A stretch of 64,000 bases of DNA from a virus. Where the stretch lies: positions 62,001 to 126,000 of IMG/VR virus record IMGVR_UViG_3300036715_003254. One strand, written 5' to 3'. The notes under the pieces were generated by a model. The model was given only the letters and a program-made list of their open reading frames with translations, was not told the DNA's origin and ran no database searches. The position numbers and the translations under genes were made by a program. Shown here piece by piece: positions 1-64,000 of the stretch. How positions within the stretch are numbered: position 1 is the first letter of the stretch; every line of letters begins with the position of its first letter.

Positions 1-957
1 AAGCCTTTCTTCATCTTCTCTATTCATAGAGAGTTTTCTGAAGAGACTGTAGTTAGCTTTTTCCTTGCTAACGAGAGCTTCTACAAGATTTTCTTTATAT
101 TGGTTTTGAAAAACCTCTTGTTCTTTTAGTATTTGAGCTTTCTGTTCTTCAAGTTCCCTTTTTTCTTCTTCTGAAGCGCCTGCAAGTAGAATATCGATTC
201 TCGCAAGTTGTTGATCTAATGATTTTTGATATTCGTCTTTTTGTGTTTTAAGGTCTTTTCTTAAGCCTTCTATATCAACCTGTTGTTTCTTTCCGAAGAT
301 TTCATAATTTTTCTTCATCTCATAGGCAACACCAAGAATGCCTTTACTTTGAAAATCTGAGAATGAAGTTTTTACTATATTTCCAAAGGTTTTTCTATTT
401 TGTTGAAGTTTTATTGAAAAGTCTGACTTTAAGTCAACAATTTCTGAAGCGAATTTTTTATATTGGTTACTAAAGCCTGATTCTTGTATTTGTTGAAGAG
501 CAATTCTTTCTTTTCTAGCAATCATTTGCTCTTCACTCACCATAGTAATGATTTTGGCAAATTGACCGTTAGAATTTTTAGATAATTTTGAAAGTTTATC
601 GGCTAGGCTTGTTCTGAAAGCTTGGGAAAGAGAAACACGACTTTTTTCAACAGCTTTGTTTAAGGCACTCAAACCCGATTCCATATTATCGAGTTTAGCG
701 CCTAGAAAATCTAATTTCTTTTTTAAGCCTTTTACTTCTTTGATAGCTTTAAGAACTTCTTCTACATTATTCGGATCAAATAATCCATTCTTTACTTTTG
801 AACTTATCTCATCAACTGATTTTCTAATAACATCGACTGCATTCCTAGTTTTGTCATCAAATGAATTATCTTTTACCTCATCAATTGATTCTGAAATGCC
901 TTCTAGTTCTTTTTTTAACCTTTCTAGTTCTTTATTAAAATCAGTTGTTTCAGCCAT
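1..957 (-). CDS. Putative tail tape measure protein, N-terminal part (runs off window)
   Basis: An open frame starts at 957 after an AAGG ribosome site and has no stop down to base 1, giving at least 319 residues. The sequence is highly charged and rich in Glu, Lys, Leu and Ile in heptad-like patterns, so long coiled coils are likely. It lies directly downstream of a gp26-like gene and a small ORF that look like a tail assembly chaperone pair, which is where tape measure genes normally sit in contractile and siphoviral tail operons. I infer a tape measure role from position and coiled-coil character only. No enzymatic motif is visible in the part present. Confidence 0.55.
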   Translation of the reverse strand, partial: MAETTDFNKELERLKKELEGISESIDEVKDNSFDDKTRNAVDVIRKSVDEISSKVKNGLFDPNNVEEVLKAIKEVKGLKKKLDFLGAKLDNMESGLSALNKAVEKSRVSLSQAFRTSLADKLSKLSKNSNGQFAKIITMVSEEQMIARKERIALQQIQESGFSNQYKKFASEIVDLKSDFSIKLQQNRKTFGNIVKTSFSDFQSKGILGVAYEMKKNYEIFGKKQQVDIEGLRKDLKTQKDEYQKSLDQQLARIDILLAGASEEEKRELEEQKAQILKEQEVFQNQYKENLVEALVSKEKANYSLFRKLSMNREDEERL

Positions 958-965
958 TTTAAACC

Positions 966-1151
966 TTACAATGATTCATCAAAAATCATTGATTCTCTTA
1001 ATTTTTTTATTTCCTCGGAAACTAAATTTCCATAGACCTCTCTCTCAAAAGGATACATATTGTCAATTTCTTCCACAGAAAATTTTCCGTGTATTTTCAT
1101 TGAAGTAACAAATTTGTAGTAGTCCTCTAAAGTGAGGTCTATTGCTACCAC
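966..1151 (-). CDS. Small tail assembly chaperone ORF, probable -1 frameshift extension
   Basis: A 61-codon frame that overlaps the end of the gp26-like gene by 7 bases. Its only upstream initiator is GTG at 1151, and the nearest purine-rich ribosome site is about 20 bases away, which is too far. The frame is entered directly by a -1 slip at TTTTTTG (1160-1154) in the upstream gene. This is the arrangement of lambda gpG/gpGT-type tail chaperones, in which the longer fusion binds the tape measure. Residues are mostly helical and acidic. Whether it is ever made as a free protein is open. Confidence 0.6.
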   Translation of the reverse strand: MVAIDLTLEDYYKFVTSMKIHGKFSVEEIDNMYPFEREVYGNLVSEEIKKLRESMIFDESL

Positions 1152-1867
1152 GGCAAAAAATCTGGTGAATCTCCTAGAGAGATTTCAGTCTCTTCTTTAC
1201 AGTATTTACATTTCACTTTAACAGTATTAGTTGTAGTTGAAGCCTTCATTTCTTTATATTGAGAAATGAGATCGTCAAAATCTGAAACAGGAAGACTTTC
1301 AATGAATTCATTTACTTCTTCTATTCCGAATGCTTCGAAAACTTCATCGCCTATTCTTACTTTTTTAATAGCTAGAGCAAATTCTTTAATGACTTTTTCT
1401 ACGATATTTTCTTCTTCTCTTACTATTTTTCTTGCTTCAGGATTATTGTTGTCAAAAAATTCTATTTCAACTTCTTCACCCTCAATAACTTTTTTTATTG
1501 TTCCAAAACTCGAAGGTTTAAATGTTATAACTTTTGAAATTGAAAGTTCTTGGCTATTTCTTTTATTACAATGAGGACAAACATATTTCACATTAAATTT
1601 GTCACCTATTGAAGCTTTTCTTAGTTGTACAAGAATATATTCCTTTTCTGCGTCAGAAAGCTTTTCCACTTCTTCAGGAGTTTCACAGTTAGAATAGATA
1701 AGACTTTCATATAAAGCTTCCATATATTCTGATTCTTTAGCACCTTCTTGTATCTGCATTTTCGCAAGAAGGTAGTTCTTTTCATTTTTAGTTGTCCACC
1801 TTTTAAAGAAGAAAGCTCTATTGCCTATTTCTATCGGGAAAAACGATTCAGAATTTTTTAGTTTCAT
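1145..1867 (-). CDS. gp26-like T4 baseplate / tail assembly chaperone
   Basis: 240 residues. The first 60 residues (a W-T-x-K-x-E-K-x-Y-L-L-A-like stretch near 25-36) and the Cys pairs CPHC at about 107-110 and CKYC near 225-228 match what I know of the T4_baseplate family (T4 gp26). In that family the Zn ribbon is split between the middle and the C-terminus. It probably helps assemble the tail hub or tape measure. It starts at ATG 1867 with AAAGGA upstream, and an AATAAATA late-type box lies at 1896-1903. The stop TAG follows a slippery heptamer, see the separate entry. Confidence 0.7.
   Translation of the reverse strand: MKLKNSESFFPIEIGNRAFFFKRWTTKNEKNYLLAKMQIQEGAKESEYMEALYESLIYSNCETPEEVEKLSDAEKEYILVQLRKASIGDKFNVKYVCPHCNKRNSQELSISKVITFKPSSFGTIKKVIEGEEVEIEFFDNNNPEARKIVREEENIVEKVIKEFALAIKKVRIGDEVFEAFGIEEVNEFIESLPVSDFDDLISQYKEMKASTTTNTVKVKCKYCKEETEISLGDSPDFLPW
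1154..1160 (-). promoter_or_regulatory. Putative -1 ribosomal frameshift site T_TTT_TTG
   Basis: In the gp26-like frame the codons are GAT TTT TTG CCG TGG TAG, so the last T of GAT plus TTT TTG forms a canonical X_XXY_YYZ heptamer 6 bases before the stop. A -1 slip leads without interruption into the 61-codon frame, giving a fusion of about 300 residues. About 14 bases downstream, CCTC and GAGG could pair as a weak hairpin. This is inferred from sequence and the known use of frameshifting in tail chaperones. Confidence 0.55.
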
Positions 1868-1894
1868 ATTTGTCCTTTAAGTTAAGTTTCAAGA

Positions 1895-2425
1895 TTATTT
1901 ATTTGTCCTATTGATAGTAATACATTTAGGGTCAGTAACAAACTGTACAGTAACAGTTTGGACATCGTTTGAAGATGCTTCAAAGGTCAAAGTAGAAACA
2001 TTCGTCAACCAACAGTAGCTTAAATCATAAATCACTTCTACATCGTCTCTATCGCCCCAATCGGCATACTTATAAACTTTTATCTGGAAAAAAGAATCGT
2101 CTGGATAAGAGTCATATAAACATTTAAGAATTGAAGCGAACATTGTATGATAGGTATTTCCTTCCATTTCATAAAGTTCGAAAGAAAGCTGTACTTCTTT
2201 TTGGCTAACATAACAAAAGTTAAAAAATCCAGATTGATATTCAGTCGCTAATGATGCAGTTATAGCGTCCAAATTGAAAGTTTTTACGCCTGGTATAGTT
2301 ATTTTACTTCCAGGAGTTAAACCTACAGATTTTAATTTTTTCTCTCTAGGTAGAATTATATCGATCGAAAAATTATTTTTGAAAGAAAATCTATATAAAA
2401 AACTATCGAGTGGATTTTTAGCCAT
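1895..2425 (-). CDS. Tail tube-like protein (gp19 fold paralogue)
   Basis: 176 residues beginning MAKNPLDSFLYRFSF. The pattern resembles T4-type tube and tube-initiator proteins: an N-terminal beta strand pair, a P-G-x-K-x-x-x-L segment, then alternating strands with an F-x-x-x-S-N-D-V-Q-T-V-T-V-x-F ending near 150-168. It is divergent from the clearer gp19 gene next door (2478-2984, opposite strand). It could be the tube paralogue that starts or ends the tube, or a baseplate tube-like protein. It starts after GAGGT at 2425, and a late-type box is at 2458-2465. It sits just upstream of the tail chaperone genes. Confidence 0.5.
   Translation of the reverse strand: MAKNPLDSFLYRFSFKNNFSIDIILPREKKLKSVGLTPGSKITIPGVKTFNLDAITASLATEYQSGFFNFCYVSQKEVQLSFELYEMEGNTYHTMFASILKCLYDSYPDDSFFQIKVYKYADWGDRDDVEVIYDLSYCWLTNVSTLTFEASSNDVQTVTVQFVTDPKCITINRTNK
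1896..1903 (-). promoter_or_regulatory. T4-like late promoter box AATAAATA
   Basis: AATAAATA lies about 30 bases upstream of the gp26-like start and overlaps the end of the tube-like gene. The T4 late promoter is TATAAATA. Confidence 0.5.
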
Positions 2426-2435
2426 TTTTACCTCA

Positions 2436-2443
2436 AATAAATA
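2436..2443 (+). promoter_or_regulatory. T4-like late promoter box AATAAATA
   Basis: The box lies 35 bases before the start of the tail tube gene on the plus strand. Together with the opposite-strand copy at 2458-2465 it forms a divergent late promoter pair in a 52-base gap. Confidence 0.5.
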
Positions 2444-2457
2444 TTGTGAACCGAAAT

Positions 2458-2465
2458 TATTTATT
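2458..2465 (-). promoter_or_regulatory. T4-like late promoter box AATAAATA
   Basis: The box is on the minus strand 33 bases before the start of the tube-like gene ending at 1895. Confidence 0.5.
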
Positions 2466-2477
2466 TGGAGATAAAAA

Positions 2478-2984
2478 ATGGCTTATGATATAGAAAATCT
2501 AAAGACCACACTTGGTATAGGTGCAAAGAAGTATAGATTTAAATTAATACTTCCTCTTGAAGGTGCTGACAAAGCAGACTTGCTCGTTAAGACTGCGAAA
2601 CTTCCTAATATAGAAATTGCTGAAACAGAAGTATTTTCAAAAGGAAGAAAACTAAAAATCAGAGGACACAGAAAATTCGATGGCGAATTAACTTGTACAT
2701 TCCTTTCTGATGATGCTCATACATTAAGAAAAGCGTTTGAAACGATTATAGAAAAAACTGACTCATATACCACTAACATAGCCACAAATAGCCACGCAGA
2801 TTATATGATTACAGGTATGACTCTTGTTCAGCTTGCAGGTGATGACACTGAAAAAGCAAAATGGGAATTTAAAAATGTTTGGGTAAAAACTGTTGGTGAA
2901 ATTGAATTCACTTCAGAAGAAGGTGAAGAAATTATTGAGCTTCAGGTAACTTTCTGCTACTCAGACTACGTAAGAACGCTTTAA
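2478..2984 (+). CDS. 19: Tail tube protein gp19
   Basis: 168 residues, close to the 163 of T4 gp19. Visible family features are the early F-K-L-I-L-P strand, the A-K-L-P-N-I-E-I-A-E-T-E segment near 39-51, the R-K-L-K-I-R-G-H-R-K-F loop near 58-68 and the Y-M-I-T-G-M turn. It polymerises into the inner tail tube within the contractile sheath. It starts at ATG 2478 after TTGGAG, faces the opposite way to its neighbours, and is followed by a strong hairpin terminator. Confidence 0.85.
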   Translation: MAYDIENLKTTLGIGAKKYRFKLILPLEGADKADLLVKTAKLPNIEIAETEVFSKGRKLKIRGHRKFDGELTCTFLSDDAHTLRKAFETIIEKTDSYTTNIATNSHADYMITGMTLVQLAGDDTEKAKWEFKNVWVKTVGEIEFTSEEGEEIIELQVTFCYSDYVRTL

Positions 2985-2988
2985 TAAA

Positions 2989-3022
2989 AATGAGGAGAAT
3001 TATCTCTCCTCATTTCTTTTTT
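2989..3022 (+). terminator. Rho-independent terminator after tail tube gene
   Basis: A 10-bp perfect stem (2989-2998 with 3005-3014), a 6-base loop and a run of T to 3022. Confidence 0.85.
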
Positions 3023-3048
3023 AGAAAATCTCTTATAAAGGAGTTTAT

Positions 3049-3246
3049 ACGAACAAATTTTTTAAAAAAATCAAATCTCAGAAAGGAATTAGTGATGTTG
3101 TAGTAGCACTTCTACTTGTATTAGTAGGTGTTGTTGCTGTAGCAGGTATTCAAGTATTCTTAAAAACACAATCTGCTACTGTTCAAACAGAAACAGCTTC
3201 TCATCTAAATAAAGTAGTATCAGAAAGCAACTCGACACAACAATAA
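3049..3246 (+). CDS. Small type IV pilin-like membrane protein, apparent ACG start
   Basis: A 65-codon frame preceded by AAGGAG 5 bases before an ACG codon. With ATG in that place the protein would begin M-N-K-F-F-K-K-I-K, a normal start. It then has K-S-Q-K-G-I-S-D-V followed by about 20 hydrophobic residues (VALLLVLVGVVAVAGIQVFL) and a polar tail rich in Ser, Thr and Gln. This is the layout of class III (type IV pilin or archaellin type) signal segments with cleavage after the Gly, though phage function is unknown. It lies right behind the tube gene terminator. The start is either non-canonical or a mutated ATG. Confidence 0.5.
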   Translation, partial: TNKFFKKIKSQKGISDVVVALLLVLVGVVAVAGIQVFLKTQSATVQTETASHLNKVVSESNSTQQ

Positions 3247-3264
3247 AGGGAATATTTCTTCCTT

Positions 3265-3432
3265 TTATTTTTCTTTTGTTATTTCTTCAGTTTCTTCTTC
3301 AATTTCTTTGTCTTTGTTTCTTTTAAACAATTTTGGTTTTTTCTTTTGGTCTTTCTTAGATGGATCTCCTGGATTAACTACATCACCAGAAACAGTTTCT
3401 TCTTGAAGTAATAAAAATTCAGACACTTTCAT
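3265..3432 (-). CDS. Small charged hypothetical protein
   Basis: A 55-residue frame whose ATG directly follows the stop of the neck gene (TAAATG), suggesting translational coupling. The N-terminus is M-K-V-S-E-F-L-L-L-Q. The rest is a run of Lys then Glu with no predicted fold. Neighbouring small genes upstream of the neck gene have similar acidic or basic tails. Function not recognised. Confidence 0.5.
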   Translation of the reverse strand: MKVSEFLLLQEETVSGDVVNPGDPSKKDQKKKPKLFKRNKDKEIEEETEEITKEK

Positions 3433-4182
3433 TTATACCACCGTTATACCTGTTGGACAGCCGTAAAGTTTAGTTAGATCTTCATCAAGCTTACTTAGCG
3501 CTTCTTTAGCATCAGATATCATTCTATTGTATTCTATTTTAGAGCCGGAAACCAAACTTGCATCGTATTTACCTAGATTTGTTCCTTGTTGTAATAGAGC
3601 AAGATTATGTGCATAATTTTTTACCCAAGTATGATTATAAATGTCGTCTATATCTCCAGGAGTATACTGTAAAGCTAGATGTAAAAGTATATTTGGATAA
3701 CCTTGACTATAAACATCTTCTAGGAAATTTATTTCTTTATTAAAGGAATTCCAAGAATAGTTTGGACATCTTCTGAAAAATCTCATAATATGTTCATATT
3801 GAGCCATCATAGAGTAGACTTGAGTAATATCTATTTGGTACGATTGTCCCTGAGGATTGAAACCGAACATTTGAAACACAAAATCTGATTGAATAACAGT
3901 TCTATCTGGCATAGTGAACATAGAAGCGTTACCGACATAGATATTAAGCAAGGCTAGTGTTTTGTCAGGAAGTTTATACTTTCTAACTCCTTGTTGAACA
4001 GGAAGGAGATACACATCTTCTGTGTATCCCTCATAAGCAAAAGTGGTGAATTTGTTTATAGCTTCATTAATACAATCGGAAAGTTGAGATTCAGTTAACT
4101 CAACAGATATTATACCATCACCAAGTTTTCTTTTGATATATTTTTTAAGATCTACTTCCGATTGTATTTTTGAAAATGCCAT
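3433..4182 (-). CDS. 13: Neck / head completion protein gp13-like
   Basis: 249 residues. The N-terminal stretch D-L-K-K-Y-I-K-R-K-L-G-D-G-I-I-S-V-E-L-T-E-x-Q-L near 11-34 is the signature I associate with T4 gp13-family neck proteins, which join the filled head to the tail. The middle contains hydrophobic strands and the C-terminal part is helical. The length is less than T4 gp13 (309). It follows the small 99-residue gene with a 1-base overlap and is followed immediately by a 55-residue ORF, so these genes form one operon. Confidence 0.65.
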   Translation of the reverse strand: MAFSKIQSEVDLKKYIKRKLGDGIISVELTESQLSDCINEAINKFTTFAYEGYTEDVYLLPVQQGVRKYKLPDKTLALLNIYVGNASMFTMPDRTVIQSDFVFQMFGFNPQGQSYQIDITQVYSMMAQYEHIMRFFRRCPNYSWNSFNKEINFLEDVYSQGYPNILLHLALQYTPGDIDDIYNHTWVKNYAHNLALLQQGTNLGKYDASLVSGSKIEYNRMISDAKEALSKLDEDLTKLYGCPTGITVV

Positions 4183-4481
4183 TATTTTCTACCTTTTCTA
4201 CCTTTTGTTTCTTCGACAGCTTCTTCAGTAACAGTAATATCAGAAGATTCGTCTTTAAGAATTTCTTCGTCATTTTCTACAAATTTTTCAGTAACGGTTT
4301 CTTTTATTTCTTTAACAGCTTCTTCTACTTTTGTTTCAGCCGTTTCAACAAAACCTTCTACTTTCTCGAAAAAACTTGAAAAAACCTCTGTAAATGGAGA
4401 CTTAACATAAAGTTCTCCAGCTTTTATTTCTTGTGAAATGTGACCAATCGAAATGACTCTATCTACTAGCGCCTTATACAT
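4182..4481 (-). CDS. Small acidic hypothetical protein of the neck operon
   Basis: 99 residues. The first 30 residues contain I-K-A-G-E-L-Y-V-K-S-P-F-T-E-V, similar in style to V-G-E-K-I-Y-I-Q-A-P-F-S-E-P in the 134-residue protein at 4592-4996, so the two may be distant paralogues. The rest is a low-complexity Glu, Lys, Thr and Val helix ending K-G-R-K-G-R-K. Its start overlaps a 36-residue ORF and has AGAGGAG upstream. Function unknown. Confidence 0.55.
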   Translation of the reverse strand: MYKALVDRVISIGHISQEIKAGELYVKSPFTEVFSSFFEKVEGFVETAETKVEEAVKEIKETVTEKFVENDEEILKDESSDITVTEEAVEETKGRKGRK

Positions 4482-4584
4482 TTTTCTCCTCTTTAAACCC
4501 CTCTAAACATAGAGGACATTTTGTATTAATTTCGTTGTTAGTTGGTTTTCCGAAAGCTTCCTCAATAGTAACACTTTCGCTCAT
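4474..4584 (-). CDS. Small CxxC protein
   Basis: A 36-residue frame (begins MSESVTIEEAF) ending 8 bases inside the next gene, with its last codons forming that gene's ribosome site. It has a single C-P-L-C pair near residues 23-26, which could bind metal as a dimer. The upstream ribosome site AAGGT is far from the ATG, so expression is less certain. Not recognised. Confidence 0.4.
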   Translation of the reverse strand: MSESVTIEEAFGKPTNNEINTKCPLCLEGFKEEKNV

Positions 4585-4591
4585 ATCGTAC

Positions 4592-4996
4592 TCAATTACC
4601 TTTTTTGATTTTTGAGTTTCCTGATTGTTTTTGTTCTCCAATTTCACTCCTTTCGTCGTTATTATTTATTTCATTAATTACGACTTCTGGTTCTGAAATT
4701 ATAGTTTCTGGTTTAGAAACAACTTCTTGTTCAGAAGTAGCAGTTTCTGGTTCTGAAATTATAGTTTCTGGTTTAGAAACAACTTCTTGTTCAGAAGTAG
4801 CAACTTCTGTTTCAGAAATTATAACCTTTGGTTCAGAAAAAGGAGCTTGAATATAAATTTTCTCGCCAACACAAAAGAAATTGTCTTTATAGATTCTAGT
4901 AATAACAGATTCTTCGACTAGAGAATCTTTTTTAAAGTCATATCTTCTTCCTTCGTGAACGATTATTTTGTTTTTCAATACTTTGAAAAGTTTCAT
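4592..4996 (-). CDS. Hypothetical protein with 20-residue Ser/Glu/Pro repeats
   Basis: 134 residues. The first 55 form a small compact domain ending I-Y-I-Q-A-P-F-S-E-P. It is followed by two near-identical 20-residue repeats of type S-E-P-E-T-x-x-S-E-Q-E-V-V-S-K-P-E-T-I-I encoded by the tandem DNA repeat at 4681-4800, then a polar tail. It lies between the giant NHL gene and the neck genes. Probably a virion accessory protein, but function is not recognised. Confidence 0.55.
   Translation of the reverse strand: MKLFKVLKNKIIVHEGRRYDFKKDSLVEESVITRIYKDNFFCVGEKIYIQAPFSEPKVIISETEVATSEQEVVSKPETIISEPETATSEQEVVSKPETIISEPEVVINEINNNDERSEIGEQKQSGNSKIKKGN
4681..4800. repeat. Two tandem 60-bp repeats inside a coding region
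   Basis: Units 4681-4740 and 4741-4800 differ only in the first few bases. A third, degenerate unit continues to about 4843. In frame, so copy number can change without breaking the gene. Confidence 0.85.
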
Positions 4997-5015
4997 TAAA
5001 AATCCTTTAATAAAG

Positions 5016-5035
5016 GAGAGGGCTTAAGCCCTCTC
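5016..5035 (-). terminator. Terminator after giant NHL gene
   Basis: A perfect 20-base palindrome (GAGAGGGC arm) just downstream of the stop of the 3545-codon gene on the minus strand, followed by CCTTTATT. Confidence 0.7.
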
Positions 5036-5039
5036 TTTT

Positions 5040-8000
5040 TTAGTAATCACCACCGAATACTGTAACAGCTATCGGAGAATTTGGACCATATGATGTAGCA
5101 GTACCAAGAGTAGCATAAACTCTCATACCACTATCAAGAGAAAGATTTGGATAATAGAAGAACTCACTTTGAGCGCCTGTCTCTGTAGTTGATATAGAAG
5201 GAACAGAGATTTCCGCTATCATTGAGTTGTTTTCTTTTATCTTGACATCTCCACCATTATTCAAGAAGAACCTTACTACTGTTGAACCTGTAGTAGATGT
5301 AGGTCTGACTTTGAATGTATCTAGTCTAGAACCATAAGGACCAGCAGCATAAACAAGTTTCATAGTATCATCAGAGTAACCTGCTATACCGAAATTGCTA
5401 CCAGCTAGAGTAGAAACTTTTCCTGTTGTCAAATCGATTTTTCTTACTTTATGATATTGTGAATCAAGAATAAAGAGTGCGTTTCTTGAAGCGCTATATT
5501 TAATATCAGCAATAGAACCGAATAGAGCAGCAGAAAGACCACCACTACCATCAACAAAACCAGATTGACCAAAAGGATTTCCTGCAAAGTAAGCAGATAT
5601 TCCTGTAGCATCATCGACAGTTTTAATTTTTGTTACATCTGAGACATACCAAGTTGAACCGACTTTTGTCATACCTATTGGTGTAGACTGATAAGTCGCT
5701 TTTTTACCCATACAATTTCCAGGATAAGAACCGACACCAAGTTCCATTGTGAGAGTTTTACTAGAAATATCTACTTTTGAAACATAAGCTGAGTTTCCTA
5801 TTAGGAATTGAGTTGGACTAATCCAAGTAATTTGACTATGAATTGTCAAATTCAATGGAACTTGAGCAATATTACCTATACCGTAACTGTTTGACTTACC
5901 ACTAGTATTTACTAGTGTAGAAACAAGACCGCTTTGAATATCCATAACTCTTATTTTTGAATATCCAACATCAACTATATAAAGGTTTTCTTTAGACGCA
6001 TCAAGAGAAAGTTTAGCTGGATTATAGAAACTTGCTGAAGTTCCATTTCCATCTAAGAACCCTTGTCCGCTACCTGCTATAGTTGTAGTATAACCATTAT
6101 ATGGATTTACTTTTCTTATTCTGTAACCTGAATAATCAGCTACATACAAGAAGTTACCATCGAAAGCTATACCTGCAGGATAGTTGAATTTCGATTTTGG
6201 ACCATCAGAAGCAATACCCCAACCAGTACCATCACTAGAAGATCCAGATGTATCACCAGCAATAGTAGTTAAGAAACCTGTTGAAAGTTTCATTTTTCTA
6301 ATAACATTGTTACCGCTATCAGCTATAAACATATTTCCGTTGCCATCAAGAACAAATTGTCTTGGATTATTCATTCTTGCTATAAGGTTTACACCATCAG
6401 CATAACCAGAGTTACCTGTACCTGCCCAAGTTTGAACCATAACATTAAGTTGAGGATATACTCTTCTTATTTTATAGTTAGATTGGTCAGCAACATATAG
6501 ACTAGTTCCGTCAGCAGTACAAACAATACCTCTCGGATAGTTGAATTTAGTTGAAGTATTATAACCGTCAACGTTACCTGGATATGTTGTATCAGAAGTT
6601 GAGTTATTAGGTGGAGTACCAGCAATAAGAAGTACTGTACAAGTATCTATGTCAATTCTTCTAATAACGTGGTTACTGTATTCTGCAACATAAAGCTCTC
6701 TGTTATTTGATACACAAATGCCCCAAGGATTGTTAAATCTAGTATTGGCTTGACCAGTACCATCTATATAACCTTTTGTACCGTCACCAGCAAATACAGA
6801 AACTCTCTTATCAGACAAGCCGTATTTTCTAATTCTATGACCGCTGTATTCTGTAACATAAAGGTTACCTTCAAATTCTACCATATGCATTGGACCATTA
6901 ATAGCTGCAGAGTCACCGATACCGTCAACAGTAGAAGCTGAACCGTTTCCGAAAAGTGTACCGACTTTACCAGTGGCTTTGTCGATATATCTTACCCTAT
7001 TGTTATTAGTATCAGCTACATAAATTGTAGATTTATCGCTTGACCAAGCTAGACCATTAGGATTGTTAAACATAGCTTCACTAGGTTTACCATCAGCAAA
7101 ACCAGCAACACCTTTACCAGCAAATGTTGTTATTTGTCCGTTAGATATTTTTCTAATTCTGTTATTTGAACTATCAGCAACATAAATATCGCCATTTGTG
7201 TCGACTACTATACCCATTGGATAGTTAAACATACCGACTGCGGCCTTTCCTTCAGTATAACCAGAATAACCTGAACCTGCAACAACAGAAGTCAGTTTTG
7301 TGGTTTCGTCATATACTCTTACTTTATAGTTTGCATAATCAGCAAAATAAACTTTTCCAGATTTATAGAAAGGAGTTAGAACGCCGTTTCCTACTCTTGT
7401 AAAGTTTCCGTAAGTGTCATTTGAACCAGAAGTACCATCACCCAGAACAGTATCAACTAGATTAGTTGAAATGTCGAGTCTTCTCATTCTAGCGTCGCCT
7501 GAGTTCCAGTTACCTATATAAAGTTTTGAACCATCTTCGCTTAGAGATAGGTATGAAGGATATGTAATCAATGGTCTTAGTCTTACGCCGTCGTTAGATG
7601 CTCCAGAACCAGAGTATTTTGTACCACCAGCATAAGTCTCAACATAATAAGAGTTAACATCAAAAGATCTAACAGTTGTAACTGCTGTAGAGATGTTTGA
7701 GTTTGTAAAGTAAATCAACTTATCATTTGAGTCATAAATTGCTCCAGGAATATGTGCGATTGTAAACGATCCGTATTGTCCGTCAGTTGAACCATAAGAG
7801 TTAGAAGAGTTAATTGTTTGACAATCGTCAGTAGCGAAGCTTATTCTTCTAACATAAGGTTGTCCGAAGAACCACACTGTGTTCGCATCTTCCCATACAA
7901 TATTAGAAATACTATCATTGTATGTACCTGTTTCAGAGAATGTAGTTTTATAAGCTGGACAGTTAGAAGCTGAACCAGAAGCTCCGTGTGTTCCAAGGAA

Positions 8001-11000
8001 TTGACTAAATTCACCTGTTGTAGTATCGTATTTTGTGATAGTATAATTTGCTCTATTATAAGCGTAGATATTGCCATCAAGACCAACAGAGAAATAACCA
8101 GAAGAAAGACCGAATGAACCTAAAGCTGTTTTAGAGCTTGTCATTTTTGCTGGTGATGTAGAATACGAATCAGCAAATGATGAGATAATTGTTGAAACAA
8201 AGTTTTTACTAATATCGTATTTCACAAGTCCAAGGCTTGAAGCAGTAATAGCTAGGAATTTATCTTTGTCAATACTGCAAAGTTTACCTATACCTGTAGC
8301 AGTAACATAATCTACGTGACCTGTTTGAGAAGAAACTCCTGAACCTGTATAAGAGAATACTTGTGGATATGGAAGGAAGCCAAGATCAATTACTCTTACT
8401 ACATTGTTTCCTGTATCAGAAACATAAACTTTTTTGTTTTTAGAGTCAACAATGATACCGTTCATAGTTGATGAGAATCTAGAAGAAAGTAGATTTCCAT
8501 TTATTACAGAACCGTTACCACTACCAGCAATTGTAATTACTTGTTGAGTAGCTTCATTGTATTTTCTAACAGCAGCATTACTATCGCCTGAAGAATAAGC
8601 TGTAAACCAAAGATCTTGATTTGTAGCATCATAAGCCATAGCCATAACAGTACCAACAGAAGCGTTTATACCTTCACCTGTACCCATTGAAGTTTGACCA
8701 TTACCACAAGCTATTGAAACAATTCCTGTAGCTAGATCTATTCTTCTGATTACATTGTTTCCAGCATCAGCAACATATAGACAGTTAGCTCCGGAAGAGT
8801 AAACTATGTCATTAAGTGTAGTACTGAATGTAGCATTTGCTCCAGTGCCGTTTTCAAAACCAGTCATTACTGAACCGGCTATTGTGGTAACAATACCGTT
8901 TTGAGTGATTTTTCTTACAGTAGAAGAGTCACAAACATAGAAATTTGTGCCATCAGTTGTAATTCCAGTAATAGATGTGAATGTAGGCGGAATAGACAAA
9001 TAACCAACTTCAGATGTTGCTGTATATGATGATGTAGATGAACCCATTCCTAGTAGAATAACTCTATTATCTGAAGAAGAAAGAAGTATTAAGCTATCTA
9101 CTATACCTGCTGTATCAAGATTATTTCCTTGAATATAACTTACAGTATTGTTAGAAATAATAGCAAAGAAAACTAAAGCCGATGCTTTACCATTTCCTGT
9201 TTGTCCACCAACAAGAACTACATAACCGTTAGAAAGAACTAAAGATTTATGATAAGCCATAGTGTACGGAAGGTTTGTTACTGATGTCCAGTTAATAGTA
9301 TCACTTCCTAAAACACCTATATAAGCTTCACTTTGGCAGTTACCAGAGTACATACCGCCTGTAACAAAAATTCTACCGTCAGGAAGAGTAATAGCAGATT
9401 TACCTGTGACGCCTCCGCCAGAGTTAGGAAGAGCGCTAAACAATGATCCCCAAGAAACATCACTACCAGTATATTTACCTATAACAGAGCTTTTGCTTGA
9501 CAAGTAAACAACATTTGAACCTGATACAACAAGAAGACCGTCAGCTGTACCATTAGGACAAGCTGAAATAGATGTCCAAGTAATTTTATTATCGCTAGAA
9601 ACAGTACCTATATAAGAACCGCAAGCAGTTTTATTACTTGAATCAGTATAACCGCCTAGTACTATAATTTTTCCATCAGGAAGAGTAGCTACACTGTGTT
9701 CAATTACACCAGCTTCAGGGAAGTCAGTTGAAGCAACCCAAGTAGTACTATTACCAGAAACAGTTCCTATTTTAACAGTTTTTATACCGTTAGTACCGTC
9801 AGTTGAACCGCCTATTGAAACAATTCTGCCATCAGGAAGTTTAGTTGTTTTCGCTGGATAATTTGAGAATGTGTCATAATTATCAGTAGGAGTTACTAGA
9901 TTGATTTGAGCACCATCTTGTAGACCGCTTAGAGCACTACCAGCAAGAATACTAATATCACCTGTTGCTTGATTCCAAAGTTTTACAGATCTAACATCAG
10001 CTATAGCAGTCACATTTTTAGAAATGAAAGATAATCCTCTTAAAGCTGATTGGAAAGTAGGAATACTTGCTGTAGGACTATAGTATCCGTAGCAGTCATT
10101 TTGTGTATTATTGTATGATAGTTGAACAGCTGAACCAGTAGAAGTATCAACAACTCTGAATGTATCGTGAGTTTGTACATATATCTTACCGGCTGAATAA
10201 ACCATTGAGTTCTTAGTACCAGCAGTGTAGTAATTATTTGAACTTGCTGTTGAGCTACAAGTATTTGTAGTTTGTGTACTAGTATTATAAGAACCAGAAA
10301 GTGTAGATTCTGTTGTCCAACCTGTACCAGAGTATTTCAAAATACAGTTAGCAGAAAGAGTGAAAACATTTGTTCCGTCTGTACAAACTGAGAACATAGG
10401 TTTTGTAGAAATAGTTGATACAGTACCATCAGAAGCTATTCTTCTTAGACCGTTTTTATTATCAGCTACAAATACATCTCCGCCTATTTTACAAATATTG
10501 TTACCGTTTAGAGGAAGTTGTCCTGTAGCATTATAACTACTGAATACTGCTTGTTGACCATACTTACCATCTAGACTTCCAGGTTGAGCAAAAATACTAC
10601 CTGTTACGTGTGATACAAAGCCTGTAGAAGGATTTATTTTTCTAACTCTGTGGTTATAAGCATCACCAACATAAACTGTACCATCAGAAGCACAAGCAAC
10701 ACCTATAGGACTGTTAAACGCTGCAAGTTTTCTTATACCATCAGCAGAACCATAAGTACCATTTATACCTGCGTATGTTTCGACGTCGCCAGAAGTCAAA
10801 TCCATTCTTCTAATTACGTGGTTTGTAGTATCAGCCATAAACAAGTATTGACCTGTAGAATCAACAAATAGAGAATAAACTGAACCTATAAGAGCGTTAT
10901 AAGAACCACCTCCTGGACCTTGACCATCTTGGTTACCAGCAGAAGATTGTGAGCTAGTATTACCAGCTATTGTCACAACATTTCCAGCATTTCCGGAAGC

Positions 11001-14000
11001 ATCCAAAGGAATTCTTCTTATCAAATAGTTACCACCGTCAGCAACATATAAGTTTGCTTCATTTGCGTCAACAGCAATGTCATAAACAGCTTTAAATCTA
11101 GCAGTAGCTGTAGGAGCTCCATCTGCATAACCAGAAGAGTTATATGAACCAGCTATTGTAGTAACATTTGGATTATTTGGAAGACCTGTTATTTTTCTTA
11201 CTGTATAACCACCGCTATCAACAAAGTAGAATACACCAGAAGCACCAAGACAACCACCTGAAGGGTTATTACAAGTAGCGTTAGATCCTGCTCCGTCTGC
11301 ACCACCAGCTGTACCAACATTCGCTCCAGAAGCACCAGCAATTGTTGAAGTTGAATAAGAGTTATTTATAGCCGCAGATCTAATTCTGTTACCAGCAGCT
11401 TCACAAATATACATAGTCGAATTGTCTGGAGTAAGAATAACATCAGTCGGACCATTCAATCTTGAAGAACCTTGACTACCATCAGCATAACCAGCTGTAG
11501 CGTTTGGAGCAGCAGCACCAACAACAGTAGTAGTAGCACCAGTAGCTATAGTTACCTTTCTAATTGCGTGGTTACCTGTATCAGCAACATATAGATAATT
11601 TCCGTCGTTTGTTACTGCTACACCTTGAGGACCATTAAATGCTGAACCAGCACCGTTAGTACCATCAGTAAAACCAGAAGTACCAGTACCAGAAATAGTA
11701 GAAACAGCGCCTGTACTCATATCAATTTTTCTAATTTTGTGGTTACTAGAGTCGGCTACATAAAGTATACTACCGTATTGAGCAATACCTTTATGGCTGT
11801 TAAATGACGCCGGAGTACCAGATGAATATCCTTGGAAGTTTCCTGAAGATCCAGAAGTAAGACCAGAATATGTAGAAACTTGACCTGTAGCAATTACAAT
11901 TCTTCTGATTGCGTTATTTCCTGTATCAGCAACTAGTAGAGAATCTGAAAGTGGACCTTGACCTAGACAAATTTGTTTAGGTGAATTAAATTTTGCTGAA
12001 GTAGAGTTACCATCAACAAAACCACTAGCTCCACCAGCAAGAGTTTCAACCCTAGCAGTAGCAACATCTATTTTTCTAATCGCATTGTTTCCGCTATCAG
12101 TAACATAAAGAGTATTAAAGTCTTTTGAGAAACATAGAGCAACAGGAGTATTAAATGAAGCGTTTAGACCTTCACCATTAACAAAACCGCTAGAACCTGT
12201 ACCAGCAAAAGTTATAGTATTACCTGTAGCTAATTCTACTCTTCTTATTTTGTTATTGGCAGTATCAGCAACATACATATATTTAGAAGCTGAATCAACA
12301 ACAACATTATATGGAGAGTTAAATGACGCTTGAATTCCAACAGCAGGACCATCAGCAAAACCAGAAGCACCTGAACCAGCAACAGAAGTTATAATACCAG
12401 TTTTATTATCTAGTTTTCTTACTTTATTTCCATCTGTAAAATAAACTGCATTATTTGCTTCGTCTAGATAACAGAAATTTGGAGAAGCAAGAATAGCTTG
12501 AGAATATTGACCAACACCATCCATAGAACCAGTGTTACCGGTTCCAACAATAGTTGAAAGAGCGTAACCTGAAGTTGAAACTCTTCTGATTTTATTTGAT
12601 TTTGTATCAGCAACATAGATATAATCAGCAGTTGGAGATACACAAAGACCTAGAGGACCATTAAGAGTACCATTAGTACCTGTACTGTTATCAGTAGAAC
12701 CAGCAGAACCAGAACCAGCAATTGTATAAACAGCACCAGTTTGAGTCATAATTTTTCTGATTTTATTATTACCTGTATCAGTAACATATAGTATATTACC
12801 AGATTTATCACAAGTAATATCTGTAGGTGAATAGAAGCTAGCATTTAGACCTGTACCGTCAGTACCACCTATTGCACCAGAAGGAGAACCAGCAAGAGTT
12901 GTAGTAGCACCATTTAGTGGATTTACTTTTCTAATTCTTTGGTTACCTGTATCAGCAACATATAGATATTGGTCGTCACAAGTAATGCCTGTTGGTTGGA
13001 AGAATGAAACAGCGCTTCCAGTGTTACCATCAACATTATATTGAGGTCTGTTTATACCTGCATTATCTTGATTTAATTGAGAAACAGCATTTAGACCAGT
13101 ACCAGCTACAGTAGCAACCACCCATTGTGAAAGAGTAGAGTTATAAGTTAGACTTCTAATTTTGTTTGAGTTAGTATCTGCAACATATAGAACGCCGTTT
13201 AGTTGAGTAATACCTTGAGGATAGTTAAATGTAGCAGAAAGACCATTTCCATCAAGAGAAGAATTATCTCCAGAACCAGCGATTGTAGTAACAGTATTAT
13301 TACTCAAATCTATTTGTCTAATCATATTATTACCAGTATCAGCAACAAATAGTTTTGTATTAGTTTGGTCTAGACAAATACCTTTAGGAAGGTTAAATGT
13401 TGCGCTTGTACCAGCTCCGTTTAGAGAACCGAATTGTCCTGTACCAGCAATAGTAGAAACCACACCAGTAGCAATATCGTATTTTCTTATTTTGTTGTTT
13501 TTAGTATCAGTAAAGTATACTGTAGTACCATCAGAACATACGCCTCTAGGTTCATTAACTTCTGAAGCCATAAAGTAACCAGCACCATCAGAGTAAGAAG
13601 CATTTCCATCTCCAGCCATAGTAGAAATGAAGAAGTTATTATTTAGCTCAAGTCTTCTTATTGCGTGGTTTGTTGTATCTGAGAAATATAGACAGTTTGA
13701 AGTTGCATCATATTCCATATGTGAAATGACACCAAAACTTGCTGCCATACCAAAGCCGTCAGTAAGATTTGAGTTTCCGTTTCCGGCTATCAACATAATA
13801 GTATTTGTTATTGGGTCATATCTTTTGATTTTATATGTGTTAGCATCAGCTATATAGTAATATCTACCATCATAAGCCGTAGCAGATACTAGACCAAAAG
13901 AAGCAGAATAAGGAATAGAAATACCATCTCCATAAGAAACTATACCAGCACCAGCAAGAAGATTTACTTCTTTTGTTAGAGTATTAATAGCTCTTATTTT

Positions 14001-15677
14001 TGAGTTTCCTGTATCAGCAACAAATGCAGTTTTACTGTCTTGAGATACAAAAATATCAAAAGGATTGAAGAATGTTGCTAGAACACCTATACCATCAGTA
14101 GAACCAGCAGTACCTGAACCATAAACTGAGAAAACAGTATTACTTCTAAGGTCTATTACTCTTATTTTGTTGTTATTGACATCAGCAACATAAAGTTGTT
14201 CAAATCCGTCAAAAGCTATTCCTGAAGGATAGTTAAATGTAGCAGCATTTACTGGACCATCATAAGAACCAGCAGAACCTGTACCAGCAACAGTAGTTAC
14301 GCCGAAATTTGCTGATTTTAGATCTATCTTTCTAATTTTGTTAGCAGAAGCATCAGCAACAAAAAGGAATTGATTTGTTTCGTCTAATGCTAGAGAAGTC
14401 AATTGACTGAATGTAGCATTTAGACCTTTTTCAGAGTCTGTAGATCCGAATGTTCCAACAACACCAGCTATAGTAGAAACAACATTATTAGTAAGATCTA
14501 TTCTTCTTACAACATTGTTATTTTGGTCAGCAACATAAGCCATATTTGTTGTTTTATCTATACAGATATCAACAGGACTAGCAAATTGAGCTGAAGCAAT
14601 ATCTCCGTCAAGATAACCAGCAGAAGAAATACCTGCTACAGTAGTAGCTGAGCCATCAGCAACACTTACTTTTCTTATACAGTTATTACCCATATCAGCA
14701 ACATAAATGAAACCTGAATAGTAGAATAGTCCTCTAGGTTGATTGAATTTAACCTTTGAAGCGATTCCATCAACATATCCTGGAGTTCCACCAATACCGC
14801 AAAGAGTAATAGTTTTATTATTTGTTTGGTCTATTTTTCTTATACAGTGATTAGCTGTATCAGCAACATAAACATAAGTACCATCGTATGTTACACCTTT
14901 CGGAGTATTAAACATAGCTATTTTTTGATCACCTATATCAGTGTCACAGAAAATAGATGTTTGTGAAATATTTCCAGAGAATGGTCTTACTTCTCCTGTA
15001 GCAACAATATATTTTACTATTGTTCCGACTTGAGTTATATAAAGATCTGTACCATCAGTAGTAACATATCTTGGAGAGTTAAGTTGAGCATTAGTACCAA
15101 ATCCAGGTTTAAAACCAGCATTTCCAGAACCAGCAAGAGTTAAAACTTCAAGAGTAGTAAGGTCAAGAACTCTTAGTTTATGTTGTGCTTGTTGAACAAA
15201 GTAAAGTTTTCCATTCAAATAAGTTATACTTACACCAGATTGAATAGTAGCTGATATTCCTATACCATCTTGAGAACTAGAAGAACCAGAACCAGCAAGA
15301 GTAATTACCTCTCTACTATTTAAATCAATTTGTCTGATTCTACAACCAGCATTTTCTATAACATACAGTTTGTCTGTACCGTTTGTTGTTATACCATAAG
15401 GGTTGTTGAATGAAGCATTTATTCCGAAACCGTCTATTGAAGCATTAGAACCAGAGCCGAAATATGTTTCAGTCATTCCAGTATCCATATCAACAGTTCT
15501 AATTCTGTGGTTATTAGAATCCGCAATGTACAATTTATTACCAACAATTACTTGAGCTGTTGGAGTATTAAAAAGTGCAGTTGCAAAAGAACCATCTTTA
15601 TTAGTGTTAGCTGAATAAAGATTGTTTACTGTTGATTTTGGAACTGAAGGAAAAATTGGAGCAGTGTTTGCACTCAT
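5040..15677 (-). CDS. Giant NHL-repeat virion protein, 3545 residues
   Basis: Residues ~30-3430 consist of dozens of units of about 55-60 residues with the NHL signature (Y-V-A-D-T-x-N-N-x-I-R-x-I-D, then T-x-A-G-x-G, F-N-x-P-x-G-I), enough for around ten beta-propellers. A segment near residues 1620-1900 has Kelch-like units (L-P-D-G-R-I, G-G). The first ~29 residues (T-A-P-I-F, then S-A-N-T-N-x-D-G) and the last ~105 (A-G-P-Y-G-S-R to V-F-G-G-D-Y) together look like one small virion domain seen alone in other phages, so the propellers appear inserted into it. It is probably a tail fibre or capsid surface adhesin. It starts at ATG 15677 after AGGAG. No signal peptide or catalytic motif is seen. 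Confidence 0.75.
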   Translation of the reverse strand: MSANTAPIFPSVPKSTVNNLYSANTNKDGSFATALFNTPTAQVIVGNKLYIADSNNHRIRTVDMDTGMTETYFGSGSNASIDGFGINASFNNPYGITTNGTDKLYVIENAGCRIRQIDLNSREVITLAGSGSSSSQDGIGISATIQSGVSITYLNGKLYFVQQAQHKLRVLDLTTLEVLTLAGSGNAGFKPGFGTNAQLNSPRYVTTDGTDLYITQVGTIVKYIVATGEVRPFSGNISQTSIFCDTDIGDQKIAMFNTPKGVTYDGTYVYVADTANHCIRKIDQTNNKTITLCGIGGTPGYVDGIASKVKFNQPRGLFYYSGFIYVADMGNNCIRKVSVADGSATTVAGISSAGYLDGDIASAQFASPVDICIDKTTNMAYVADQNNNVVRRIDLTNNVVSTIAGVVGTFGSTDSEKGLNATFSQLTSLALDETNQFLFVADASANKIRKIDLKSANFGVTTVAGTGSAGSYDGPVNAATFNYPSGIAFDGFEQLYVADVNNNKIRVIDLRSNTVFSVYGSGTAGSTDGIGVLATFFNPFDIFVSQDSKTAFVADTGNSKIRAINTLTKEVNLLAGAGIVSYGDGISIPYSASFGLVSATAYDGRYYYIADANTYKIKRYDPITNTIMLIAGNGNSNLTDGFGMAASFGVISHMEYDATSNCLYFSDTTNHAIRRLELNNNFFISTMAGDGNASYSDGAGYFMASEVNEPRGVCSDGTTVYFTDTKNNKIRKYDIATGVVSTIAGTGQFGSLNGAGTSATFNLPKGICLDQTNTKLFVADTGNNMIRQIDLSNNTVTTIAGSGDNSSLDGNGLSATFNYPQGITQLNGVLYVADTNSNKIRSLTYNSTLSQWVVATVAGTGLNAVSQLNQDNAGINRPQYNVDGNTGSAVSFFQPTGITCDDQYLYVADTGNQRIRKVNPLNGATTTLAGSPSGAIGGTDGTGLNASFYSPTDITCDKSGNILYVTDTGNNKIRKIMTQTGAVYTIAGSGSAGSTDNSTGTNGTLNGPLGLCVSPTADYIYVADTKSNKIRRVSTSGYALSTIVGTGNTGSMDGVGQYSQAILASPNFCYLDEANNAVYFTDGNKVRKLDNKTGIITSVAGSGASGFADGPAVGIQASFNSPYNVVVDSASKYMYVADTANNKIRRVELATGNTITFAGTGSSGFVNGEGLNASFNTPVALCFSKDFNTLYVTDSGNNAIRKIDVATARVETLAGGASGFVDGNSTSAKFNSPKQICLGQGPLSDSLLVADTGNNAIRRIVIATGQVSTYSGLTSGSSGNFQGYSSGTPASFNSHKGIAQYGSILYVADSSNHKIRKIDMSTGAVSTISGTGTSGFTDGTNGAGSAFNGPQGVAVTNDGNYLYVADTGNHAIRKVTIATGATTTVVGAAAPNATAGYADGSQGSSRLNGPTDVILTPDNSTMYICEAAGNRIRSAAINNSYSTSTIAGASGANVGTAGGADGAGSNATCNNPSGGCLGASGVFYFVDSGGYTVRKITGLPNNPNVTTIAGSYNSSGYADGAPTATARFKAVYDIAVDANEANLYVADGGNYLIRRIPLDASGNAGNVVTIAGNTSSQSSAGNQDGQGPGGGSYNALIGSVYSLFVDSTGQYLFMADTTNHVIRRMDLTSGDVETYAGINGTYGSADGIRKLAAFNSPIGVACASDGTVYVGDAYNHRVRKINPSTGFVSHVTGSIFAQPGSLDGKYGQQAVFSSYNATGQLPLNGNNICKIGGDVFVADNKNGLRRIASDGTVSTISTKPMFSVCTDGTNVFTLSANCILKYSGTGWTTESTLSGSYNTSTQTTNTCSSTASSNNYYTAGTKNSMVYSAGKIYVQTHDTFRVVDTSTGSAVQLSYNNTQNDCYGYYSPTASIPTFQSALRGLSFISKNVTAIADVRSVKLWNQATGDISILAGSALSGLQDGAQINLVTPTDNYDTFSNYPAKTTKLPDGRIVSIGGSTDGTNGIKTVKIGTVSGNSTTWVASTDFPEAGVIEHSVATLPDGKIIVLGGYTDSSNKTACGSYIGTVSSDNKITWTSISACPNGTADGLLVVSGSNVVYLSSKSSVIGKYTGSDVSWGSLFSALPNSGGGVTGKSAITLPDGRIFVTGGMYSGNCQSEAYIGVLGSDTINWTSVTNLPYTMAYHKSLVLSNGYVVLVGGQTGNGKASALVFFAIISNNTVSYIQGNNLDTAGIVDSLILLSSSDNRVILLGMGSSTSSYTATSEVGYLSIPPTFTSITGITTDGTNFYVCDSSTVRKITQNGIVTTIAGSVMTGFENGTGANATFSTTLNDIVYSSGANCLYVADAGNNVIRRIDLATGIVSIACGNGQTSMGTGEGINASVGTVMAMAYDATNQDLWFTAYSSGDSNAAVRKYNEATQQVITIAGSGNGSVINGNLLSSRFSSTMNGIIVDSKNKKVYVSDTGNNVVRVIDLGFLPYPQVFSYTGSGVSSQTGHVDYVTATGIGKLCSIDKDKFLAITASSLGLVKYDISKNFVSTIISSFADSYSTSPAKMTSSKTALGSFGLSSGYFSVGLDGNIYAYNRANYTITKYDTTTGEFSQFLGTHGASGSASNCPAYKTTFSETGTYNDSISNIVWEDANTVWFFGQPYVRRISFATDDCQTINSSNSYGSTDGQYGSFTIAHIPGAIYDSNDKLIYFTNSNISTAVTTVRSFDVNSYYVETYAGGTKYSGSGASNDGVRLRPLITYPSYLSLSEDGSKLYIGNWNSGDARMRRLDISTNLVDTVLGDGTSGSNDTYGNFTRVGNGVLTPFYKSGKVYFADYANYKVRVYDETTKLTSVVAGSGYSGYTEGKAAVGMFNYPMGIVVDTNGDIYVADSSNNRIRKISNGQITTFAGKGVAGFADGKPSEAMFNNPNGLAWSSDKSTIYVADTNNNRVRYIDKATGKVGTLFGNGSASTVDGIGDSAAINGPMHMVEFEGNLYVTEYSGHRIRKYGLSDKRVSVFAGDGTKGYIDGTGQANTRFNNPWGICVSNNRELYVAEYSNHVIRRIDIDTCTVLLIAGTPPNNSTSDTTYPGNVDGYNTSTKFNYPRGIVCTADGTSLYVADQSNYKIRRVYPQLNVMVQTWAGTGNSGYADGVNLIARMNNPRQFVLDGNGNMFIADSGNNVIRKMKLSTGFLTTIAGDTSGSSSDGTGWGIASDGPKSKFNYPAGIAFDGNFLYVADYSGYRIRKVNPYNGYTTTIAGSGQGFLDGNGTSASFYNPAKLSLDASKENLYIVDVGYSKIRVMDIQSGLVSTLVNTSGKSNSYGIGNIAQVPLNLTIHSQITWISPTQFLIGNSAYVSKVDISSKTLTMELGVGSYPGNCMGKKATYQSTPIGMTKVGSTWYVSDVTKIKTVDDATGISAYFAGNPFGQSGFVDGSGGLSAALFGSIADIKYSASRNALFILDSQYHKVRKIDLTTGKVSTLAGSNFGIAGYSDDTMKLVYAAGPYGSRLDTFKVRPTSTTGSTVVRFFLNNGGDVKIKENNSMIAEISVPSISTTETGAQSEFFYYPNLSLDSGMRVYATLGTATSYGPNSPIAVTVFGGDY

Positions 15678-15703
15678 ATATATTTTTCTCCTATAAAGTT
15701 AAG

Positions 15704-16114
15704 TTAAAAACCACCATAATTGGTAGCAAGAAGTTTGTTTACCGTCATTGAACTGTTTACAACATTTTGATACTCTTCTCCAAGACCTATTTTCTCCCAT
15801 TCGTTTTTATTCAATACATTTAGTGTAGTATTAGTAGAATTGATTTTTTTATAAATCGCTCCATCAAAGACTACTAGAGTATTTACTCTATAAAATGTAT
15901 TTGGTTTAAAAAATGGGATAGAAGTTTGAATAAAAGAAGTACCAGCATCAATTGCGTCGCCTAAAGTAGTGTCACCATTTAGACCAGCGTTTGAAATTTT
16001 TTGATAAGTACAGCCTGACGATACAACAAATATCAACTTACCATTAGGAATTTTATTAATTCCTGTTTCAGTATGATCTTTGAGATACCAAATTGGTTCT
16101 ACATTGTATGTCAT
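15704..16114 (-). CDS. Short tail fibre-type protein with shared N-terminal module
   Basis: 136 residues. Residues 1-60 (Y-N-x-x-P-I-W-Y at 3-10, T-G-I-N-K-I-P near 17-23, K-L-I) match the N-termini of the fibre proteins at 16662-17774 and 20333-21757, so this is probably a virion attachment module. The C-terminal half contains a V-F-D-G-A-I-Y-K-K-I segment like carbohydrate-binding repeats. It has a conserved leader hairpin (16138-16181) and a late-type box. It lies 26 bases upstream of the giant NHL gene and is probably co-transcribed with it. Confidence 0.6.
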   Translation of the reverse strand: MTYNVEPIWYLKDHTETGINKIPNGKLIFVVSSGCTYQKISNAGLNGDTTLGDAIDAGTSFIQTSIPFFKPNTFYRVNTLVVFDGAIYKKINSTNTTLNVLNKNEWEKIGLGEEYQNVVNSSMTVNKLLATNYGGF

Positions 16115-16137
16115 TTATTTACCTACCCTAGAGTTTT

Positions 16138-16181
16138 TTGCGTTACTTGGTATGTCACATTCCGTAAGGAGTTTAACGCAA
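16138..16181 (-). ncRNA. Conserved leader hairpin, copy 1
   Basis: A 44-base element between the promoter box and the ribosome site of the 136-residue gene. An outer 8-bp stem (TTGCGTTA with TAACGCAA) encloses a short TCC/GGA hairpin and a single-stranded stretch that is identical to copy 2 at 21782-21828. The outer stem differs in sequence between copies but still pairs. Not a riboswitch class I recognise. Confidence 0.55.
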
Positions 16182-16183
16182 TA

Positions 16184-16191
16184 TATTTATT
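16184..16191 (-). promoter_or_regulatory. T4-like late promoter box AATAAATA
   Basis: The box lies immediately upstream of the conserved leader hairpin of the 136-residue fibre gene. Confidence 0.5.
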
Positions 16192-16230
16192 TTGTAGGTT
16201 TGATTACACTAAAATTTTTAATAAATAAAA

Positions 16231-16255
16231 GACACAAACTTTGTTTGTTCGTGTC
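16231..16255 (-). terminator. Terminator after 97-residue gene
   Basis: A 9-bp stem (one G-U pair) with a 7-base loop, followed on the minus strand by TTTTATTTATT. Confidence 0.7.
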
Positions 16256-16268
16256 AATCTTTTAATTT

Positions 16269-16562
16269 TTATACGCCCCAAATACCATAAGCTCTAAATA
16301 CAACTCCGGCAGCAGAAGCACTTACTATAACACTCTCTCCAGAAACTACTATAAGATCTGTTCTTTCTAAAGTATCGTTTGCCGATATTGTTGTTCCTGA
16401 TTCTATTTTATCTCCGCCTATAGTTATATTAATAGTAACAGAATCAGAAGTCGTATTACAAACATTTATAGCCATAGTAGCAGTTTTACCTACAGGCACT
16501 TTACACAAAACTGTATCTGTATTCGCCGCAGGTATTACACTTCCAAATTTTATTCCAGCCAT
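16269..16562 (-). CDS. Small beta-rich virion protein
   Basis: 97 residues beginning MAGIKFGSVIPAANTDTVLC. Alternating Val/Thr strands (T-A-T-M-A-I-N-V-C-N-T, V-T-I-N-I-T-I-G-G) suggest an all-beta fold typical of small phage decoration or fibre-tip proteins. It has its own TATAAATA box (16590-16597), a strong GGAGG ribosome site and its own terminator, so it is a single-gene late unit. I cannot name the family. Confidence 0.5.
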   Translation of the reverse strand: MAGIKFGSVIPAANTDTVLCKVPVGKTATMAINVCNTTSDSVTINITIGGDKIESGTTISANDTLERTDLIVVSGESVIVSASAAGVVFRAYGIWGV

Positions 16563-16589
16563 TTTTATTTCCTCCTTTAGTTTTAATAT

Positions 16590-16597
16590 TATTTATA
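16590..16597 (-). promoter_or_regulatory. Late promoter box, exact T4 consensus TATAAATA
   Basis: Exact TATAAATA 28 bases upstream of the ATG of the 97-residue virion gene. Confidence 0.6.
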
Positions 16598-16609
16598 AAA
16601 TATGACCTT

Positions 16610-16641
16610 CAAACCTACTACTGTAAAAGTAGTAGGCTTTG
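16610..16641 (-). terminator. Terminator after 370-residue fibre gene
   Basis: A 13-base arm at 16610-16622 (rich in CTACTACT) pairs with 16629-16641, apart from one bulge. An A/T-rich tail follows on the minus strand. Confidence 0.7.
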
Positions 16642-16661
16642 AGCTTATATTTTAAACTCTA

Positions 16662-17774
16662 TTAAAATATACTTTCTATTGCTATTTCATCACCTTTAGA
16701 TAGAGCATCATTGAATGTTAAAGTAGTTCCATCTACAGACCAGTTTGAAGAAGCAAATCTAATACCGTTTTTATACACTACAAAATAAGAACCTTTTGGT
16801 CCATTTAGAGTGACTTTAGTTTGTCCATCGTCGGCTACTAATTCTTGAATATACGTAGGTATTGTACCGCCTGCAGTTATTAGACCTTTGCTGTTGACTG
16901 TAACTGAAGTATAAGTACCGGCTGTAACCACATTAGGTAGTGTAGCTGTAGCGCTAATATCACTTGAACCGTCAAAGGCCGGTGTAGTAAAGGAAATATC
17001 GCCAGTAACAGTTAAAACTCTACCAGTAGCCAATTTAGTCGCAGGAGTACTAGAAATAGCGCTAGTAACAAATTTTGTGGTGGCAATTTGATCTGTATTT
17101 GTTCCCGAATCGGCAGTTGGTGCAGTTGGTGTTCCTGTTAGAGCAGGAGACGCCAATGGAGCTTTAGTACCAACAACAGCAGTTAAAGCAGCGGCAGCTG
17201 ACTCATCATTTGCTAGTTGGTCGGCTATTTCTTTTAGTGTATCTAGTGTTGCCGGTGCGGAATTTACTAGATTAGCAATTGCTGTATCTGTATAAGACTT
17301 AGATGATGCTAATGTAGAAGTATCTTTACCATCTACTTCAGTTTTAGTATAAGCATCAGTAATACCGTAACCAGCAATAGTTGTAGGTTTATTTAGTATT
17401 TGAGCCGCACCACTAGATGCAGTCCAATCAGAGCTTACTTGCGGTCTAGCATTATAGAAAGGTTGAGAACTTATCCAAGTTTTTGTGTCAGCGATAGCAC
17501 CAGTAACGAAAGCTGTAGTAGCGATTTGGTCTGTATTTGTTCCAGCTGGAGCAGTTGGAGCGGTAGGAGTGTCGCCGCCAGCAATACATTTAAAAACGCT
17601 TGAGTTATTTATAACATCAGATATTTTAGTATCAGCTGTTATATTATCGTTACTTATTTTTGTAAAGAATTGTTTAGTACTCTGAATGTATATTAGTTTA
17701 AGCAGAGGTACTTTGTTTATACCTGTTTGATTTACATCATTAAAATACCAAACTGGCGATAAATTGTAAGACAT
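16662..17774 (-). CDS. Tail fibre protein with repeated T-P-T-A-P / A-T-T-x-F-V units
   Basis: 370 residues. Residues 1-62 carry the shared attachment module (Y-N-x-S-P-V-W-Y, T-G-I-N-K-V-P). Then come two copies of the fibre motif T-N-T-D-Q-I-A-T-T-x-F-V (near 80 and 225) separated by a helical Y-T-K-T-E-V-D region, as in many phage fibres. The C-terminal ~55 residues (T-K-V-T-L-N-G-P-K-G to the end) are a receptor-binding-tip-type domain. It has its own promoter box (17835-17842) and terminator. Probably a trimeric fibre. Confidence 0.7.
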   Translation of the reverse strand: MSYNLSPVWYFNDVNQTGINKVPLLKLIYIQSTKQFFTKISNDNITADTKISDVINNSSVFKCIAGGDTPTAPTAPAGTNTDQIATTAFVTGAIADTKTWISSQPFYNARPQVSSDWTASSGAAQILNKPTTIAGYGITDAYTKTEVDGKDTSTLASSKSYTDTAIANLVNSAPATLDTLKEIADQLANDESAAAALTAVVGTKAPLASPALTGTPTAPTADSGTNTDQIATTKFVTSAISSTPATKLATGRVLTVTGDISFTTPAFDGSSDISATATLPNVVTAGTYTSVTVNSKGLITAGGTIPTYIQELVADDGQTKVTLNGPKGSYFVVYKNGIRFASSNWSVDGTTLTFNDALSKGDEIAIESIF

Positions 17775-17834
17775 TGTTATTCTCCTTTTTAAATATAACT
17801 TAAAACCTATTAAATATTAGGATTCTAGTTTATA

Positions 17835-17842
17835 TATTTATT
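17835..17842 (-). promoter_or_regulatory. T4-like late promoter box AATAAATA
   Basis: The box lies 61 bases upstream of the 370-residue fibre gene. Confidence 0.45.
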
Positions 17843-17930
17843 GTTCTGATGTCTTCAGTTAACGAGAGTTTTATTAAAGTAAGACAAAGTGTTTTGATTT
17901 TATTGTCTATAATTAGAAGAAAGAATATAT

Positions 17931-17963
17931 AAACCAGTCAACTCCGTTTTATGGAGTGATAGT
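17931..17963 (-). terminator. Terminator-like hairpin after lipoprotein gene
   Basis: ACTCC/GGAGT stem at 17941-17957 with outer AAAC/GTTT pairing. It follows directly on the stop of the 90-residue gene and is followed by T-rich sequence. Confidence 0.55.
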
Positions 17964-18236
17964 TTACTTATCTTCAACAAGCAATACTGTATCTTTACTG
18001 TATGGAACAATAGGTTTGAAATAAGGTTTTAAGTAAAAGTTTACTACTTTTCCTTTGTGTTCACCATAACAAAGCTTTGCTGTACCTATATACGCACCAT
18101 CTTTTATTTCACAAGACTGTACTACAGCATAATGTGTTCCTACTCTATCGTTTTTCCAGTCAACCCAATTTTGGTAATTAGTTGAGCAACCTGTTAATCC
18201 TAAAAGTACAAAAAAACCGATTATTAACTTTTTCAT
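17964..18236 (-). CDS. Small lipoprotein
   Basis: 90 residues. It has an N-terminal K-K-L then a hydrophobic stretch and lipobox L-T-G-C at residues 14-17, so it is probably exported and lipidated. The mature part is short and beta-rich with two further Cys (near 42 and 56). It follows a second envelope-type gene by 16 bases. It could be a spanin-like, superinfection-exclusion or surface protein. No family recognised. Confidence 0.55.
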   Translation of the reverse strand: MKKLIIGFFVLLGLTGCSTNYQNWVDWKNDRVGTHYAVVQSCEIKDGAYIGTAKLCYGEHKGKVVNFYLKPYFKPIVPYSKDTVLLVEDK

Positions 18237-18252
18237 TGTTTAATCCTTTTTA

Positions 18253-18600
18253 TTAAAATTTCCAACTAAACTGCGCAGTAATAGCGCTTCCTAATACAGA
18301 ACCAACTGTGTCAGCATAAACATCGTGAATATCTTCTGTTCCGTGACCTGCTGCATCCCATTTCTCTTTAGCAATTCCCACCAAAAGCCCAGAAGCGACA
18401 CCGATAGCAAAAGCTTCAAACTTATTAGCTCCATAGTATCGAGCTAATGCAGTAGCAGTTCCGCTAATAGCAGCAGTGGCAGCGATATGTTTTTGCTTAT
18501 CTTTTTGCTGAAAAAATGGTTCATCAGCGAAAAGCGAAGAAGAAAAAAATATTATCATTATTATTGTTTTTGATAAATTTCTCAACACAGTTTTAATCAT
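18253..18600 (-). CDS. YfiM/DUF2279-like periplasmic protein
   Basis: 115 residues. It has a signal peptide (hydrophobic 12-24, cut near A-D-E at 25-27), then D-K-x-K-H-I near 34-39, a Gly/Ala-rich segment G-V-A-S-G-L-L-V-G-I-A-K-E and a D-x-x-D-V-Y-A-D-T-V-G-S motif. This order is typical of the YfiM (DUF2279) family of small envelope proteins, from memory. It pairs with the lipoprotein gene downstream, and both may act in lysis or the envelope. The start has TAGGAG upstream. Confidence 0.6.
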   Translation of the reverse strand: MIKTVLRNLSKTIIMIIFFSSSLFADEPFFQQKDKQKHIAATAAISGTATALARYYGANKFEAFAIGVASGLLVGIAKEKWDAAGHGTEDIHDVYADTVGSVLGSAITAQFSWKF

Positions 18601-18799
18601 AGCTAAATTCTCCTATTTTTGAAATATGAAGCGCTTTTTAGTATTTTAATCGCATTTTTATAAACTTTTTTCGAATTCTATTTTTCATATAACTATAAGA
18701 ATTAGTTCAACTAAACTTCTATATAAAATTTTTAATATAGTTTAAAATATTTATATCTATTCATTTGATATTATTTAGCGATATTTTCTCTTTTATTAT

Positions 18800-18885
18800 A
18801 ATTAGTCAATAGTCAAAACAGAAAATTATCAAATAATTATTGATAATTTAATGTGCTTATATCACCGTCCTAAAGGACGGTGTTT
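18800..18885 (-). mobile_element. Solo left-end fragment of IS605-like element
   Basis: A perfect hairpin of GGACGG type at 18863-18882 followed (on the minus strand) by about 70 A/T-rich bases. These match the left part of the non-autonomous element at 39742-39961 (shared G-A-T-A-T-A-A-x-C-A-C-A-T-T-A-A-A-T-T and T-T-T-T-C-T-G). No tnpB or right end follows, so it is a remnant or cut-down copy. The rest of the 361-base gap 18601-18961 holds only A/T-rich sequence with no convincing gene. Confidence 0.5.
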
Positions 18886-18961
18886 TACGCACAAAATGGA
18901 TAAATAATCTCACACTCTGCTTTCTTTTTCTATAAGTCCAAGATCACTATGTCCGTAGGTA

Positions 18962-19273
18962 TTAGACGTTCGTACCACCAAACTTTTTTTGTAGTGACTT
19001 ATAGACACTTACATAGCCTCTTTCATCTGCTGAGTAAGGAACTTGATAATTGAACTCTTCTATCTTATTGAATACCTGTCTAGTAGTGGCTTCCTGAGCT
19101 GGTATGTTAAGCTCAGCATTTGCCGGCACTGCAGGTACAGCTTCTGTAGTAATGTTATAAACACCAACTAAACTATTCCACCCTTCTCGTTTGCTTCCAA
19201 ACAGTCTATCGATTCTGATATAAGCATCTTTTACTTCTATGCCATTGAAGTTGTAATTTGTTTGTATTGCCAT
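18962..19273 (-). CDS. Conserved phage-type hypothetical protein
   Basis: 103 residues beginning MAIQTNYNFNGIEVKDAYI. The same opening is familiar from small proteins next to tail fibre genes in other phages, but I know no assigned function. Residues 51-62 are Pro/Ala-rich (A-V-P-A-V-P-A-N-A-E). It follows a fibre-type gene by 13 bases in the same direction, so it is probably a fibre accessory protein or chaperone. Confidence 0.5.
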   Translation of the reverse strand: MAIQTNYNFNGIEVKDAYIRIDRLFGSKREGWNSLVGVYNITTEAVPAVPANAELNIPAQEATTRQVFNKIEEFNYQVPYSADERGYVSVYKSLQKKFGGTNV

Positions 19274-19286
19274 TTTATTTTCCTTT

Positions 19287-19940
19287 TTATAGTATTTTTT
19301 GTACTGTACAAGTGCAACTTACTTTATCACTTGATGATGATTGAACTGATAATCTTTTTTGATTCCCGAAGTAAAATGTGTAACTAGGTTCATTATTCTC
19401 CGTCTTATATGTAGACTTATTTACACCAACTATTTGAATATCCTCTGAAGAAGAGGCATCAAAATGAACCGCAAAAACAAATGAAAAAACTTGCTCATAA
19501 GCAACATTATAAATGTCAAACCCGCGAACATTGGCGATATACGTTCCTCCTGATAAAGCTGGGGAAATAAATTGTTTTGAACTACAATCAGCATCGGATA
19601 ATGTAGAAATTATTGGAGTAAATAAATTGCTAGCGCTTATACTTCCATTAACCTGTAACTTATCAACACCATTATCTGTTGTTGTTCCTACTAATAAATT
19701 AACACCAGTGTCATATACAACACTATTTGAATTAATAGTTACTATGTGTTTTCCATTACAAGCAATACCGATATTGCCTTCTGCAATATGGTAGAAACCT
19801 GTATCATTTGAACTATCATTTTGAAATACTAGTCCTGGGGCGATATTCGTACCTTCCGGAATAAAAACCTGACCAGTAAATACTGGCGAGTTGATGTTTG
19901 CTTTTACATCATTAAGCTTATCTAGTGAATACTTAATCAT
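19287..19940 (-). CDS. Tail fibre/spike-type protein
   Basis: 217 residues. N-terminal D-K-L-N-D-V-K-A-N-I-N-S-P-V-F-T-G and a later L-L-V-G-T-T-T-D-N-G-V-D-K-L-Q-V-N-G-S-I motif (near 83-102) are typical of phage fibre and spike head domains that precede chaperone or tip regions. The C-terminal ~100 residues are beta-rich with Q-I-V-G-V-N. It overlaps the upstream gene by ATGA (4 bases), indicating coupled translation. Confidence 0.55.
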   Translation of the reverse strand: MIKYSLDKLNDVKANINSPVFTGQVFIPEGTNIAPGLVFQNDSSNDTGFYHIAEGNIGIACNGKHIVTINSNSVVYDTGVNLLVGTTTDNGVDKLQVNGSISASNLFTPIISTLSDADCSSKQFISPALSGGTYIANVRGFDIYNVAYEQVFSFVFAVHFDASSSEDIQIVGVNKSTYKTENNEPSYTFYFGNQKRLSVQSSSSDKVSCTCTVQKIL

Positions 19941-20299
19941 AGTGCGAATTCTCCTATTTTTTGGGGTCTAAAGTATTGTTTGGTATTCCCATCCATATCT
20001 TTATAGCTTATTGGCACATCATATGGGTACACAGATTTATATATAGCAAGAGCTTTATCGTTAGCAAACAGCTCTTCATATGTTCCAAGCACCTGTATTG
20101 ACTTCATAGTCTTTACAAAAGCTAATTCCTCATCTGTAAGAATTGATAGAGCCAAGCTCCCATTTTCGTTTTTAATGACTGGTGTGGTTTGGACATTCCA
20201 CCCAGTTACATTCCCTTCTCCATCTTTAACTTTATAGCTATCTGGAAGTTCATCCATAAAAGCTTTAGTATCTTTACAATACGTTATTACGTAATTCAT
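19937..20299 (-). CDS. Hypothetical fibre-operon protein
   Basis: 120 residues, beginning M-N-Y-V-I-T-Y-C-K. It has no transmembrane segment or known motif. Mixed alpha/beta with a conserved-looking K-T-P-like middle (V-Q-T-T-P-V-I-K) and aromatic C-terminal part. It lies between the 474-residue fibre gene (34 bases upstream) and the spike-type gene, which it overlaps by 4 bases. A fibre assembly or chaperone role is a guess from position. Confidence 0.45.
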   Translation of the reverse strand: MNYVITYCKDTKAFMDELPDSYKVKDGEGNVTGWNVQTTPVIKNENGSLALSILTDEELAFVKTMKSIQVLGTYEELFANDKALAIYKSVYPYDVPISYKDMDGNTKQYFRPQKIGEFAL

Positions 20300-20332
20300 T
20301 TGTTTCTCCTAAGGGTTTTATTGTTTATCAAA

Positions 20333-21757
20333 CTATGCAAGCGATACTTCGTATGCAGTTAATGCTCTATCATAAATTCGCAAATTTGTAATATGACCAT
20401 ACCAAAGTCTTCCTATCATAATACTAGAAGCAGTATCGCCTAAGTCGTTATATTGTTGTAATCTAGATTCTTTAGCCAATAATACTCCATTTTTGTAAAT
20501 ACTAGTTTGATTGTTTTTACTATCAGAAATTGCACAAATCCTTTTAGTAACAGTATCAAATGGAATATATGTATAAGCCAGCATATTAGTATTTTTACCA
20601 CCGTGACAATGAAAATCAGTACCATCTCCGTAGCCAAATATCAACGCGCCGTCGCCATTACTATTAATTGCGATTATAGAGCTCCAATCGCCGTCTTTTT
20701 TTCCTTTTATATCAAAGTCAGCAATAACGGTTCTCGAATCATATACGGACGGAAAGTTACCTTCTAGAGTGGCACTCAACATATCAGCTGCTCTAGTAAC
20801 AGTGCTAGAAGTTGTAGAAATATAGGATGTAGTAAATGGCAACGCTTCTAATTGTGCTCCATAGATGTTTACACCATTTCCTGTTTTATCTGTCGAAGAG
20901 TAGCTGTATATAACATTAACATATTTACGGTCAGAGGTAGTGACAGTGAAAGTCATACTAAGTCTTACCCACCCATTAGCTAATATTTGTACATTTTTAT
21001 CTTGTAGGTTATTGTTTTGATCTGTTAAAACTCCTGTGTCGAAGTTATAACTCAAATCACGTGAAGTACCGTCTGAGAAGAAAAATGACGGATACATTAT
21101 TCTTATTATAGAGTCTTCTGCTTTTTGAGCAAATATAGAAGCAGTATATGTTGTCCCAGCAGTTAACGAAAAATATGAAATATATATATTTTCCTCTGAC
21201 CCAGTTGTAGTTTTATAAAAATGATAAGCAGAGTTTGCTACACCGTCAGGACCAGTAACATTTTGAGTAATAGCAGAATTTTGAGTACTCCATTGTTCGA
21301 ATTGGTTTGAATAAGAAAATAGATTCGTACTATTACCTTCGTTCAAATAACCTTCTTTTTCAAATCTAGGTACATCTATACCAGCTGTTTTTAGAACACC
21401 ATATCTATCTATATAAGTAGCAGTTGAAGCTCTTGAGAATGTAACACTACCTGTACCAGACCTCATAGCCAAAGAGTTTTTTAGTGGAAGATCTAGCAAA
21501 GGATTATGGATATTACCAATAGCCATTTGAAGATCAGAATTGTTAGCTTTTAGGTCAACTTCTGCTGCATTCTTAAAATTACTCGGATTTCTTAAAAGGT
21601 CAGTTACAGTAGAAGTACTTGTTAAACCGTCATTACTTAACTTTTTAAACATTTTTCCAGTACTTTGGATATGTATTAACCTGTTTAGAGGCACTTTGTC
21701 AATGCCAGTTTGATTTACATCAGAAAATTCCCAAATGGGAGATTTGTTATATGCCAT
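20333..21757 (-). CDS. Tail fibre protein with C-terminal LamG-like domain
   Basis: 474 residues from the ATG at 21757, chosen because AGGAAGG sits 9 bases upstream. An upstream in-frame start at 21805 would read through the leader hairpin. Residues 1-65 are the shared attachment module (A-Y-N-K-S-P-I-W-E-F, T-G-I-D-K-V-P). The middle has jelly-roll-like strands and V-T-R-A-A-D-M near 315. The last ~150 residues look like a concanavalin/LamG sugar-binding fold ending in L-R-I-Y-D-R-A-L-T. Likely host recognition. Its promoter box and leader hairpin are shared in type with the 136-residue gene. Confidence 0.7.
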   Translation of the reverse strand: MAYNKSPIWEFSDVNQTGIDKVPLNRLIHIQSTGKMFKKLSNDGLTSTSTVTDLLRNPSNFKNAAEVDLKANNSDLQMAIGNIHNPLLDLPLKNSLAMRSGTGSVTFSRASTATYIDRYGVLKTAGIDVPRFEKEGYLNEGNSTNLFSYSNQFEQWSTQNSAITQNVTGPDGVANSAYHFYKTTTGSEENIYISYFSLTAGTTYTASIFAQKAEDSIIRIMYPSFFFSDGTSRDLSYNFDTGVLTDQNNNLQDKNVQILANGWVRLSMTFTVTTSDRKYVNVIYSYSSTDKTGNGVNIYGAQLEALPFTTSYISTTSSTVTRAADMLSATLEGNFPSVYDSRTVIADFDIKGKKDGDWSSIIAINSNGDGALIFGYGDGTDFHCHGGKNTNMLAYTYIPFDTVTKRICAISDSKNNQTSIYKNGVLLAKESRLQQYNDLGDTASSIMIGRLWYGHITNLRIYDRALTAYEVSLA

Positions 21758-21781
21758 TTTATTTCCTTCCTCAAAAATTTT

Positions 21782-21828
21782 TCGCGTCGCGACTTGGTAT
21801 GTCACATTCCGTGAGGAATTTTACGCGA
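21782..21828 (-). ncRNA. Conserved leader hairpin, copy 2
   Basis: A 47-base element like 16138-16181. The outer stem is TCGCGT with ACGCGA, the inner stem TTCC/GGAA, and the central single-stranded part (TGTGACATACCAAGT) is identical to copy 1. It lies between the promoter box and the ribosome site of the LamG-type fibre gene. The compensated stem changes support a structured RNA. Confidence 0.55.
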
Positions 21829-21830
21829 TA

Positions 21831-21838
21831 TATTTATT
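21831..21838 (-). promoter_or_regulatory. T4-like late promoter box AATAAATA
   Basis: The box abuts the leader hairpin of the 474-residue fibre gene, the same geometry as at 16184-16191. Confidence 0.5.
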
Positions 21839-21866
21839 ATACTATAATTGAGTTTAAAGATTTATC

Positions 21867-21874
21867 AATAAATA
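21867..21874 (+). promoter_or_regulatory. T4-like late promoter box AATAAATA
   Basis: The box is on the plus strand about 92 bases before the tail sheath start. It is the only such box in the divergent gap facing that gene. Confidence 0.45.
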
Positions 21875-21965
21875 AATTCGGCAAAGACCCCAACTAAGAC
21901 TTGGGCGCAGAACTTGTCATTCTGCTTAAAACTTTGACCCTTGACAATTATAAGGAAATATAAAA

Positions 21966-23441
21966 ATGGCTACTATGCTTTCTCCTGGTGTTTATACACA
22001 CGAAATTGATATGAGCATAATTGTACCGTCAGTATCTTCTGCTACTGGTGCATTTGCTGGGTTATTTAAAAGAGGTCAAGTTGGTGTATACAAACTTGTT
22101 TCTTCTGTTGACGATTTGATATCTAATTACGGTGAACCTACAGATTCAAATTATAATGACTGGTTCCAATGCTATTCGTTCCTTCTTTACGGAAGCTCTC
22201 TTCTTGTTTCTAGAGCAATCGATAGTAATGGATCACTAGTTTCAACCACTTCAACAGTAACAGATGCTGCTGCTTCTGGTTCAAAAACTGTTTCAATAGA
22301 CCATATTACTAATTTTTCTGAAGGTGATAAAATTGTTTTTAACGGCGATAGAACTCACATCTATACAATAGACAAAGTAAATTCTTCAAGTGTTGATCTT
22401 GTAGAAACTCTTGCTACTGCTGTTGATAAGAATTCTCTTGTAGAAAAATTTGTTAAAGCTACAAACGCAGCTGTTGAAGCCAAAAAAGTAGGTGGCACTG
22501 CTCCGTATGCGCTAGCTCTTAAAAAACTTGGAATATTTGTTCCAAATTCTCAATACTTTGAAGATTTTAACGCTAGTTTTGGTGTTACCGATGCTAATAA
22601 TGTTGCTCTTCAATTTATAGCGAAAGATCCAGGCGAATTTGGTAACAATATCACTATCTCTATCGGTAATACAGCTGATTTCACTAATGGTTCTACTTCT
22701 CAAGCTCTTCCTGGAGTTCTTTTCAGTCAACTATTTGACAGATATCCTACAACTACTGAAATAGCTATCGTTATTTCTGTTGGTGGCGTTATGGTAGAGA
22801 AATTTATTGTTTCTCTTGTTCCAGGAACAAAAGACTATACAAATAGATCTACTTACATCGAAGATGTACTAAACAGACAGTCTAACTATGTGTATGTGGT
22901 TCACAACAAATTAACAACTACTGTTGCTTCTGCGCTAGCTAACGATTCTACAACTCTTAAACTTGCTTATGGTAATTCTGGTCTTCCAAATACTGATGAC
23001 ATAGAAGTAGCATATGATGTATTCTCTAATAAAGAAGAAGTTGATGTAGATATAGTTATAGCTAATGAACAAGCGCATCTTGCGGCGGCTACTCTTGCTA
23101 TGAATAGAGCTGACTGTATATGCTATGTAGGCGCAAAATATGAGAATGTAATCGGTCTTAAATCTTCAGACATTGTTGCTAAACAAATAGCATATATAAA
23201 CGATTCAAATTCGCCAATGAACCTAAACACTTCATTTGTTGCGTTCTATGATAATTACACACAATTCTATGATAAATGGAATGATAAGTTAAGATGGTGT
23301 AATGTTGCTGGTCTTATTGCTGGCGCAAGAGCTAAAACTTCTTATAACTTATCAGAGTCTGAGGCTTCTGCAGGTCTTATTAATGGCGTGCTAAAAGGTA
23401 TAACAAAGCTTTACTACAGTCCAAACTCGGGGCAAAGAGAT
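21966..23441 (+). CDS. 18: Tail sheath protein gp18, exon 1
   Basis: The first 492 codons of the sheath gene. The start M-A-T-M-L-S-P-G-V-Y-T-H-E-I-D and the S-x-x-x-G-A-F-A-G-L-F-K-R-G segment are typical of T4-family sheath proteins, which contract to drive the tube into the cell. The frame continues to a stop at 23477, but family conservation ends at S-P-N-S-G-Q-R-D. Joining GAT (ending 23441) to CTT at 25209 restores Q-R-D-L-L-Y-K-S-R-V-N-P-V-V-N-F, the expected sheath sequence. The spliced protein has 630 residues, close to T4 gp18 (659). Confidence 0.85.
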
Positions 23442-23561
23442 TGGTGTGCCCGTTTAAAAAGAATAATAAATAACTGAAAGGTTATATAAAACACACAGAC
23501 CTAAAACTTCGGAACTTTTAGGTCTATTTCATAACCTTTAATTAAAATTAAAGGCACTTCA

Positions 23562-24722
23562 ATGAAACAACTTCAACAAGACATCCAAAACTATCTAAAC
23601 AAATTCGGAAACGATGCTCTTACCTCAAACGCTCTCGTTATAAAAAGAAGAAAAGACGACATTATAAATTTCACTAGTTTTCTTCCGGAAGATACAAAAA
23701 TGATGGAAAGAGTTTATATCATTTTCCACGAAATTAAATTAGAAGACCTAGCATGTAAAATATGTGGAAAGAAAAGAAAATTTCGTTCATTCGTGAAAGG
23801 CTTTAACAAAACTTGTGGAAATGGTTCTTGTAACTCAGCTTATGGTTCATTATACTCTACAGATCAAACTAAAAGAGTAGCAAAAATGAATGAAACAAAA
23901 AGTCTTCATACAGAAGAACGAAGAAAAGAAATAAGACAAAAATGTGATCAAACAAAAAGAGAAAGATACGGTGAAGATTATCGTAGATTAGAAGGATTAA
24001 AGGGTTATAAAAATGCTTTAGAAAGAGGAACTTTCTATTCTCCATTCCAAGAATGGTCTAATACAAATAATAAAGAAAAAATCAAAGAAACACATTTAAA
24101 AGCTGCAAAAACACTTAAAAGTAAAATTGATGAAAATGGATTAGATCATTATGATAGAATTCATCAGAGGAAACTAAATGATATAGATAAAAATGGATTA
24201 GATCATTACAACAGAATTCATCAGAGGAAACTGAATGATATAGATGAAAATGGACTAAATTACTATCAAAGACTACATATAAAAAGATTGAACGATATAG
24301 ACGAAAACGGACTAAATTACTATCAAAGACTACATATAAAAAGATTGAACGATATAGACGAAAACGGATTAAATTTCTACCAAAGACAAACTGAAGCACA
24401 ATATAATTCTGGAAGATTTACTAGACCAGAAGATAAAGACGATTTTCAACATTACAGATACAAAGTTTATAAATGTATGAAAAAATTCGATGAGCAGATA
24501 AAGAAGCTTCCGGATTATGATTTAAGAGGACATGCAAATAAAGCAGGTTCATACCATCTAGACCATAAATTTTCAATACACGAAGGCTTTAAAAACTGTG
24601 TTCCGCCATACATCATAGGTAATATAGCTAATCTTGAAATGATTTCTGCTAGAAACAATCTATCTAAAAATAGAGCTTGTTCGATTGATCTTGATACTTT
24701 AATAAACAACCTAGTCTGGTAA
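23562..24722 (+). CDS. Intron-encoded HNH homing endonuclease
   Basis: 386 residues. A zinc-ribbon-like C-K-I-C-G and C-G-N-G-S-C near 65-90 is followed by a basic helical region and five 19-20-residue repeats (near 186-275, D-E-N-G-L-N-Y-Y-Q-R-L). The C-terminal HNH motif (Y-H-L-D-H-K-F-S-I-H-E-G near 328-339, then N-L-E-M-I-S and N-L-S-K-N) is the likely nuclease. It lies wholly inside the sheath intron and would cut intronless alleles, as T4 intron endonucleases do. The ribosome site is AAAGGCACTTCAATG. Confidence 0.8.
   Translation: MKQLQQDIQNYLNKFGNDALTSNALVIKRRKDDIINFTSFLPEDTKMMERVYIIFHEIKLEDLACKICGKKRKFRSFVKGFNKTCGNGSCNSAYGSLYSTDQTKRVAKMNETKSLHTEERRKEIRQKCDQTKRERYGEDYRRLEGLKGYKNALERGTFYSPFQEWSNTNNKEKIKETHLKAAKTLKSKIDENGLDHYDRIHQRKLNDIDKNGLDHYNRIHQRKLNDIDENGLNYYQRLHIKRLNDIDENGLNYYQRLHIKRLNDIDENGLNFYQRQTEAQYNSGRFTRPEDKDDFQHYRYKVYKCMKKFDEQIKKLPDYDLRGHANKAGSYHLDHKFSIHEGFKNCVPPYIIGNIANLEMISARNNLSKNRACSIDLDTLINNLVW
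24118..24380. repeat. Tandem 57-60-bp coding repeats in HNH gene
   Basis: About four to five direct repeats encode I-D-E-N-G-L-x-x-Y-x-R-x-H-x-x-R-L-N-D. Two neighbouring units (from about 24250 and 24307) are identical or nearly so, indicating recent duplication. Confidence 0.8.
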
Positions 24723-25208
24723 AAACAGACTAGGCTTCCTAAATAGTTACATCTAATGAAACTGAAAACTAAAAGCAAATATATTCTCTTAAACCTATAT
24801 CACAAAAACAACCAAAATAAATAATCTGTGTGTTTTTATATTAAACACTTACTGTTCCGAAGGCAGTAATGTTCTTATTCTTTTTATTGTTATAAAAAGG
24901 TCTCGCCATATAGTGATATATGGAAAAATTAATCTATCTAATTGCTGGAAAATCCTTAGAGTCTATTCAACTACAAAGTAAGATGAAAATCTAAGCTTGA
25001 ATGTTTAAAAATGAATAGAATTGGACAATCAGCAGCCAAGCTACTTTAAAATGTAGAAGGTTCAACGACTAGAACGAAAGTTCGTACACTCGAGTGAGTG
25101 GAAATGGTAGACATCTAGAAATAGATGAAGATATAGTCTAATCTTATAGGAAACTATAAGCAGCAGTAAATGCGGTATTTGTGTAACGAACAAATGCGAA
25201 TATAAAAG

Positions 25209-25625
25209 CTTTTATACAAAAGTAGGGTAAACCCTGTAGTAAATTTTGTCGGACAAGGTAAAGTTATCTGGGGACAAAAAACTCTTAATGGTTATGCTAG
25301 TGCGTTTGACAGAGTTAATGTTAGATGCCTATTCAATAAACTTGAAAGAGTTATCTCTAAAATGGCTAATGCGTTCTGTTTCGCAAAAAACAACGAATTT
25401 ACAAGAGAAAGATTCAAATCAACTATTACTCCGGTTCTTGCTCAAGATCCTGGTGTAGATCAGTTCTATATCGACTTAAGTAAGAATACTCCTGAAGTAA
25501 TAGCTAGAGGCGAATTTATTGTTAATATACTTATAAAACCAGTATATACAATGGAATTCATATCTCTTGGGTTTACAGCGGTAGGAAATTCGCTCAAGTT
25601 CGAACAGGTGGTACAATCCATCTAA
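25209..25625 (+). CDS. 18: Tail sheath protein gp18, exon 2
   Basis: The C-terminal 138 residues of the sheath. L-L-Y-K-S-R-V-N-P-V-V-N-F-x-G-Q-G-x-V-I-W-G-x-K-T-L and R-x-N-V-R-x-L-F near the start, and the inner-layer sequence K-P-V-Y-T-M-E-F-I near the end, are typical of T4-type sheath C-termini. There is no ribosome site for a separate protein, since methionines are internal, which supports splicing to exon 1. A bidirectional terminator follows. Confidence 0.85.
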   Translation, partial: LLYKSRVNPVVNFVGQGKVIWGQKTLNGYASAFDRVNVRCLFNKLERVISKMANAFCFAKNNEFTRERFKSTITPVLAQDPGVDQFYIDLSKNTPEVIARGEFIVNILIKPVYTMEFISLGFTAVGNSLKFEQVVQSI

Positions 25626-25630
25626 CTATA

Positions 25631-25663
25631 AAAGCTATAAGTCAATTAAGACTTATAGCTTTT
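25631..25663. terminator. Bidirectional terminator between sheath and HNH genes
   Basis: A 13-bp stem (25631-25643 with 25650-25662), A-run on one side and T-run on the other. It serves the convergent genes on both strands. The HNH stop codon lies in the loop. Confidence 0.8.
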
Positions 25664-26734
25664 TCTTCCTTTTACCCAACCTTTAGTTACTTCTTCTGGT
25701 AATAATGTTTTACATATTTTAAGCTTATCATTATGATACCAACTTTTTCCTAGATTGGTTTTCATTTTTTCGGGATCCATATTCACAATCCTGCCTCTTC
25801 TAAACCCTTTATTCAAAAATTCTTCTATTCTGTCTTTCTCTACCTGAAAACTATCTACACCATTTGTCATCCAAACAGTACCTAAATTATTTTGTGTCTT
25901 CCCTTTAACCCAGCCATCATTTAAATACTCTTCTAACTCTTCTTGCTTAATGGATATACTTTCTCTACCCTTCTTTATCCAAATACGCCCAAAAGCACCA
26001 CTATTTTCTCCTCTTCTTTTCTCAGCATATTTTTCTCTTTCTTCAGGAGTTAAACTTTGATAATATTTCTTTACTGCAGCTGCTCTCTTTTCTATGGTTT
26101 CTTTAGAAGGTTTATAACCTTTCAAACTTTCTGAAGTTTTTCTACCTTTTCTCTGATAACCAGTTAAACCGTCTTCGCCTACTTCAGACAGCTTTTCTTT
26201 TGTTTTTTGGATTATGAGTTCTTGAACAGACATTCCATTTTCTAAAATAGTTTCCTTCCTAGTTTTATAACCACGTCTACCACTATCCTGAGCATTAGTC
26301 AATCCATTCTCTAGAACTGTTTCCTTTCTAGTTTTCGCCGCCTTTAAAGCCGCCTTTTTATATTCACTCAAACCATTTTCATCAACAGTTTTAAATTTTT
26401 CGAAAATCTCTCTGTTAACTTTCTCAAAAAGTCTCGAATTAGTAATCTCTCCCCATCCTCTTTTTTCTGATGTGTGTTTTAGCTGCCAAAGAGCATAAAC
26501 CATTTTTCCACCAAAAATTCTAGCTAGCATTATATGAGCTATAAAATGAGCTCTGTAAGATAGATTAACACCATTCCAAGGATATAAATTAAGATTTTCA
26601 TATTCAGGAAATAACGCTCTTAGTAGTATATGATGTTTATGAGTATGAGTTTTACTTAATGTATTAAACTTCTTACAAAAGTTTATATACCTTTTCGAAA
26701 GGTTAGTGTTTGGTAGGAAGCTTTCTATGTTCAT
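25646..26734 (-). CDS. Freestanding HNH homing endonuclease
   Basis: 362 residues. The HNH-type motif T-H-K-H-H-I-L-L-R near 32-40 with R-A-H-F-I-A-H near 65-71 is of the Hef/mobE-type seen in T4 and T5 relatives. Then come E-N-G-L repeats near 120-200 like those in the intron HNH, and three copies of a W-x-x-x-G-x-x-S-x-x-x-x-x-x-E-E-x-L-x-x-G-W/F DNA-recognition unit near 250-360. It is convergent to the sheath gene and has an AATAAATA box upstream. It probably targets the nearby sheath region in related phages. Confidence 0.75.
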   Translation of the reverse strand: MNIESFLPNTNLSKRYINFCKKFNTLSKTHTHKHHILLRALFPEYENLNLYPWNGVNLSYRAHFIAHIMLARIFGGKMVYALWQLKHTSEKRGWGEITNSRLFEKVNREIFEKFKTVDENGLSEYKKAALKAAKTRKETVLENGLTNAQDSGRRGYKTRKETILENGMSVQELIIQKTKEKLSEVGEDGLTGYQRKGRKTSESLKGYKPSKETIEKRAAAVKKYYQSLTPEEREKYAEKRRGENSGAFGRIWIKKGRESISIKQEELEEYLNDGWVKGKTQNNLGTVWMTNGVDSFQVEKDRIEEFLNKGFRRGRIVNMDPEKMKTNLGKSWYHNDKLKICKTLLPEEVTKGWVKGRKSYKS

Positions 26735-26762
26735 TATAATTCTCCATAAATTTTTTATAGAT

Positions 26763-26770
26763 TATTTATT
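26763..26770 (-). promoter_or_regulatory. T4-like late promoter box AATAAATA
   Basis: The box lies 29 bases upstream of the freestanding HNH gene, which also has a GGAG ribosome site. Confidence 0.4.
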
Positions 26771-26820
26771 AGAGAACCAACAGCAACAAACCTTTACTCT
26801 ATGAATCTTATTCCTTAAAA

Positions 26821-27447
26821 TTACTCTACAAAACTAACTATCCTAAAGATTTCAATAATTTGAAATACCCAACGATTCATATTAGATTCAGTTTGAAATT
26901 TTCCTTCTATCTGAAAGCTTCCTTCAAAGTCGCCTTTCGTAATTTTAAAAAATTTCATTCCTTCAAAAAAGAAATAATCTATCTTTATTCCTTTCTCTTC
27001 TAAAAATTTCTCTTCTAAAAGAGAATATATTTCTACTCCACCGTAAATACTATCATCCGCATTATAATGAAATTTAAATACAATTTTAAAAAGGTCTTCT
27101 TCCTCACCTCTAGATACAACAAAAGAATGTTTTTCTTCTTCCAAACACTTATTACTATTGCCTTCTTTCAAAGAGTAAAACATTTCAAGAACAACTTTTC
27201 TTAGTCCATTTATACTATTAGTAAAATCTGTAAGAGGCAAATCTTGTATTTTAGTATGGATAAAATCATATTCATCAGAACCGCTAGAAGAAATGAATTT
27301 AAAGTCTTCTGTTTCTAAGTCTTTATGAATTGCGACTTGAAATAGAATATCAAAGCAGTTATAATCAGGAGATTCTATTTCCTCTATAGGAAAATAAGCG
27401 TAGTCGAAAAGAATTGACTCCTTTTCGTTTGAATGAAATTTAAACAA
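26821..27447 (-). CDS. Hypothetical protein downstream of capsid genes
   Basis: 208 residues, acidic, with mixed alpha/beta composition and no transmembrane segment. Y-A-Y-F-P-I-E-E-I-E-S-P-D-Y-N-C-F-D is near the N-terminus, and the C-terminal half is beta-rich with F-x-I-x-G-K-F. It starts 16 bases after the second capsid gene with the weak site AAAGGATT and is probably co-transcribed. Not recognised. A head-associated role is a guess from position. Confidence 0.5.
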   Translation of the reverse strand: MFKFHSNEKESILFDYAYFPIEEIESPDYNCFDILFQVAIHKDLETEDFKFISSSGSDEYDFIHTKIQDLPLTDFTNSINGLRKVVLEMFYSLKEGNSNKCLEEEKHSFVVSRGEEEDLFKIVFKFHYNADDSIYGGVEIYSLLEEKFLEEKGIKIDYFFFEGMKFFKITKGDFEGSFQIEGKFQTESNMNRWVFQIIEIFRIVSFVE

Positions 27448-27463
27448 TATAATCCTTTAAATT

Positions 27464-28612
27464 TTAAAATGTCACAGTTCTGTAATATGAAAAAATCGAA
27501 TCATTTAATCCTGAACCAGTATCTTGAGGATTTCTACATATAGATTTTCTATTTAAATAGAAAAGAGTTTCTTTTCCTGTTTCATAATCAGTAGCAAAGT
27601 AAAGCTTATCTTTATAATTTCCTAGTATAAGTGTTGAATCACCAAATTTCTCGCTATTATAGAAAATCATATAATAGTCTTCATCAGCAAAATTGTCAAC
27701 ATAGCAGTCATAACCAGAAAGAGTACCAATATATTTTTCATCTCTTCCTGTTCCGCTTTTATCTGATGTAATAGATGATTGAATTGATGATAATAGGTAT
27801 CCAGCTACTTTAGGAGACATTATAATCTCAAAAGAAAGACCTCTATTAATTATAGAGTTAAGAGACATAATATCCAAATTAAGATTACTAAAAAGTGCGC
27901 TAGGTATATCTTGGTTAGGTGGAAGGTCATTAGAATCTAAAGCTAGTGTTGGTAAAATTGTAGAAATATCTTTTAGTGTAAAAATTATCTCTCTATCAAT
28001 TTCATCTATAACTACTTGAGAAAGGTTTTGAGCTATTTTATCTTCAAAATCAGTAGGATAAAGAAATTTTATATCTTCTAGAACTTCTCTTGTAATTTGA
28101 GTTTTGATTTTTTTACTTATAGCTGTAGTTTTAATTCTTTTTACACTTAGGTCTATTGAGTTAGGAATAGTAATTTCATTAGACTCAAAAAATCTAGAAA
28201 AGGCAAAAATAATAGATGATATATTTTTAGTAATTCTTTTTATTTTAGCCGATGAATTGTCAGAAGTTTTAATATCTTGACCTACAGACATTGAACCGTC
28301 ATAAATGTCAATAAGTATATTAAGTTTTTCAAAATATCTTACTATACCTTTTCCTGTAGAAGTAGTAAGAGTATCTCCTACTGAAATATTCAAAGATTTA
28401 TCAATCATAATAAATGAAAAATTTTGAGAGTTATTTGTTCCTTCTGGATGATGAGATGTATAGAAAGAATAGACAAAGTCTGTTGGAGTTTTCATTCTCT
28501 GAACAGAACATACATTACTTGCTAAACTATTTGAATAAATTCTTTCAAATATCTTTTTCTCTAGTGACGCAAACTCGACTAAATCTGTTGAGAGTGTACT
28601 TTCATTTATCAT
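27464..28612 (-). CDS. Second major capsid-type protein (gp24-like vertex candidate)
   Basis: 382 residues, a divergent paralogue of the upstream capsid protein. It shares S-V-K-R-I-K-T-T-A-I-S-K-K-I-K-T-Q-I-T-R-E-V-L-E-D-I near 145-170 (counterpart R-K-I-K-S-V-L-T-R-E-V-I-K-D-I), the Y-I-G-T-L-S-G-Y-D segment, and the ending R-N-P-Q-D-T-G-S-G-L-N-D-S-I-F (counterpart R-N-P-F-D-E-G-T-G-L-N-D-S-D-F). Gene order 23 then 24, as in T4, suggests the pentamer vertex protein. It starts 1 base after the upstream stop. Confidence 0.7.
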   Translation of the reverse strand: MINESTLSTDLVEFASLEKKIFERIYSNSLASNVCSVQRMKTPTDFVYSFYTSHHPEGTNNSQNFSFIMIDKSLNISVGDTLTTSTGKGIVRYFEKLNILIDIYDGSMSVGQDIKTSDNSSAKIKRITKNISSIIFAFSRFFESNEITIPNSIDLSVKRIKTTAISKKIKTQITREVLEDIKFLYPTDFEDKIAQNLSQVVIDEIDREIIFTLKDISTILPTLALDSNDLPPNQDIPSALFSNLNLDIMSLNSIINRGLSFEIIMSPKVAGYLLSSIQSSITSDKSGTGRDEKYIGTLSGYDCYVDNFADEDYYMIFYNSEKFGDSTLILGNYKDKLYFATDYETGKETLFYLNRKSICRNPQDTGSGLNDSIFSYYRTVTF

Positions 28613-28613
28613 A

Positions 28614-29888
28614 TCATATTACCTGCTTAACTTGTGAGTAATCTACTGTAAATCTACAAAAGAAGTCAGAATCATTTAGACCTGTTCCTTCGTCAAAAGG
28701 ATTTCTTCCGAAAGCATATCTATAAAATACAACAAGGTTTTCTTCGCCTGTTTCAGGATTAGTTGCTGTAGTAATAGTAAGATTATAAGGGGAGAAAATC
28801 AAACCTGAATCAGTTTTAAATTTACCAGCATTAAATCCAACAATAACTTCTTCATCATCTTGATAGTTACTTTTTATAATATCGATATATCCGAGAGCTT
28901 TACCTATATAATCTGTGTCTGTAACTACATTTTCTTGTTCAGTTTTACCACCTTTTGATAGGTCAAGAGCACCAGAAGCTGAAAGAGCAGCAACAGTTCT
29001 ATGTGAAGCAATAGCGAAGCCAACAATATTTCTTCCTGTTCTTTTAGAAATATCAGCAAGCTCTTTTACTATTTTGGTGTATATAATCGTGTAAGCGTAA
29101 ATCAAATCTGTAGAACCATCTCTATCACTTACAACAAGATCTCCGCCTTCTCTTGCTATTGCTCTAAGATAATCAAACAACTCTTGCTCAACTTCGTTGT
29201 TTATTTCTTCTGCTAGAGTTTTAGCTATAATCTCTACAGCATTTTCCATTCCAAATTGAGCTTGAATATCTTTTATAACTTCTCTAGTTAAAACGGATTT
29301 AATCTTTCTAGTTTGAGTAGTAAGAGTAAGAGCTCTAATAGAATGATTAATTTCTCTAGGAACAAGTTTTTCACCATCAGAAGTAAGGAATGGACCAGAA
29401 TAAGTATTGAATACCTTTTTAATAGCTATTCTTGAAGAGAAAACATCTTTTACTGTTTCTTTGTTATTTCCGTCAGTAATACTATCTCCAACAGCAAATG
29501 TTTCTCCTGGAACATCAAACTCAAGAAGAACTTTATTCAACTCAACAAATCTTACTGTTGCTATTTCAGGATTATTACCATCTTTTTTTATTCTAGCTCC
29601 AACAGTCCAAGGACAAGTAGAGGTCAATTTGATGACTTTAGTGTTATTCTCTTTAGCAGTTTTAGAATTTCCTGCGTAGTTCGCCGTTTGAACATAAACT
29701 TTGCCTATTGGGCCATCAAGAGGAACTATTGATGAAATTTTGTCAAGTATAGAATTGTTATAGGTATATTGAATTACCTTATCAAGTAGTTGTTCTTGAA
29801 AGGAAATATCTCCAACTGATGATTCGCTCAGCTGTATAGCCTTCTTTGAATTCTCTAAGACCTTACTGGCTGTTATTTCATTATTCAT
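28614..29888 (-). CDS. 23: Major capsid protein gp23
   Basis: 424 residues from ATG 29888 (AGAGG upstream). A longer frame from TTG 29918 lacks a ribosome site. HK97-fold T4-type features are the A-L-T-L-T-T-Q-T-R-K-I-K-S-x-L-T-R-E region near 190-210 followed by the long E-I-N-N-E-V-E-Q-E-L-F-D-Y-L spine helix, and the C-terminal Y-A-F-G-R-N-P-F-D-E-G-T-G-L-N-D. It is shorter than T4 gp23 (521), with no obvious cleavable N-terminal arm of the T4 length. It forms the hexamers of the head. A late-type box lies at 29932-29939. Confidence 0.85.
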   Translation of the reverse strand: MNNEITASKVLENSKKAIQLSESSVGDISFQEQLLDKVIQYTYNNSILDKISSIVPLDGPIGKVYVQTANYAGNSKTAKENNTKVIKLTSTCPWTVGARIKKDGNNPEIATVRFVELNKVLLEFDVPGETFAVGDSITDGNNKETVKDVFSSRIAIKKVFNTYSGPFLTSDGEKLVPREINHSIRALTLTTQTRKIKSVLTREVIKDIQAQFGMENAVEIIAKTLAEEINNEVEQELFDYLRAIAREGGDLVVSDRDGSTDLIYAYTIIYTKIVKELADISKRTGRNIVGFAIASHRTVAALSASGALDLSKGGKTEQENVVTDTDYIGKALGYIDIIKSNYQDDEEVIVGFNAGKFKTDSGLIFSPYNLTITTATNPETGEENLVVFYRYAFGRNPFDEGTGLNDSDFFCRFTVDYSQVKQVI

Positions 29889-29931
29889 TAAACAGAACCT
29901 CTTTTTTATTTTGTACAATTCAAATCTTTAC

Positions 29932-29939
29932 TATTTATT
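29932..29939 (-). promoter_or_regulatory. T4-like late promoter box AATAAATA
   Basis: The box lies 44 bases upstream of the gp23 start, as expected for a late head gene. Confidence 0.5.
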
Positions 29940-29987
29940 TGTAAGATAATCATAAACAGATATAATTATCTATAGTCCAAACTACTT

Positions 29988-32531
29988 TTAATTAGCTTCT
30001 ATGACATCTCTATATTTTTTACCCAACTCGAGTCTCTTACTATTCTGTTTGAACCCTATTTGCTCCAAAAGAGTCCTTTCTTCTTCGGTTATTTCATTCA
30101 GAGTGTACCACTCCTTTAATTTCATACCGTTGAATTTAATGCAAAGATCGAGAAATTTCTTGTATTTATTCTCTTCGCTACTCATAGAACTTTCAAGAAG
30201 AAGCTCAGTTCTCCTTTTCTTCAAGGTTTTCTTGTCATCTTTTAAAAATATAAAGAGGCGCTTTAGAGTAAAAATAAAATTTCTATCTCTTAAACTTTCC
30301 TTATATAGTTCTAAAGCATATTCCCTAGAAAAAGTTTTATATTTTGAAAACCTTATTCTAATCGACTCTAGTTCACTTAGAAGTTTTTCTTGTTCACTAA
30401 ATGTTTTTTTACCTTCAAAAATTTCATCTATTTCTTTCAACCGATTAGTGATATATTCATCTTTAGAACTCTTCTTCAACCTTTTTACAAATTTCTTATC
30501 AGTTACTTCGGTTACTCTTTCAAACTGTTCAGAAAGAAGAAGCCTAAATGAAAAATAATGAGAGTTATCAAGAAGATTTGAAAACGCTCTAATCTTATTG
30601 ACAAAATACTGCTCTTCTGAAGGAACAATATTTCCATACTCATCATACGATTCAAATTCTATGTTTTTAAAATCTTCTTCCATAATCTTGTCAAGGATCT
30701 TGTGCTCAATCGGTAGATTCTTGAATTGCGATTTCTTCACATAGAGGAAAACCTTTTCTACATTCCTTACTCGCTTAATCATTTGGAGGCTTGAAATAAC
30801 ATCGCAACTCGATGAACAATCATAATGATAGTGTCTCTTGTAATGGTTTAAAATATTAACGCCAACAGTAATTGTAGGCGAATAAATTAAGACATCCCAA
30901 AGAATTTCTCTCTCTTTTTCTCCTATAATCTTAAGAATTTCTTTTTTGTGTTCAATCGAAAGGTCTCCAGAAACAAAAAGAACTTTTTTACCTTTCAACT
31001 CTAACTGTTTCTTAAGCTCTATTGCAAAACTCTTTGATGTAGTCGAGACAGATATTTTGTCATTATCTTCTATTATAGTTTTGATAAGAGTTTGCTCGTC
31101 GGTATCAACAAACAAAGAACAATCTTGTTGGTCTTTCCTTTTATTTTCTATTTTCAAAATCGAATCATATTCGCTTAGAAAATTATTTTCAAAACCTAGA
31201 AGAAAGGCGTCAGCTAATAAAATCGGCATCTTGTTAGTAAATATACTCATAAACTTTTTAATAGTCTGTCTCTGTTTTGTCGAAAGCGTTGATAGGTTCT
31301 GAAATAGAACAGAACAAAATTCATCTATAATGACTATGTCGAAGTTTCTAAGGTCGTATTTCCAAAGAGACTCAATTTGTACAATAAGAGAATCTCCTAT
31401 TACATAATCATCATCCAAATATGTTTTTATATTATAGCGCTCAGAGTAGTCTATTGTCGAATTTATTCTATTACTTAAGAAAAGTATTCTTCTATTTTTT
31501 CTTTTCAAGACCTCTTCTATAATATTTGACTTCCCAGAACCCATAAATGATTTAATTTTTAGAGCAACAGAATGTTTTTTTGAAAGGAACGCCTCTATAA
31601 ATTCGATAGTCTTCTCGTCAACCGACAAGTACTGTTTATCTACTTTATGGATTGTTTCAAAGGCGAATTTAGAATATAACTTATCTCTTAATCTCTGTTC
31701 TTGTTGTTCTTTTAGAAACTTTTTCCCTGTAAGAGTGTTAGCAAATTCTTTAAAAATGTTTACTGATTTATTCTTATCGTGATGATGCATTATAAATGGC
31801 GAATTTTCAAACCAAAAATAACCGTTCTTAGTTTTCTTTTCGCTATAATGCGAGAATTGAAAAGAGCCGTTATTGTTTTTATAATCTCGAACTCTTCTAA
31901 ATCCCATTTCGGTAAACTTTTGAAGCGCCCAGTCTTTTTCAATATCTGAAGACGAAGGAATAACAAAATCGATTTGTTTTTCTTCAAATACTTCTAATGT
32001 GAGTTTACCATTACCGTTTAAGTTGTCTAAAATTATTTTAGAATTTTTAGTAGGCGCTTGATATGATGAAGCGTTCAATACGTGTTCATCTATACTACAT
32101 ATATTTTTTAGATGTTTATTGATTGTTTTAACATAAGATTTGATGATATCCCTTGAAAGAAAATCTTTTAAATAAAAAATTCCTTTCATATTAAAACAGT
32201 CAGTGTTGTTAAAGGAACGAGATGTAATTAGAAATACAGGAAAATCATTAAAGAGAAAATAATTTACAACCTTTTTAAATTGTGCTAATGTATCTACGTG
32301 GTCAATATCAAGAATAAAATAGTTTGATGTTTCCTTATATCTAAGAAATTCTTTTTTCCTCTCGCAAGTAATTATATCATCCGCTAGAGGATGATTCAAA
32401 TAAAATGATGATGAAAGAAAGTCTGCTAGATTTTCCTTAGACACATTGTATGAAACGAATTGAAACTTATTATCTTTTGAAAATGGAACTTTCTTATTTG
32501 AATCAGTAATTAGTTGAGTAAATCTAAACAC
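29988..32531 (-). CDS. Primase-helicase fusion: AEP-like domain plus SF2 origin-binding-type helicase
   Basis: 847 residues. Residues 1-165 look like an archaeo-eukaryotic primase: F-I-L-D-I-D-H near 71-77 supplies the D-x-D, and I-D-E-H-V-L-N near 146 the third acid. The usual S-x-H is not obvious, so this part may be inactive. The helicase has Walker A M-G-S-G-K-S near 329, Walker B I-I-D-E-F near 398, and I-Y-S-P-T-I-T-V-G-V-N (motif V-like) near 552, resembling the herpes origin-binding protein family. The C-terminal ~200 residues are basic and helical. It lies 3 bases downstream of a gp61-type primase. Likely role: replication initiation. Confidence 0.65.
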   Translation of the reverse strand: MFRFTQLITDSNKKVPFSKDNKFQFVSYNVSKENLADFLSSSFYLNHPLADDIITCERKKEFLRYKETSNYFILDIDHVDTLAQFKKVVNYFLFNDFPVFLITSRSFNNTDCFNMKGIFYLKDFLSRDIIKSYVKTINKHLKNICSIDEHVLNASSYQAPTKNSKIILDNLNGNGKLTLEVFEEKQIDFVIPSSSDIEKDWALQKFTEMGFRRVRDYKNNNGSFQFSHYSEKKTKNGYFWFENSPFIMHHHDKNKSVNIFKEFANTLTGKKFLKEQQEQRLRDKLYSKFAFETIHKVDKQYLSVDEKTIEFIEAFLSKKHSVALKIKSFMGSGKSNIIEEVLKRKNRRILFLSNRINSTIDYSERYNIKTYLDDDYVIGDSLIVQIESLWKYDLRNFDIVIIDEFCSVLFQNLSTLSTKQRQTIKKFMSIFTNKMPILLADAFLLGFENNFLSEYDSILKIENKRKDQQDCSLFVDTDEQTLIKTIIEDNDKISVSTTSKSFAIELKKQLELKGKKVLFVSGDLSIEHKKEILKIIGEKEREILWDVLIYSPTITVGVNILNHYKRHYHYDCSSSCDVISSLQMIKRVRNVEKVFLYVKKSQFKNLPIEHKILDKIMEEDFKNIEFESYDEYGNIVPSEEQYFVNKIRAFSNLLDNSHYFSFRLLLSEQFERVTEVTDKKFVKRLKKSSKDEYITNRLKEIDEIFEGKKTFSEQEKLLSELESIRIRFSKYKTFSREYALELYKESLRDRNFIFTLKRLFIFLKDDKKTLKKRRTELLLESSMSSEENKYKKFLDLCIKFNGMKLKEWYTLNEITEEERTLLEQIGFKQNSKRLELGKKYRDVIEAN

Positions 32532-32534
32532 CTT

Positions 32535-33515
32535 CTAGAACCTTAGTGTTACTTGAGCAGGAAGACCTTCTTCTATGTTTTCATTGATTAGTATTTTAAT
32601 CTGTTCCGGTTTAAAATTTCCATTAACCAACATCTCATTAAAATCTTTGTATTCTATTTCTTTTGGCCACATAAAGGCTTTAAATCCTTCATCCACATAT
32701 TTCCTATAAGACTGTTTCGCTTTCATATCGAAATTATAATTGTCGAGACAAATAACATAGTCTCTCTTGTACTTAGAAAGAATTTCTGAAGAAGAGCCTA
32801 GAACAGCCATACTATTATCTTGACCTGTAGAAAGAGCGTCGAATATTGACTCACAAACAAAAACTTCCTTTGTTTTGTCAGTTTGAAATATATTCCAAGC
32901 CTTCGGCAGGCTTTCGTCAAATAATTTGGTAATAAATTGTTTTCCTACTAAACTCCTACCTTGAAACCCAAACCAAGTACCGTCTTCTCTTAAAAGAGGA
33001 AAAATGATAAAGTTGTCAAGATACATATCAAACACATTTAAATTTTTCGCTTGATATACTTGAATATTTCTTCGCTTTATTTCAGACAAGACTTTTCTTT
33101 TTTCAAGGTATTCTATCGCTTCACTATCAATTTCTTGAAATGGATTTTCAAAATCATCAATAACTTCTTCTTCAGGCTCTTTTTCTATTATAGGCGGCAA
33201 ATCTTCAAAAACTAAATCATCAAGACTTTCTCCAGTCAATGATTTAAAACTGTTTTGTCTTAACTCATTTCTATAAGAGTCAAAAAATTCTGGACAATTT
33301 TCCTTGAAGAACTTATAAAAGCTTGAACTATAATCACAGTTAAAACAGTGTACATAGTCCTTTTTGTTGTTTTCTATAAACCAAAATCTTCTTTTTCTTT
33401 TATTCTTCTTAGAATCGCCGCAAATAGGACATCTTATATTATATTTGTCACCAACTTTCTTAGCGTCTAGATAAGCGTATTTTATGAATTTTTCTGCTAA
33501 TGGAGTCATAGTCAT
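32535..33515 (-). CDS. 61: DNA primase, gp61-like (Zn ribbon plus TOPRIM)
   Basis: 326 residues. N-terminal zinc ribbon C-P-I-C-G near 29-33 and C-F-N-C near 57-60, an acidic linker (105-125), then the DnaG-type catalytic part with the TOPRIM acid in V-F-V-C-E-S-I-F-D-A near 215-224 and V-I-C-L-D-N near 250-255. It makes lagging-strand primers with the replicative helicase. It has its own TATAAT-type promoter and lies between Rnh (downstream terminator at 33561) and the primase-helicase fusion. Confidence 0.8.
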   Translation of the reverse strand: MTMTPLAEKFIKYAYLDAKKVGDKYNIRCPICGDSKKNKRKRRFWFIENNKKDYVHCFNCDYSSSFYKFFKENCPEFFDSYRNELRQNSFKSLTGESLDDLVFEDLPPIIEKEPEEEVIDDFENPFQEIDSEAIEYLEKRKVLSEIKRRNIQVYQAKNLNVFDMYLDNFIIFPLLREDGTWFGFQGRSLVGKQFITKLFDESLPKAWNIFQTDKTKEVFVCESIFDALSTGQDNSMAVLGSSSEILSKYKRDYVICLDNYNFDMKAKQSYRKYVDEGFKAFMWPKEIEYKDFNEMLVNGNFKPEQIKILINENIEEGLPAQVTLRF

Positions 33516-33531
33516 AAATCCTTTAAGAGGA

Positions 33532-33537
33532 ATTATA
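33532..33537 (-). promoter_or_regulatory. Early-type promoter -10 TATAAT
   Basis: TATAAT is preceded on the minus strand by TTTAAACTTATTTTAGG. It drives the primase gene. Confidence 0.5.
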
Positions 33538-33560
33538 CCTAAAATAAGTTTAAAAGGAGA

Positions 33561-33582
33561 AAGGAGAGTTTAAACTCTCCTT
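33561..33582 (-). terminator. Terminator after Rnh gene
   Basis: A 22-base perfect palindrome with arm AAGGAGAGTTT overlaps the rnh stop codon. Confidence 0.7.
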
Positions 33583-34639
33583 AAAAATCGTCTAGAGTAG
33601 TATCCTCTTTTTCGACAGGTTTAACGTAGAATGTGCTCAAATTCTCGAACATTTCGTTCAAGTTATGGGCTAGGAAGTAATCCATCATACCTTTTGAGTC
33701 GTAGTGTGCTTCTGCTTTAGAATATTCTTCGAGTATGGCTTTCTGAATATCTTCAGGAATATAATCAAAGTCTATGAGGACTTTGTTCCTTTCAAAATTC
33801 GATTTACAAATTTCCGGAAGTTTCTCAAAGTTTTCTTCAAAATTTTCGAGAAACTTATTTACTCCTACTTCACCAAACATAGCTTTCTTATAGATAGGCT
33901 TGTCGAGAAATTCAGTTTGATATTTCTCAATCAACATACCTGAGATTTGAAGCTTAAAGAACTTGTCTACTTCGGTGACGAAAATATTTTCTCGTCTAAG
34001 AAAAGAAATGAAATCCTTATGGAATTCTGATTCGGCTTTTATACTAGGAACATTATCGCCAGAATCGCCAAGAAGAATGTGGAATAGTTTAAAATTCCTT
34101 ACTTCTGGCTTAGTCATTTTAACGAATTCTTTCTTTATCGGATCGAAAAGACTTACATTATCGTATTCAAGCACTTGTTTATAGTCTTTATCAGAAGACA
34201 CGACTAGCACTTTCCTTTTCTTAGAAAGATTCTTAGCCAAAACTCCACAAACATCATCAGCTTCAGCTCTATCGACATAAACAACCTTTACTGGAAAACT
34301 TGTTTTTAAAGCTTCCAGAACATCGTTTACTACAGCGAAAAATTCGTTGAAGTCTATATCAGAATTTTCTCTTCCGGCGGCTCTATGTGCTTTATATTCT
34401 TTATAAAAATCTTTTCGCCAATTATTTTTAGCGTCGCAAGCTATTACTATTTCGTCATTCCACTCGTTAAATTTGTTCGAGAAAATATATTTCAAGTTGT
34501 TGAACAAAAGATGTCTGAAGAAGTCTTCATAGTCTTTTGTTCTAAACTTTTTAGTAGTTTTATCGACTTTTAGTTTGAGTTGAAATATGGAAACATAAAG
34601 CAATCTATGAGCTAAATGGCTAAAGTCCATTAAGACCAT
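33581..34639 (-). CDS. rnh: RNase H / 5'-3' exonuclease (T4 Rnh, FEN-like)
   Basis: 352 residues (T4 Rnh 305). FEN/PIN features: M-D-F-S-H-L-A near 4-10, D-A-K-N-N-W-R-K near 70-77 and Y-K-A-H-R near 84, A-E-A-D-D-V near 130-135, S-S-D-K-D-Y near 153-158, and G-D-x-G-D-N-V-P near 197-204. These supply the clustered acids that bind two metals. It removes RNA primers from Okazaki fragments beside the gp32-type SSB. It ends in a palindromic terminator and starts 4 bases after a small ORF. Confidence 0.85.
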   Translation of the reverse strand: MVLMDFSHLAHRLLYVSIFQLKLKVDKTTKKFRTKDYEDFFRHLLFNNLKYIFSNKFNEWNDEIVIACDAKNNWRKDFYKEYKAHRAAGRENSDIDFNEFFAVVNDVLEALKTSFPVKVVYVDRAEADDVCGVLAKNLSKKRKVLVVSSDKDYKQVLEYDNVSLFDPIKKEFVKMTKPEVRNFKLFHILLGDSGDNVPSIKAESEFHKDFISFLRRENIFVTEVDKFFKLQISGMLIEKYQTEFLDKPIYKKAMFGEVGVNKFLENFEENFEKLPEICKSNFERNKVLIDFDYIPEDIQKAILEEYSKAEAHYDSKGMMDYFLAHNLNEMFENLSTFYVKPVEKEDTTLDDF

Positions 34640-34643
34640 TATA

Positions 34644-34814
34644 TTATTGTGCCTTTCTTAGCTTTTCTATTTTCTCTTTAAACTCATCTTCTATAAATGG
34701 AAGAAGTATAGCGAGGAGCTTCGCATTTTTTGCGTCGCTCTCAGGTCCATACATTTTTGCTATTTCAAATTCTGAAAGAATTTTGTTATATTTTTCTAGT
34801 TTTTCTTTTGACAT
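34644..34814 (-). CDS. Small helical protein between ssb and rnh
   Basis: A 56-residue frame with a good GGCGGAA ribosome site, ending 4 bases before rnh. Very charged, with two predicted helices. T4 carries the late transcription factor gp33 and the loader gp59 between genes 32 and rnh, but this protein is shorter than either and I see no clear match. Not recognised. Confidence 0.55.
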   Translation of the reverse strand: MSKEKLEKYNKILSEFEIAKMYGPESDAKNAKLLAILLPFIEDEFKEKIEKLRKAQ

Positions 34815-34825
34815 TTTTCCGCCTT

Positions 34826-35752
34826 TTAACCTATTAGATCGTCAAGAAAATCTAAATCGTCATTGACGCTTTTTGTTTCCGGAGCTTCCTCGACTTTCTT
34901 TTTTGTAGGTTTTTCTATAGTAGCTTGTTTTTTAACTCCAATCTCTTTAGGTTTTTCATCTTCATCAAAAGGTACATCATTATTTTTAATCTCAGCTCCC
35001 TTTACAGTTTTTTGACCTGTTTCAGCAAAAGTCAAAAGGGCTTTCAACTCATTATATGGTTTAAAGTGAGCTGGAGAAATAAACTCATCCAGTTTGTAAC
35101 AATTTTTGTTTATAAATTCTACCGCAGCTTCAGTAGATTTGAAAACAGCACTTGCATCAAGAATTGTTGTATCATCATAATTAAAGAAGTTATTAGCTTT
35201 CTTAATTTGAAGACTAATTGAAGATCCATTCGCTGTAGGATCGAAAAGTTGTTTTGGTTTTACGCCTACTTCTCTCATAGCTTCTGTTGGATTCATAGCT
35301 GCTATGAATTTGTCCATAAGTTTGGTGCCGAATTCCCAGAGGAACACTTTACCGTTGTTTTCCGGACAGCCTGGATCTTTTACAACAAGTATGTTAGCTA
35401 TATACTTGATTTTTCTTGAGTATAGTTTCGCTTTTTCTTGATTACCACTGTTCCATAGTTCTTGCCATTTTTCAGAAGCTGGACACGGAAGACCTATTGT
35501 TTCAGGACTGTCTTGAATGTAGTAAAAGTCTTTACCGTTTCTTGTAAATTTTATTGAGTGATGGAATATTTTGACAAAAGGTTTAGCGTCTGGACCTGCT
35601 GAGTCTGGTAGTAATCTAATTACAGCTGCTCCTGTACCACTTTCATCTTTAGAAAGCTTCCAAAACCTTGAGTCTTTGAAGTCTTTTTTCTCTCCTGGAA
35701 GAGCGTCTTTTTGTAGATTTTGTTGAAGTGTTTCCCACGAAAATTCAAACAT
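34826..35752 (-). CDS. 32: Single-stranded DNA-binding protein gp32
   Basis: 308 residues (T4 gp32, 301) from ATG 35752, chosen for AAAAAGGA upstream. The open frame extends to 35863 but that part runs through an IS605-like element. Features: the G-T-G-A-A-V-I-R-L-L-P strand near 40-50, Y-I-A-N-I-L-V-V-K-D-P near 118-128, E-N-x-G-K-V-F-L-W-E-F-G near 132-143, and an acidic C-terminal tail D-D-L-D-F-L-D-D-L-I-G. The T4 zinc-binding C-P-V-C is reduced to C-P-A-S here, so zinc binding is doubtful. Confidence 0.85.
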   Translation of the reverse strand: MFEFSWETLQQNLQKDALPGEKKDFKDSRFWKLSKDESGTGAAVIRLLPDSAGPDAKPFVKIFHHSIKFTRNGKDFYYIQDSPETIGLPCPASEKWQELWNSGNQEKAKLYSRKIKYIANILVVKDPGCPENNGKVFLWEFGTKLMDKFIAAMNPTEAMREVGVKPKQLFDPTANGSSISLQIKKANNFFNYDDTTILDASAVFKSTEAAVEFINKNCYKLDEFISPAHFKPYNELKALLTFAETGQKTVKGAEIKNNDVPFDEDEKPKEIGVKKQATIEKPTKKKVEEAPETKSVNDDLDFLDDLIG

Positions 35753-35776
35753 TTTTAATTCCTTTTTAAACGATTT

Positions 35777-35930
35777 GTGAACCGCTCCTTCGTAAAAGAA
35801 GAGCTTCCTAACTAACAACTTCCAACGAAGTTGAGCACGAAAGGCTTTGTGTTTATAGTCCACAAGGCTAGTTCCTAGCCCAAACGACTATGATTATATT
35901 ATATAATCAGTCGATAGCAAAAACAGATAG
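35777..35930 (-). mobile_element. tnpB-less IS605-like element with right end, upstream of ssb
   Basis: About 150 bases in the ssb leader. On the minus strand it runs C-T-A-T-C-G-A-C, ATCATAGTCGTTTGGG, GGAACTAGCC, AAGCCTTTCGTG, GTTAGTTAGGAAG, hairpin, GTTCAC. This is the same order and largely the same sequence as the 3' ends of both tnpB genes. The left-end hairpin is absent, so it is 5'-truncated. In TnpB systems the right end is the guide RNA scaffold, and the bases after GTTCAC would be the guide, here the leader just before the ssb ribosome site. Confidence 0.65.
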
Positions 35931-35969
35931 ATAAAAACGAACGCCAAATTCTTTAGACTGATTTATTTA

Positions 35970-36671
35970 TCAGTTTTGTTTTGGTTTCTCAGCTACCAGA
36001 ACTTCAAAAGTTTCTAGAGTATTTGAAACAAATTTAAAAATCACTTTACCTGACGCATTTCTATGTATAGAAACTCTGTATGTTCCTAGAGGAATTTTTT
36101 TAAAGTTATCATTGCTCAAAGAAAGCATAACATCTTCTTTCGACTCGCCGTCACATTTAATAGAAAAAGTATTTCCGAGAGTTTCTGAATCAAGAGAAAT
36201 TGTTATTTCATCATCAGACGATGAGATTGTGATATTTTCTAGATCTTTAAGAACGCTTGACGCCTTTCTTAGTTTACCCATATCTTCGTCGCTAAGAGTA
36301 AACGAAATAATCGGTTCAATAGAATCAACCTTGTCAAATATACTAAAGTTTAGTCTATATTTGTCTAGTAGGTCTAGGTCTGATGTGTAATATGTGATTT
36401 GTGTTGACCTATCAGAAAGAATAAGTTTTGAATCTTCTTGTTTAATTTCCGGATCTTCAAGAAGTTTCACTACTGATAGAAATTCGGAAAGTTTTCCGAG
36501 CAAACCGAATTCTTCAAACTCTTCAGAGTCGTATCTAGAAAGATCGATTTTGGCCATAATGGTTGAATCTATATCTTTAATCCCGAGTATAGGATAAGAA
36601 ACAACTAGGCTTGAAGAAATATCTTGTAATTTTGACAGGATTGTCAACGAGTTTTTGTTAAGCATTTTCAT
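35970..36671 (-). CDS. 45: Sliding clamp gp45
   Basis: 233 residues, close to T4 gp45 (228). The N-terminal L-N-K-N-S-L-T-I-L-S-K-L helix, G-L-L-G-K-L-S-E-F-L-S-V-V-K-L near 56-70, and the C-terminal I-P-L-G-T-Y-R-V-S-I-H strand followed by V-I-F-K-F-V-S match clamp folds. It forms the trimeric ring that tethers polymerase, and in T4 also supports late transcription. It has its own TATAAT-type promoter and is separated from ssb by the mobile fragment. Confidence 0.75.
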   Translation of the reverse strand: MKMLNKNSLTILSKLQDISSSLVVSYPILGIKDIDSTIMAKIDLSRYDSEEFEEFGLLGKLSEFLSVVKLLEDPEIKQEDSKLILSDRSTQITYYTSDLDLLDKYRLNFSIFDKVDSIEPIISFTLSDEDMGKLRKASSVLKDLENITISSSDDEITISLDSETLGNTFSIKCDGESKEDVMLSLSNDNFKKIPLGTYRVSIHRNASGKVIFKFVSNTLETFEVLVAEKPKQN

Positions 36672-36746
36672 CCTTCAAACGAAATTAAAGTTTTTCGGTC
36701 TTACGACAAAATGTATTTTGAAAGCCGAAAACTTTTAACTTCGGTT

Positions 36747-36752
36747 ATTATA
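36747..36752 (-). promoter_or_regulatory. Early-type promoter -10 TATAAT for clamp gene
   Basis: TATAAT with upstream TTAAACTTTTC on the minus strand. A longer inverted repeat (AAAGTTTT with AAAACTTT) lies in the leader at 36690-36735. Confidence 0.45.
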
Positions 36753-36771
36753 GCCGAGAAAAGTTTAACAA

Positions 36772-37275
36772 TTAATACCAAACGAAGTATTTTCCTTTTG
36801 TAAGCTCTATATAACCGATGAGTTCTTCCTTCATATCAAGAAAGTCTTCTTTGTCTAAAACATAGATAGTCTTTTTGAAAATCTTTTTCGCTTCTTCGTC
36901 TAGTGTAATGAACTCTTTTTTACCGACTTGAATTTTTGTTTTAAAGATTTTCTCTTTCAAAATTTTCATATCATCATCAGTCAATTCAGGAAAATCATTT
37001 TTGATTTTTGTGAAGTCAACAACGCTTGAGTAGTCTGTTTTTACTGAAGAGATTTTCTCTCTGAATTTTCTCGGCCATTTGACACAGTGTGTATCTATAA
37101 AAAGAGTTTTCTTCATTCCTTTACCCTTAGAGACATCATAGATTCTTTTGAAATCTACATCTTCTTCTAGCTTATATTTTTTAGCTAGAACAGTAAAGGT
37201 AGCTAAATGAATTCCAAGCTTTTCGCTTAATTCTGATGTAGAAACAAAGTTTTTTCCTAAAGTGTATTGTGTCAT
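36772..37275 (-). CDS. Hypothetical protein with possible N-terminal HTH
   Basis: 167 residues. Residues 10-45 (V-S-T-S-E-L-S-E-K-L-G-I-H-L-A-T-F-T-V-L-A-K-K) read like a helix-turn-helix, so DNA binding is possible. The middle has F-K-R-I-Y-D-V-S-K-G-K-G-x-K-K and the C-terminal half is helical and acidic. It overlaps the lipoprotein gene by 4 bases in a three-gene operon (37969 to 36772). A transcription factor is one possibility, but no family match is known to me. Confidence 0.5.
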   Translation of the reverse strand: MTQYTLGKNFVSTSELSEKLGIHLATFTVLAKKYKLEEDVDFKRIYDVSKGKGMKKTLFIDTHCVKWPRKFREKISSVKTDYSSVVDFTKIKNDFPELTDDDMKILKEKIFKTKIQVGKKEFITLDEEAKKIFKKTIYVLDKEDFLDMKEELIGYIELTKGKYFVWY

Positions 37276-37517
37276 ATTCTTCCTTCCTGTTTAAGTTGTA
37301 GGATTTTTATGATGTCATTCTTAGTTACATTCAAATCTTTTTCGAAAGACATTTCAAGTTTCCACCCGTATTTTGTTTGAGAGTATACATAGACAAAACG
37401 AGAATGGCGAACTATTTTTAATGTGGTATTATTCGCTGTAAAATAATCATCTTGTTTTTCATCATAACAGCCAGAAAATAGGAACAATACAATAATAAGA
37501 AAGAGTATCCTTTTCAT
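37272..37517 (-). CDS. Small lipoprotein
   Basis: 81 residues. Signal M-K-R-I-L-F-L-I-I-V-L-F-L-F-S-G-C with lipobox F-S-G-C at 14-17. The mature ~65 residues are beta-rich, with W-K-L-E-M-S-F near 52-58. It overlaps genes on both sides by 4 bases, so it is translated with them. An envelope or exclusion function is possible but not shown. Confidence 0.55.
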   Translation of the reverse strand: MKRILFLIIVLFLFSGCYDEKQDDYFTANNTTLKIVRHSRFVYVYSQTKYGWKLEMSFEKDLNVTKNDIIKILQLKQEGRI

Positions 37518-37969
37518 TCGAATAGTCCTTCTACTCTTCTTCTAGACTCATCTTCAAGTTGTTTTTGAAGTTTTTCACATTTTTCTTTGTAGAATTTTAA
37601 TTGATTCTTAGTAGTTTGTAGCTCAAAATCATTAGCAAGAAGTTCGCCTTTATGTTGTTTTTTGATTCTCTCTAAGTCGTAGAGAGCTTTTTCTACGCTT
37701 TCTATAACAGTTTGTCTTCCTTGATTTTTAAGTGAAAGAGATTTATTTTGAGAAGACAAAACTCTAACTTGTTCTTCAAGGTCTTTTATTCTTTTTTGAG
37801 TTTCAAAGTCCACACCAAATAGAGCGTCAATATCAACACCTTTTAGGCTTTCTGAATATTCGAGAATTTTATCTATAAAAAGGTCCGCATTTCTTTTTAT
37901 ATCAGCTTTTGAAGCTGAAAGTCCTTTAAGAGTTTTTAGGACTTTGTATGCTGTTTTTACATCGTTCAT
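37514..37969 (-). CDS. Coiled-coil hypothetical protein
   Basis: 151 residues. Residues 1-50 are a small basic-acidic helical region. Residues 55-145 are a long coiled coil (E-E-Q-V-R-V-L-S-S-Q-N-K-S-L-S-L and onward). It has its own early-type promoter (37995-38000) and heads the operon with the lipoprotein and HTH-type genes. Function unknown. Confidence 0.5.
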   Translation of the reverse strand: MNDVKTAYKVLKTLKGLSASKADIKRNADLFIDKILEYSESLKGVDIDALFGVDFETQKRIKDLEEQVRVLSSQNKSLSLKNQGRQTVIESVEKALYDLERIKKQHKGELLANDFELQTTKNQLKFYKEKCEKLQKQLEDESRRRVEGLFE

Positions 37970-37994
37970 AACGAACTCCTAAAAAAGATAAAGA

Positions 37995-38000
37995 ATTATA
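37995..38000 (-). promoter_or_regulatory. Early-type promoter -10 TATAAT
   Basis: TATAAT preceded on the minus strand by TTTAAGCTTATTTAAAG, i.e. two phased TTTAAG-like tracts. Confidence 0.55.
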
Positions 38001-38033
38001 CCTTGTCTTTTCTTTAAATAAGCTTAAAGAAAA

Positions 38034-38150
38034 TTATTTTTGATGCGTTTTGAAGTAAGCGGACGCCTCTTCGGAAGTTGAGAATTTTTTTCCTGACAAA
38101 TTCAAAACATACGGAGAAGTATCACCAAAATAAGAAAGAGTCAATATAGA
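38034..38150 (-). pseudogene. C-terminal fragment of ~97-residue paralogue family, cut by TnpB element
   Basis: On the minus strand, directly after the right end of the TnpB element, a frame gives about 38 residues ending F-S-T-S-E-E-A-S-A-Y-F-K-T-H-Q-K-stop. This matches the C-terminal pattern of the family (F-P-S-S-A-K-A-I-A-Y-Y-K-K). The matching N-terminal piece lies at 39961-40010 on the other side of the insertion. About 40 central residues are missing. Confidence 0.65.
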
Positions 38151-38290
38151 GTGAACTGCCTACTCCTTAAAGGAGTCGGCTTCCTAACTAACAGCTTCCA
38201 GCGAAGCTGAAACACGAAAGGCTTTGCGTTTATATAAGTCCGCAAGGTTGGTTCCCAACCCAAACGACTTCATACCTCTATACAATATAT
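38151..38290 (-). ncRNA. Right end / guide-RNA scaffold of TnpB element 1
   Basis: It overlaps the 3' end of tnpB and runs to GTTCAC at 38156-38151, with a terminal stem ACTCC/GGAGT. It is related over ~120 bases to 53539-53660, 35777-35930 and 39842-39961. In known IS605 systems this segment is processed into the omega RNA and the flank supplies the guide. The guide here would be the interrupted paralogue gene. Expression not shown. Confidence 0.55.
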
Positions 38291-39593
38291 GTACTGAAGC
38301 TTGATGGTCAGGATTAGTCTGATGACCACAAGCTGTACATATAAATTTGTCTTGTTTAGGTCTATTGTTCTTATCAATATTACCACAGTTTAAACAAGTC
38401 ATAGAAGTATAGGAAGGATCTACTTTTACAAACAATTTGCCATTAAGCGACTGCTTGTATTCAAGCATAGATATAAACTGATAGAATGAAGCTCTTAAAA
38501 TTGATTTATTTAAACCTGCTTTTTGTCTTACATTTTTTCCGTGCTCGACTTCATTTCCTTTAGCAGATTTAGTCATTTGCTTTAGTTTAAGGTCTTCAAC
38601 TACTATCAAATCAAATTTGTTTGTTAATCTGGAGGAGATTTGATGATATAGATCCGTTCTTTTATTGATAATTCTTTTTTGTAGTTTATTTAATTGTTGT
38701 TGTGTTTTATTATAGTTTCTCCCTAGTTTGGTTTTTGATTTTTTGTTTTTTAGAATTCTTCTAGACTGCTTTCGCAAAAGAAGTTTGATTCTTTTGTTAT
38801 TCAGCATTGCTTTACGATTAGCAGAACCGTTGTTTATTAGATGTCCTGATTCAACCGATACTAAGTTTGGTATCGATTCAAAGAGAAAATCTACATCGTT
38901 TGAAACTGCAAAGTTATAAACATTCATATCTATACCTATACAATTTTCTTCATTCAAATTGTCGATAGATACAGGTTCTATTTCTTTTTCAAAAGAAATT
39001 CCTATGCTAGCGTAATAACCAGTCGCATCTCTAGATATAACAACAGAAGTTAACTTATATTCTTTTGGAAGTTCTCTATGATATCTTAGTTTTATGTTTT
39101 GCTTCATCAATTTCAAAATAGCAGTTCTTTTATCTGTTTCTTTAATAGATACTGCTTGATTGTTCCACACAAATGATTGTCTTACATCTTTACTTGATTT
39201 AAACTTTGGAAATCCGATTGATAGCGCTTTTGCTTTTTCTTTTGGAGTTTTTGCGTTTTGTAAAGCTTTATTTCTTTCATTAACAACATTTTTTGAGAAA
39301 GCTCGTTTAGTCGCCTTAAGAAAATTTATTCTAGCTTGTTGAATAACAACGGAAGAAAAAGGAATATTTCTAAGTTTTAAAGCTCTTTTTATAACTCTGT
39401 CGTAAGACGAATCCTTCCTGTATTTTCTATCTGCTTTCTCTAGCTTTCTATTTCTTTCTTGTTCTTTTTGCCATAGATTAAGACAGATGTTGTAGGCTTG
39501 ATTATAAACGAACATTTGATGGTCGAGAAGCTTCTTTTGTTCTTCTGTAGGATAGATCTGATATTTATAACCTAGATTTACAGTTTTGTTCAT
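38184..39593 (-). CDS. tnpB: TnpB RNA-guided nuclease (IS605-type OrfB), copy 1
   Basis: 469 residues. N-terminal L-G-Y-K-Y-Q-I-Y-P-T-E-E-Q-K helix-turn-helix part, then RuvC-like acids: I-G-I-D-M-N near 220-225, V-V-E-D-L-K near 332-337, and N-P-D-H-Q-A-S-V-H near 430-438. The zinc ribbon is C-L-N-C-G near 400-404 and C-T-A-C-G near 419-423. All expected catalytic positions are present, so it may be active. No tnpA is present. It is about 80% identical by eye to the copy at 53571-54980. It interrupts a member of the ~97-residue family. Confidence 0.85.
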   Translation of the reverse strand: MNKTVNLGYKYQIYPTEEQKKLLDHQMFVYNQAYNICLNLWQKEQERNRKLEKADRKYRKDSSYDRVIKRALKLRNIPFSSVVIQQARINFLKATKRAFSKNVVNERNKALQNAKTPKEKAKALSIGFPKFKSSKDVRQSFVWNNQAVSIKETDKRTAILKLMKQNIKLRYHRELPKEYKLTSVVISRDATGYYASIGISFEKEIEPVSIDNLNEENCIGIDMNVYNFAVSNDVDFLFESIPNLVSVESGHLINNGSANRKAMLNNKRIKLLLRKQSRRILKNKKSKTKLGRNYNKTQQQLNKLQKRIINKRTDLYHQISSRLTNKFDLIVVEDLKLKQMTKSAKGNEVEHGKNVRQKAGLNKSILRASFYQFISMLEYKQSLNGKLFVKVDPSYTSMTCLNCGNIDKNNRPKQDKFICTACGHQTNPDHQASVHILYRGMKSFGLGTNLADLYKRKAFRVSASLEAVS

Positions 39594-39741
39594 ACGAGAT
39601 TAATATTGTTCCTTAATAAGATTAATTATTTATTTGTAATCGAATTTTGTTTGAAATAGGTTCACTAAAGAAAATTTTTAATTTAGTTATTATACTATAA
39701 AAAAATTTAAATTAAACGAAAATAAAAGAAGACGAGATAAC

Positions 39742-39961
39742 TCCACCATCACCTGTAGGACGGCGATATAAACACATTAAATTAACATTTAACAATTTTC
39801 TGCTTTTGCTATCGACTAACTATAACAAATATGATATAATAATCATAGTCGTTTGGGCTGGGAACCAGCCTTGTGGACTATAAACACAAAGCCTTTCGTG
39901 CTCAGCTTCATTAGAGAAGCTGTTAGTTAGGAAGTACCGCCGTTACGGCGGTACGGTTTAT
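39742..39961 (+). mobile_element. Complete tnpB-less IS605-like element (left plus right end)
   Basis: About 220 bases on the plus strand. The left part (GTAGGACGGCGATATAAAC, then CACATTAAATTA and TTTTCTG) matches the solo left end at 18800-18885. The right part from TCGTTTGGGCTGGG to TTAGTTAGGAAG and the hairpin TACCGCC/GGCGGTA matches the tnpB right ends. It is oriented opposite to the adjacent tnpB, so two right ends face outward around it. The rest of the 586-base gap 39594-40179 is A/T-rich tnpB leader, the paralogue fragment and its promoter. Confidence 0.65.
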
Positions 39962-40010
39962 ATTCAGAAGTGAGTTTAGAAACGCCTAGATATTTTTCGA
40001 TGTTTTTCAT
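39961..40010 (-). pseudogene. N-terminal fragment of ~97-residue paralogue family
   Basis: ATG at 40010 with AAAAAAGGATTTC upstream gives M-K-N-I-E-K-Y-L-G-V-S-K-L-T-S-E-Y. This matches the family N-terminus exactly in pattern. The frame then enters the mobile element and stops within 12 codons. Its promoter (40037-40042) is intact. Confidence 0.7.
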
Positions 40011-40036
40011 TTTGAAATCCTTTTTTAATTTCAAAA

Positions 40037-40042
40037 ATTATA
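40037..40042 (-). promoter_or_regulatory. Early-type promoter -10 TATAAT of broken paralogue
   Basis: TATAAT preceded by TTAAGCTTTCTTTAAG on the minus strand. The same leader occurs before intact family members. Confidence 0.6.
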
Positions 40043-40160
40043 GCTAAACTTTTCTTTAAGAAAGCTTAATTCCCGAAAGATTTAAATATTTCGGTGTAAT
40101 CTTTAAGCAAATTTTTAACCGATTTATTGTGGAAGAAAACAATCCGTTATCAATAGAAAG

Positions 40161-40180
40161 GTCGTCAGAGGAATGACGAC
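40161..40180 (-). terminator. Terminator after epimerase gene
   Basis: A 7-bp stem GTCGTCA/TGACGAC with a 6-base loop starts at the stop codon and is followed by CTTTCTATT. Confidence 0.6.
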
Positions 40181-41082
40181 TATTTTTCGTAATTTTCGAT
40201 AATCCATTCAAGAGATTTGTATTTGAAACCTGAAGGAACAGTGTCAAAATATCCAGTATAAATTTTGTTAATTATTTCGCCTTCAGCGATCTCGCTATAA
40301 ATCGGATCTTTTACAGAGACGCCTTTAGCTTCGAAATGCGCTCTTAACATCTTATAGAGTCTTTCTATCGTCACAATATTTTCCGGAGCAATAATATCGT
40401 ATGTTTGCCCCCAATACTCGTGTCGGAAATCATCTTCGACATCTTTAATAGCATATTCGATGCCGAAGATGAAATCTTCAACAGAAGTGAACGATCTAAG
40501 AGGAGAGAAATTTTGAGACGAAATATGAATTTCACAAACATCATTATTCATCATCTTGTTGTAGAAGTTTGCAAATACGCCGCTTTCTGGATTTTGATAT
40601 TTTCCAACTATATTGAAGAGTCTGAACACTATCGCAGGACTGTAAAATGTGTTAAAAATAACAGACTCGGTATATAGTTTATTTAGAGCGTAAAAATCTC
40701 TTTCGCTAGTAGAAAGAGGTCTTGTATCGTCAAAATGAAGCCCGTCGTAAACTTCAGATGTGCTCGTGAATATGACAGGAACTTTAAGTTCTCTTAACTC
40801 TGGAATAAGAATTTCTATTAAAAGAGCATTGTTTTTTATGAATGATTCTGGATTATTTTGAATGTATTTCACGCCGACAGAACTTGCGAGATTAATAACC
40901 ATCTCAGCGCCGAATGTTTTGAGATCTATCGGTTTTGTTAAATCATATTTAAAAAATCTGTCTTTATGAGATTCTAAAATAGGCTCTTCTCTATCAATTA
41001 GAACCAACTCGTGTTTGTCTTCTAACGCTTCAACAAGATGTGTTCCTAAAAATCCGCTACTTCCTAAAATCATTATTCGCAT
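40180..41082 (-). CDS. NAD-dependent sugar-nucleotide epimerase/dehydratase (SDR)
   Basis: 300 residues from ATG 41082 (AAAGGA upstream; a longer frame to 41124 lacks a site). Rossmann G-S-S-G-F-L-G at 6-12, D-L near 53, N-L-A-S-S-V-G near 70, active-site S-T-S-E-V-Y near 118-123 and Y-x-x-x-K (Y-A-L-N-K) near 144-148. Typical of extended SDRs acting on UDP- or GDP-sugars. In phages these may modify host surface sugars or make substrates for DNA or virion glycosylation. Substrate not predictable. Confidence 0.75.
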   Translation of the reverse strand: MRIMILGSSGFLGTHLVEALEDKHELVLIDREEPILESHKDRFFKYDLTKPIDLKTFGAEMVINLASSVGVKYIQNNPESFIKNNALLIEILIPELRELKVPVIFTSTSEVYDGLHFDDTRPLSTSERDFYALNKLYTESVIFNTFYSPAIVFRLFNIVGKYQNPESGVFANFYNKMMNNDVCEIHISSQNFSPLRSFTSVEDFIFGIEYAIKDVEDDFRHEYWGQTYDIIAPENIVTIERLYKMLRAHFEAKGVSVKDPIYSEIAEGEIINKIYTGYFDTVPSGFKYKSLEWIIENYEK

Positions 41083-41223
41083 ATAATTTCCTTTTATTCT
41101 TTTGATTAATAGATATTTATACAAATATTTCTATAACGAATATTATTACTGATTTTAGTTTAAAACTACTTTAATTGAATTCTGTTACACAAAAATTCTA
41201 GATTTCAATCCGTATTCTTCAAT

Positions 41224-42846
41224 TTACTGTATATTCACTTCTTTCTCAAAAAGGTCGAATTCTTGTTCTTGATATTCGGCTAGTCTTTCAAAAAAGTGTT
41301 TCAAACAATAATTTTGTTTCTTACCGTAACCACAGTCATCGACAATATCCCAAACTCCGACTTTGTCTTTACTATCGTGTAGCCTTAGCATACGTCCTAT
41401 ACTTTGAAGAAGTCTTATAGAAGATTTTGTACTTTCTCCTAGTATCAGGTGTCTTAGCTTTTTTATATTTACGCCTGTACTCATAGTAGCGTAAGAAGCG
41501 AATAGTATCGCATTATCGTACTGTTCAAGAATTCTTCTGATATACTCTCTCTGTTTTTCGTCAACAGCACCGGTTACAACGAAAATTTGAAGTTCTTCAA
41601 GAGATTTAACTTTTCCATATACTTCTTTGTATTGGCTTGCGTATTCAGTTCCTGATAGAAGTCTTTTAATTTTAGCCTCATCTACTTGATCATTTACATA
41701 AATCAGGTCTTTCTTCGATATTATAGCCGAAAGAAGCTCATTCTTAGTCAATTTAAAAATGAATTCAGCAGACTCTCCGACTCTTTGTTTAATCGTTTCC
41801 TTTACAAGAGGAACTCCGTGATTTTCTACTTTAGAAAAAAGACAAAGAGTATTTCCCTGTTTAGAAATTTTATCAGCAAGCTTAACTATAAATTTCTTTC
41901 GGTTTGAGTATTCATTCAAAAATTGATTTTCTTTTTGATATTCCATTTTTAAAACGGCTTTACAAACATCGTCAGGATATTTCAAAAATAGAGCATAAAT
42001 TTCTACAGGAGTAGCAAGACCCATCTCAATCAGTTTCTTAGTAGTCAAATACCTCTTACTTTGTCCTAAAGCGCCCTCAAGATACATTTTGCTTATATAC
42101 TCTTCCGGAAGTGTTCCTGTCAAACCTATTCTGTAAGGTGTATTACTAGCAGATATTACTACGTCTTTCAAACTTTGGGCAGCACAACCGTGAGCTTCAT
42201 CTACTAAAATACAATGAATGTCTTCAAACAGCTCTTTTGATTTATAGATTGACTGCCAAGTTGTTATAGTGATAGGCTTCTCGAAATGTTTTTCTTTTCC
42301 AGCACAAATTTGGTGAACATAATTTTCCAAATCTTTAAAGCCGTAATCTCTAAAATCAGAATACATTTGATTCACAAGCATAACATTTGGAACAATAAGA
42401 ACTGTCTTCTTATTCCAAGCCATCATAAACCTACTAATAATGTAGATTACCAAAGATTTACCTGAGCCTGTTGGTAGAAGAACGGTCTTTCTTCTCTCAT
42501 TTAAAGTTTCAAGAACGGCGTCGATTTGATAATCGAACGGTGTCATAGGTATATTAAGAGTCTCTATAAATGAAAGCAATTTTTCTCTAGTAATAATCGG
42601 CTCTGGAAGTGAAATTTTTAGATCGAATTTTTCCGCTAGCCTCTGTTCTAAACCTTTAGGGAATATGATATTTTGATTTTCATCTACCATATAGAGTTTT
42701 TCTCTACCATCCCATAGTCTTGCTCTAACTCTAGGATGAAACCTGTAATTAGGTATATATGGAGAAAGAAAGTCCATTATGGCTACTTTCTTGTCCATAT
42801 CATCTATTACTACACGGCTATAACTTTCATTTACATATTCTATCAA
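41224..42846 (-). CDS. uvsW: UvsW-like recombination DNA/RNA helicase
   Basis: 540 residues. SF2 motifs: P-F-D-Y-Q near 100, Walker A L-P-T-G-S-G-K-S near 121-128, D-E-A-H near 217-220, and motif VI Q-S-I-G-R-M-L-R near 490-497. The N-terminal ~80 residues resemble the UvsW DNA-binding subdomain. It unwinds R-loops and branched DNA and, in T4, switches replication from origins to recombination. It overlaps the next gene by 4 bases. Confidence 0.85.
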   Translation of the reverse strand: MIEYVNESYSRVVIDDMDKKVAIMDFLSPYIPNYRFHPRVRARLWDGREKLYMVDENQNIIFPKGLEQRLAEKFDLKISLPEPIITREKLLSFIETLNIPMTPFDYQIDAVLETLNERRKTVLLPTGSGKSLVIYIISRFMMAWNKKTVLIVPNVMLVNQMYSDFRDYGFKDLENYVHQICAGKEKHFEKPITITTWQSIYKSKELFEDIHCILVDEAHGCAAQSLKDVVISASNTPYRIGLTGTLPEEYISKMYLEGALGQSKRYLTTKKLIEMGLATPVEIYALFLKYPDDVCKAVLKMEYQKENQFLNEYSNRKKFIVKLADKISKQGNTLCLFSKVENHGVPLVKETIKQRVGESAEFIFKLTKNELLSAIISKKDLIYVNDQVDEAKIKRLLSGTEYASQYKEVYGKVKSLEELQIFVVTGAVDEKQREYIRRILEQYDNAILFASYATMSTGVNIKKLRHLILGESTKSSIRLLQSIGRMLRLHDSKDKVGVWDIVDDCGYGKKQNYCLKHFFERLAEYQEQEFDLFEKEVNIQ

Positions 42847-43292
42847 AACTGCCCCAATTCAATAGCTAATTTTTTTAGTTCTATCCAATTCTTAATATCA
42901 AACCTTGTAGATTCAAGATTCTTTTTCATATCAATAAGCATCTCAATATAGGAAGACAATTCTTTCATCGAAGATTGAATAGATAAAAGAGAGGAGTCTC
43001 TTTCTAGGAATTCCTTCACTTCAGAATTGTTGAGCTTTATATTAAATTCGAATTTATAATAAGAATACCTTAAAGCTTCAGTCTCCTTATAGTATGTTTC
43101 CAATAAGTATAATCTTCTTTTTAGTCTTCCTATAAAGTCAATTATTTTAGCTACAAAAAGAGGAGCTGATTCAACAAATTCGTCGAATTTCTTTTGTTCA
43201 AGAAGAGAGCAAATTTCTTTATTTTTATCTAGAAATTTTTGTACTTGTTCTGATACTATTTCTAGATTCAAAATTTTTTCATTTAATGCCAT
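42843..43292 (-). CDS. Coiled-coil hypothetical protein
   Basis: 149 residues, almost wholly helical with heptad patterns. No metal-binding or catalytic motif. It overlaps gene 52 by 14 bases and uvsW by 4, so it is translated in a topoisomerase-small protein-UvsW operon. Function not recognised. Confidence 0.5.
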   Translation of the reverse strand: MALNEKILNLEIVSEQVQKFLDKNKEICSLLEQKKFDEFVESAPLFVAKIIDFIGRLKRRLYLLETYYKETEALRYSYYKFEFNIKLNNSEVKEFLERDSSLLSIQSSMKELSSYIEMLIDMKKNLESTRFDIKNWIELKKLAIELGQF

Positions 43293-44613
43293 CTATCTCT
43301 TCTTTCCACATATCTTCTAGGGATTTATCTTTATACTCTTTATATTCTTCAGCAAGCTTCTTTAAGCTTTTTAGAAGCTCTTCTTGTTTTTCTGGTGTCA
43401 AAGACCAAATTGGCATAGAAAGAAGTATATCGGTTTTGTCGGAAGCAGAAGGAAGTAATTCTTCAATCTTATCCACAATATATTGTTTAGATTTTCCATT
43501 GACTTCAATTTTTCCTTTTATAATAAGTTCTATGAAACGATATTTAGCTTCTAGTAAATCGACTTCCCTTTTTATTTTTCCTATTATAGCTTCTTTTCGT
43601 TTAAACATATATTCTAGTTTTATAGATATATATCTCTCTAGAATGTCTTCTACACTTTCGAATGTTTCAACTCTATTATGTTCGTTTAGACAAGTATAGT
43701 TTTCAGTTACCTTTTGAATTAGCTTCAAGTCATCAAGAATTTTTTCCTTAGTTTGTTGAGTGAATTTTCTATCACACTTAATATGAAATTTGAATGTGTC
43801 TTTTTTAGAGTCGCTCAGGTCTGTATAAGACTTTATCACTCCTTTTTCTTCAAGAGTGTTTAGTACCTTCACATATTTTTCTAGGTCGTAGTTTAAAGGT
43901 ATTTCTGTAATCATTAGCTCTGTTTGTGACAGAACATCAACCTTACCTATAATAGAGAAAGATTTTTCTCCAGTTTGAATAATATCACCTTTAAATCCAG
44001 AATAATAAGGAATTAGAAGCGTAGAGTCTTTAGTTCCATCTTTAAGATACTTTTCAATCCATTTCTTCAAGTTTTCTGGGTTTCTAGGAAGAATTTTTTG
44101 AGCATAACCATTACCTATACCTTCAGAGCCGTTAATTAACAAAATTGGTAGTGTTGGAACGAAAAATCTAGGCTCAATTTTTTCGCCCTCGAATGTTTGT
44201 TGAATTAATACATCATTATCTTCCTTCAAGAACAACTTGTCCATAATAGGAGACTTACAGGTAAATATATACCTTGCTTCTGATGCTTCATTATTATGTC
44301 TAAATCCGAAAGAAGCCTCTGGAAGAATAAGATTGATGTTATTTGCTCCAACAAAATCTTGAGCTAAACCTACTATAACATCATACATAGATTTTTCGCC
44401 GTGTAAATAGGAAGTTTCACCTATTACTTTACTACCTAGAGTCGAAACCTTAATTTTTTCTTTAATATTATTCTTTAACATAGTATAAACAACTTTCCTA
44501 CTTGACGGCTTTAAACCATCAACTACACTAGCGAGTTTCCTATAATTGTCGTAAACTGAAAAGAGTACATAATCATTATCAAAGAATTCTGTTATTTTTT
44601 GAGTTTTCATCAT
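43279..44613 (-). CDS. 52: DNA topoisomerase II medium subunit gp52
   Basis: 444 residues (T4 gp52, 442). The GyrA/ParC-like DNA cleavage domain has L-K-P-S-S-R-K near 33-39, and the catalytic Tyr lies in E-A-S-E-A-R-Y-I-F near 112-120. G-S-E-G-I-G-N-G-Y-A (near 161) is also conserved. It pairs with gp39 upstream (12-base gap) to relieve supercoils and support replication start. Confidence 0.85.
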   Translation of the reverse strand: MMKTQKITEFFDNDYVLFSVYDNYRKLASVVDGLKPSSRKVVYTMLKNNIKEKIKVSTLGSKVIGETSYLHGEKSMYDVIVGLAQDFVGANNINLILPEASFGFRHNNEASEARYIFTCKSPIMDKLFLKEDNDVLIQQTFEGEKIEPRFFVPTLPILLINGSEGIGNGYAQKILPRNPENLKKWIEKYLKDGTKDSTLLIPYYSGFKGDIIQTGEKSFSIIGKVDVLSQTELMITEIPLNYDLEKYVKVLNTLEEKGVIKSYTDLSDSKKDTFKFHIKCDRKFTQQTKEKILDDLKLIQKVTENYTCLNEHNRVETFESVEDILERYISIKLEYMFKRKEAIIGKIKREVDLLEAKYRFIELIIKGKIEVNGKSKQYIVDKIEELLPSASDKTDILLSMPIWSLTPEKQEELLKSLKKLAEEYKEYKDKSLEDMWKEEIDGIK

Positions 44614-44625
44614 CTTCCTTAAATA

Positions 44626-46479
44626 TTACATTGCGTTGATATCGAATATTGTCTTATCTACTTCTGACTTTCTCAAATCTGAGTTCTTACTACCGAACCA
44701 CAAATCCATTCTTTCCTTTGAGCCTTCATTATACTCTAGAGGGACAATAAACTTTTCAAATCCTCCAGCTTCGGAAAACATAGCTTCAAGCTCATTAGGT
44801 TTGTTTGAACCAAGACCTTTTTTATAGTCAAAAGTAAGCCCGTGTTTTGGGTTGTTTCTGATAAAATCTACATAATCTTTCATCTCTATAAAAAACTCTA
44901 CAGGTTTATTGCCTTTAATACCAACTATAATAGGTGTTCTTAAATAGCAAATTTTACCATTCAGAAGCATATCAGGATAAAACTTTTGACAGAAAACAAG
45001 TAGAAGCCCTCTAATTGATATTCCGTCCATATCAGCATCAGTAGCTATTACTATTGAGTCATATTTTTCAGAATTCTGAATTGTCATAATATTTTGAAAC
45101 TCGACATTTTCTCTTATTTTTTGCGCCGATTCTTCAAGAACATTTAATGGCTTTCCTTTAAGAGGGAAGAAACCAGACTTCTCTCTACCTATAACTTTCG
45201 CAATAAGGTTAGTCGCCGAGTCGCCTTCTCCCAAGAACAAATACCTTTTCTCTTTTTGAGCGGAAACATACTTGTTTACCTTAACTCTTTTAACAACCTT
45301 TTCAGTCATACTTTGAAGAGCTTTTCTTTCTTTTAGCTCTTCTTTAATTTTGTGTGTTTCTATAATAGGAAACATTATATCATCATTTTTGAAAAGTTTT
45401 GTTACTATTTTGTCAAAATCTATTTCACCAAAATATTGTCTTAGCTCTGTTTTAGGATTGTCAAGCTTCTCTTTTGTTTGTCCGTCCCATTTCTTAGCTT
45501 TAAGGTCTTTCATAAGACAAACGATTTGAAGTTTGTTTTTAATATCTCCGTTTTTTATCTCTTTATATTTCTTAGAGACTTTCTCTCTTAATCCACTTAC
45601 TATATTTTCCATCAGGTAATCAATATGAGTTCCACCAGAATTTAGTGTAAGACCATCTACTATGGAAAAATGTCTGAAGTCGTCGAATTCATTCGGAAAA
45701 ATAGAGAACGAATACTTTCCAAAATTAAACAACTCAAAATTTTCACCGAAAGTTTTATAAAACTCTGTACCTTGAAGTTGAATTTTCTTACCATTCAAGG
45801 TAAATTTAATTTTCGGGAAAAATAGTGATAGGTAATACAGTCTTTGTTCTATAAGATTAATATGAGTTTGATCAATATACTCTAGACCAAAGGCTTCTAC
45901 ATTCGGAACGAATGATACTGTTGTGCCTTTCTTAGTTGATTTTTTGACTTCTACTATCGGTTTTGAATCGCCTCCTGCGGAAGTAAGTGTTAACTGATTT
46001 TTTCCGTCAGCCGTTACGCCTATAAACTCTTTAGAAAACACTAGTGTAATAAAAGAGCCTACGCCGTTTGTTCCTCTTAGAACGCTATCATCGTCATTAT
46101 CGAAGTTGCTTCCTGCTCTTGCGTGACTCCAACAAAGTTCTGGAATGTAATATTTTCTTCCGTACTCATCTTCGCCGTATTCTACTGGAATACCATTTCC
46201 ATTATCACTTACAATTACTCTTTTTTCATCTATTGTAATATCAATTTTATTTCCAACTATGAAATTATTTCTTTCGGCTTCGTCTACTGAATTGTCGATT
46301 ATCTCATTGATGATTTTCAGAAGTCCAGGAACAAAAGAGACTTCTCTCATTGTATGTTTTCCGCCTTCTAGTACATACATCTCTTTTGTTTCAAGAGTTT
46401 TCGAGCCTAGATACATTCCTGAGCGTTGAAATATGTGTTGAGCTTCGGATAGTTTTCTGTGAGTAGGTTTTTTATTCAA
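44626..46479 (-). CDS. 39: DNA topoisomerase II large subunit gp39 (39/60 unsplit)
   Basis: 617 residues, covering T4 gp39 plus gp60 in one chain. GHKL ATPase: E-I-I-D-N-S-V-D-E near 55-63, D-N-G-N-G-I-P near 94-100, G-T-N-G-V-G-S near 137-143. TOPRIM: G-E-G-D-S-A near 414 and D-A-D-M-D-G near 480. It begins at TTG 46479 because AAAGGATG is spaced correctly and the first in-frame ATG is after conserved residues. A 38-residue ORF overlaps the start. Confidence 0.85.
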   Translation of the reverse strand: MNKKPTHRKLSEAQHIFQRSGMYLGSKTLETKEMYVLEGGKHTMREVSFVPGLLKIINEIIDNSVDEAERNNFIVGNKIDITIDEKRVIVSDNGNGIPVEYGEDEYGRKYYIPELCWSHARAGSNFDNDDDSVLRGTNGVGSFITLVFSKEFIGVTADGKNQLTLTSAGGDSKPIVEVKKSTKKGTTVSFVPNVEAFGLEYIDQTHINLIEQRLYYLSLFFPKIKFTLNGKKIQLQGTEFYKTFGENFELFNFGKYSFSIFPNEFDDFRHFSIVDGLTLNSGGTHIDYLMENIVSGLREKVSKKYKEIKNGDIKNKLQIVCLMKDLKAKKWDGQTKEKLDNPKTELRQYFGEIDFDKIVTKLFKNDDIMFPIIETHKIKEELKERKALQSMTEKVVKRVKVNKYVSAQKEKRYLFLGEGDSATNLIAKVIGREKSGFFPLKGKPLNVLEESAQKIRENVEFQNIMTIQNSEKYDSIVIATDADMDGISIRGLLLVFCQKFYPDMLLNGKICYLRTPIIVGIKGNKPVEFFIEMKDYVDFIRNNPKHGLTFDYKKGLGSNKPNELEAMFSEAGGFEKFIVPLEYNEGSKERMDLWFGSKNSDLRKSEVDKTIFDINAM

Positions 46480-46588
46480 ACGACATCCTTTTTGCTTTTT
46501 TCCTGTTGTAAACTTTCTTTGATTTAACCGTAGTCTGATTCATCTTAATCTGTCTCTGATGAGAAAGAAGAATATTTAGATCTCTCAT
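46472..46588 (-). CDS. Small basic ORF leading the topoisomerase operon
   Basis: A 38-residue frame (M-R-D-L-N-I-L-L-S-H-Q-R-Q) with AAAGGA upstream and an early-type promoter at 46622. It ends 8 bases inside gene 39, and its last codons supply that gene's ribosome site. It may be a leader peptide coupling translation to the TTG start. Confidence 0.45.
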   Translation of the reverse strand: MRDLNILLSHQRQIKMNQTTVKSKKVYNRKKAKRMSFE

Positions 46589-46621
46589 TTCAAATTCCTT
46601 TTTGAATTTAACTATGAGAGA

Positions 46622-46627
46622 ATTATA
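46622..46627 (-). promoter_or_regulatory. Early-type promoter -10 TATAAT for topoisomerase operon
   Basis: TATAAT preceded on the minus strand by TTTAAAGAAATTTTTAAG. Confidence 0.55.
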
Positions 46628-46650
46628 TCTAAATAAACTTAAAAATTTCT

Positions 46651-47487
46651 TTAAAACATTCTAGAGGCTTTCATAATTTCTTTTGCGTAATCAAAATTCG
46701 GAGTTTTGCAGTATGTGTTTTGTAGTCCTCTAGCTATGGCAAAAAGGTTTGTACCACCGGAATATAATCTAGCATTTCTAGCAGCTTCTAACACTCTAGA
46801 TGAGTTGTGAACTTCAAAATACCTAGCAACAGCAGCTTCTATACTAGGAAACCTTTGGACTTTATTAGGGTGTTTAACATCCATTATTCCCCACCAGTTA
46901 TTAGCAGCCTTTCCAACCTTGTCAGAACCTAAACCTGTTTCAACTACAGCTTGAGCTAAAGCAAGTTTTACTGGAATTGGATGTGCCTTTTTGATTATTT
47001 CTTCTTTGTCATCTAGAGAATTAAGACCATATTTCTTCATAAGAGGCTTTACTTCTTCTGGAGACTTAGCAGTTAGTAGCTTTCTTGAATCTTGTACTGT
47101 TTTCAAATTTTCTCTTTTTACTGCCTCTGAAAGTTGTATTACCTTCTTCGCTTGTTCAGGTTTCATTTGATTTAATTTGGATTGCGGCGGCGTAGAATAA
47201 TATATCGGCAAGACTTGTTTTAGCTCATTAATTTTTTTGTCTTTTTCTTGTATAACTTTTTCTTTTTCTTTGATGGTCATTTCTTTAGCCGATATAACAG
47301 CGTTCTTTTCCAAAATGATAGCGGCGCTTTTTGCGTTAAGCGATATAAGACCTACAATAAATGCAGTTAAAACAGAAGCAATTAATCCTGAAACTAAGAT
47401 TATGTTTCTTAATGTTTTCATTGGGTTTGTGTGTAAAGAATATAAAAGAGACTCTTTAGCTCTTTTGATTTTTTTCTTGAATGACAT
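46651..47487 (-). CDS. Endolysin-type N-acetylglucosaminidase with N-terminal membrane anchor
   Basis: 278 residues from ATG 47487 (AAAGGAG upstream). One membrane segment near 27-50 (I-I-L-V-S-G-L-I-A-S-V-L-T-A-F-I-V-G-L), a coiled coil near 55-90, then a Bax/FlgJ-like glucosaminidase domain from ~165. Catalytic Glu in A-V-V-E-T-G-L-G-S near 182-190, then W-W-G-I near 200 and an aromatic C-terminal Y-S-G-G-T. It cleaves peptidoglycan. The anchor may make it a signal-arrest-release lysin or a virion lysin. Confidence 0.75.
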   Translation of the reverse strand: MSFKKKIKRAKESLLYSLHTNPMKTLRNIILVSGLIASVLTAFIVGLISLNAKSAAIILEKNAVISAKEMTIKEKEKVIQEKDKKINELKQVLPIYYSTPPQSKLNQMKPEQAKKVIQLSEAVKRENLKTVQDSRKLLTAKSPEEVKPLMKKYGLNSLDDKEEIIKKAHPIPVKLALAQAVVETGLGSDKVGKAANNWWGIMDVKHPNKVQRFPSIEAAVARYFEVHNSSRVLEAARNARLYSGGTNLFAIARGLQNTYCKTPNFDYAKEIMKASRMF

Positions 47488-47715
47488 TTCGGCTCTCCTT
47501 TCTTTATACAACCAGAAATCTTGAGACTTAACTACAATAAATTTGTCTCGACTGGTTCTTATGTGTTAGGGTGTTCTTCCTTTTACTCCTTTAAGCAATT
47601 ATACACATATTTTTATAAGGTAGTATTCTACCAACCACTTTGACGCATTTCCAATTCCTTTAATTTAGATAGATAATCTTATCTAATTTTAAATTAAAGA
47701 AATCTTAAAAGAAAA

Positions 47716-47735
47716 TCGGCTCATTTAAGAGCCGA
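47716..47735 (-). terminator. Terminator after first Hsp20 gene
   Basis: 7-bp TCGGCTC/GAGCCGA stem, 6-base loop and ATTTTCTTTT tail. It ends the four-gene Hsp20 block. Confidence 0.75.
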
Positions 47736-47742
47736 GATCCTA

Positions 47743-48162
47743 TCACTTAATTTCTATTTTAGTGATTTCAGGTTTTTTAGGCTGTTTTGAAACTATTTTC
47801 AATCTCAAAACACCGTCGTCCATCTCTGCAGAAATGTTTTCTACTTCTTCAAGAAGCGTTAAAACTCTCTTGAAAGATTTACTTGAAGATTGTTTCAAGA
47901 AGTATACATAGTCTTCAGAAACCTCTTCTTTTTTAGATTCTCCAGATATAATAATCTTACCTTCTTTCAGCTCGATATTAATATCTTCTTTTTTGTAGCC
48001 CGCAATAAACAGCTCTACAATAGTTTCTTTCGTTTCTTTGTTTACTTTGATGTCAATAGCCGGAAATTCTTTTTTCGGCATTTCTTTTACCGGAAATAGT
48101 CTACTTCCATCAAACATAGAATCGAAAAGTTTAAACGGATCTTCAAATCTTTTTTGTAGCAT
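47743..48162 (-). CDS. Small heat shock protein Hsp20, copy 1
   Basis: 139 residues. Alpha-crystallin domain ~45-130: V-E-L-F-I-A-G-Y-K-K-E-D-I-N-I near 52-66, I-I-I-S-G-E near 72-77, then L-K-Q-S-S-S-K-S-F-K-R-V-L-T-L and final D-D-G-V-L-R-L-K-I. The N-terminal F-E-D-P-F-K-L-F-D-S-M-F resembles T4-like cyanophage Hsp20 starts. It probably prevents aggregation of virion proteins. Last of four tandem paralogues. Confidence 0.8.
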   Translation of the reverse strand: MLQKRFEDPFKLFDSMFDGSRLFPVKEMPKKEFPAIDIKVNKETKETIVELFIAGYKKEDINIELKEGKIIISGESKKEEVSEDYVYFLKQSSSKSFKRVLTLLEEVENISAEMDDGVLRLKIVSKQPKKPEITKIEIK

Positions 48163-48285
48163 AGTGTTTCTCCTTAAAAAGCGAGTATTTTTGGACTTAC
48201 ATCAACAACAAAGACCTGACTGTTGAATGCCAAAAATTATTTTATCTATATTTAGTTTAACTATTTACACCAACTTTAGTAATAG

Positions 48286-48726
48286 TTATTTATATGATGA
48301 ATTTTGTTGTTTTTCTAACTGAAGCAATAGTGCTTTTAGTTTTGAAAATTTTGGAAATATTACCAATCTCAAAATATCACCATCTAATTTCGCAGAAACC
48401 TCTTCAACTTTTTCATTGATCGTCAACACTCTTTTGAAAGTTTTACTTGCAGACTGTTTTAAAATACAAGCACAAGATTCCGGAAACTTTTCTTTCGCTT
48501 TACCTTTTATTATGATTTTATTTCTTTTCACTTTGACTTTAAGTTCTTCTTTTTTAAAGCCTTCAACTTTCAGTTCTACAATAGTTTCTTCAGTTTCTTC
48601 GTTTACCTTTATATCAATAGGAGGGAATGCTTCCTTCGGTATATCTTTCATTGCGGCGACCTTTTGATATTCGTCAAGCCAAGAATCAAAAGGAGTAAAT
48701 GGCTTTTTAGGGTTTTTTTGAGACAT
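48286..48726 (-). CDS. Small heat shock protein Hsp20, copy 2
   Basis: 146 residues. Same alpha-crystallin layout: V-E-L-K-V-E-G-F-K-K-E-E-L near 50-62, C-I-L-K-Q-S-A-S-K-T-F-K-R-V-L-T near 87-101, D-G-D-I-L-R-L-V-I. It differs from copy 1 mainly in the N-terminus (long basic P-K-K-P-F-T-P-F-D-S-W-L) and a Gln-rich C-terminal tail. Separate ribosome site. Tandem paralogue. Confidence 0.75.
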   Translation of the reverse strand: MSQKNPKKPFTPFDSWLDEYQKVAAMKDIPKEAFPPIDIKVNEETEETIVELKVEGFKKEELKVKVKRNKIIIKGKAKEKFPESCACILKQSASKTFKRVLTINEKVEEVSAKLDGDILRLVIFPKFSKLKALLLQLEKQQNSSYK

Positions 48727-48779
48727 AATTTTCCTTTAAATGAAGTATTTCGGCGCTTAAATGAACCAATTTACTTTGT

Positions 48780-49124
48780 TCACTTTAGATTAGATATTTT
48801 TGAAACTATTCTCATTTTCAAAACATCGCCTTTTAACTCAGCGAACACTCTTTCTACTTCTTCATAAAGCGTTAGAACTCTTTTAAAAGTTTTACTTGAA
48901 GTTTGTTTGTAGAAGTAAGCATAATCTTCAGGAAGCTCTTTTTCTATTTTTCCAGTTACAATTATTGACTTCCCTTCCACTCTGATGTCAATATCTTCTC
49001 TTCTAAATCCTGTAACAGACAACTCTACGACCGCTTCTCTCTTATCTCCGTATTCTAAAATACTCACAACTGAATATTTCTTTTCTTGACAATCGATATT
49101 TTCCAAACCAACAATTTGAAACAT
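48780..49124 (-). CDS. Small heat shock protein Hsp20, copy 3 (short N-terminus)
   Basis: 114 residues. It lacks most of the N-terminal arm of copies 1-2 and starts M-F-Q-I-V-G-L-E-N. The crystallin core is intact: V-E-L-S-V-T-G-F-R-R-E-D-I-D-I near 32-46, S-S-K-T-F-K-R-V-L-T-L, G-D-V-L-K-M-R-I. A reduced arm may limit oligomer size. Between copies 2 and 4. Confidence 0.75.
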   Translation of the reverse strand: MFQIVGLENIDCQEKKYSVVSILEYGDKREAVVELSVTGFRREDIDIRVEGKSIIVTGKIEKELPEDYAYFYKQTSSKTFKRVLTLYEEVERVFAELKGDVLKMRIVSKISNLK

Positions 49125-49140
49125 AAATTCTCCTTTTTAA

Positions 49141-49476
49141 TTAGTAAATTTCTATTTTAGTCATTTTAGGTTTTTTCGCTATTCTTGTAAATATTCTCAT
49201 TTTCAGAATATCATCTTCCAAGTCGGCATAAACCTTTTCTACTTCTTCGTGAAGTGTAAGAACTCTTTTGAAATATTTGATTGAAGACTGTTTTAGGAAA
49301 TACATATTATCGTCTGGAATTTCTTTTTTCACTTCACCTATTATGGTTATTATATTTCCGTATATTTTGATACTAATATCTTCTCTTTTAAAACCTGTGA
49401 CAACCATTTCTGCTGCTACTTCTCTAATTCTTCCGTCTTCCAAAATATTACAAAAAATGTATTCATTAGCACTCAT
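49141..49476 (-). CDS. Small heat shock protein Hsp20, copy 4
   Basis: 111 residues from ATG 49476 (GAAAGGA 6 bases upstream; an open frame to 49563 lacks one). Core: A-E-M-V-V-T-G-F-K-R-E-D-I-S-I near 21-35, I-T-I-I-G-E, L-K-Q-S-S-I-K-Y-F-K-R-V-L-T, D-D-I-L-K-M-R-I, ending K-M-T-K-I-E-I-Y like copy 1. It is first of the tandem array and next to thyX. Confidence 0.75.
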   Translation of the reverse strand: MSANEYIFCNILEDGRIREVAAEMVVTGFKREDISIKIYGNIITIIGEVKKEIPDDNMYFLKQSSIKYFKRVLTLHEEVEKVYADLEDDILKMRIFTRIAKKPKMTKIEIY

Positions 49477-49540
49477 TTTTAATCCTTTCTTGTGGTATAA
49501 AATTTTAATATAGTTTAATGTATTTAATACATCAACACCT

Positions 49541-50395
49541 TTACAGCAATGAACCTTGTACATATTTCTTAGTATTGTTCTTTTTATTTTCTGCTTGTAA
49601 TTTCAGTTGTAATTTTTCTATTTCTGCTTCAAGTTTAGCTACAGTCTGTTCTTCATCATATACATATTCTGAAAATAGATACTTATGGTCTTCTGGTAAT
49701 ACATTATACATAGCAGTTGCTAATTCTCTTATTTCCCACAAAGCAGAAGGACTAGTTCTTAGTTGTAGAAAATTTTGAAGTGCTCTAGCATTTATAGTAT
49801 ACACTAATTCTGTTTTATATGACTCTATAAGAGCATATTTTGATTTATCGTTTGATATTCCTTCTACTACAAGTTTTCTAACTTCTTCTAGACCTCTAAT
49901 ACTAGCCAAATCTACTTCAGCAACACCTGTAATAACAATGTATTTTGATGCTCTCTTAATATGTTCTTCAGATCCATCTACAGCTAAGAATGGTTTTTCA
50001 TTTCTTAACTCTTTCAGAGTATATCTTGTCGATTTTACTGACATTGAAGCTATTCTGTGTCTAGCTAGTTCTTGTAGTAATGCTCTACTAACACCAACAA
50101 TATCAAAGCTATAAACAAGATGTTCTAGTGTAGATGAATGTTTGTTTTTATTTCCAACTCTATCTATTAAAAGTCTATCATTTGGACCACATTCAGTAGT
50201 GCTTATATACATTTCACTATCACAGTCATCACAATAACCATAACCACTAGGAAAGCTAGATACTATATTAGTACTTCCACATTTTACACATGTGTGTGTA
50301 GTTACAGTATCAGATTTATCTTGACTTTGCCAACATTTACGTATAGCATAAGAAGCTACCCAAAGTGGTGTATAGTGTAATAGAGTAACTTTCAA
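49541..50395 (-). CDS. thyX: Flavin-dependent thymidylate synthase ThyX with inserted zinc ribbon
   Basis: 284 residues. The signature R-H-R-I-A-S-M-S-V-K-S-T-R-Y is near 119-132, with L-I-D-R-V-G-N-K near 75-82 and the S-S-T-L-E-H-L segment just after. It makes dTMP from dUMP using FAD and methylene-THF. Between C-W-Q-S-Q-D-K-S (near 22) and N-D-R-L-L-I-D there is an extra C-x-x-C (C-V-K-C near 37-40) and C-D-D-C near 56-59, a zinc-ribbon-like insert not usual in the family. Overall wording is close to Campylobacterota ThyX, supporting the host guess. Confidence 0.85.
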   Translation of the reverse strand: MKVTLLHYTPLWVASYAIRKCWQSQDKSDTVTTHTCVKCGSTNIVSSFPSGYGYCDDCDSEMYISTTECGPNDRLLIDRVGNKNKHSSTLEHLVYSFDIVGVSRALLQELARHRIASMSVKSTRYTLKELRNEKPFLAVDGSEEHIKRASKYIVITGVAEVDLASIRGLEEVRKLVVEGISNDKSKYALIESYKTELVYTINARALQNFLQLRTSPSALWEIRELATAMYNVLPEDHKYLFSEYVYDEEQTVAKLEAEIEKLQLKLQAENKKNNTKKYVQGSLL

Positions 50396-50485
50396 AATTT
50401 ATCCTTTTTATTTTTATTATAACTTTCTTTTGTTTAAATTTATAGTGGTCATTATTATCTTTACACTAGACCAAAGTTTATTCTA

Positions 50486-50857
50486 CTATGAAAAATCGCC
50501 ATAAATGAATGAATAACCTTCATTGTCAAGGAAACAGTTTTCTGCTTGTAGTCTTGCACCTATCTCACCTGCTTCAGCCTCACTTTTTATATACTCACAA
50601 TAGTTCATTTTATTTTTCTGATGTGATGTTACTAGAGATATAAACTCTGTTAGTTTTATTCTTCTTCTATACTCATCAAGTATCATAGAATTAGATTTTT
50701 GAATATATTTTAGCCAATCCATAAATGATTTAATATCTACATTATCACCTCTAGCTCTTGAGTATCCTTGAAAAGTAAAAGTCCAACCTTTTGCTGTTTT
50801 ACCTATATGTAATTCTTCACCTGTTCTTATTGATTTAGCATAATAATTATTACCCAT
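50486..50857 (-). CDS. Hypothetical phage protein
   Basis: 123 residues beginning M-G-N-N-Y-Y-A-K-S-I-R-T-G-E-E-L-H-I-G. An aromatic middle (G-W-T-F-T-F-Q-G-Y) and helical C-terminal half. The opening is common in small phage proteins of unknown role. It follows the coiled-coil gene by 15 bases and has GAAGGA before it. Confidence 0.5.
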   Translation of the reverse strand: MGNNYYAKSIRTGEELHIGKTAKGWTFTFQGYSRARGDNVDIKSFMDWLKYIQKSNSMILDEYRRRIKLTEFISLVTSHQKNKMNYCEYIKSEAEAGEIGARLQAENCFLDNEGYSFIYGDFS

Positions 50858-50872
50858 CTTTGTTCCTTCTTT

Positions 50873-51196
50873 TTAGTTTGATATCTTTCTAGATACTTCT
50901 ACATTTCGTTTTAATTCTTTTTCTATTAAAAGATCTCTTTTTTTATTATATCTTTCTCTTAGAGTAGCTAACTTTTTTGTTTCTCTTTCAACAAATTTTT
51001 CAAGTTTATTTCTTGTAATTATTTTCTCATCAAGTCTTATACCTTTTATACCATCTTCTATTTCTTTTATTTCCTTAGCTATGGTATCGTTCCATTGAAG
51101 AAGTTCTTTTTGTTTTTTTCTTAATTCCTCTTCTCTTTCTTCTAATTCCTCAAGAATTTTAAGAATTGAATCTATTGTTGAAGTTCTTTTATTCAT
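50873..51196 (-). CDS. Coiled-coil hypothetical protein
   Basis: 107 residues, nearly all helix with E-E-L-E-E-R-E-E-E-L-R-K-K heptads at 12-45, and a strongly basic C-terminus. It overlaps the upstream 50-residue gene by 8 bases, so it is translationally coupled. No motif recognised. Confidence 0.5.
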   Translation of the reverse strand: MNKRTSTIDSILKILEELEEREEELRKKQKELLQWNDTIAKEIKEIEDGIKGIRLDEKIITRNKLEKFVERETKKLATLRERYNKKRDLLIEKELKRNVEVSRKISN

Positions 51197-51341
51197 TTGA
51201 TATTCCTTTAATAGAGTTTTTTGTAGTAACTTTTTTCTTATTTTTATTATCAGACAAAGGATTTACATCAGAACGACCCATAATGTAATCCATAAGAGCA
51301 GATTTGTTGTCTCTAATAGCTTGCTTGTAACTTTTAGTCAT
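51189..51341 (-). CDS. Small hypothetical protein
   Basis: A 50-residue frame with GAAAGGAA 4 bases before ATG and a promoter box at 51371. N-terminus M-T-K-S-Y-K-Q-A-I-R-D-N-K-S-A-L-M-D-Y, then a basic tail. It is first gene of a three-gene operon ending with the 123-residue gene. Function unknown. Confidence 0.5.
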   Translation of the reverse strand: MTKSYKQAIRDNKSALMDYIMGRSDVNPLSDNKNKKKVTTKNSIKGISNE

Positions 51342-51370
51342 TTTATTCCTTTCAAACTTTTATTATAAAA

Positions 51371-51376
51371 ATTATA
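51371..51376 (-). promoter_or_regulatory. Early-type promoter -10 TATAAT
   Basis: Preceded on the minus strand by TTAAGGTTTCTTTAAGG, the same layout as the paralogue family promoters. Confidence 0.6.
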
Positions 51377-51399
51377 TCTAATTAAACCTTAAAGAAACC

Positions 51400-51648
51400 T
51401 TAATTTTTATCTTTTCTTTTTCTTGTAGAGGAAGGCTCAAACGCTTTACAAAAATATTGATCTTTTATACTTTTGTAGAATTTACTTCTTTCAAATAGAT
51501 AGCTTAAATTATAAAAAGTTTCGAATGCTTTACTTGCACTGTACTCGGTGTCAAGAATGATTACAGGAGGATATGTTGCATCTAACATTTCGTTAAACAT
51601 TTTTGTGAGTTCTGGAAGAGAAATTTCTATTCTTTCTTTTTTCTTCAT
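51400..51648 (-). CDS. Hypothetical protein
   Basis: 82 residues, beginning M-K-K-K-E-R-I-E-I-S-L-P-E-L and ending T-R-K-R-K-D-K-N. Aromatic middle (F-Y-N-L-S-Y-L-F). Site AAAGGAGA before ATG. Single gene between a terminator-like hairpin upstream and a promoter downstream. Not recognised. Confidence 0.45.
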   Translation of the reverse strand: MKKKERIEISLPELTKMFNEMLDATYPPVIILDTEYSASKAFETFYNLSYLFERSKFYKSIKDQYFCKAFEPSSTRKRKDKN

Positions 51649-51761
51649 TTTTAAATCTCCTTTATAAAGAAGAATTTTAATAGAAAAATACTTAAATATT
51701 CCTTAATTTATTTTGTTTGAAGAAACAAATATGGAGTTTATAATATAGGAGAGTAGGAGTA

Positions 51762-51784
51762 AGAGAGAATATTGTATTCTCTCT
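51762..51784 (-). terminator. Terminator-like hairpin after 88-residue gene
   Basis: 10-bp stem (AGAGAGAATA arm) with 3-base loop. The tail on the minus strand is short in T. Confidence 0.5.
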
Positions 51785-51799
51785 TTTAAAGAAAAAAAC

Positions 51800-52066
51800 T
51801 TAATTTAAATTTTTCAATTCGAAAATCGGAGTTTCTTCATTCAATTTTTCAAACACATAGACACTGTTCATAGTTCTGAAAGTCATTTTGCTGTCTTCAT
51901 AGCTTATGTCTTTCACAATAGAACTTTTAAGCCAGTACCTCAAAGTGTCAAAATAGAAACAACCATCCGGAAGCATTTTTAGGTATCCTGATAAGTTAAT
52001 ATAGCTCAAAAACTTACTATTAGTAGTATATTTTAAAATTGCATGACATTCTTCAAAAATTTTCAT
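51800..52066 (-). CDS. Hypothetical protein
   Basis: 88 residues beginning M-K-I-F-E-E-C-H-A-I-L-K-Y. Mixed alpha/beta. A C-terminal Y-V-F-E-K-L-N-E-E-T stretch. It lies 3 bases after the Cas4-like nuclease gene and is probably co-transcribed with it. No family known to me. Confidence 0.45.
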   Translation of the reverse strand: MKIFEECHAILKYTTNSKFLSYINLSGYLKMLPDGCFYFDTLRYWLKSSIVKDISYEDSKMTFRTMNSVYVFEKLNEETPIFELKNLN

Positions 52067-52069
52067 ATT

Positions 52070-52780
52070 TCAATCCTTTTTACATATTTCAGCTTTTCTA
52101 AAGTCACAATACTCACAAAGTCTGCTTTCACATTTTGGAAATTCTTCAGAAGTTTCTACGCCTCTTACCTTTTCTGCGAGTCCTTTCGCCATTTCTGAAA
52201 GACCACTTCTCTCGAAACAAATTTCGTTTTCGTTATCAGACTCTGGGTAGACATATGTACAGTGTATTCGGTTTACCTCTGGATACATTCTAAACAACCA
52301 AATAGCGTATAGTTTAACTTGCTCAAATGATTGGTATTGAAGATCTTTATACTTACCTGTTTTCCAATCCACAACCCAAAACTCGCCATCTTTTTTGAGA
52401 ATTTTATCGATGAAACCTCTAAATACAGCACTTTTAGAATAGTAATTACAAGGATTAAATTTCTCATCCAAGCCAAAAGCTACTTCTGTTCCAACAGTAA
52501 CAAATTCGTCAGAGTTAAGGTATTTTCCTACAAGACCACCTAAAGACCTTTCGAAAAGATCTTCTATGTCCTTTCTTAAGTCATCTGGAATTTTGTAATC
52601 AGGATTCGGTTTTTGTTCAACAGAGTATTGCTCGGTAAGATGGTGAAAATAGCTTCCTCTCAACAAAGCAATAGATGTTTCTACTTTTGGTCGAATTTTG
52701 TCTATATATGTCAGTTTGAATTTAAAAGGACAAGAATAGAATGTTTCTAACTTTGAATGCGAAAAAGGAGCGTATTTCAT
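52070..52780 (-). CDS. Cas4/RecB-type PD-(D/E)xK nuclease with Fe-S cysteines
   Basis: 236 residues. A first Cys at 15 (Y-S-C-P-F), G-x-x-x-H near 44-48, the nuclease core G-F-I-D-K near 125-129 and W-V-V-D-W-K-T-G-K near 139-147, then C near 217 and C-E-Y-C near 222-225 with a last C near 233. The four-Cys pattern is that of the Fe-S cluster in Cas4, AddB and related phage nucleases. Likely a 5'-3' exonuclease in recombination. It overlaps the first ~97-residue paralogue by 4 bases. There is no CRISPR array or other Cas gene in this window. Confidence 0.75.
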   Translation of the reverse strand: MKYAPFSHSKLETFYSCPFKFKLTYIDKIRPKVETSIALLRGSYFHHLTEQYSVEQKPNPDYKIPDDLRKDIEDLFERSLGGLVGKYLNSDEFVTVGTEVAFGLDEKFNPCNYYSKSAVFRGFIDKILKKDGEFWVVDWKTGKYKDLQYQSFEQVKLYAIWLFRMYPEVNRIHCTYVYPESDNENEICFERSGLSEMAKGLAEKVRGVETSEEFPKCESRLCEYCDFRKAEICKKD

Positions 52781-53067
52781 TTTGTCGCCGCTTTATAATA
52801 TCTGATTGCTTTAGCGGAATTTGGAAATATTTTGTCTGTCCAGTCGAAAACGTGTGACATACCATCAAATTTTCTTAATACATTAATAATGTAGATTCTT
52901 GAGTCAAGATTTTTCTCTGATGTTATAAACACAATCTCTTCTTCAGTATGTTTAAGAATTTTTCCTATTCTTCTTTTAAATGATATTCTTTCGATATCAC
53001 TAAAAAAGAAGCCTTTATAGTCAGAAGTAAGTTTAGATTCTCCAAGATATTTTTCGGCGTTATTCAT
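52777..53067 (-). CDS. ~97-residue paralogue family, copy A
   Basis: 96 residues. Family pattern: N-x-E-K-Y-L-G-x-S-K-L-T-x-x-Y-x-G-x-F-F at 3-22, K-I-L-K near 36-39, E-I-x-F-I-T-S-E-K near 44-53, R-x-Y-x-I-x-x-L-x-x-F near 57-67, F-P-x-S-A-K-A-I-x-Y-Y near 81-91. No known domain; composition suggests a compact alpha/beta fold. It has its own early promoter (53096) and overlaps the Cas4-like gene by 4 bases. Confidence 0.6.
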   Translation of the reverse strand: MNNAEKYLGESKLTSDYKGFFFSDIERISFKRRIGKILKHTEEEIVFITSEKNLDSRIYIINVLRKFDGMSHVFDWTDKIFPNSAKAIRYYKAATK

Positions 53068-53095
53068 ATTTGAATCTCCCTTTTTAATTTCGTAT

Positions 53096-53101
53096 ATTTT
53101 A
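53096..53101 (-). promoter_or_regulatory. Early-type promoter -10 TAAAAT
   Basis: Preceded by TTTAAGCTTTCTCTAAG on the minus strand; drives paralogue A. Confidence 0.5.
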
Positions 53102-53143
53102 TCTAAAATTTTCTTAGAGAAAGCTTAAAGAGAAAAGAAAAAA

Positions 53144-53446
53144 TTATTTAAACACCTTTTTGTAGTAAGCAATCGCTTTAGCGGAAGATGGGAATTTTTC
53201 ATCCGTCAAATCTCTAATATCAGGTCTTCCTTCGAATCTCTTAAGAACTCTGATGGAATAAAGTCTCAAACCAAAATCTTTATCTTCATATTTTTCCGAT
53301 GTTATGAATATTATCTCTTCATCAGTAGATTTAAGAATTTTTCCTACTCTGCTTTTGAAAATTTTCATATTGATATCACTAAAGAAAAAACCTTCATATT
53401 CGGAAGTGAGTTTAGAGTAACCTAGATATTTTTCGGCGTTATTCAT
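53144..53446 (-). CDS. ~97-residue paralogue family, copy B
   Basis: 100 residues, the same pattern as copy A with 4 extra residues near 53-57. It is closest to A (N-N-A-E-K-Y-L-G, G-F-F-F-S-D). Own promoter at 53475 and GGGAGA ribosome site. Downstream lies the broken C-terminus of another member, at the edge of the second TnpB element. Confidence 0.6.
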   Translation of the reverse strand: MNNAEKYLGYSKLTSEYEGFFFSDINMKIFKSRVGKILKSTDEEIIFITSEKYEDKDFGLRLYSIRVLKRFEGRPDIRDLTDEKFPSSAKAIAYYKKVFK

Positions 53447-53474
53447 ATTTAAATCTCCCTTTTTGATTTAGAAA

Positions 53475-53480
53475 ATCATA
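53475..53480 (-). promoter_or_regulatory. Early-type promoter -10 TATGAT
   Basis: Preceded by TTTAAGCTTTCTCTAAG on the minus strand; drives paralogue B. Confidence 0.45.
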
Positions 53481-53517
53481 CCTAAAAAATTCTTAGAGAA
53501 AGCTTAAAGGAAAGATT

Positions 53518-53538
53518 CTATTTGAACATCATTTCATA
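53518..53538 (-). pseudogene. Remnant C-terminus of a ~97-residue paralogue at TnpB element edge
   Basis: After the right end (GTTCAC) the frame reads Y-E-M-M-F-K-stop, like the family ending Y-Y-K-K-V-F-K-stop of copy B. It is short, so the call rests on the parallel with the clearer case at 38034-38150. Confidence 0.4.
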
Positions 53539-53660
53539 GTGAACCGCTCTGCCGTAAACGGCGGTGCTTCCTAACTAGCAGCTTCCAACGAAGCTGAAAC
53601 ACGAAAGGCTTTGTGTTTATATAAGTCCACAAGGTTAGTTCCTAGCCCAAACGACTTCAT
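53539..53660 (-). ncRNA. Right end / guide-RNA scaffold of TnpB element 2
   Basis: It overlaps the end of the tnpB gene and ends GTTCAC at 53544-53539, with a GCCG/CGGC hairpin before it. It shares the blocks TCGTTTGGG, AAGCCTTTCGTG and TTAGGAAGC with the other three right ends. The terminal hairpin differs in sequence but not in position. Confidence 0.55.
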
Positions 53661-54980
53661 ACCTCTATATAGTATATGTACTGAAGCTTGATGATCAGGA
53701 TTTGTTTCGTGTCCGCAAGCTGTACATTTAAATTTGTCTTGTTTTGGTCTGTTGTTCTTATCAATATTACCACAGTTTAAACAAGTCATAGAAGTATATG
53801 CAGGATCTACTTTCACAAACAATTTGCCATTAAGCGATTGCTTATATTCAAGCATAGAAGTAAACTGATAGAATGAAGCACCTAAAATAGCTTTGTTTAA
53901 ACCTGCTTTTTGTCTAACATTTTTTCCGTGTTTGACTTCATTTCCTTTAGCAGATTTAGTCATATTTTTCAATTTAAGGTCTTCAACTACTATCAAATCA
54001 AATTTGTTTGTTAATCTTGAAGAGATTTGGTGGTATAGATCCATTTTCTTATTAGTTATTTTCTTATGTAGTTTATTTAATTGTTGTTGTGTTTTATTAT
54101 AGTTTCTCCCTAATTTGGATTTTGTCTTTTTGCTTTTTAGGATTCTTCTTGATTGCTTTCGTTTAAGACGTCTAATTATGTCTTTTTCCGTCAGTATTTT
54201 ACGATTAGAAGAACCATTGTTAATGAAATTTCCTGATTCAACCGATACAAGATTAGATATCGGTTCAAAGAGAAAATCTATTTCACTTGATACTGCAAAG
54301 TTATATACATTCATATCTATACCTATACAATTGTCTTCTTTTAAACTGTTAATAGATATCTGTTCCATTTCCTTTTCAAAAGAAATTCCTACACTAGCGT
54401 AATAGCCTGTTGCATCTCTAGAAATTACAACAGAAGTAAGTTTATATTCTTTCGGCAGTTCTCTATGATATCTTAGTTTGATATTTTGCTTCATCAATTT
54501 CAAAATAGCATTTCTTTTATCTGTTTCTTTAATGCTCACATTTTGATTACTCCATACAGATGATTGTCTTACATCTTTACTTGATTTAAACTTTGGAAAA
54601 CCTATCGATAACGCTTTTGCTTTTTCTTTTGGAGTTATTGCTTTAGAAAGAGCTTTATTTCTTTCATCCACAACATATTTCGAAAATGCTCTTTTGACAG
54701 CTTTAAGGAAATTTATTCTAGCTTGTTGAATGACAACAGAAGAAAATGGTATTTTTCTAAGTTTTAAAGCTCTTTTTATAACTCTGTCGTAAGACGAATC
54801 TTTCCTGTATTTTCTTTGGTCTTTATCAAGCTTTTTGTTTCTTTCTTGTTCTTTTTGCCATAGATTAAGACAGATGTTATAAGATTGGTTATAAACGAAC
54901 ATTTGGTGATCAAGAACTTTCTTTTGTTCTTCAGTAGGATACAACCGATATTTATAACCTAGAAATACAGTTTTGTTCAT
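53571..54980 (-). CDS. tnpB: TnpB RNA-guided nuclease (IS605-type OrfB), copy 2
   Basis: 469 residues, same length as copy 1. RuvC-like acids: I-G-I-D-M-N near 220, V-V-E-D-L-K near 332, N-P-D-H-Q-A near 430. Zinc ribbon C-L-N-C-G and C-T-A-C-G. Differences from copy 1 are spread through the gene, mostly conservative, so both seem under selection. No tnpA nearby. No clear left end was found in the 167 bases upstream. Confidence 0.85.
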   Translation of the reverse strand: MNKTVFLGYKYRLYPTEEQKKVLDHQMFVYNQSYNICLNLWQKEQERNKKLDKDQRKYRKDSSYDRVIKRALKLRKIPFSSVVIQQARINFLKAVKRAFSKYVVDERNKALSKAITPKEKAKALSIGFPKFKSSKDVRQSSVWSNQNVSIKETDKRNAILKLMKQNIKLRYHRELPKEYKLTSVVISRDATGYYASVGISFEKEMEQISINSLKEDNCIGIDMNVYNFAVSSEIDFLFEPISNLVSVESGNFINNGSSNRKILTEKDIIRRLKRKQSRRILKSKKTKSKLGRNYNKTQQQLNKLHKKITNKKMDLYHQISSRLTNKFDLIVVEDLKLKNMTKSAKGNEVKHGKNVRQKAGLNKAILGASFYQFTSMLEYKQSLNGKLFVKVDPAYTSMTCLNCGNIDKNNRPKQDKFKCTACGHETNPDHQASVHILYRGMKSFGLGTNLVDLYKHKAFRVSASLEAAS

Positions 54981-55104
54981 ATAATTTAGCTTTAATCCAT
55001 TTTATAATTAGATTATTTATCTCTTTTCGCTTAAAAAATTATAACTGAAAAAAAGTTTAAAATAACTTAAAATCATCTTCTAACAAATTTCTACGAATAT
55101 TTTA

Positions 55105-55137
55105 GTGAACTACTCCTTCGTAAACAGCGGAGTGGTT
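55105..55137 (-). mobile_element. Fragment of an IS605-like right end
   Basis: On the minus strand a CCACTCC to GGAGT hairpin is followed by AGTTCAC, as at the tips of the other right ends. The scaffold upstream is missing. It lies between paralogue C and the leader of the second tnpB. Confidence 0.4.
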
Positions 55138-55147
55138 CGTTTGATTA

Positions 55148-55429
55148 TCATTTCTCATAATAAGCAATCGCATCGGCAAGAGCCGGAAAGCTTACATTTT
55201 CCCATTTAACAACTTGTGGATTTTCGTCTAATCTTCTAAGGGTTCTGATTACAAAAACTCTTTTGTAGTATTTTTCTGATGTCACGAAAATTATTTCGTC
55301 GTTACTAGATTTAAGAATTTTTTTGACTTTGAGCTTTAAATATTTCACATTTTCTTCGTCAAAGAAATCGCCTTTATAATCGGCTGTCAGTTTAGAGCGA
55401 CCTAGATATTTTTCGACGTTTGTTGTCAT
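55148..55429 (-). CDS. ~97-residue paralogue family, copy C
   Basis: 93 residues, begins M-T-T-N-V-E-K-Y-L-G-R-S-K-L-T-A-D-Y. All family landmarks present; it ends at A-I-A-Y-Y-E-K. Own TATAAT promoter at 55456 with phased TTTAAG tracts. A right-end fragment lies 10 bases downstream, so this locus may also have been visited by the element. Confidence 0.6.
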   Translation of the reverse strand: MTTNVEKYLGRSKLTADYKGDFFDEENVKYLKLKVKKILKSSNDEIIFVTSEKYYKRVFVIRTLRRLDENPQVVKWENVSFPALADAIAYYEK

Positions 55430-55455
55430 TTCAAAATCCTTTTTTAATTTCGAAA

Positions 55456-55461
55456 ATTATA
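55456..55461 (-). promoter_or_regulatory. Early-type promoter -10 TATAAT
   Basis: Preceded on the minus strand by TTTAAGCTTCCTTTAAGG; drives paralogue C. Confidence 0.6.
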
Positions 55462-55505
55462 TCTAAACTTACCTTAAAGGAAGCTTAAAAAGAAAAGATG
55501 GAAAT

Positions 55506-55796
55506 TTATTTAGACTCCTTTTTGTAGTAAGCAATTGCTTTAGCGGAAGATGAGAATTTTTTATCTGTCCAATGCGTAACACTTGTCTTTCCTTCAAGTC
55601 TTTTAAGAACCCTGACAGAATAAAGTCTTGTAACATAATATTTTTCTGATGTTATGAATATAATTTCATCTTCAGAATTTTTAAGAATTTTTCCTATTCT
55701 ACTTTTGAAAGATTTCATAGTGCTTTCATCGAAATAATACCCTTCACATTCAGCAGTAAGTTTAGAGTAACCTAGATATTTTTCTACATTTGTCAT
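55506..55796 (-). CDS. ~97-residue paralogue family, copy D
   Basis: 96 residues from ATG 55796 (AAAAAAGGATTTC site; an open frame to 55820 lacks a site). Family landmarks present, with C-E-G in place of Y-x-G near 17-19. Own promoter at 55823. The closest relative by eye is copy B. Confidence 0.6.
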   Translation of the reverse strand: MTNVEKYLGYSKLTAECEGYYFDESTMKSFKSRIGKILKNSEDEIIFITSEKYYVTRLYSVRVLKRLEGKTSVTHWTDKKFSSSAKAIAYYKKESK

Positions 55797-55822
55797 TTCG
55801 AAATCCTTTTTTAATTTCAAAA

Positions 55823-55828
55823 ATTATA
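55823..55828 (-). promoter_or_regulatory. Early-type promoter -10 TATAAT
   Basis: Preceded by TTTAAGCTTCCTTTAAG on the minus strand; drives paralogue D. Confidence 0.6.
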
Positions 55829-55851
55829 TCTAGATTTTTCTTAAAGGAAGC

Positions 55852-56274
55852 TTAAATTTCAAGTTTCCTGTTATCTTCTTGACCATTTTCATCAATTTTT
55901 TGATAATTACCTTCTGTGTAACCACCTTCTATTCGACTATGATTCAACTTATTCTTTTGATAATAACCATTCTCAAGTTCTTCCCAAGTCATATCAGATT
56001 CTTTCAACAAATATTTTAACATTCTTACACCAGATGAAACTGACATTCTTATATCTCTTAGATAAGTATAATAGATAAATCCTTGAAAGCCATTAAGAAT
56101 ATTCATAAGATTTGAATCATTACTTATAATATCTAGACCACTTTTTTCTAAATGAAGTTTTATAATATCTATATCAGATATTAATAGCCAACTTGTTAAC
56201 ATAAAATGAAGAATATCAACAATCTCAACTTTTTTATTTTGAGCGTCATCTTCTAGATTTTTCCTCCACCACTT
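55852..56274 (-). pseudogene. Dimeric dUTPase, C-terminal part after in-frame TAG
   Basis: In the same frame as 56526-56278, reading continues past TAG with K-W-W-R-K-N, then the metal-binding helix K-K-V-E-I-V-D-I-L-H-F-M and the family C-terminal motif Y-Y-Q-K-N-K-L-N-H-S-R-I-E-G-G-Y-T-E-G-N-Y-Q-K with E-D-N-R-K-L. These are typical of all-alpha dimeric dUTPases (MazG-like). A separate start exists only at ATG 56202, inside the catalytic helix, so independent function is unlikely. Confidence 0.7.
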
Positions 56275-56526
56275 CTAACCTTTAGTATTATTTGTAGCTA
56301 CTCCTCCAGATCTAGGTGAAGATTCAAGCCATTCAGCAAGTTCAGTTAATGCGGCAGCAAGAACCTGTTCCTGAGAAATAGACTCTCTCCAGTTTGGAAC
56401 ATATTTTGTATTTAGTATTTGTTGAGCTTCTAGAAGCCCTTTCGGGTCTTTAAACCTTTTTATTCCTTTAAAAGTTTTCTTTTGACAATATTTCTTCAAC
56501 GAACTTCTCAAACTCAGTTGTTCCAT
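56275..56526 (-). CDS. Dimeric dUTPase, N-terminal part ending at in-frame TAG
   Basis: Up to 83 residues. L-L-E-A-Q-Q-I-L-N and the first metal-binding helix T-E-L-A-E-W-L-E-S match dimeric dUTPases. The chain stops at TAG (56277-56275), where relatives continue W-K-W-W-like, consistent with a single TGG to TAG change or programmed readthrough. The ATG at 56526 overlaps the dNMP kinase gene by 59 bases, so the true start may be a later non-ATG codon near 56462. It would hydrolyse dUTP to supply ThyX with dUMP. Confidence 0.65.
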   Translation of the reverse strand: MEQLSLRSSLKKYCQKKTFKGIKRFKDPKGLLEAQQILNTKYVPNWRESISQEQVLAAALTELAEWLESSPRSGGVATNNTKG

Positions 56527-57010
56527 TCATACGATTTTCGAATGTATAACTAGCTTTAAAACTATCTTGTTGTTTATCAAAGTCATTCTTTTTATGAATA
56601 GGATTTTTATTTTCGATTTTAATAATTGTAAATCCATTCTTAATTGCCCAATTATATTCATTTGGTGTTCTTACATCTGAAATTACTATATTTTCTACAC
56701 CTTGAAGTAGTTCTAGATTTTCTTGAACCATTCTTATGAATATATTATCTTCTATTTGTCTGATTGAATTAAGACTTAACCAAATCTCTCTAGGAGTTTT
56801 ATCTATAAGTTCACCAGTAGATGTTCTTATATTAAGAGGCTTTTCTTTTTTTTCTGGAGGATAGTCTTGTTCGATCCAAGAAAAAATTTTCTTAGCACAC
56901 TTTTTTAATTGATCAGAAAAGCTTAATCTAACAAATCCTTTTGGTATAAGAACATTTTCTATAAGATAATCTTTTCCAGAACCAGAGTAACCATAAAGAG
57001 CTAATCTCAT
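56468..57010 (-). CDS. Deoxynucleoside monophosphate kinase (T4 gp1-like)
   Basis: 180 residues. P-loop G-Y-S-G-S-G-K-D at 7-14, L-S-F-S-D-Q-L-K-K near 28-36, and V-I-S-D-V-R-T-P-N-E near 109-118 are the pattern of phage dNMP kinases. It phosphorylates dNMPs to dNDPs in the phage nucleotide pool and probably works with ThyX and the dUTPase. Own promoter near 57033. Confidence 0.7.
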   Translation of the reverse strand: MRLALYGYSGSGKDYLIENVLIPKGFVRLSFSDQLKKCAKKIFSWIEQDYPPEKKEKPLNIRTSTGELIDKTPREIWLSLNSIRQIEDNIFIRMVQENLELLQGVENIVISDVRTPNEYNWAIKNGFTIIKIENKNPIHKKNDFDKQQDSFKASYTFENRMNGTTEFEKFVEEILSKENF

Positions 57011-57032
57011 AAATATCCTTTATTTTATGAAA

Positions 57033-57038
57033 ATTATA
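57033..57038 (-). promoter_or_regulatory. Early-type promoter -10 TATAAT
   Basis: Minus strand: TTAAACTTAATTAGAT then TATAAT; drives the dNMP kinase gene. Confidence 0.5.
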
Positions 57039-57123
57039 ATCTAATTAAGTTTAATTATTAGAACTCTTAAGACTGAAAAGACTTCCGCATTTTATACAAA
57101 TATAACAAATTATTGAAAAATTT

Positions 57124-57660
57124 CTAAGACTTTTCATTTTCTATGATATCCAAAATCTTTTTAACTACACCTTTTCCATTTTTAAGTGAAATAAAAGGAA
57201 TATTATTTTTAGTTAATAATTCTTTTATCTGTATCTCTTTTTGAATACTTTCTTCAAAATTATAATTTCTTCCATAATCTTCAAATTCAAACTCTAAATT
57301 TCTTTCAAGAAATATGTTTATATTTTCATATGAATTAAACATAGCTAAAACAAAATCATTAAACTCTTTTCTTGGAAGATGTTTATGATCAATTAAGTAA
57401 ACTAAACTTAAAAGAAATGGACTATCGTGTACAATATAGTCGACTTGATTATCAAGCTTAAATTGTGGAAAACTTTGTTCAGCAAAAACATGCGGTTGAT
57501 AGCTAAGAAGAATCCAATCTTTTCTATATACAAGACTCTTGGCATATTCATAAACATACTCTACAGAGTATCCCTTTCTCTTCATTTTACTAAAGAGCTG
57601 TGTAGTAACAGTTGATTTTCCACAAGATGGTCCGCCAAAAAGATTTATATTCACTGCCAT
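57124..57660 (-). CDS. P-loop NTPase / kinase (AAA_28-like)
   Basis: 178 residues. P-loop G-G-P-S-C-G-K-S-T at 9-17, Y-E-Y-A-K near 37-41, I-V-H-D-S-P-F near 76-82 (Walker B-like), and E-R-N near 119-121 preceding a lid-like region. The layout is that of small NadR or nucleoside-kinase-like ATPases found in T4-like phages. A role in nucleotide or NAD metabolism is likely, but the substrate is unknown. Confidence 0.65.
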   Translation of the reverse strand: MAVNINLFGGPSCGKSTVTTQLFSKMKRKGYSVEYVYEYAKSLVYRKDWILLSYQPHVFAEQSFPQFKLDNQVDYIVHDSPFLLSLVYLIDHKHLPRKEFNDFVLAMFNSYENINIFLERNLEFEFEDYGRNYNFEESIQKEIQIKELLTKNNIPFISLKNGKGVVKKILDIIENEKS

Positions 57661-57783
57661 AGGAAAGTCTATATCCTTTCTTGAATTTGAAAGTTAATTA
57701 TATTTTATCTGAAAAGGGTTTAAAAATATTTTACCAGATTTATTAAATCTTTTAATATGTTTTTCTGATATAAAGAATATATT

Positions 57784-58326
57784 TTAATTATTATAATCCT
57801 TTAAAAGAAACTCTTCATTAATATCTTCCCAAGAGTCTACTGTTAAGAAACGATTATCATTTCCAGAACAAAACATATTTTTAAATCTTATTATTTTTGT
57901 ATCTGGTTGATATTTTTTAACTAATTCAAGATTTTCTGTATGATCATCAATAAAAATGTCCATTTTAATATATTGTTTTTCTTTAGTTGAAATAAAACCT
58001 GAAGCAAAAGGAAAATATCTGTTCAAAAATCTTTGTTTACTATTGATATGTTCTGGAAAACAAGCCGAAACGAAAACAATATCATAGCTTTCTGAAAGTT
58101 TTTTCAAGACATCAACCGAATGTTCAAATGGAAAAAGGTCATCATATAAAGTATCTATTTTCCAAAAGTCTGATGGACTCGGATGGTTTACCATAAGCTC
58201 ATCAATAAAATAATGATTTTTCTTTGGAACAAACTTAGAATTTGTTTCGTCTTCGTACCATTTTATCCATTTTGTGACAGGATCCACAACGGTAAGATCC
58301 ACATCAACGCCGAGTACCTTTCTCAT
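57784..58326 (-). CDS. HAD-family 5'(3')-deoxyribonucleotidase-like protein
   Basis: 180 residues. Catalytic D-V-D-L-T-V-V-D at 8-15, motif II S-A-C near 91-93, Lys near 113 and D-I-F-I-D-D-H near 123-129. These are the HAD motifs of the NT5C family that dephosphorylates deoxynucleotides. With dNMP kinase, ThyX and dUTPase it forms a nucleotide-pool block. Own promoter at 58356. Confidence 0.7.
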   Translation of the reverse strand: MRKVLGVDVDLTVVDPVTKWIKWYEDETNSKFVPKKNHYFIDELMVNHPSPSDFWKIDTLYDDLFPFEHSVDVLKKLSESYDIVFVSACFPEHINSKQRFLNRYFPFASGFISTKEKQYIKMDIFIDDHTENLELVKKYQPDTKIIRFKNMFCSGNDNRFLTVDSWEDINEEFLLKDYNN

Positions 58327-58355
58327 ATTTTTCCTTTATCTTTTTTATTTGATAA

Positions 58356-58361
58356 ATTATA
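58356..58361 (-). promoter_or_regulatory. Early-type promoter -10 TATAAT
   Basis: Minus strand: TTTAAGTCTTCTTTAAGG upstream; drives the HAD gene. Confidence 0.6.
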
Positions 58362-58384
58362 TCTAGATTTTCCTTAAAGAAGAC

Positions 58385-58687
58385 TTAAAGAAAAAATTCA
58401 TTTAACGATTTTTTGTAGTATTCGATAGCATCATCGAGAGTCGAAAAAAATTTATCTTTCCTCCAAAAAATATGAGGTTTTTCGCTTAATCTGGTAAGAA
58501 ACTTGACGAAAAAAAATCTTTCGCCATCGCATTCTTCTGATGTTATAAACGCTATTTCCTCATCAGTATCTTCAAGAATTTTTTCGACTCGGATTTTTAA
58601 AGAATTCATATTCTCATCACTAAAGAAAGAACCTTTATAATCGGCGGCAAGTTTAGATTCGCCAAGATATTTTTCGGCGTTTGTCAT
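58385..58687 (-). CDS. ~97-residue paralogue family, copy E
   Basis: 100 residues from ATG 58687 (AAAAGGA site; the open frame runs back to 58747 into copy F). Family landmarks present: E-K-Y-L-G-E-S-K-L, I-A-F-I-T-S-E, A-I-E-Y-Y-K-K, with a longer tail N-E-F-F-L. Downstream of copies F and G in the same operon. Confidence 0.6.
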   Translation of the reverse strand: MTNAEKYLGESKLAADYKGSFFSDENMNSLKIRVEKILEDTDEEIAFITSEECDGERFFFVKFLTRLSEKPHIFWRKDKFFSTLDDAIEYYKKSLNEFFL

Positions 58688-58709
58688 ATAAATCCTTTTA
58701 AAAGAAAAT

Positions 58710-58997
58710 TCATTTAGCCGCCTCTTCGTAAAAGGCGACGGCATCAACTAAAGTTGGAAAATATTCGTTTGTCCATTCAACGACTCGAGGGATATCATCA
58801 AATCTTTTGAGAACTCTAATAACAAAAACTCTCTTTTTGTGTTTTTCTCTTGTTATGAAAATTATTTCTTCGTCGCTAGATTTAAGAATTTTTATGAATT
58901 TTCTTTTGAAGATTTTCATTTTATTTATGTCAAAGAAAGAGCCTCTATAATCGGCTGTAAGCCGAGAAACTCCGAGACAATTTTCGATATTTGTCAT
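58710..58997 (-). CDS. ~97-residue paralogue family, copy F
   Basis: 95 residues beginning M-T-N-I-E-N-C-L-G-V-S-R-L-T. The conserved K-Y is N-C here and S-K is S-R, so it is one of the more diverged members. Its ATG follows the stop of copy G directly (TAAATG), so translation is coupled. Confidence 0.6.
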   Translation of the reverse strand: MTNIENCLGVSRLTADYRGSFFDINKMKIFKRKFIKILKSSDEEIIFITREKHKKRVFVIRVLKRFDDIPRVVEWTNEYFPTLVDAVAFYEEAAK

Positions 58998-59297
58998 TTA
59001 AACGCCTAAATTATTTTGTTTTTCAAAATATTCGATCGCTTCTTCAGCAGTCGAAAAAACAGGATCTAACAAAATGAAAATACGAGGTTTTTTACGAAAT
59101 TTTTTAAGAGTTCTGATGATGTATATCCTTTTATCAAGAATTTTTTCTGATGTTAAAAACATAATTTTATTTGAAGTGTATTTAAGTATTTTCTCTATTT
59201 GTAAATCACGAGATTCAATAAATTCTTCATCAAAGAAATTGTCTTCGTATTCGGTGGTAAGTTTAGAAGTCCCGAGATATTTTTCGATGTTTTTCAT
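58998..59297 (-). CDS. ~97-residue paralogue family, copy G
   Basis: 99 residues beginning M-K-N-I-E-K-Y-L-G-T-S-K-L-T. Family landmarks present with F-L-T-S-E-K and A-I-E-Y-F-E-K. Own promoter at 59323. First gene of the G-F-E cluster. Confidence 0.6.
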   Translation of the reverse strand: MKNIEKYLGTSKLTTEYEDNFFDEEFIESRDLQIEKILKYTSNKIMFLTSEKILDKRIYIIRTLKKFRKKPRIFILLDPVFSTAEEAIEYFEKQNNLGV

Positions 59298-59322
59298 TTT
59301 GAAACCCTTTTTAATTTCGAAA

Positions 59323-59328
59323 ATTATA
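59323..59328 (-). promoter_or_regulatory. Early-type promoter -10 TATAAT-like (TATAAT)
   Basis: Upstream TTTAAGGTAAGTTTAGT on the minus strand; drives the G-F-E cluster. Confidence 0.55.
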
Positions 59329-59363
59329 ACTAAACTTACCTTAAATTACACTTAATGAGAATT

Positions 59364-59657
59364 TTATTTTGCGAGGCTTTCGTAATATTTTATAGCTTTA
59401 AACGGAGTTTCAAATTCCATATTTACAAAGTCATAAACGCCAGGAACATCATCATCTACTCTTTTTAGAATGTTTATTCTATAAATTCTTTTATTGACTC
59501 CTTTTTTAGATACCAGAAAAATCGCTTCTTCGTCGTCATTTTTTAGAACTTTTCCGATTCTGATGTCCAATTTTCTTAAAAATTTACTGTCAAAATAGTT
59601 ACCTCTAAAATCAGAAGTGAGTTTAGTATTACCTAGATATTTTTCGATGTTTTTCAT
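59364..59657 (-). CDS. ~97-residue paralogue family, copy H
   Basis: 97 residues, M-K-N-I-E-K-Y-L-G-N-T-K-L-T. The most diverged copy: T-S-E-K is V-S-K-K and the C-terminal part reads F-E-T-P-F-K-A-I-K-Y-Y. Own promoter at 59687. It lies just downstream of the C-terminal polymerase gene. Confidence 0.6.
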   Translation of the reverse strand: MKNIEKYLGNTKLTSDFRGNYFDSKFLRKLDIRIGKVLKNDDEEAIFLVSKKGVNKRIYRINILKRVDDDVPGVYDFVNMEFETPFKAIKYYESLAK

Positions 59658-59686
59658 TTTGGAATCCTTCTTTTTTAATTTAGAAA

Positions 59687-59692
59687 ATTATA
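59687..59692 (-). promoter_or_regulatory. Early-type promoter -10 TATAAT
   Basis: Upstream TTTAAGCTTTCTTTAAG on the minus strand; drives paralogue H. Confidence 0.6.
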
Positions 59693-59749
59693 ACTAAACT
59701 TTTCTTAAAGAAAGCTTAAATAGAGAAATTATTTCATAAATTTTCGTTT

Positions 59750-60889
59750 TCAAAAATCTTCTAAACTTTCTACTTTTTCTAATTTCCAATTCAAAGGCTT
59801 CGCAAGAATTTCTATATTTGGAAGAAAACTTTGTACCCAATTCTTTTCATAGTCTATTATATTCGGCGGCAAATAATCAAAAATTCTCTCGTCGAGAAAG
59901 CCCATAACTGGATAGCCTAGTTTGTTCGGCTCTTTCAAATAAAGGAAATGAAGTCTATCCTCTAATGTTATTTTTCTAAATTCTTTTAAAAGGTTATTTT
60001 TCTCTATATACTCATTGTGTGACATCGCTGCTCTTGAGTTTATAGGTATAGGAAGCTTAGCACCATTTTTATTTGTTCTTTCGGAATATCCTGTTGCTAG
60101 GTCATAGTCAAAACTGTTTACACCTAGAATTTTAGAAATTTCTTTAGGAGACGCTTTCATAAACTCTTTTTTAATTCCTTTTAACCAATCTAGTAATTGG
60201 TCGTTATTTCCATAAAGGAATATGTCAAGAGATTTAACAACCTCTTTTCTGACAAATAATGGTGTAGAGGATTTTACTAGTGTAATTCCCTTCATTACTC
60301 TTTCAGGTTTTGCGTATCTAACACCTTCATTATCGAGAACATCACATATATAGGTTTTCTTACCCATAATTAAGAAAACAGAACAAATCTTTTCTCTCTC
60401 GCAAACCAACACTTCAGGCTTTTGAATATTAAATCTACTAGAAAACTCTTTTATTGAGTCATCAATTATAGGTTGGATTTTTACTTTTACAAATTTGTCT
60501 AGGAATGTTGCTATTTCGTCGTCAGTTTTTTCACCGACTTTTTCGATCCAAGAATCGACTATTGGTTCGAGAGTAAACATAGCCGAGTCTGTATCACCAT
60601 AAACTAAAAACTCTTTATTCTTATAAGTTGGACTTAGAGCTTTAAGTTTTTTATTAACTTCACTAGACATAAATCTGTTAAGGTATCTACCATTAGAAGT
60701 TATCGACGCTGCTATTTCATTATCAAACAAAACGAAATATTCATTAGCGAAAGCTCCATAACCGGAGTTAAGTGAAATTTTCAAGGCTTGCTCAATTAAG
60801 TAATATCTCTCATATTCGGTTTTACAATATTCTTTAAGCTTTTCTAATTCTTCTAGACTCAATGAGGATAGATCTTCAGGTATTTCCAT
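59750..60889 (-). CDS. 43B: DNA polymerase gp43, C-terminal part (43B)
   Basis: 379 residues. It carries family B motif B K-I-S-L-N-S-G-Y-G-A near 47-56 and motif C V-Y-G-D-T-D-S near 97-103, then the thumb region, ending with a basic clamp-binding-like tail (D-F end). It lacks the exonuclease and motif A, which are in 43A (61728-63290). It has its own ATG with AAAAAGG and its own TATAAT promoter (60909), so it is made as a separate protein and must pair with 43A. Confidence 0.85.
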   Translation of the reverse strand: MEIPEDLSSLSLEELEKLKEYCKTEYERYYLIEQALKISLNSGYGAFANEYFVLFDNEIAASITSNGRYLNRFMSSEVNKKLKALSPTYKNKEFLVYGDTDSAMFTLEPIVDSWIEKVGEKTDDEIATFLDKFVKVKIQPIIDDSIKEFSSRFNIQKPEVLVCEREKICSVFLIMGKKTYICDVLDNEGVRYAKPERVMKGITLVKSSTPLFVRKEVVKSLDIFLYGNNDQLLDWLKGIKKEFMKASPKEISKILGVNSFDYDLATGYSERTNKNGAKLPIPINSRAAMSHNEYIEKNNLLKEFRKITLEDRLHFLYLKEPNKLGYPVMGFLDERIFDYLPPNIIDYEKNWVQSFLPNIEILAKPLNWKLEKVESLEDF

Positions 60890-60908
60890 AGAAAGCCTTT
60901 TTATTTTT

Positions 60909-60914
60909 ATTATA
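60909..60914 (-). promoter_or_regulatory. Promoter -10 TATAAT for 43B
   Basis: TTTTAAACCTAAATTCAG then TATAAT on the minus strand, about 20 bases before the 43B ATG. It gives the split C-terminal gene its own transcription. Confidence 0.5.
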
Positions 60915-61011
60915 CTGAATTTAGGTTTAAAATTTGGGAGGAATAAATAAGAAGTATCGTTCGCGAGATGGCAGTCTCCAACGACTCTATGATAAAAGGA
61001 GTATCACAGCA

Positions 61012-61731
61012 ATGAACTATTTATTACACTACAACAAATTAATCGAAAGAGCTAAAACAAGAAAGCTCGAAACCTACAAAGAAAAACACCATATTATCCC
61101 TAGATGTATCGGCGGAACTGACGCAAAAGAAAATCTAGTTGAACTGACGGCAAGAGAACATTTTGTCGCACATCAGCTTCTTATAAAAATTTATCCAGAA
61201 GAAGCTTCTCTTGTATATGCAGCAAGAATGATATGTGTTGACAGATACGGAAATAGAGTTTCGAATAGGCTCTACTCTTGGTTAAAAGAAAAATATTCTG
61301 AAAAGGTATCGGAACAACACAAAGGAAATAGCTATACAAAAGGGAGAAAACTTTCAAAAGAACACTGTGAAAAACTTTCCATCATAGCCAAAGAAAGATT
61401 GTCTGTAAAGGAAAATCATCCTATGTTCGGTAAAAAACATAGTGAAGAAACTAAAGAAAAGATTAGACAAAAACATTTAGGCGTCGGTATTGGAAGAAAA
61501 CATACAGAAGAGACCAAACAAAAAATAAGAGATTCTCTAGGCGATATATCTGGCGAAAATCATCCTTGTTTCGGTAAAAAACATAGCGATGAAACTAAGA
61601 AAAAGATTGGTCAACAAATTTCAGGTAGAAAATATATGAATAACGGTATTGAGACAAAAGCAGTCAAACCAGAAGACATCGAAACATATCTACAAAATGG
61701 CTTTAGTTTTGGTGTATTGAGAAAGAACTAA
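61012..61731 (+). CDS. HNH homing endonuclease inserted between polymerase halves
   Basis: 239 residues from ATG 61012 (AAAAGGAG site; a TTG start at 60934 would add a poorly supported leader). HNH core: E-K-H-H-I-I-P-R-C-I-G-G-T near 23-35, N-L-V-E-L-T near 40, E-H-F-V-A-H near 48-53. Then three NUMOD3-type units (G-K-K-H-S-E-E-T-K near 140, 160 and 185) for DNA recognition. It lies on the opposite strand to gene 43 and its stop abuts that of 43A. Insertion near motif A/B is a known mobE-like site in Aeromonas T4-like phages. Confidence 0.8.
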   Translation: MNYLLHYNKLIERAKTRKLETYKEKHHIIPRCIGGTDAKENLVELTAREHFVAHQLLIKIYPEEASLVYAARMICVDRYGNRVSNRLYSWLKEKYSEKVSEQHKGNSYTKGRKLSKEHCEKLSIIAKERLSVKENHPMFGKKHSEETKEKIRQKHLGVGIGRKHTEETKQKIRDSLGDISGENHPCFGKKHSDETKKKIGQQISGRKYMNNGIETKAVKPEDIETYLQNGFSFGVLRKN

Positions 61732-63290
61732 GTAGTTCTTCTCTCAATTTCTTTCCTCAATCTCTCATACTCTCTTTTGAAGTTTTGACTCTTTTTCTTT
61801 TCATTTTTTCTTTTATGATACATATTTTCCATCAATTCAGAAAGAAGACCTTGTTTTTCATTACTGAAAGGAATACCAAGAGTACTGAAAGAGATGTTTT
61901 CGGCTAGACATATTTTTTTGATATAAGCTAGAACATCTTCTGGTATAGATAAAACTTGTTCTTCATCTTCTGAAAAGTATTGTCTTATGATTTTTTGTAT
62001 ATCAGGATATTTCTTACTTAATTCTACTAAAGGAACTTTTACATCAGGAGATAGGTTTGCTGAAACAATAGTATTTGGATAAAGCGAGTTCCAGTCAATC
62101 GTCGCAACCCAACGATATTTTCCTGGTACAGGATTCATTACCCAGCCACCTTTAATAGATCCAAAAGAATCATTAACAGAATCATTAGGTAATACAAGAC
62201 CTCTTTGTAAAGCCTTATTGTAAACATACATTCCCCAAGGTCTAACTGTTCCTAGAGCGTCGTCAAGAGTAATACCCATCATATCTGCGATAGTTTTTTG
62301 TATAGCGATAATAGATTTTTTCGCTTCTATGTCAACTATCAACTGTACATCTTTAATACCATACTCTACAAACTTTGTAAAGTCTCTGTAGTAAAGGTCT
62401 GTCAGGTTTTCGAATTCGTCATATTCTACCTTCGAGTCTCCTAGTTCTACCCTCGCTATATTGTTAAGCGAATAGCTGTCTCTTGGAACAAGAACAAACT
62501 TTTTATAGGTATCCAACATATCAACTATTACAAAACCAGAAATATCACATTCAAAAGCTGTTTGACCTTGATACTCTTTCATAGTTAGTTTATAAGTTCC
62601 AAACTCTGACAGATTTCCAGGATCCATACCTAGCTTTTTAAAACGATTAATGATATAAGGGATGTCGAAACCTTTTATATTCCAACCAGCTATAATTAAC
62701 GGATTTAGAATTCTGATTGTTTTGGCAAAACCCAAAAGCATATTTTCTTCGCTTGAAAACTTTTTGAATTTTACTTCTTCTTTAAATTTACTTTGAATGT
62801 ATTCTTTATCTAGATTAGCGTCCGAAGTATAGAAACAAAAATATTTTTTCTCGAACGAATCATAAAACTGAAATAGAGAAATAGGAAATTCCGCTTTCTC
62901 TGGATAAGGAAACCCAGCATCAGAAGTAACTTCTATATCTAGGAATAAAATTTTCGGCGTAGAGTATTCTGCTTTTTCAAAAAAGTTTTCAAATATGTAC
63001 GAATACATACCGTTTCTTTTTCCATAGGTTTTAAAATTTGAAAGTCCGCCATAATTCTTTTCAAATTCTTGAAACTCTTTATTATTTTTGAATGTTAGTT
63101 TCTTTAGATTGATTGATTTGTTAAGAAAATATTTGTATCCAGTTTCTTCTTTAGATTCAACAAATAATTCATAAGGAATGTTTACTTCTTCGAAATGGGA
63201 GTTATTCAAATTATCTTGATAGCGAAGTATGGTCTTATAGCCGGATTTGAAAATATGTTCAAACTTTCTTTTCAAAACAATCCTTTTCAA
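61728..63290 (-). CDS. 43A: DNA polymerase gp43, N-terminal part (43A)
   Basis: 520 residues. 3'-5' exonuclease motifs: F-L-D-I-E-V near 115-120, N-I-K-G-F-D near 207-212, and Y-G-I-K-D near 309-313. Palm motif A D-W-N-S-L-Y-P-N near 395-402. The chain ends R-R-T-T-stop in the fingers, just before motif B. 43A plus 43B total 899 residues, the same as intact T4 gp43 (898), so nothing is missing. Own promoter at 63303. Confidence 0.88.
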   Translation of the reverse strand: MKRIVLKRKFEHIFKSGYKTILRYQDNLNNSHFEEVNIPYELFVESKEETGYKYFLNKSINLKKLTFKNNKEFQEFEKNYGGLSNFKTYGKRNGMYSYIFENFFEKAEYSTPKILFLDIEVTSDAGFPYPEKAEFPISLFQFYDSFEKKYFCFYTSDANLDKEYIQSKFKEEVKFKKFSSEENMLLGFAKTIRILNPLIIAGWNIKGFDIPYIINRFKKLGMDPGNLSEFGTYKLTMKEYQGQTAFECDISGFVIVDMLDTYKKFVLVPRDSYSLNNIARVELGDSKVEYDEFENLTDLYYRDFTKFVEYGIKDVQLIVDIEAKKSIIAIQKTIADMMGITLDDALGTVRPWGMYVYNKALQRGLVLPNDSVNDSFGSIKGGWVMNPVPGKYRWVATIDWNSLYPNTIVSANLSPDVKVPLVELSKKYPDIQKIIRQYFSEDEEQVLSIPEDVLAYIKKICLAENISFSTLGIPFSNEKQGLLSELMENMYHKRKNEKKKSQNFKREYERLRKEIERRTT

Positions 63291-63302
63291 AGTTTTGAAA
63301 GA

Positions 63303-63308
63303 ATTATA
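63303..63308 (-). promoter_or_regulatory. Early-type promoter -10 TATAAT for 43A
   Basis: Upstream TTTAAACTTTCTTACGA on the minus strand, 13 bases before the 43A ATG. Confidence 0.5.
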
Positions 63309-63320
63309 TCGTAAGAAAGT

Positions 63321-63905
63321 TTAAAAAGAAGGTATAGATTGAGTTACCTTAATACTTGTAGGTTTTATTTTTTTCATAAACACATCTGCCGCTCTTTTTA
63401 ATCTAGGTGAATGAGAGAATGCTGTTCTGAAAAAATTATCAAAGGTAGCTTTAAAAAACTCTATAGAGTCAATATATGTGACAATCTCAAAAGCTGAATC
63501 AAACTTAATTTTCACAGAGTCTTTGTCTTCTGATACAACAGTTCCTTTAAGTTTTAATTGTTCAAGACTTTTGAATACAATCATAACGCCTACTTCTGGA
63601 CCAGCTTTTACTTCTCCTGTTTTCTTAGCTTGATCCATTTCACTATTATGTTGTACTTTTATACCGTTCTTAATAAAAAGAATTGGTTCATTTACAGGTA
63701 GAGAGTTGTAAATGACCATCGCACAGAAAGAGGGAAGCGTAAGAATAGTAGCAACCTTTCCTGTGTCATTAAATTCAGGCTCTTTCTTCGGCTCAGCCTT
63801 TGGTTCTACTTTAGGTTCTTCCGCTTTAGGAGCAATAACTGCCTTAGCTATATCATAGAATTTCTTTAGCTTAATTCCAGTTGCTATTGCTCCAGTTACA
63901 TTCAT
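63321..63905 (-). CDS. Hypothetical protein with Pro/Lys/Glu linker
   Basis: 194 residues. A short N-terminal helix (M-N-V-T-G-A-I-A-T-G-I-K-L-K-K), a P-K-A-E-E-P-K-V-E-P-K linker near 26-46, then a beta-rich part with V-M-I-V-F-K-S-L near 107-114 and a helical C-terminus. It overlaps the upstream gene by ATGA. Neighbours are the polymerase gene and a partial ORF. No match recognised. Confidence 0.45.
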   Translation of the reverse strand: MNVTGAIATGIKLKKFYDIAKAVIAPKAEEPKVEPKAEPKKEPEFNDTGKVATILTLPSFCAMVIYNSLPVNEPILFIKNGIKVQHNSEMDQAKKTGEVKAGPEVGVMIVFKSLEQLKLKGTVVSEDKDSVKIKFDSAFEIVTYIDSIEFFKATFDNFFRTAFSHSPRLKRAADVFMKKIKPTSIKVTQSIPSF

Positions 63906-64000
63906 ATTACTTTAATTCCTTTTGGTAGAATAACACAGTTTGTTTTTCTATTTTTTTCTATAAGTTTTTCAAAATCTACTTTTTCAAATGTACATTCAAA
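63902..64000 (-). CDS. Partial CDS, C-terminal 32 residues (runs off window)
   Basis: An open frame from base 64000 ends at TGA 63904-63902, overlapping the next start by ATGA. The end reads N-C-V-I-L-P-K-G-I-K-V-I. Too short to name. Confidence 0.55.
   Translation of the reverse strand, partial: FECTFEKVDFEKLIEKNRKTNCVILPKGIKVI

Follow-up and report, generated by a model that had tools for sequence, protein, structure and literature searches.

A single gene that takes up 16.6% of the analyzed DNA raises the question of how a phage might mount a very large array of propeller domains. The gene lies on the minus strand at positions 5040-15677 of the window, by which we mean the entire 64,000-nucleotide stretch under analysis (bases 62001-126000 of a virus record totaling 138,481 bp), and it comprises a single intact frame of 3,545 amino acids. 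The first-pass annotation had assigned one sixth of the window to this gene, which the measured share bears out, and had proposed that the ends of the protein are two halves of one small stand-alone phage domain separated by NHL propeller units. The relevant features are as follows, with the evidence for each in parentheses.

5040..15677, minus strand: split-domain propeller protein, single ORF, 3,545 aa (frame; identical copy in second record)
15688..15692, minus strand: AGGAG Shine-Dalgarno sequence, ~10 nt 5' of the ATG (printed sequence)
15591..15677, minus strand: host-domain segment at the N-terminus, aa 1-29, which lines up with the first strand in the stand-alone family (N-part profile; family model E12-21)
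5397..15602, minus strand: propeller array, aa 26-3427, with 54 NHL blades by our assignment and the Kelch insert (Pfam NHL; blade profile; AlphaFold2 model of aa 1-691; Foldseek)
9897..9935, minus strand: NHL blade 34, first piece, aa 1915-1927 (joined-blade score)
9003..9896, minus strand: Kelch-like propeller, aa ~1928-2225, nested inside NHL blade 34 (Pfam Glyoxal_oxid_N and Kelch_6; solved Kelch chains)
8877..9002, minus strand: NHL blade 34, second piece, aa 2226-2267 (blade profile)
5043..5390, minus strand: host-domain segment at the C-terminus, aa ~3430-3545, covering strands 2-8 and ending in GGDY (C-part profile)

Integrity of the propeller gene

The propeller gene uses codons much as the other phage genes do (cosine 0.973), and a second IMG/VR record contains the whole gene. 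Because the two records are 100% identical across >30 kb, the second is probably the same virus rather than an independent line, and it supports the assembly weakly because reads of the two records may be shared. This circumstance leaves a little room for an assembly chimera, which, along with a chance likeness of the protein ends, we consider extremely improbable. The frame is open throughout, codon use is uniform, the whole gene is present in two records, and the N-end score described below lies far beyond those of shuffled sequences. TRF detected no DNA-level tandem array in the gene and therefore no sign of recent duplication, and no reverse transcriptase (DGR test) was found in the 138-kb record.

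The two ends match parts of one small domain

When residues 1-29 were joined to the last 105 residues of the protein, the resulting sequence matched 135-aa stand-alone Rhodobacter phage proteins (E 2e-12, 98% query coverage) and also Pam2 gp55. With the array skipped in this manner, the matches to RcMamaDuck gp24 (Rhodobacter phage) and Pam2 gp55 (Pseudanabaena phage) are full length, at 34% and 27% identity, respectively. A profile was also built from 98 stand-alone homologues only, with the window protein excluded, and was cut at the DG turn. Its N-part matched aa 3-29 in the full protein at 27.7 bits (E 1.3e-10) and the isolated N-terminal 40-mer at 37.5 bits, whereas the best of 5,000 shuffles scored 12.8 bits. 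Chance resemblance of the ends is refuted by this difference. Other controls scored lower still, with maxima of 7.0 among 610 array segments and 5.2 among the N-termini of 84 other ORFs. The C-part matched aa 3438-3545 at 59.9 bits (E 1.1e-20). Thus, the proposal that the ends belong to one domain strongly passed these homologue tests, including the HMM search with the end regions that had been suggested as a check.

Residues 3-29 and 3438-3545 match family positions 1-27 and 30-129 in the same order and nearly without gaps. Given this coverage, the alignment indicates that the domain has been split at a single place with almost nothing lost. The contiguous ~130-aa form seen in the RcMamaDuck gp24 and Pam2 gp55 family is absent from the window protein, where ~3,400 residues separate strands 1 and 2. 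By homology, then, the window protein harbors a divided copy of the domain and does not count as a stand-alone family member. The strand-1 motif of the RcMamaDuck gp24-like domain (PIF..P......ANT..DG) is present at the N-end, and the C-end carries the R.F.NNG..NN..E body and the GGDY terminus.

These conserved residues also bear on whether the ends are vestigial, with the propeller gene having interrupted a stand-alone gene whose sandwich no longer forms. In favor of this, the gene comes from just one known lineage, which precludes measuring selection on the ends. Still, we regard this reading as very unlikely because the N-part retains P, ANT, and DG and the C-part retains R-F-L-NNG, NN, and GGDY, both halves have diverged to an extent that is ordinary for the family (~35-40% identity), and the frame stays open through 3,545 codons.

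Structure prediction offers an indirect view of whether the ends fold independently, an outcome that the first-pass annotation had named as evidence against its proposal. In an AlphaFold2 model of aa 1-691, which includes part of the array but not the C-end, residues 1-33 form no strand and have a pLDDT of ~30, although the underlying alignment had only four rows, none of which covers the N-end as a family. The equivalent residues in the family model (residues 12-21) form a strand at pLDDT 92-94. From this difference, the models suggest that the N-end does not fold without the C-end, which is what a split domain predicts, short of proof. At the joint, the first NHL blade sets out from the NKDG turn belonging to the host domain, and the last one passes into ...GYSDD-TMKLVYAAG, where strand 2 begins; the two DG-type turns therefore fall at the same point.

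A family of stand-alone β-sandwich proteins

Iterated profiles and collection scans recovered 256 distinct members of the end-domain family, 238 of which are contiguous stand-alone proteins. Besides the window gene, the remainder consists of ten members with an insert of 81-125 aa, one tandem duplicate, and a few whose N-end is truncated or divergent. When genome contigs were scanned, nine loci in bacterial genomes (possible prophages) turned up, all with a contiguous domain, and no second copy of the domain was found in the 138,481-bp record. Neither PHROGs nor Pfam has a model for this ~130-aa domain, and no solved structure matches the stand-alone form by sequence. It therefore represents a phage protein family that is so far unannotated and worthy of a name.

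An AlphaFold2 model of the stand-alone family (95 relatives) is an eight-stranded β-sandwich with a pLDDT of 93.1, whose strands span positions 12-21, 35-39, 44-54, 61-68, 79-87, 100-109, 114-119, and 127-135. This model places the array insertion site in the loop between strands 1 and 2, such that strand 1 would come from the N-end and strands 2-8 from the C-end. Its Foldseek neighbors are jelly-roll-like with modest TM scores, and they include the cement proteins of phages KHP40/KHP30 (TM 0.52-0.57), TNF-like proteins, and the lambda tail tip. Neighbors in the viral library are mostly uncharacterized phage proteins and parts of tail fibers.

The domain tolerates inserts, since ten distinct relatives (L061, L063, L066, L071, L076, L079, L083, L146, L149, and L150) carry a segment of 81-125 aa. 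Like the window protein, these relatives have a foreign segment within one of the domain's loops. However, theirs is a single small, non-propeller insert located in every case after model position 68, in the strand 4-5 loop, whereas the window protein carries propellers in the strand 1-2 loop and is alone in doing so among the relatives found. The position-68 inserts fall into two or more unrelated sequence types, and the three that were scanned have no Pfam match. A platform that accepts other inserts in a second loop is a candidate natural display scaffold, which can be tested directly.

The NHL array and a nested Kelch-like propeller

Pfam NHL matches the array with an E-value of 1.8e-96 and a score of 312 bits for the protein (curated cut-off of 20), and 13 single repeats exceed the cut-off on their own. 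A profile built from the protein's own blades recognized ~50 blades. By fitting weaker blades into the gaps, we assigned 54 NHL blades in aa 26-3427, four or five of which score weakly. In the AlphaFold2 model of aa 1-691, each blade has four strands, and most blades have pLDDT values of 80-95. Foldseek aligned the array model to human NHLRC2 (6g7w) with a TM score of 0.83 to the target and 2.9 Å over 350 columns.

If there are six blades per ring, then the 54 blades would form nine propellers, which, together with one Kelch propeller, fits the roughly ten propellers originally estimated. This ring number rests on the norm for the NHL family and on the model match to NHLRC2, as a six-blade period was sought in blade-to-blade similarity and was absent from the sequence. 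Likewise, the low-confidence linkers in the aa 1-691 model are not spaced every six blades.

The array is not NHL throughout. The estimate of ~3400 residues of NHL units between the ends holds for the array as a whole (aa 26-3427) but not for aa ~1928-2225, which are Kelch-like. This segment matches Kelch_6 at 33.5 bits (cut-off of 25.3) and Glyoxal_oxid_N at 39.2 bits (cut-off of 37.5) in Pfam and solved Kelch chains with E-values of 0.004-0.005, and six Kelch-like units can be counted by eye. It breaks NHL blade 34 at a DG turn of the same kind as that at the host-domain joint. When the two pieces of this blade are joined, they score 37.1 bits versus 32.2 bits for the second piece alone. The architecture thus has three levels of nesting: a Kelch propeller in an NHL blade, the blade in a propeller array, and the array in a jelly-roll.

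Phage affiliation and gene neighborhood

The tail sheath protein is nearest to those of Campylobacter phages (38%), as is the major head protein (24-26%). On the basis of these comparisons, the phage is T4-like and a distant relative of Campylobacter phages. The structural region around the propeller gene encodes tail sheath, tube, hub, neck, and head proteins. At least three fiber-like genes lie directly upstream of the propeller gene, and the tail tube and hub genes lie downstream.

Three ORFs on the minus strand (15704-16114, 16662-17774, and 20333-21805) share the N-terminal segment M.YN..PIW....QTGI.KVP....I, which is probably a common fiber anchor. The first encodes only 136 aa, and the last has a C-terminal Laminin_G_3 domain. 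The propeller protein does not carry this segment. Immediately downstream of the propeller gene, ORFs 4592-4996 and 4182-4481 (minus strand) encode two small acidic proteins, the former with SEPE(T/V)..SEQEVVSKPETI repeats whose DNA repeat is 90% identical.

The tail sheath gene (window 21966-25625, plus strand) is interrupted by a group I intron (Rfam RF00028, 24884-25160, E 9.4e-22). An intron ORF at 23562-24722 has tandem NDIDENGLNYYQR repeats and the character of a homing endonuclease, and the C-terminal sheath exon can be read at ~25206-25622 (weak Phage_sheath_1C). Adjoining this exon, ORF 25646-26734 (minus strand) has no Pfam match and contains repeated ENGL...YQR-like motifs that resemble the sheath-intron ORF.

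Stand-alone members of the end-domain family usually adjoin tail-fiber or minor-tail genes, a neighborhood they have in common with the window gene. Upstream, their neighbors match tail-fiber families, apart from a minority that match a head-decoration family; downstream, the matches are to tail-fiber assembly and minor-tail families.

A proposed adhesin and competing readings

Because the neighbors of stand-alone genes match tail-fiber families and the propeller gene lies directly downstream of fiber-like genes, we favor, with reasonable confidence, a virion-attached adhesin whose propeller array projects from one loop of a split jelly-roll domain. The architecture behind this proposal is well supported, with the frame, the homology of the split domain, the repeated blades, the insertion point, and the nested Kelch segment all observed. 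A small β-sandwich (jelly-roll-like) phage domain that is normally free-standing at ~130 aa would serve as the attachment platform, and an array of nine NHL propellers, one with a nested Kelch propeller, would sit in its strand 1-2 loop. After translation, the N-terminal strand would return to the seven C-terminal strands of the same chain to complete the sandwich. Held at both ends, the array would project as a doubled-back chain or a large loop of propeller disks, whose faces may bind ligands on the host surface through many weak contacts. The anchor could be located on the head instead of the tail, given that some upstream neighbors match a head-decoration family and that the fold resembles the KHP40/KHP30 cement proteins. 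Such an arrangement would represent a mounting route for a very large phage binding arm, namely loop insertion in a platform of ~130 residues with both ends anchored.

Completion of the sandwich might also occur between molecules. In such a donor-strand exchange, the C-terminal sandwich of each molecule would be completed by strand 1 from its neighbor, yielding a chain or ring polymer in the form of a self-linking propeller fiber. The strand that the C-terminal part lacks corresponds exactly to the N-terminal segment, a pattern shared with strand-exchange fibers, and without the C-end this segment is unfolded in the aa 1-691 model. Moreover, the halves are ~54 blades apart, and their meeting within one chain is not automatic. 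Nevertheless, loop insertions normally leave a fold intramolecular and the record lacks a second copy of the domain, and we consider exchange between molecules quite unlikely.

Propellers by themselves do not reveal function, and weak Pfam matches to SGL and lactonase point to families that include enzymes. The protein might accordingly have a lactonase-like or polysaccharide-cleaving activity, or be secreted or intracellular, rather than act as a host adhesin. We judge such a role unlikely, as NHL best accounts for the blade matches, there is no evident signal sequence, the gene sits among tail genes, and a phage tail fiber with NHL repeats has been described (PMC9723563).

Comparison with known propeller proteins

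A multidomain phage adhesin with propellers, as favored here, would be of a known kind, and the split-domain architecture is new as far as our searches reach. Our search, confined to the open-access literature, turned up no account of propellers arrayed within a split virion domain. The tail fiber noted above is that of Nitratiruptor phages NrS-2 and NrS-3, which has six NHL repeats (PMC9723563). As in the window phage, the repeats occur in a structural protein of a Campylobacterota phage, and the available text reports that their number varies (PMC9723563). In contrast, NrS-2 and NrS-3 are siphoviruses with one NHL domain, and that text describes no split-domain design (PMC9723563).

Human NHLRC2, plant SOQ1, and teneurin-type NHL proteins share blade sequence and predicted fold with the array, but these are single six-bladed propellers in cellular proteins, whereas the window protein is viral and has ~54 blades. 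The LRP2 and LRP6 receptors, which gave the top Foldseek E-values, resemble the window protein in carrying several propellers serially in one chain. However, these are YWTD propellers of animal receptors, and no relationship to the array is claimed.

The end domain is absent from all other viral NHL proteins that we inspected, which include those of five virus contigs (L153-L157) and of gut "phage" scaffolds. Most of the L153-L157 proteins have collagen repeats, and they appear giant-virus-like by eye. Contigs L153, L154, L156, and L157 encode collagen-repeat proteins with NHL propellers, mostly of six blades each, and L154 has an additional 1,641-aa frame with 30 blades. The gut scaffolds (MT835956.1, MT837514.1, and MT835609.1) are unverified "Bacteriophage sp." entries with NHL ORFs. 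Those of MT835956.1 and MT835609.1 resemble bacterial lipoproteins, and these scaffolds may therefore be bacterial DNA.

Follow-up and report, generated by a model that had tools for sequence, protein, structure and literature searches.

The minus strand between positions 52777 and 59657 of the window (the whole 64,000-nucleotide stretch of viral DNA analysed here) raises the question of why a phage would keep so many divergent copies of one small gene, and what the encoded protein might do. An earlier note, made from the DNA letters, had described eight intact copies of an unrecognised family in this interval, and the open reading frames of the window locate all eight (A to H), which are paralogues of 93–100 amino acids. 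When the search was extended to the complete record of 138,481 bases, a ninth intact copy (J) and two pieces of a tenth (I) came to light. The nine intact copies and the broken one occupy three separate places in the genome.

Copies of the family and their surroundings

The copies and the two TnpB elements are as follows (bit scores refer to the Pfam family DUF7447).

52777..53067, minus strand: copy A, 96 aa, DUF7447-like
53144..53446, minus strand: copy B, 100 aa, DUF7447 at 31.4 bits, above the Pfam cut-off
55148..55429, minus strand: copy C, 93 aa
55506..55796, minus strand: copy D, 96 aa, top DUF7447 match (36.2 bits, E 6.9e-9)
58385..58687, minus strand: copy E, 100 aa, without its own promoter, in the likely operon G-F-E
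58710..58997, minus strand: copy F, 95 aa, 24.8 bits, above the Pfam cut-off
58998..59297, minus strand: copy G, 99 aa, at the head of the likely operon G-F-E, weakest DUF7447 match
59364..59657, minus strand: copy H, 97 aa
G000:C1:9904-10197: ninth intact copy (J), outside the window
38034..40010, minus strand: broken copy I, N- and C-terminal pieces with a TnpB element between them
38184-39593: tnpB of the first TnpB element, between the two pieces of broken copy I
53571..54980, minus strand: tnpB of the second TnpB element, between copies B and C, neither of which is broken

The motifs that had been named as common to the copies are indeed shared, as EKYLGxSKLT, EI.F.TSE and AI..Y are each present in at least eight of the nine, and the strong divergence described elsewhere in the protein is borne out by pairwise amino-acid identities of 33–67%. 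All indels among the copies are in-frame, and dN/dS lies between 0.17 and 0.62 in all 35 unsaturated copy pairs, with high dS. The copies are therefore real, old and maintained coding genes under purifying selection. The stop codon of copy A overlaps the start of a PD-(D/E)XK nuclease gene (52070-52780). Copy F starts directly after the stop of copy G, and copy E comes next after F, so that G-F-E is likely an operon.

The earlier note also held that the family had been amplified and then disrupted by a mobile element, and the nine intact copies and the TnpB element in the tenth confirm this. It was right that at least one copy is broken, but the break lies at 38034-40010, outside the interval of the eight intact copies in which it had been placed. 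The N-terminal piece of broken copy I consists of the first 19 codons (39954-40010) and the C-terminal piece of the last 40 or so (38034-38159), with about 32 codons missing. The two tnpB genes are 87% identical in DNA. Solo 3'-end fragments, at least four of them and about 100–220 nt long, each made of the tnpB tail and the terminal hairpin, were also seen (window 35777-35927 and 39847-39958; genome G000:C1:1-218 and 820-955), and these are possibly omegaRNA or non-autonomous elements. One solo fragment, in the opposite orientation, is situated inside broken copy I, where it is flanked by the conserved SKLTSEY codons of the family in antisense.

The gp43 DNA polymerase and the terminase are about 31–39% identical to those of T4-like Vibrio and Campylobacter phages, and the closest records to the phage TnpB come from Helicobacter phages. 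The virus is a T4-like phage, and its host is likely in the Campylobacterota. A search for closer relatives using gp43 and the nuclease turned up no other virus, just one further contig of this one. The gp43 gene is split into two minus-strand ORFs (59750-60889 and 61728-63290) with an HNH/NUMOD3 endonuclease gene (60934-61731) between them on the opposite strand. The copies sit among the genes for gp43, dUTPase, the PD-(D/E)XK nuclease and ThyX. The dUTPase_2 gene (window 55852-56526, between copies D and H) is itself split by one in-frame TAG; recoding of TAG was rejected as the cause, since TAG ends 14 of 131 ORFs. Adjoining ThyX are four tandem ORFs, identified by eye from their translations as Hsp20-like small heat-shock proteins (L009:13505-15325, window about 47.7-49.6 kb, minus strand), which form a second amplified family in the same virus. 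Two low-complexity Gly-rich (GDGSGSGYG) ORFs are found near the DNA ligase gene, outside the window (L019:13217-13510 and 13878-14207).

Assignment to DUF7447 and distribution of the family

The description of the family as unrecognised was mistaken. By profile searches, the copies belong to Pfam DUF7447 (PF24239), or PHROG 4655, a family of unknown function. Copies B, D and F exceed the curated Pfam cut-off of 24.1 bits, copies A, C, E and J score lower, and G and H are unlisted; PHROG 4655 was matched by four copies. As the iterated profile had included the window's copies, the test was repeated with only the 29 DUF7447 members from outside the window. This profile recovered all nine copies with E-values from 5e-13 to 8e-3, against 0.22 for the best background ORF among 8,313 sequences, and a profile–profile comparison (hhalign) of the copies with DUF7447 gave a probability of 96.7% and an E-value of 3.2e-10.

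The copies can be aligned over their whole length with DUF7447 proteins such as Goe8_c00130, NootNoot gp16, Listeria phage A511 gp175 and Listeria phage CKA15_194. Common to both are H/F-FF-D..M..F, F.TSE, R.Y..R and a C-terminal helix with an invariant Ala; in an alignment of 37 sequences, F23, F48 and A88 are invariant, while S51, E52 and Y60 reach at least 90%. Like the copies, the typical DUF7447 member is a small phage protein encoded near early genes. The copies differ in their extra N-terminal EKYLGxSKLT block, in scores that leave six of the nine below the Pfam cut-off, and in having lost the TVGEFQ motif of typical members, in place of which xxWTDxxFP is found. TVGEFQ is frequent in DUF7447, yet it is also absent from CKA15_194, which scores 81.9 bits, and the motif was therefore not taken as defining the family.

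A profile search of the PDB, including solved inhibitors (anti-CRISPR, anti-CBASS, Thoeris and other inhibitors), gave nothing significant, the best E-values being 0.21–0.27, for an affimer. No match of weight was obtained to known defence proteins in PADLOC or to NCBIfam families, and the literature search found no paper that names DUF7447 or PHROG 4655. A Cellulophaga phage ORF, phi17:2_007, has a similar N-terminus (E 8) and no DUF7447 match, and the similarity was taken as chance. The idea that the proteins are DNA mimics was rejected, as net charge ranges from -8 to +9 across the family.

DUF7447 was found at 43 viral loci, in phages of Streptomyces, Rhodococcus, Corynebacterium, Bacillus, Listeria, Burkholderia and Brevundimonas and in marine phages. 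The plasmids searched contained none, and 84,980 bacterial and archaeal genomes yielded one (bacterial) locus, a count that is a lower bound since the scan was seeded by short patterns. The family is almost confined to phages. It spans Herelleviridae, Stanwilliamsviridae, Zierdtviridae, a T7-like phage, large Burkholderia phages and now a T4-like phage. The 24 other records surveyed each carry a single copy, doubled where the record includes both terminal repeats; the comparison of copy numbers that the earlier note had proposed therefore sets one per phage (or per terminal repeat) against nine intact copies here. The novelty lies in a divergent branch with tenfold amplification, in a family that is otherwise present once per phage. 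The long terminal repeats hold the gene in Goe8 and the Stanwilliamsviridae, and in a marine T7-like phage it precedes the RNA polymerase gene by three genes. Genes for recombination or DNA modification are found close by in several relatives; clustering of neighbours across relatives showed little beyond near-identical Streptomyces phages.

Promoters and the timing of expression

A common 39-nt, sigma70-like unit, typified by ATTTAAGCTTTCTTTAAGAAAAGTTTAGTTATAATTTTC, is found upstream of copies A, B, C, D, G and H, of the copy outside the window and of the broken copy. Near-identical promoters had been claimed for most copies, and this holds for those just named, but E and F, which lie behind G in the likely operon, have none. 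The units in the window are listed below.

40033..40071, minus strand: unit of the broken copy
53092..53130, minus strand: unit of copy A
53471..53509, minus strand: unit of copy B
55452..55490, minus strand: unit of copy C
55819..55857, minus strand: unit of copy D
58352..58390, minus strand: unit before the NT5C-type phosphatase gene (57784-58326), which is no family member
59319..59357, minus strand: unit of the likely operon G-F-E
59683..59721, minus strand: unit of copy H

A matrix built from the eight family sites found 16 sites in the genome that score at least 20, the same eight counted among them, against none at this score in five Markov simulations. Among the remaining eight are sites before the DNA ligase gene (genome 11974) and the NT5C phosphatase gene (window 58390). 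Since half of the strong sites precede other genes, the unit is a promoter class of the phage, half of it used by the DUF7447 family and not private to it. The 39-nt promoter would be expected to fire early in this phage. However, because DNA ligase and nucleotide-metabolism genes are under it too, the expression class in this phage may be delayed-early, with no special tie to host takeover.

Direct information on timing comes from CKA15_194, which is a DUF7447 member with an E-value of 3.7e-23. Time-resolved RNA-seq placed it among five promoter-bearing genes that at 5 min each account for more than 1% of all transcripts (PMC12282133). Its promoter resembles those of the housekeeping sigma factor, it is located among the genes surrounding CKA15_190 that peak at 5 min, and it is absent from the 29 listed virion proteins (PMC12282133). 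The authors of that study tie the 5-min genes to host takeover (PMC12282133). The early, non-virion behaviour of this one homologue is thus well supported, and the link between a top immediate-early transcript of CKA15 and DUF7447 is drawn in this analysis. The early expression that the earlier note ascribed to the family accordingly stands for CKA15_194 and agrees with the gene positions in relatives; in the present phage, it is the promoter, common with DNA ligase, that may point to it.

Proposed role and comparison with known systems

At roughly even odds (a probability of about 0.5), the family consists of immediate-early host-takeover or counter-defence proteins amplified in this lineage, small binders that act on a host factor and whose paralogues cover target variants. 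Each copy would be transcribed soon after infection by the host RNA polymerase from its sigma70-like promoter, and the protein would be kept out of the virion. As a small stoichiometric binder, it would inhibit or redirect a protein of the host, whether from a defence system or from the core machinery, and duplication followed by divergence would allow several target variants to be covered. Early timing in this phage, inhibitory action and target diversity are the presumed parts of this proposal. It draws on the place of CKA15_194 among the 5-min transcripts and off the virion list, on DUF7447 genes in terminal repeats (Goe8, Stanwilliamsviridae) or shortly ahead of a phage RNA polymerase gene, on the near-restriction to phages, on nine copies kept intact under purifying selection, and on the archaeal-virus precedent of a strong common promoter that marks anti-defence genes (PMC11065993). 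Counting against it, pairwise dN/dS gives no sign of the positive selection that an arms race might leave, other viruses have recombination and DNA-modification genes as neighbours, and solved inhibitors show no similarity in sequence. The broader claim that DUF7447 is a general, unrecognised immediate-early counter-defence class, with each paralogue here blocking a different host defence variant, is doubtful.

The setting of the copies among gp43, dUTPase, nuclease and ThyX genes would also suit an early-made small nucleic-acid-binding accessory for phage DNA or RNA metabolism, present in several copies for dose or for different partners and not for host inhibition. The promoter class that also drives DNA ligase and the NT5C phosphatase, and the recombination or modification genes near several relatives, point the same way. 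However, CKA15_194 peaks with the 5-min genes and not with the nucleic-acid metabolism genes of CKA15, which form a 15-min set (PMC12282133), and nine divergent copies would rarely be needed when relatives manage with one; this reading is considered unlikely. Rather less probable is amplification for dose, or a neutral build-up of tandem duplicates in a region that tolerates them, all copies having the same function and target. The same promoter unit on six copies indicates that gene and promoter were duplicated as a cassette, dN/dS is below 1 in all pairs and TnpB elements accumulate in the same region, all of which would fit, yet identity has fallen to 33–67% with high dS while nine of ten copies stayed intact, and the copies occupy three separate places in the genome. 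A role of the copies as minor structural or late proteins is very improbable, and the structural one was rejected: CKA15_194 is early and off the CKA15 virion list, profile searches gave no structural-family match, and no T4-type late promoter (TATAAATA) was found upstream of any copy.

The 5-min transcript and the tenfold amplification together make DUF7447 a concrete candidate for a widespread host-takeover or counter-defence protein, and, should the targets of the paralogues differ, these proteins would offer a natural panel with which to map a binding surface. A known counterpart is the host-takeover module in the terminal repeats of SPO1, a phage related to Goe8 (PMC6873191; PMC12282133). 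This module is a group of small early proteins, several of which slow host growth (PMC6873191), and the DUF7447 gene of Goe8 lies in the terminal repeats that correspond to it. A search of SPO1 itself found no DUF7447 member, and the SPO1 takeover genes are mostly unrelated to one another, whereas the present phage repeats a single family. In archaeal viruses, anti-defence genes were discovered through a common strong promoter before small early genes (PMC11065993). As in that set, the genes here are small, scattered and preceded by one conserved strong promoter, which is early in the archaeal viruses; here, in contrast, a single family accounts for half of the promoter sites, and the likeness concerns the promoter arrangement.
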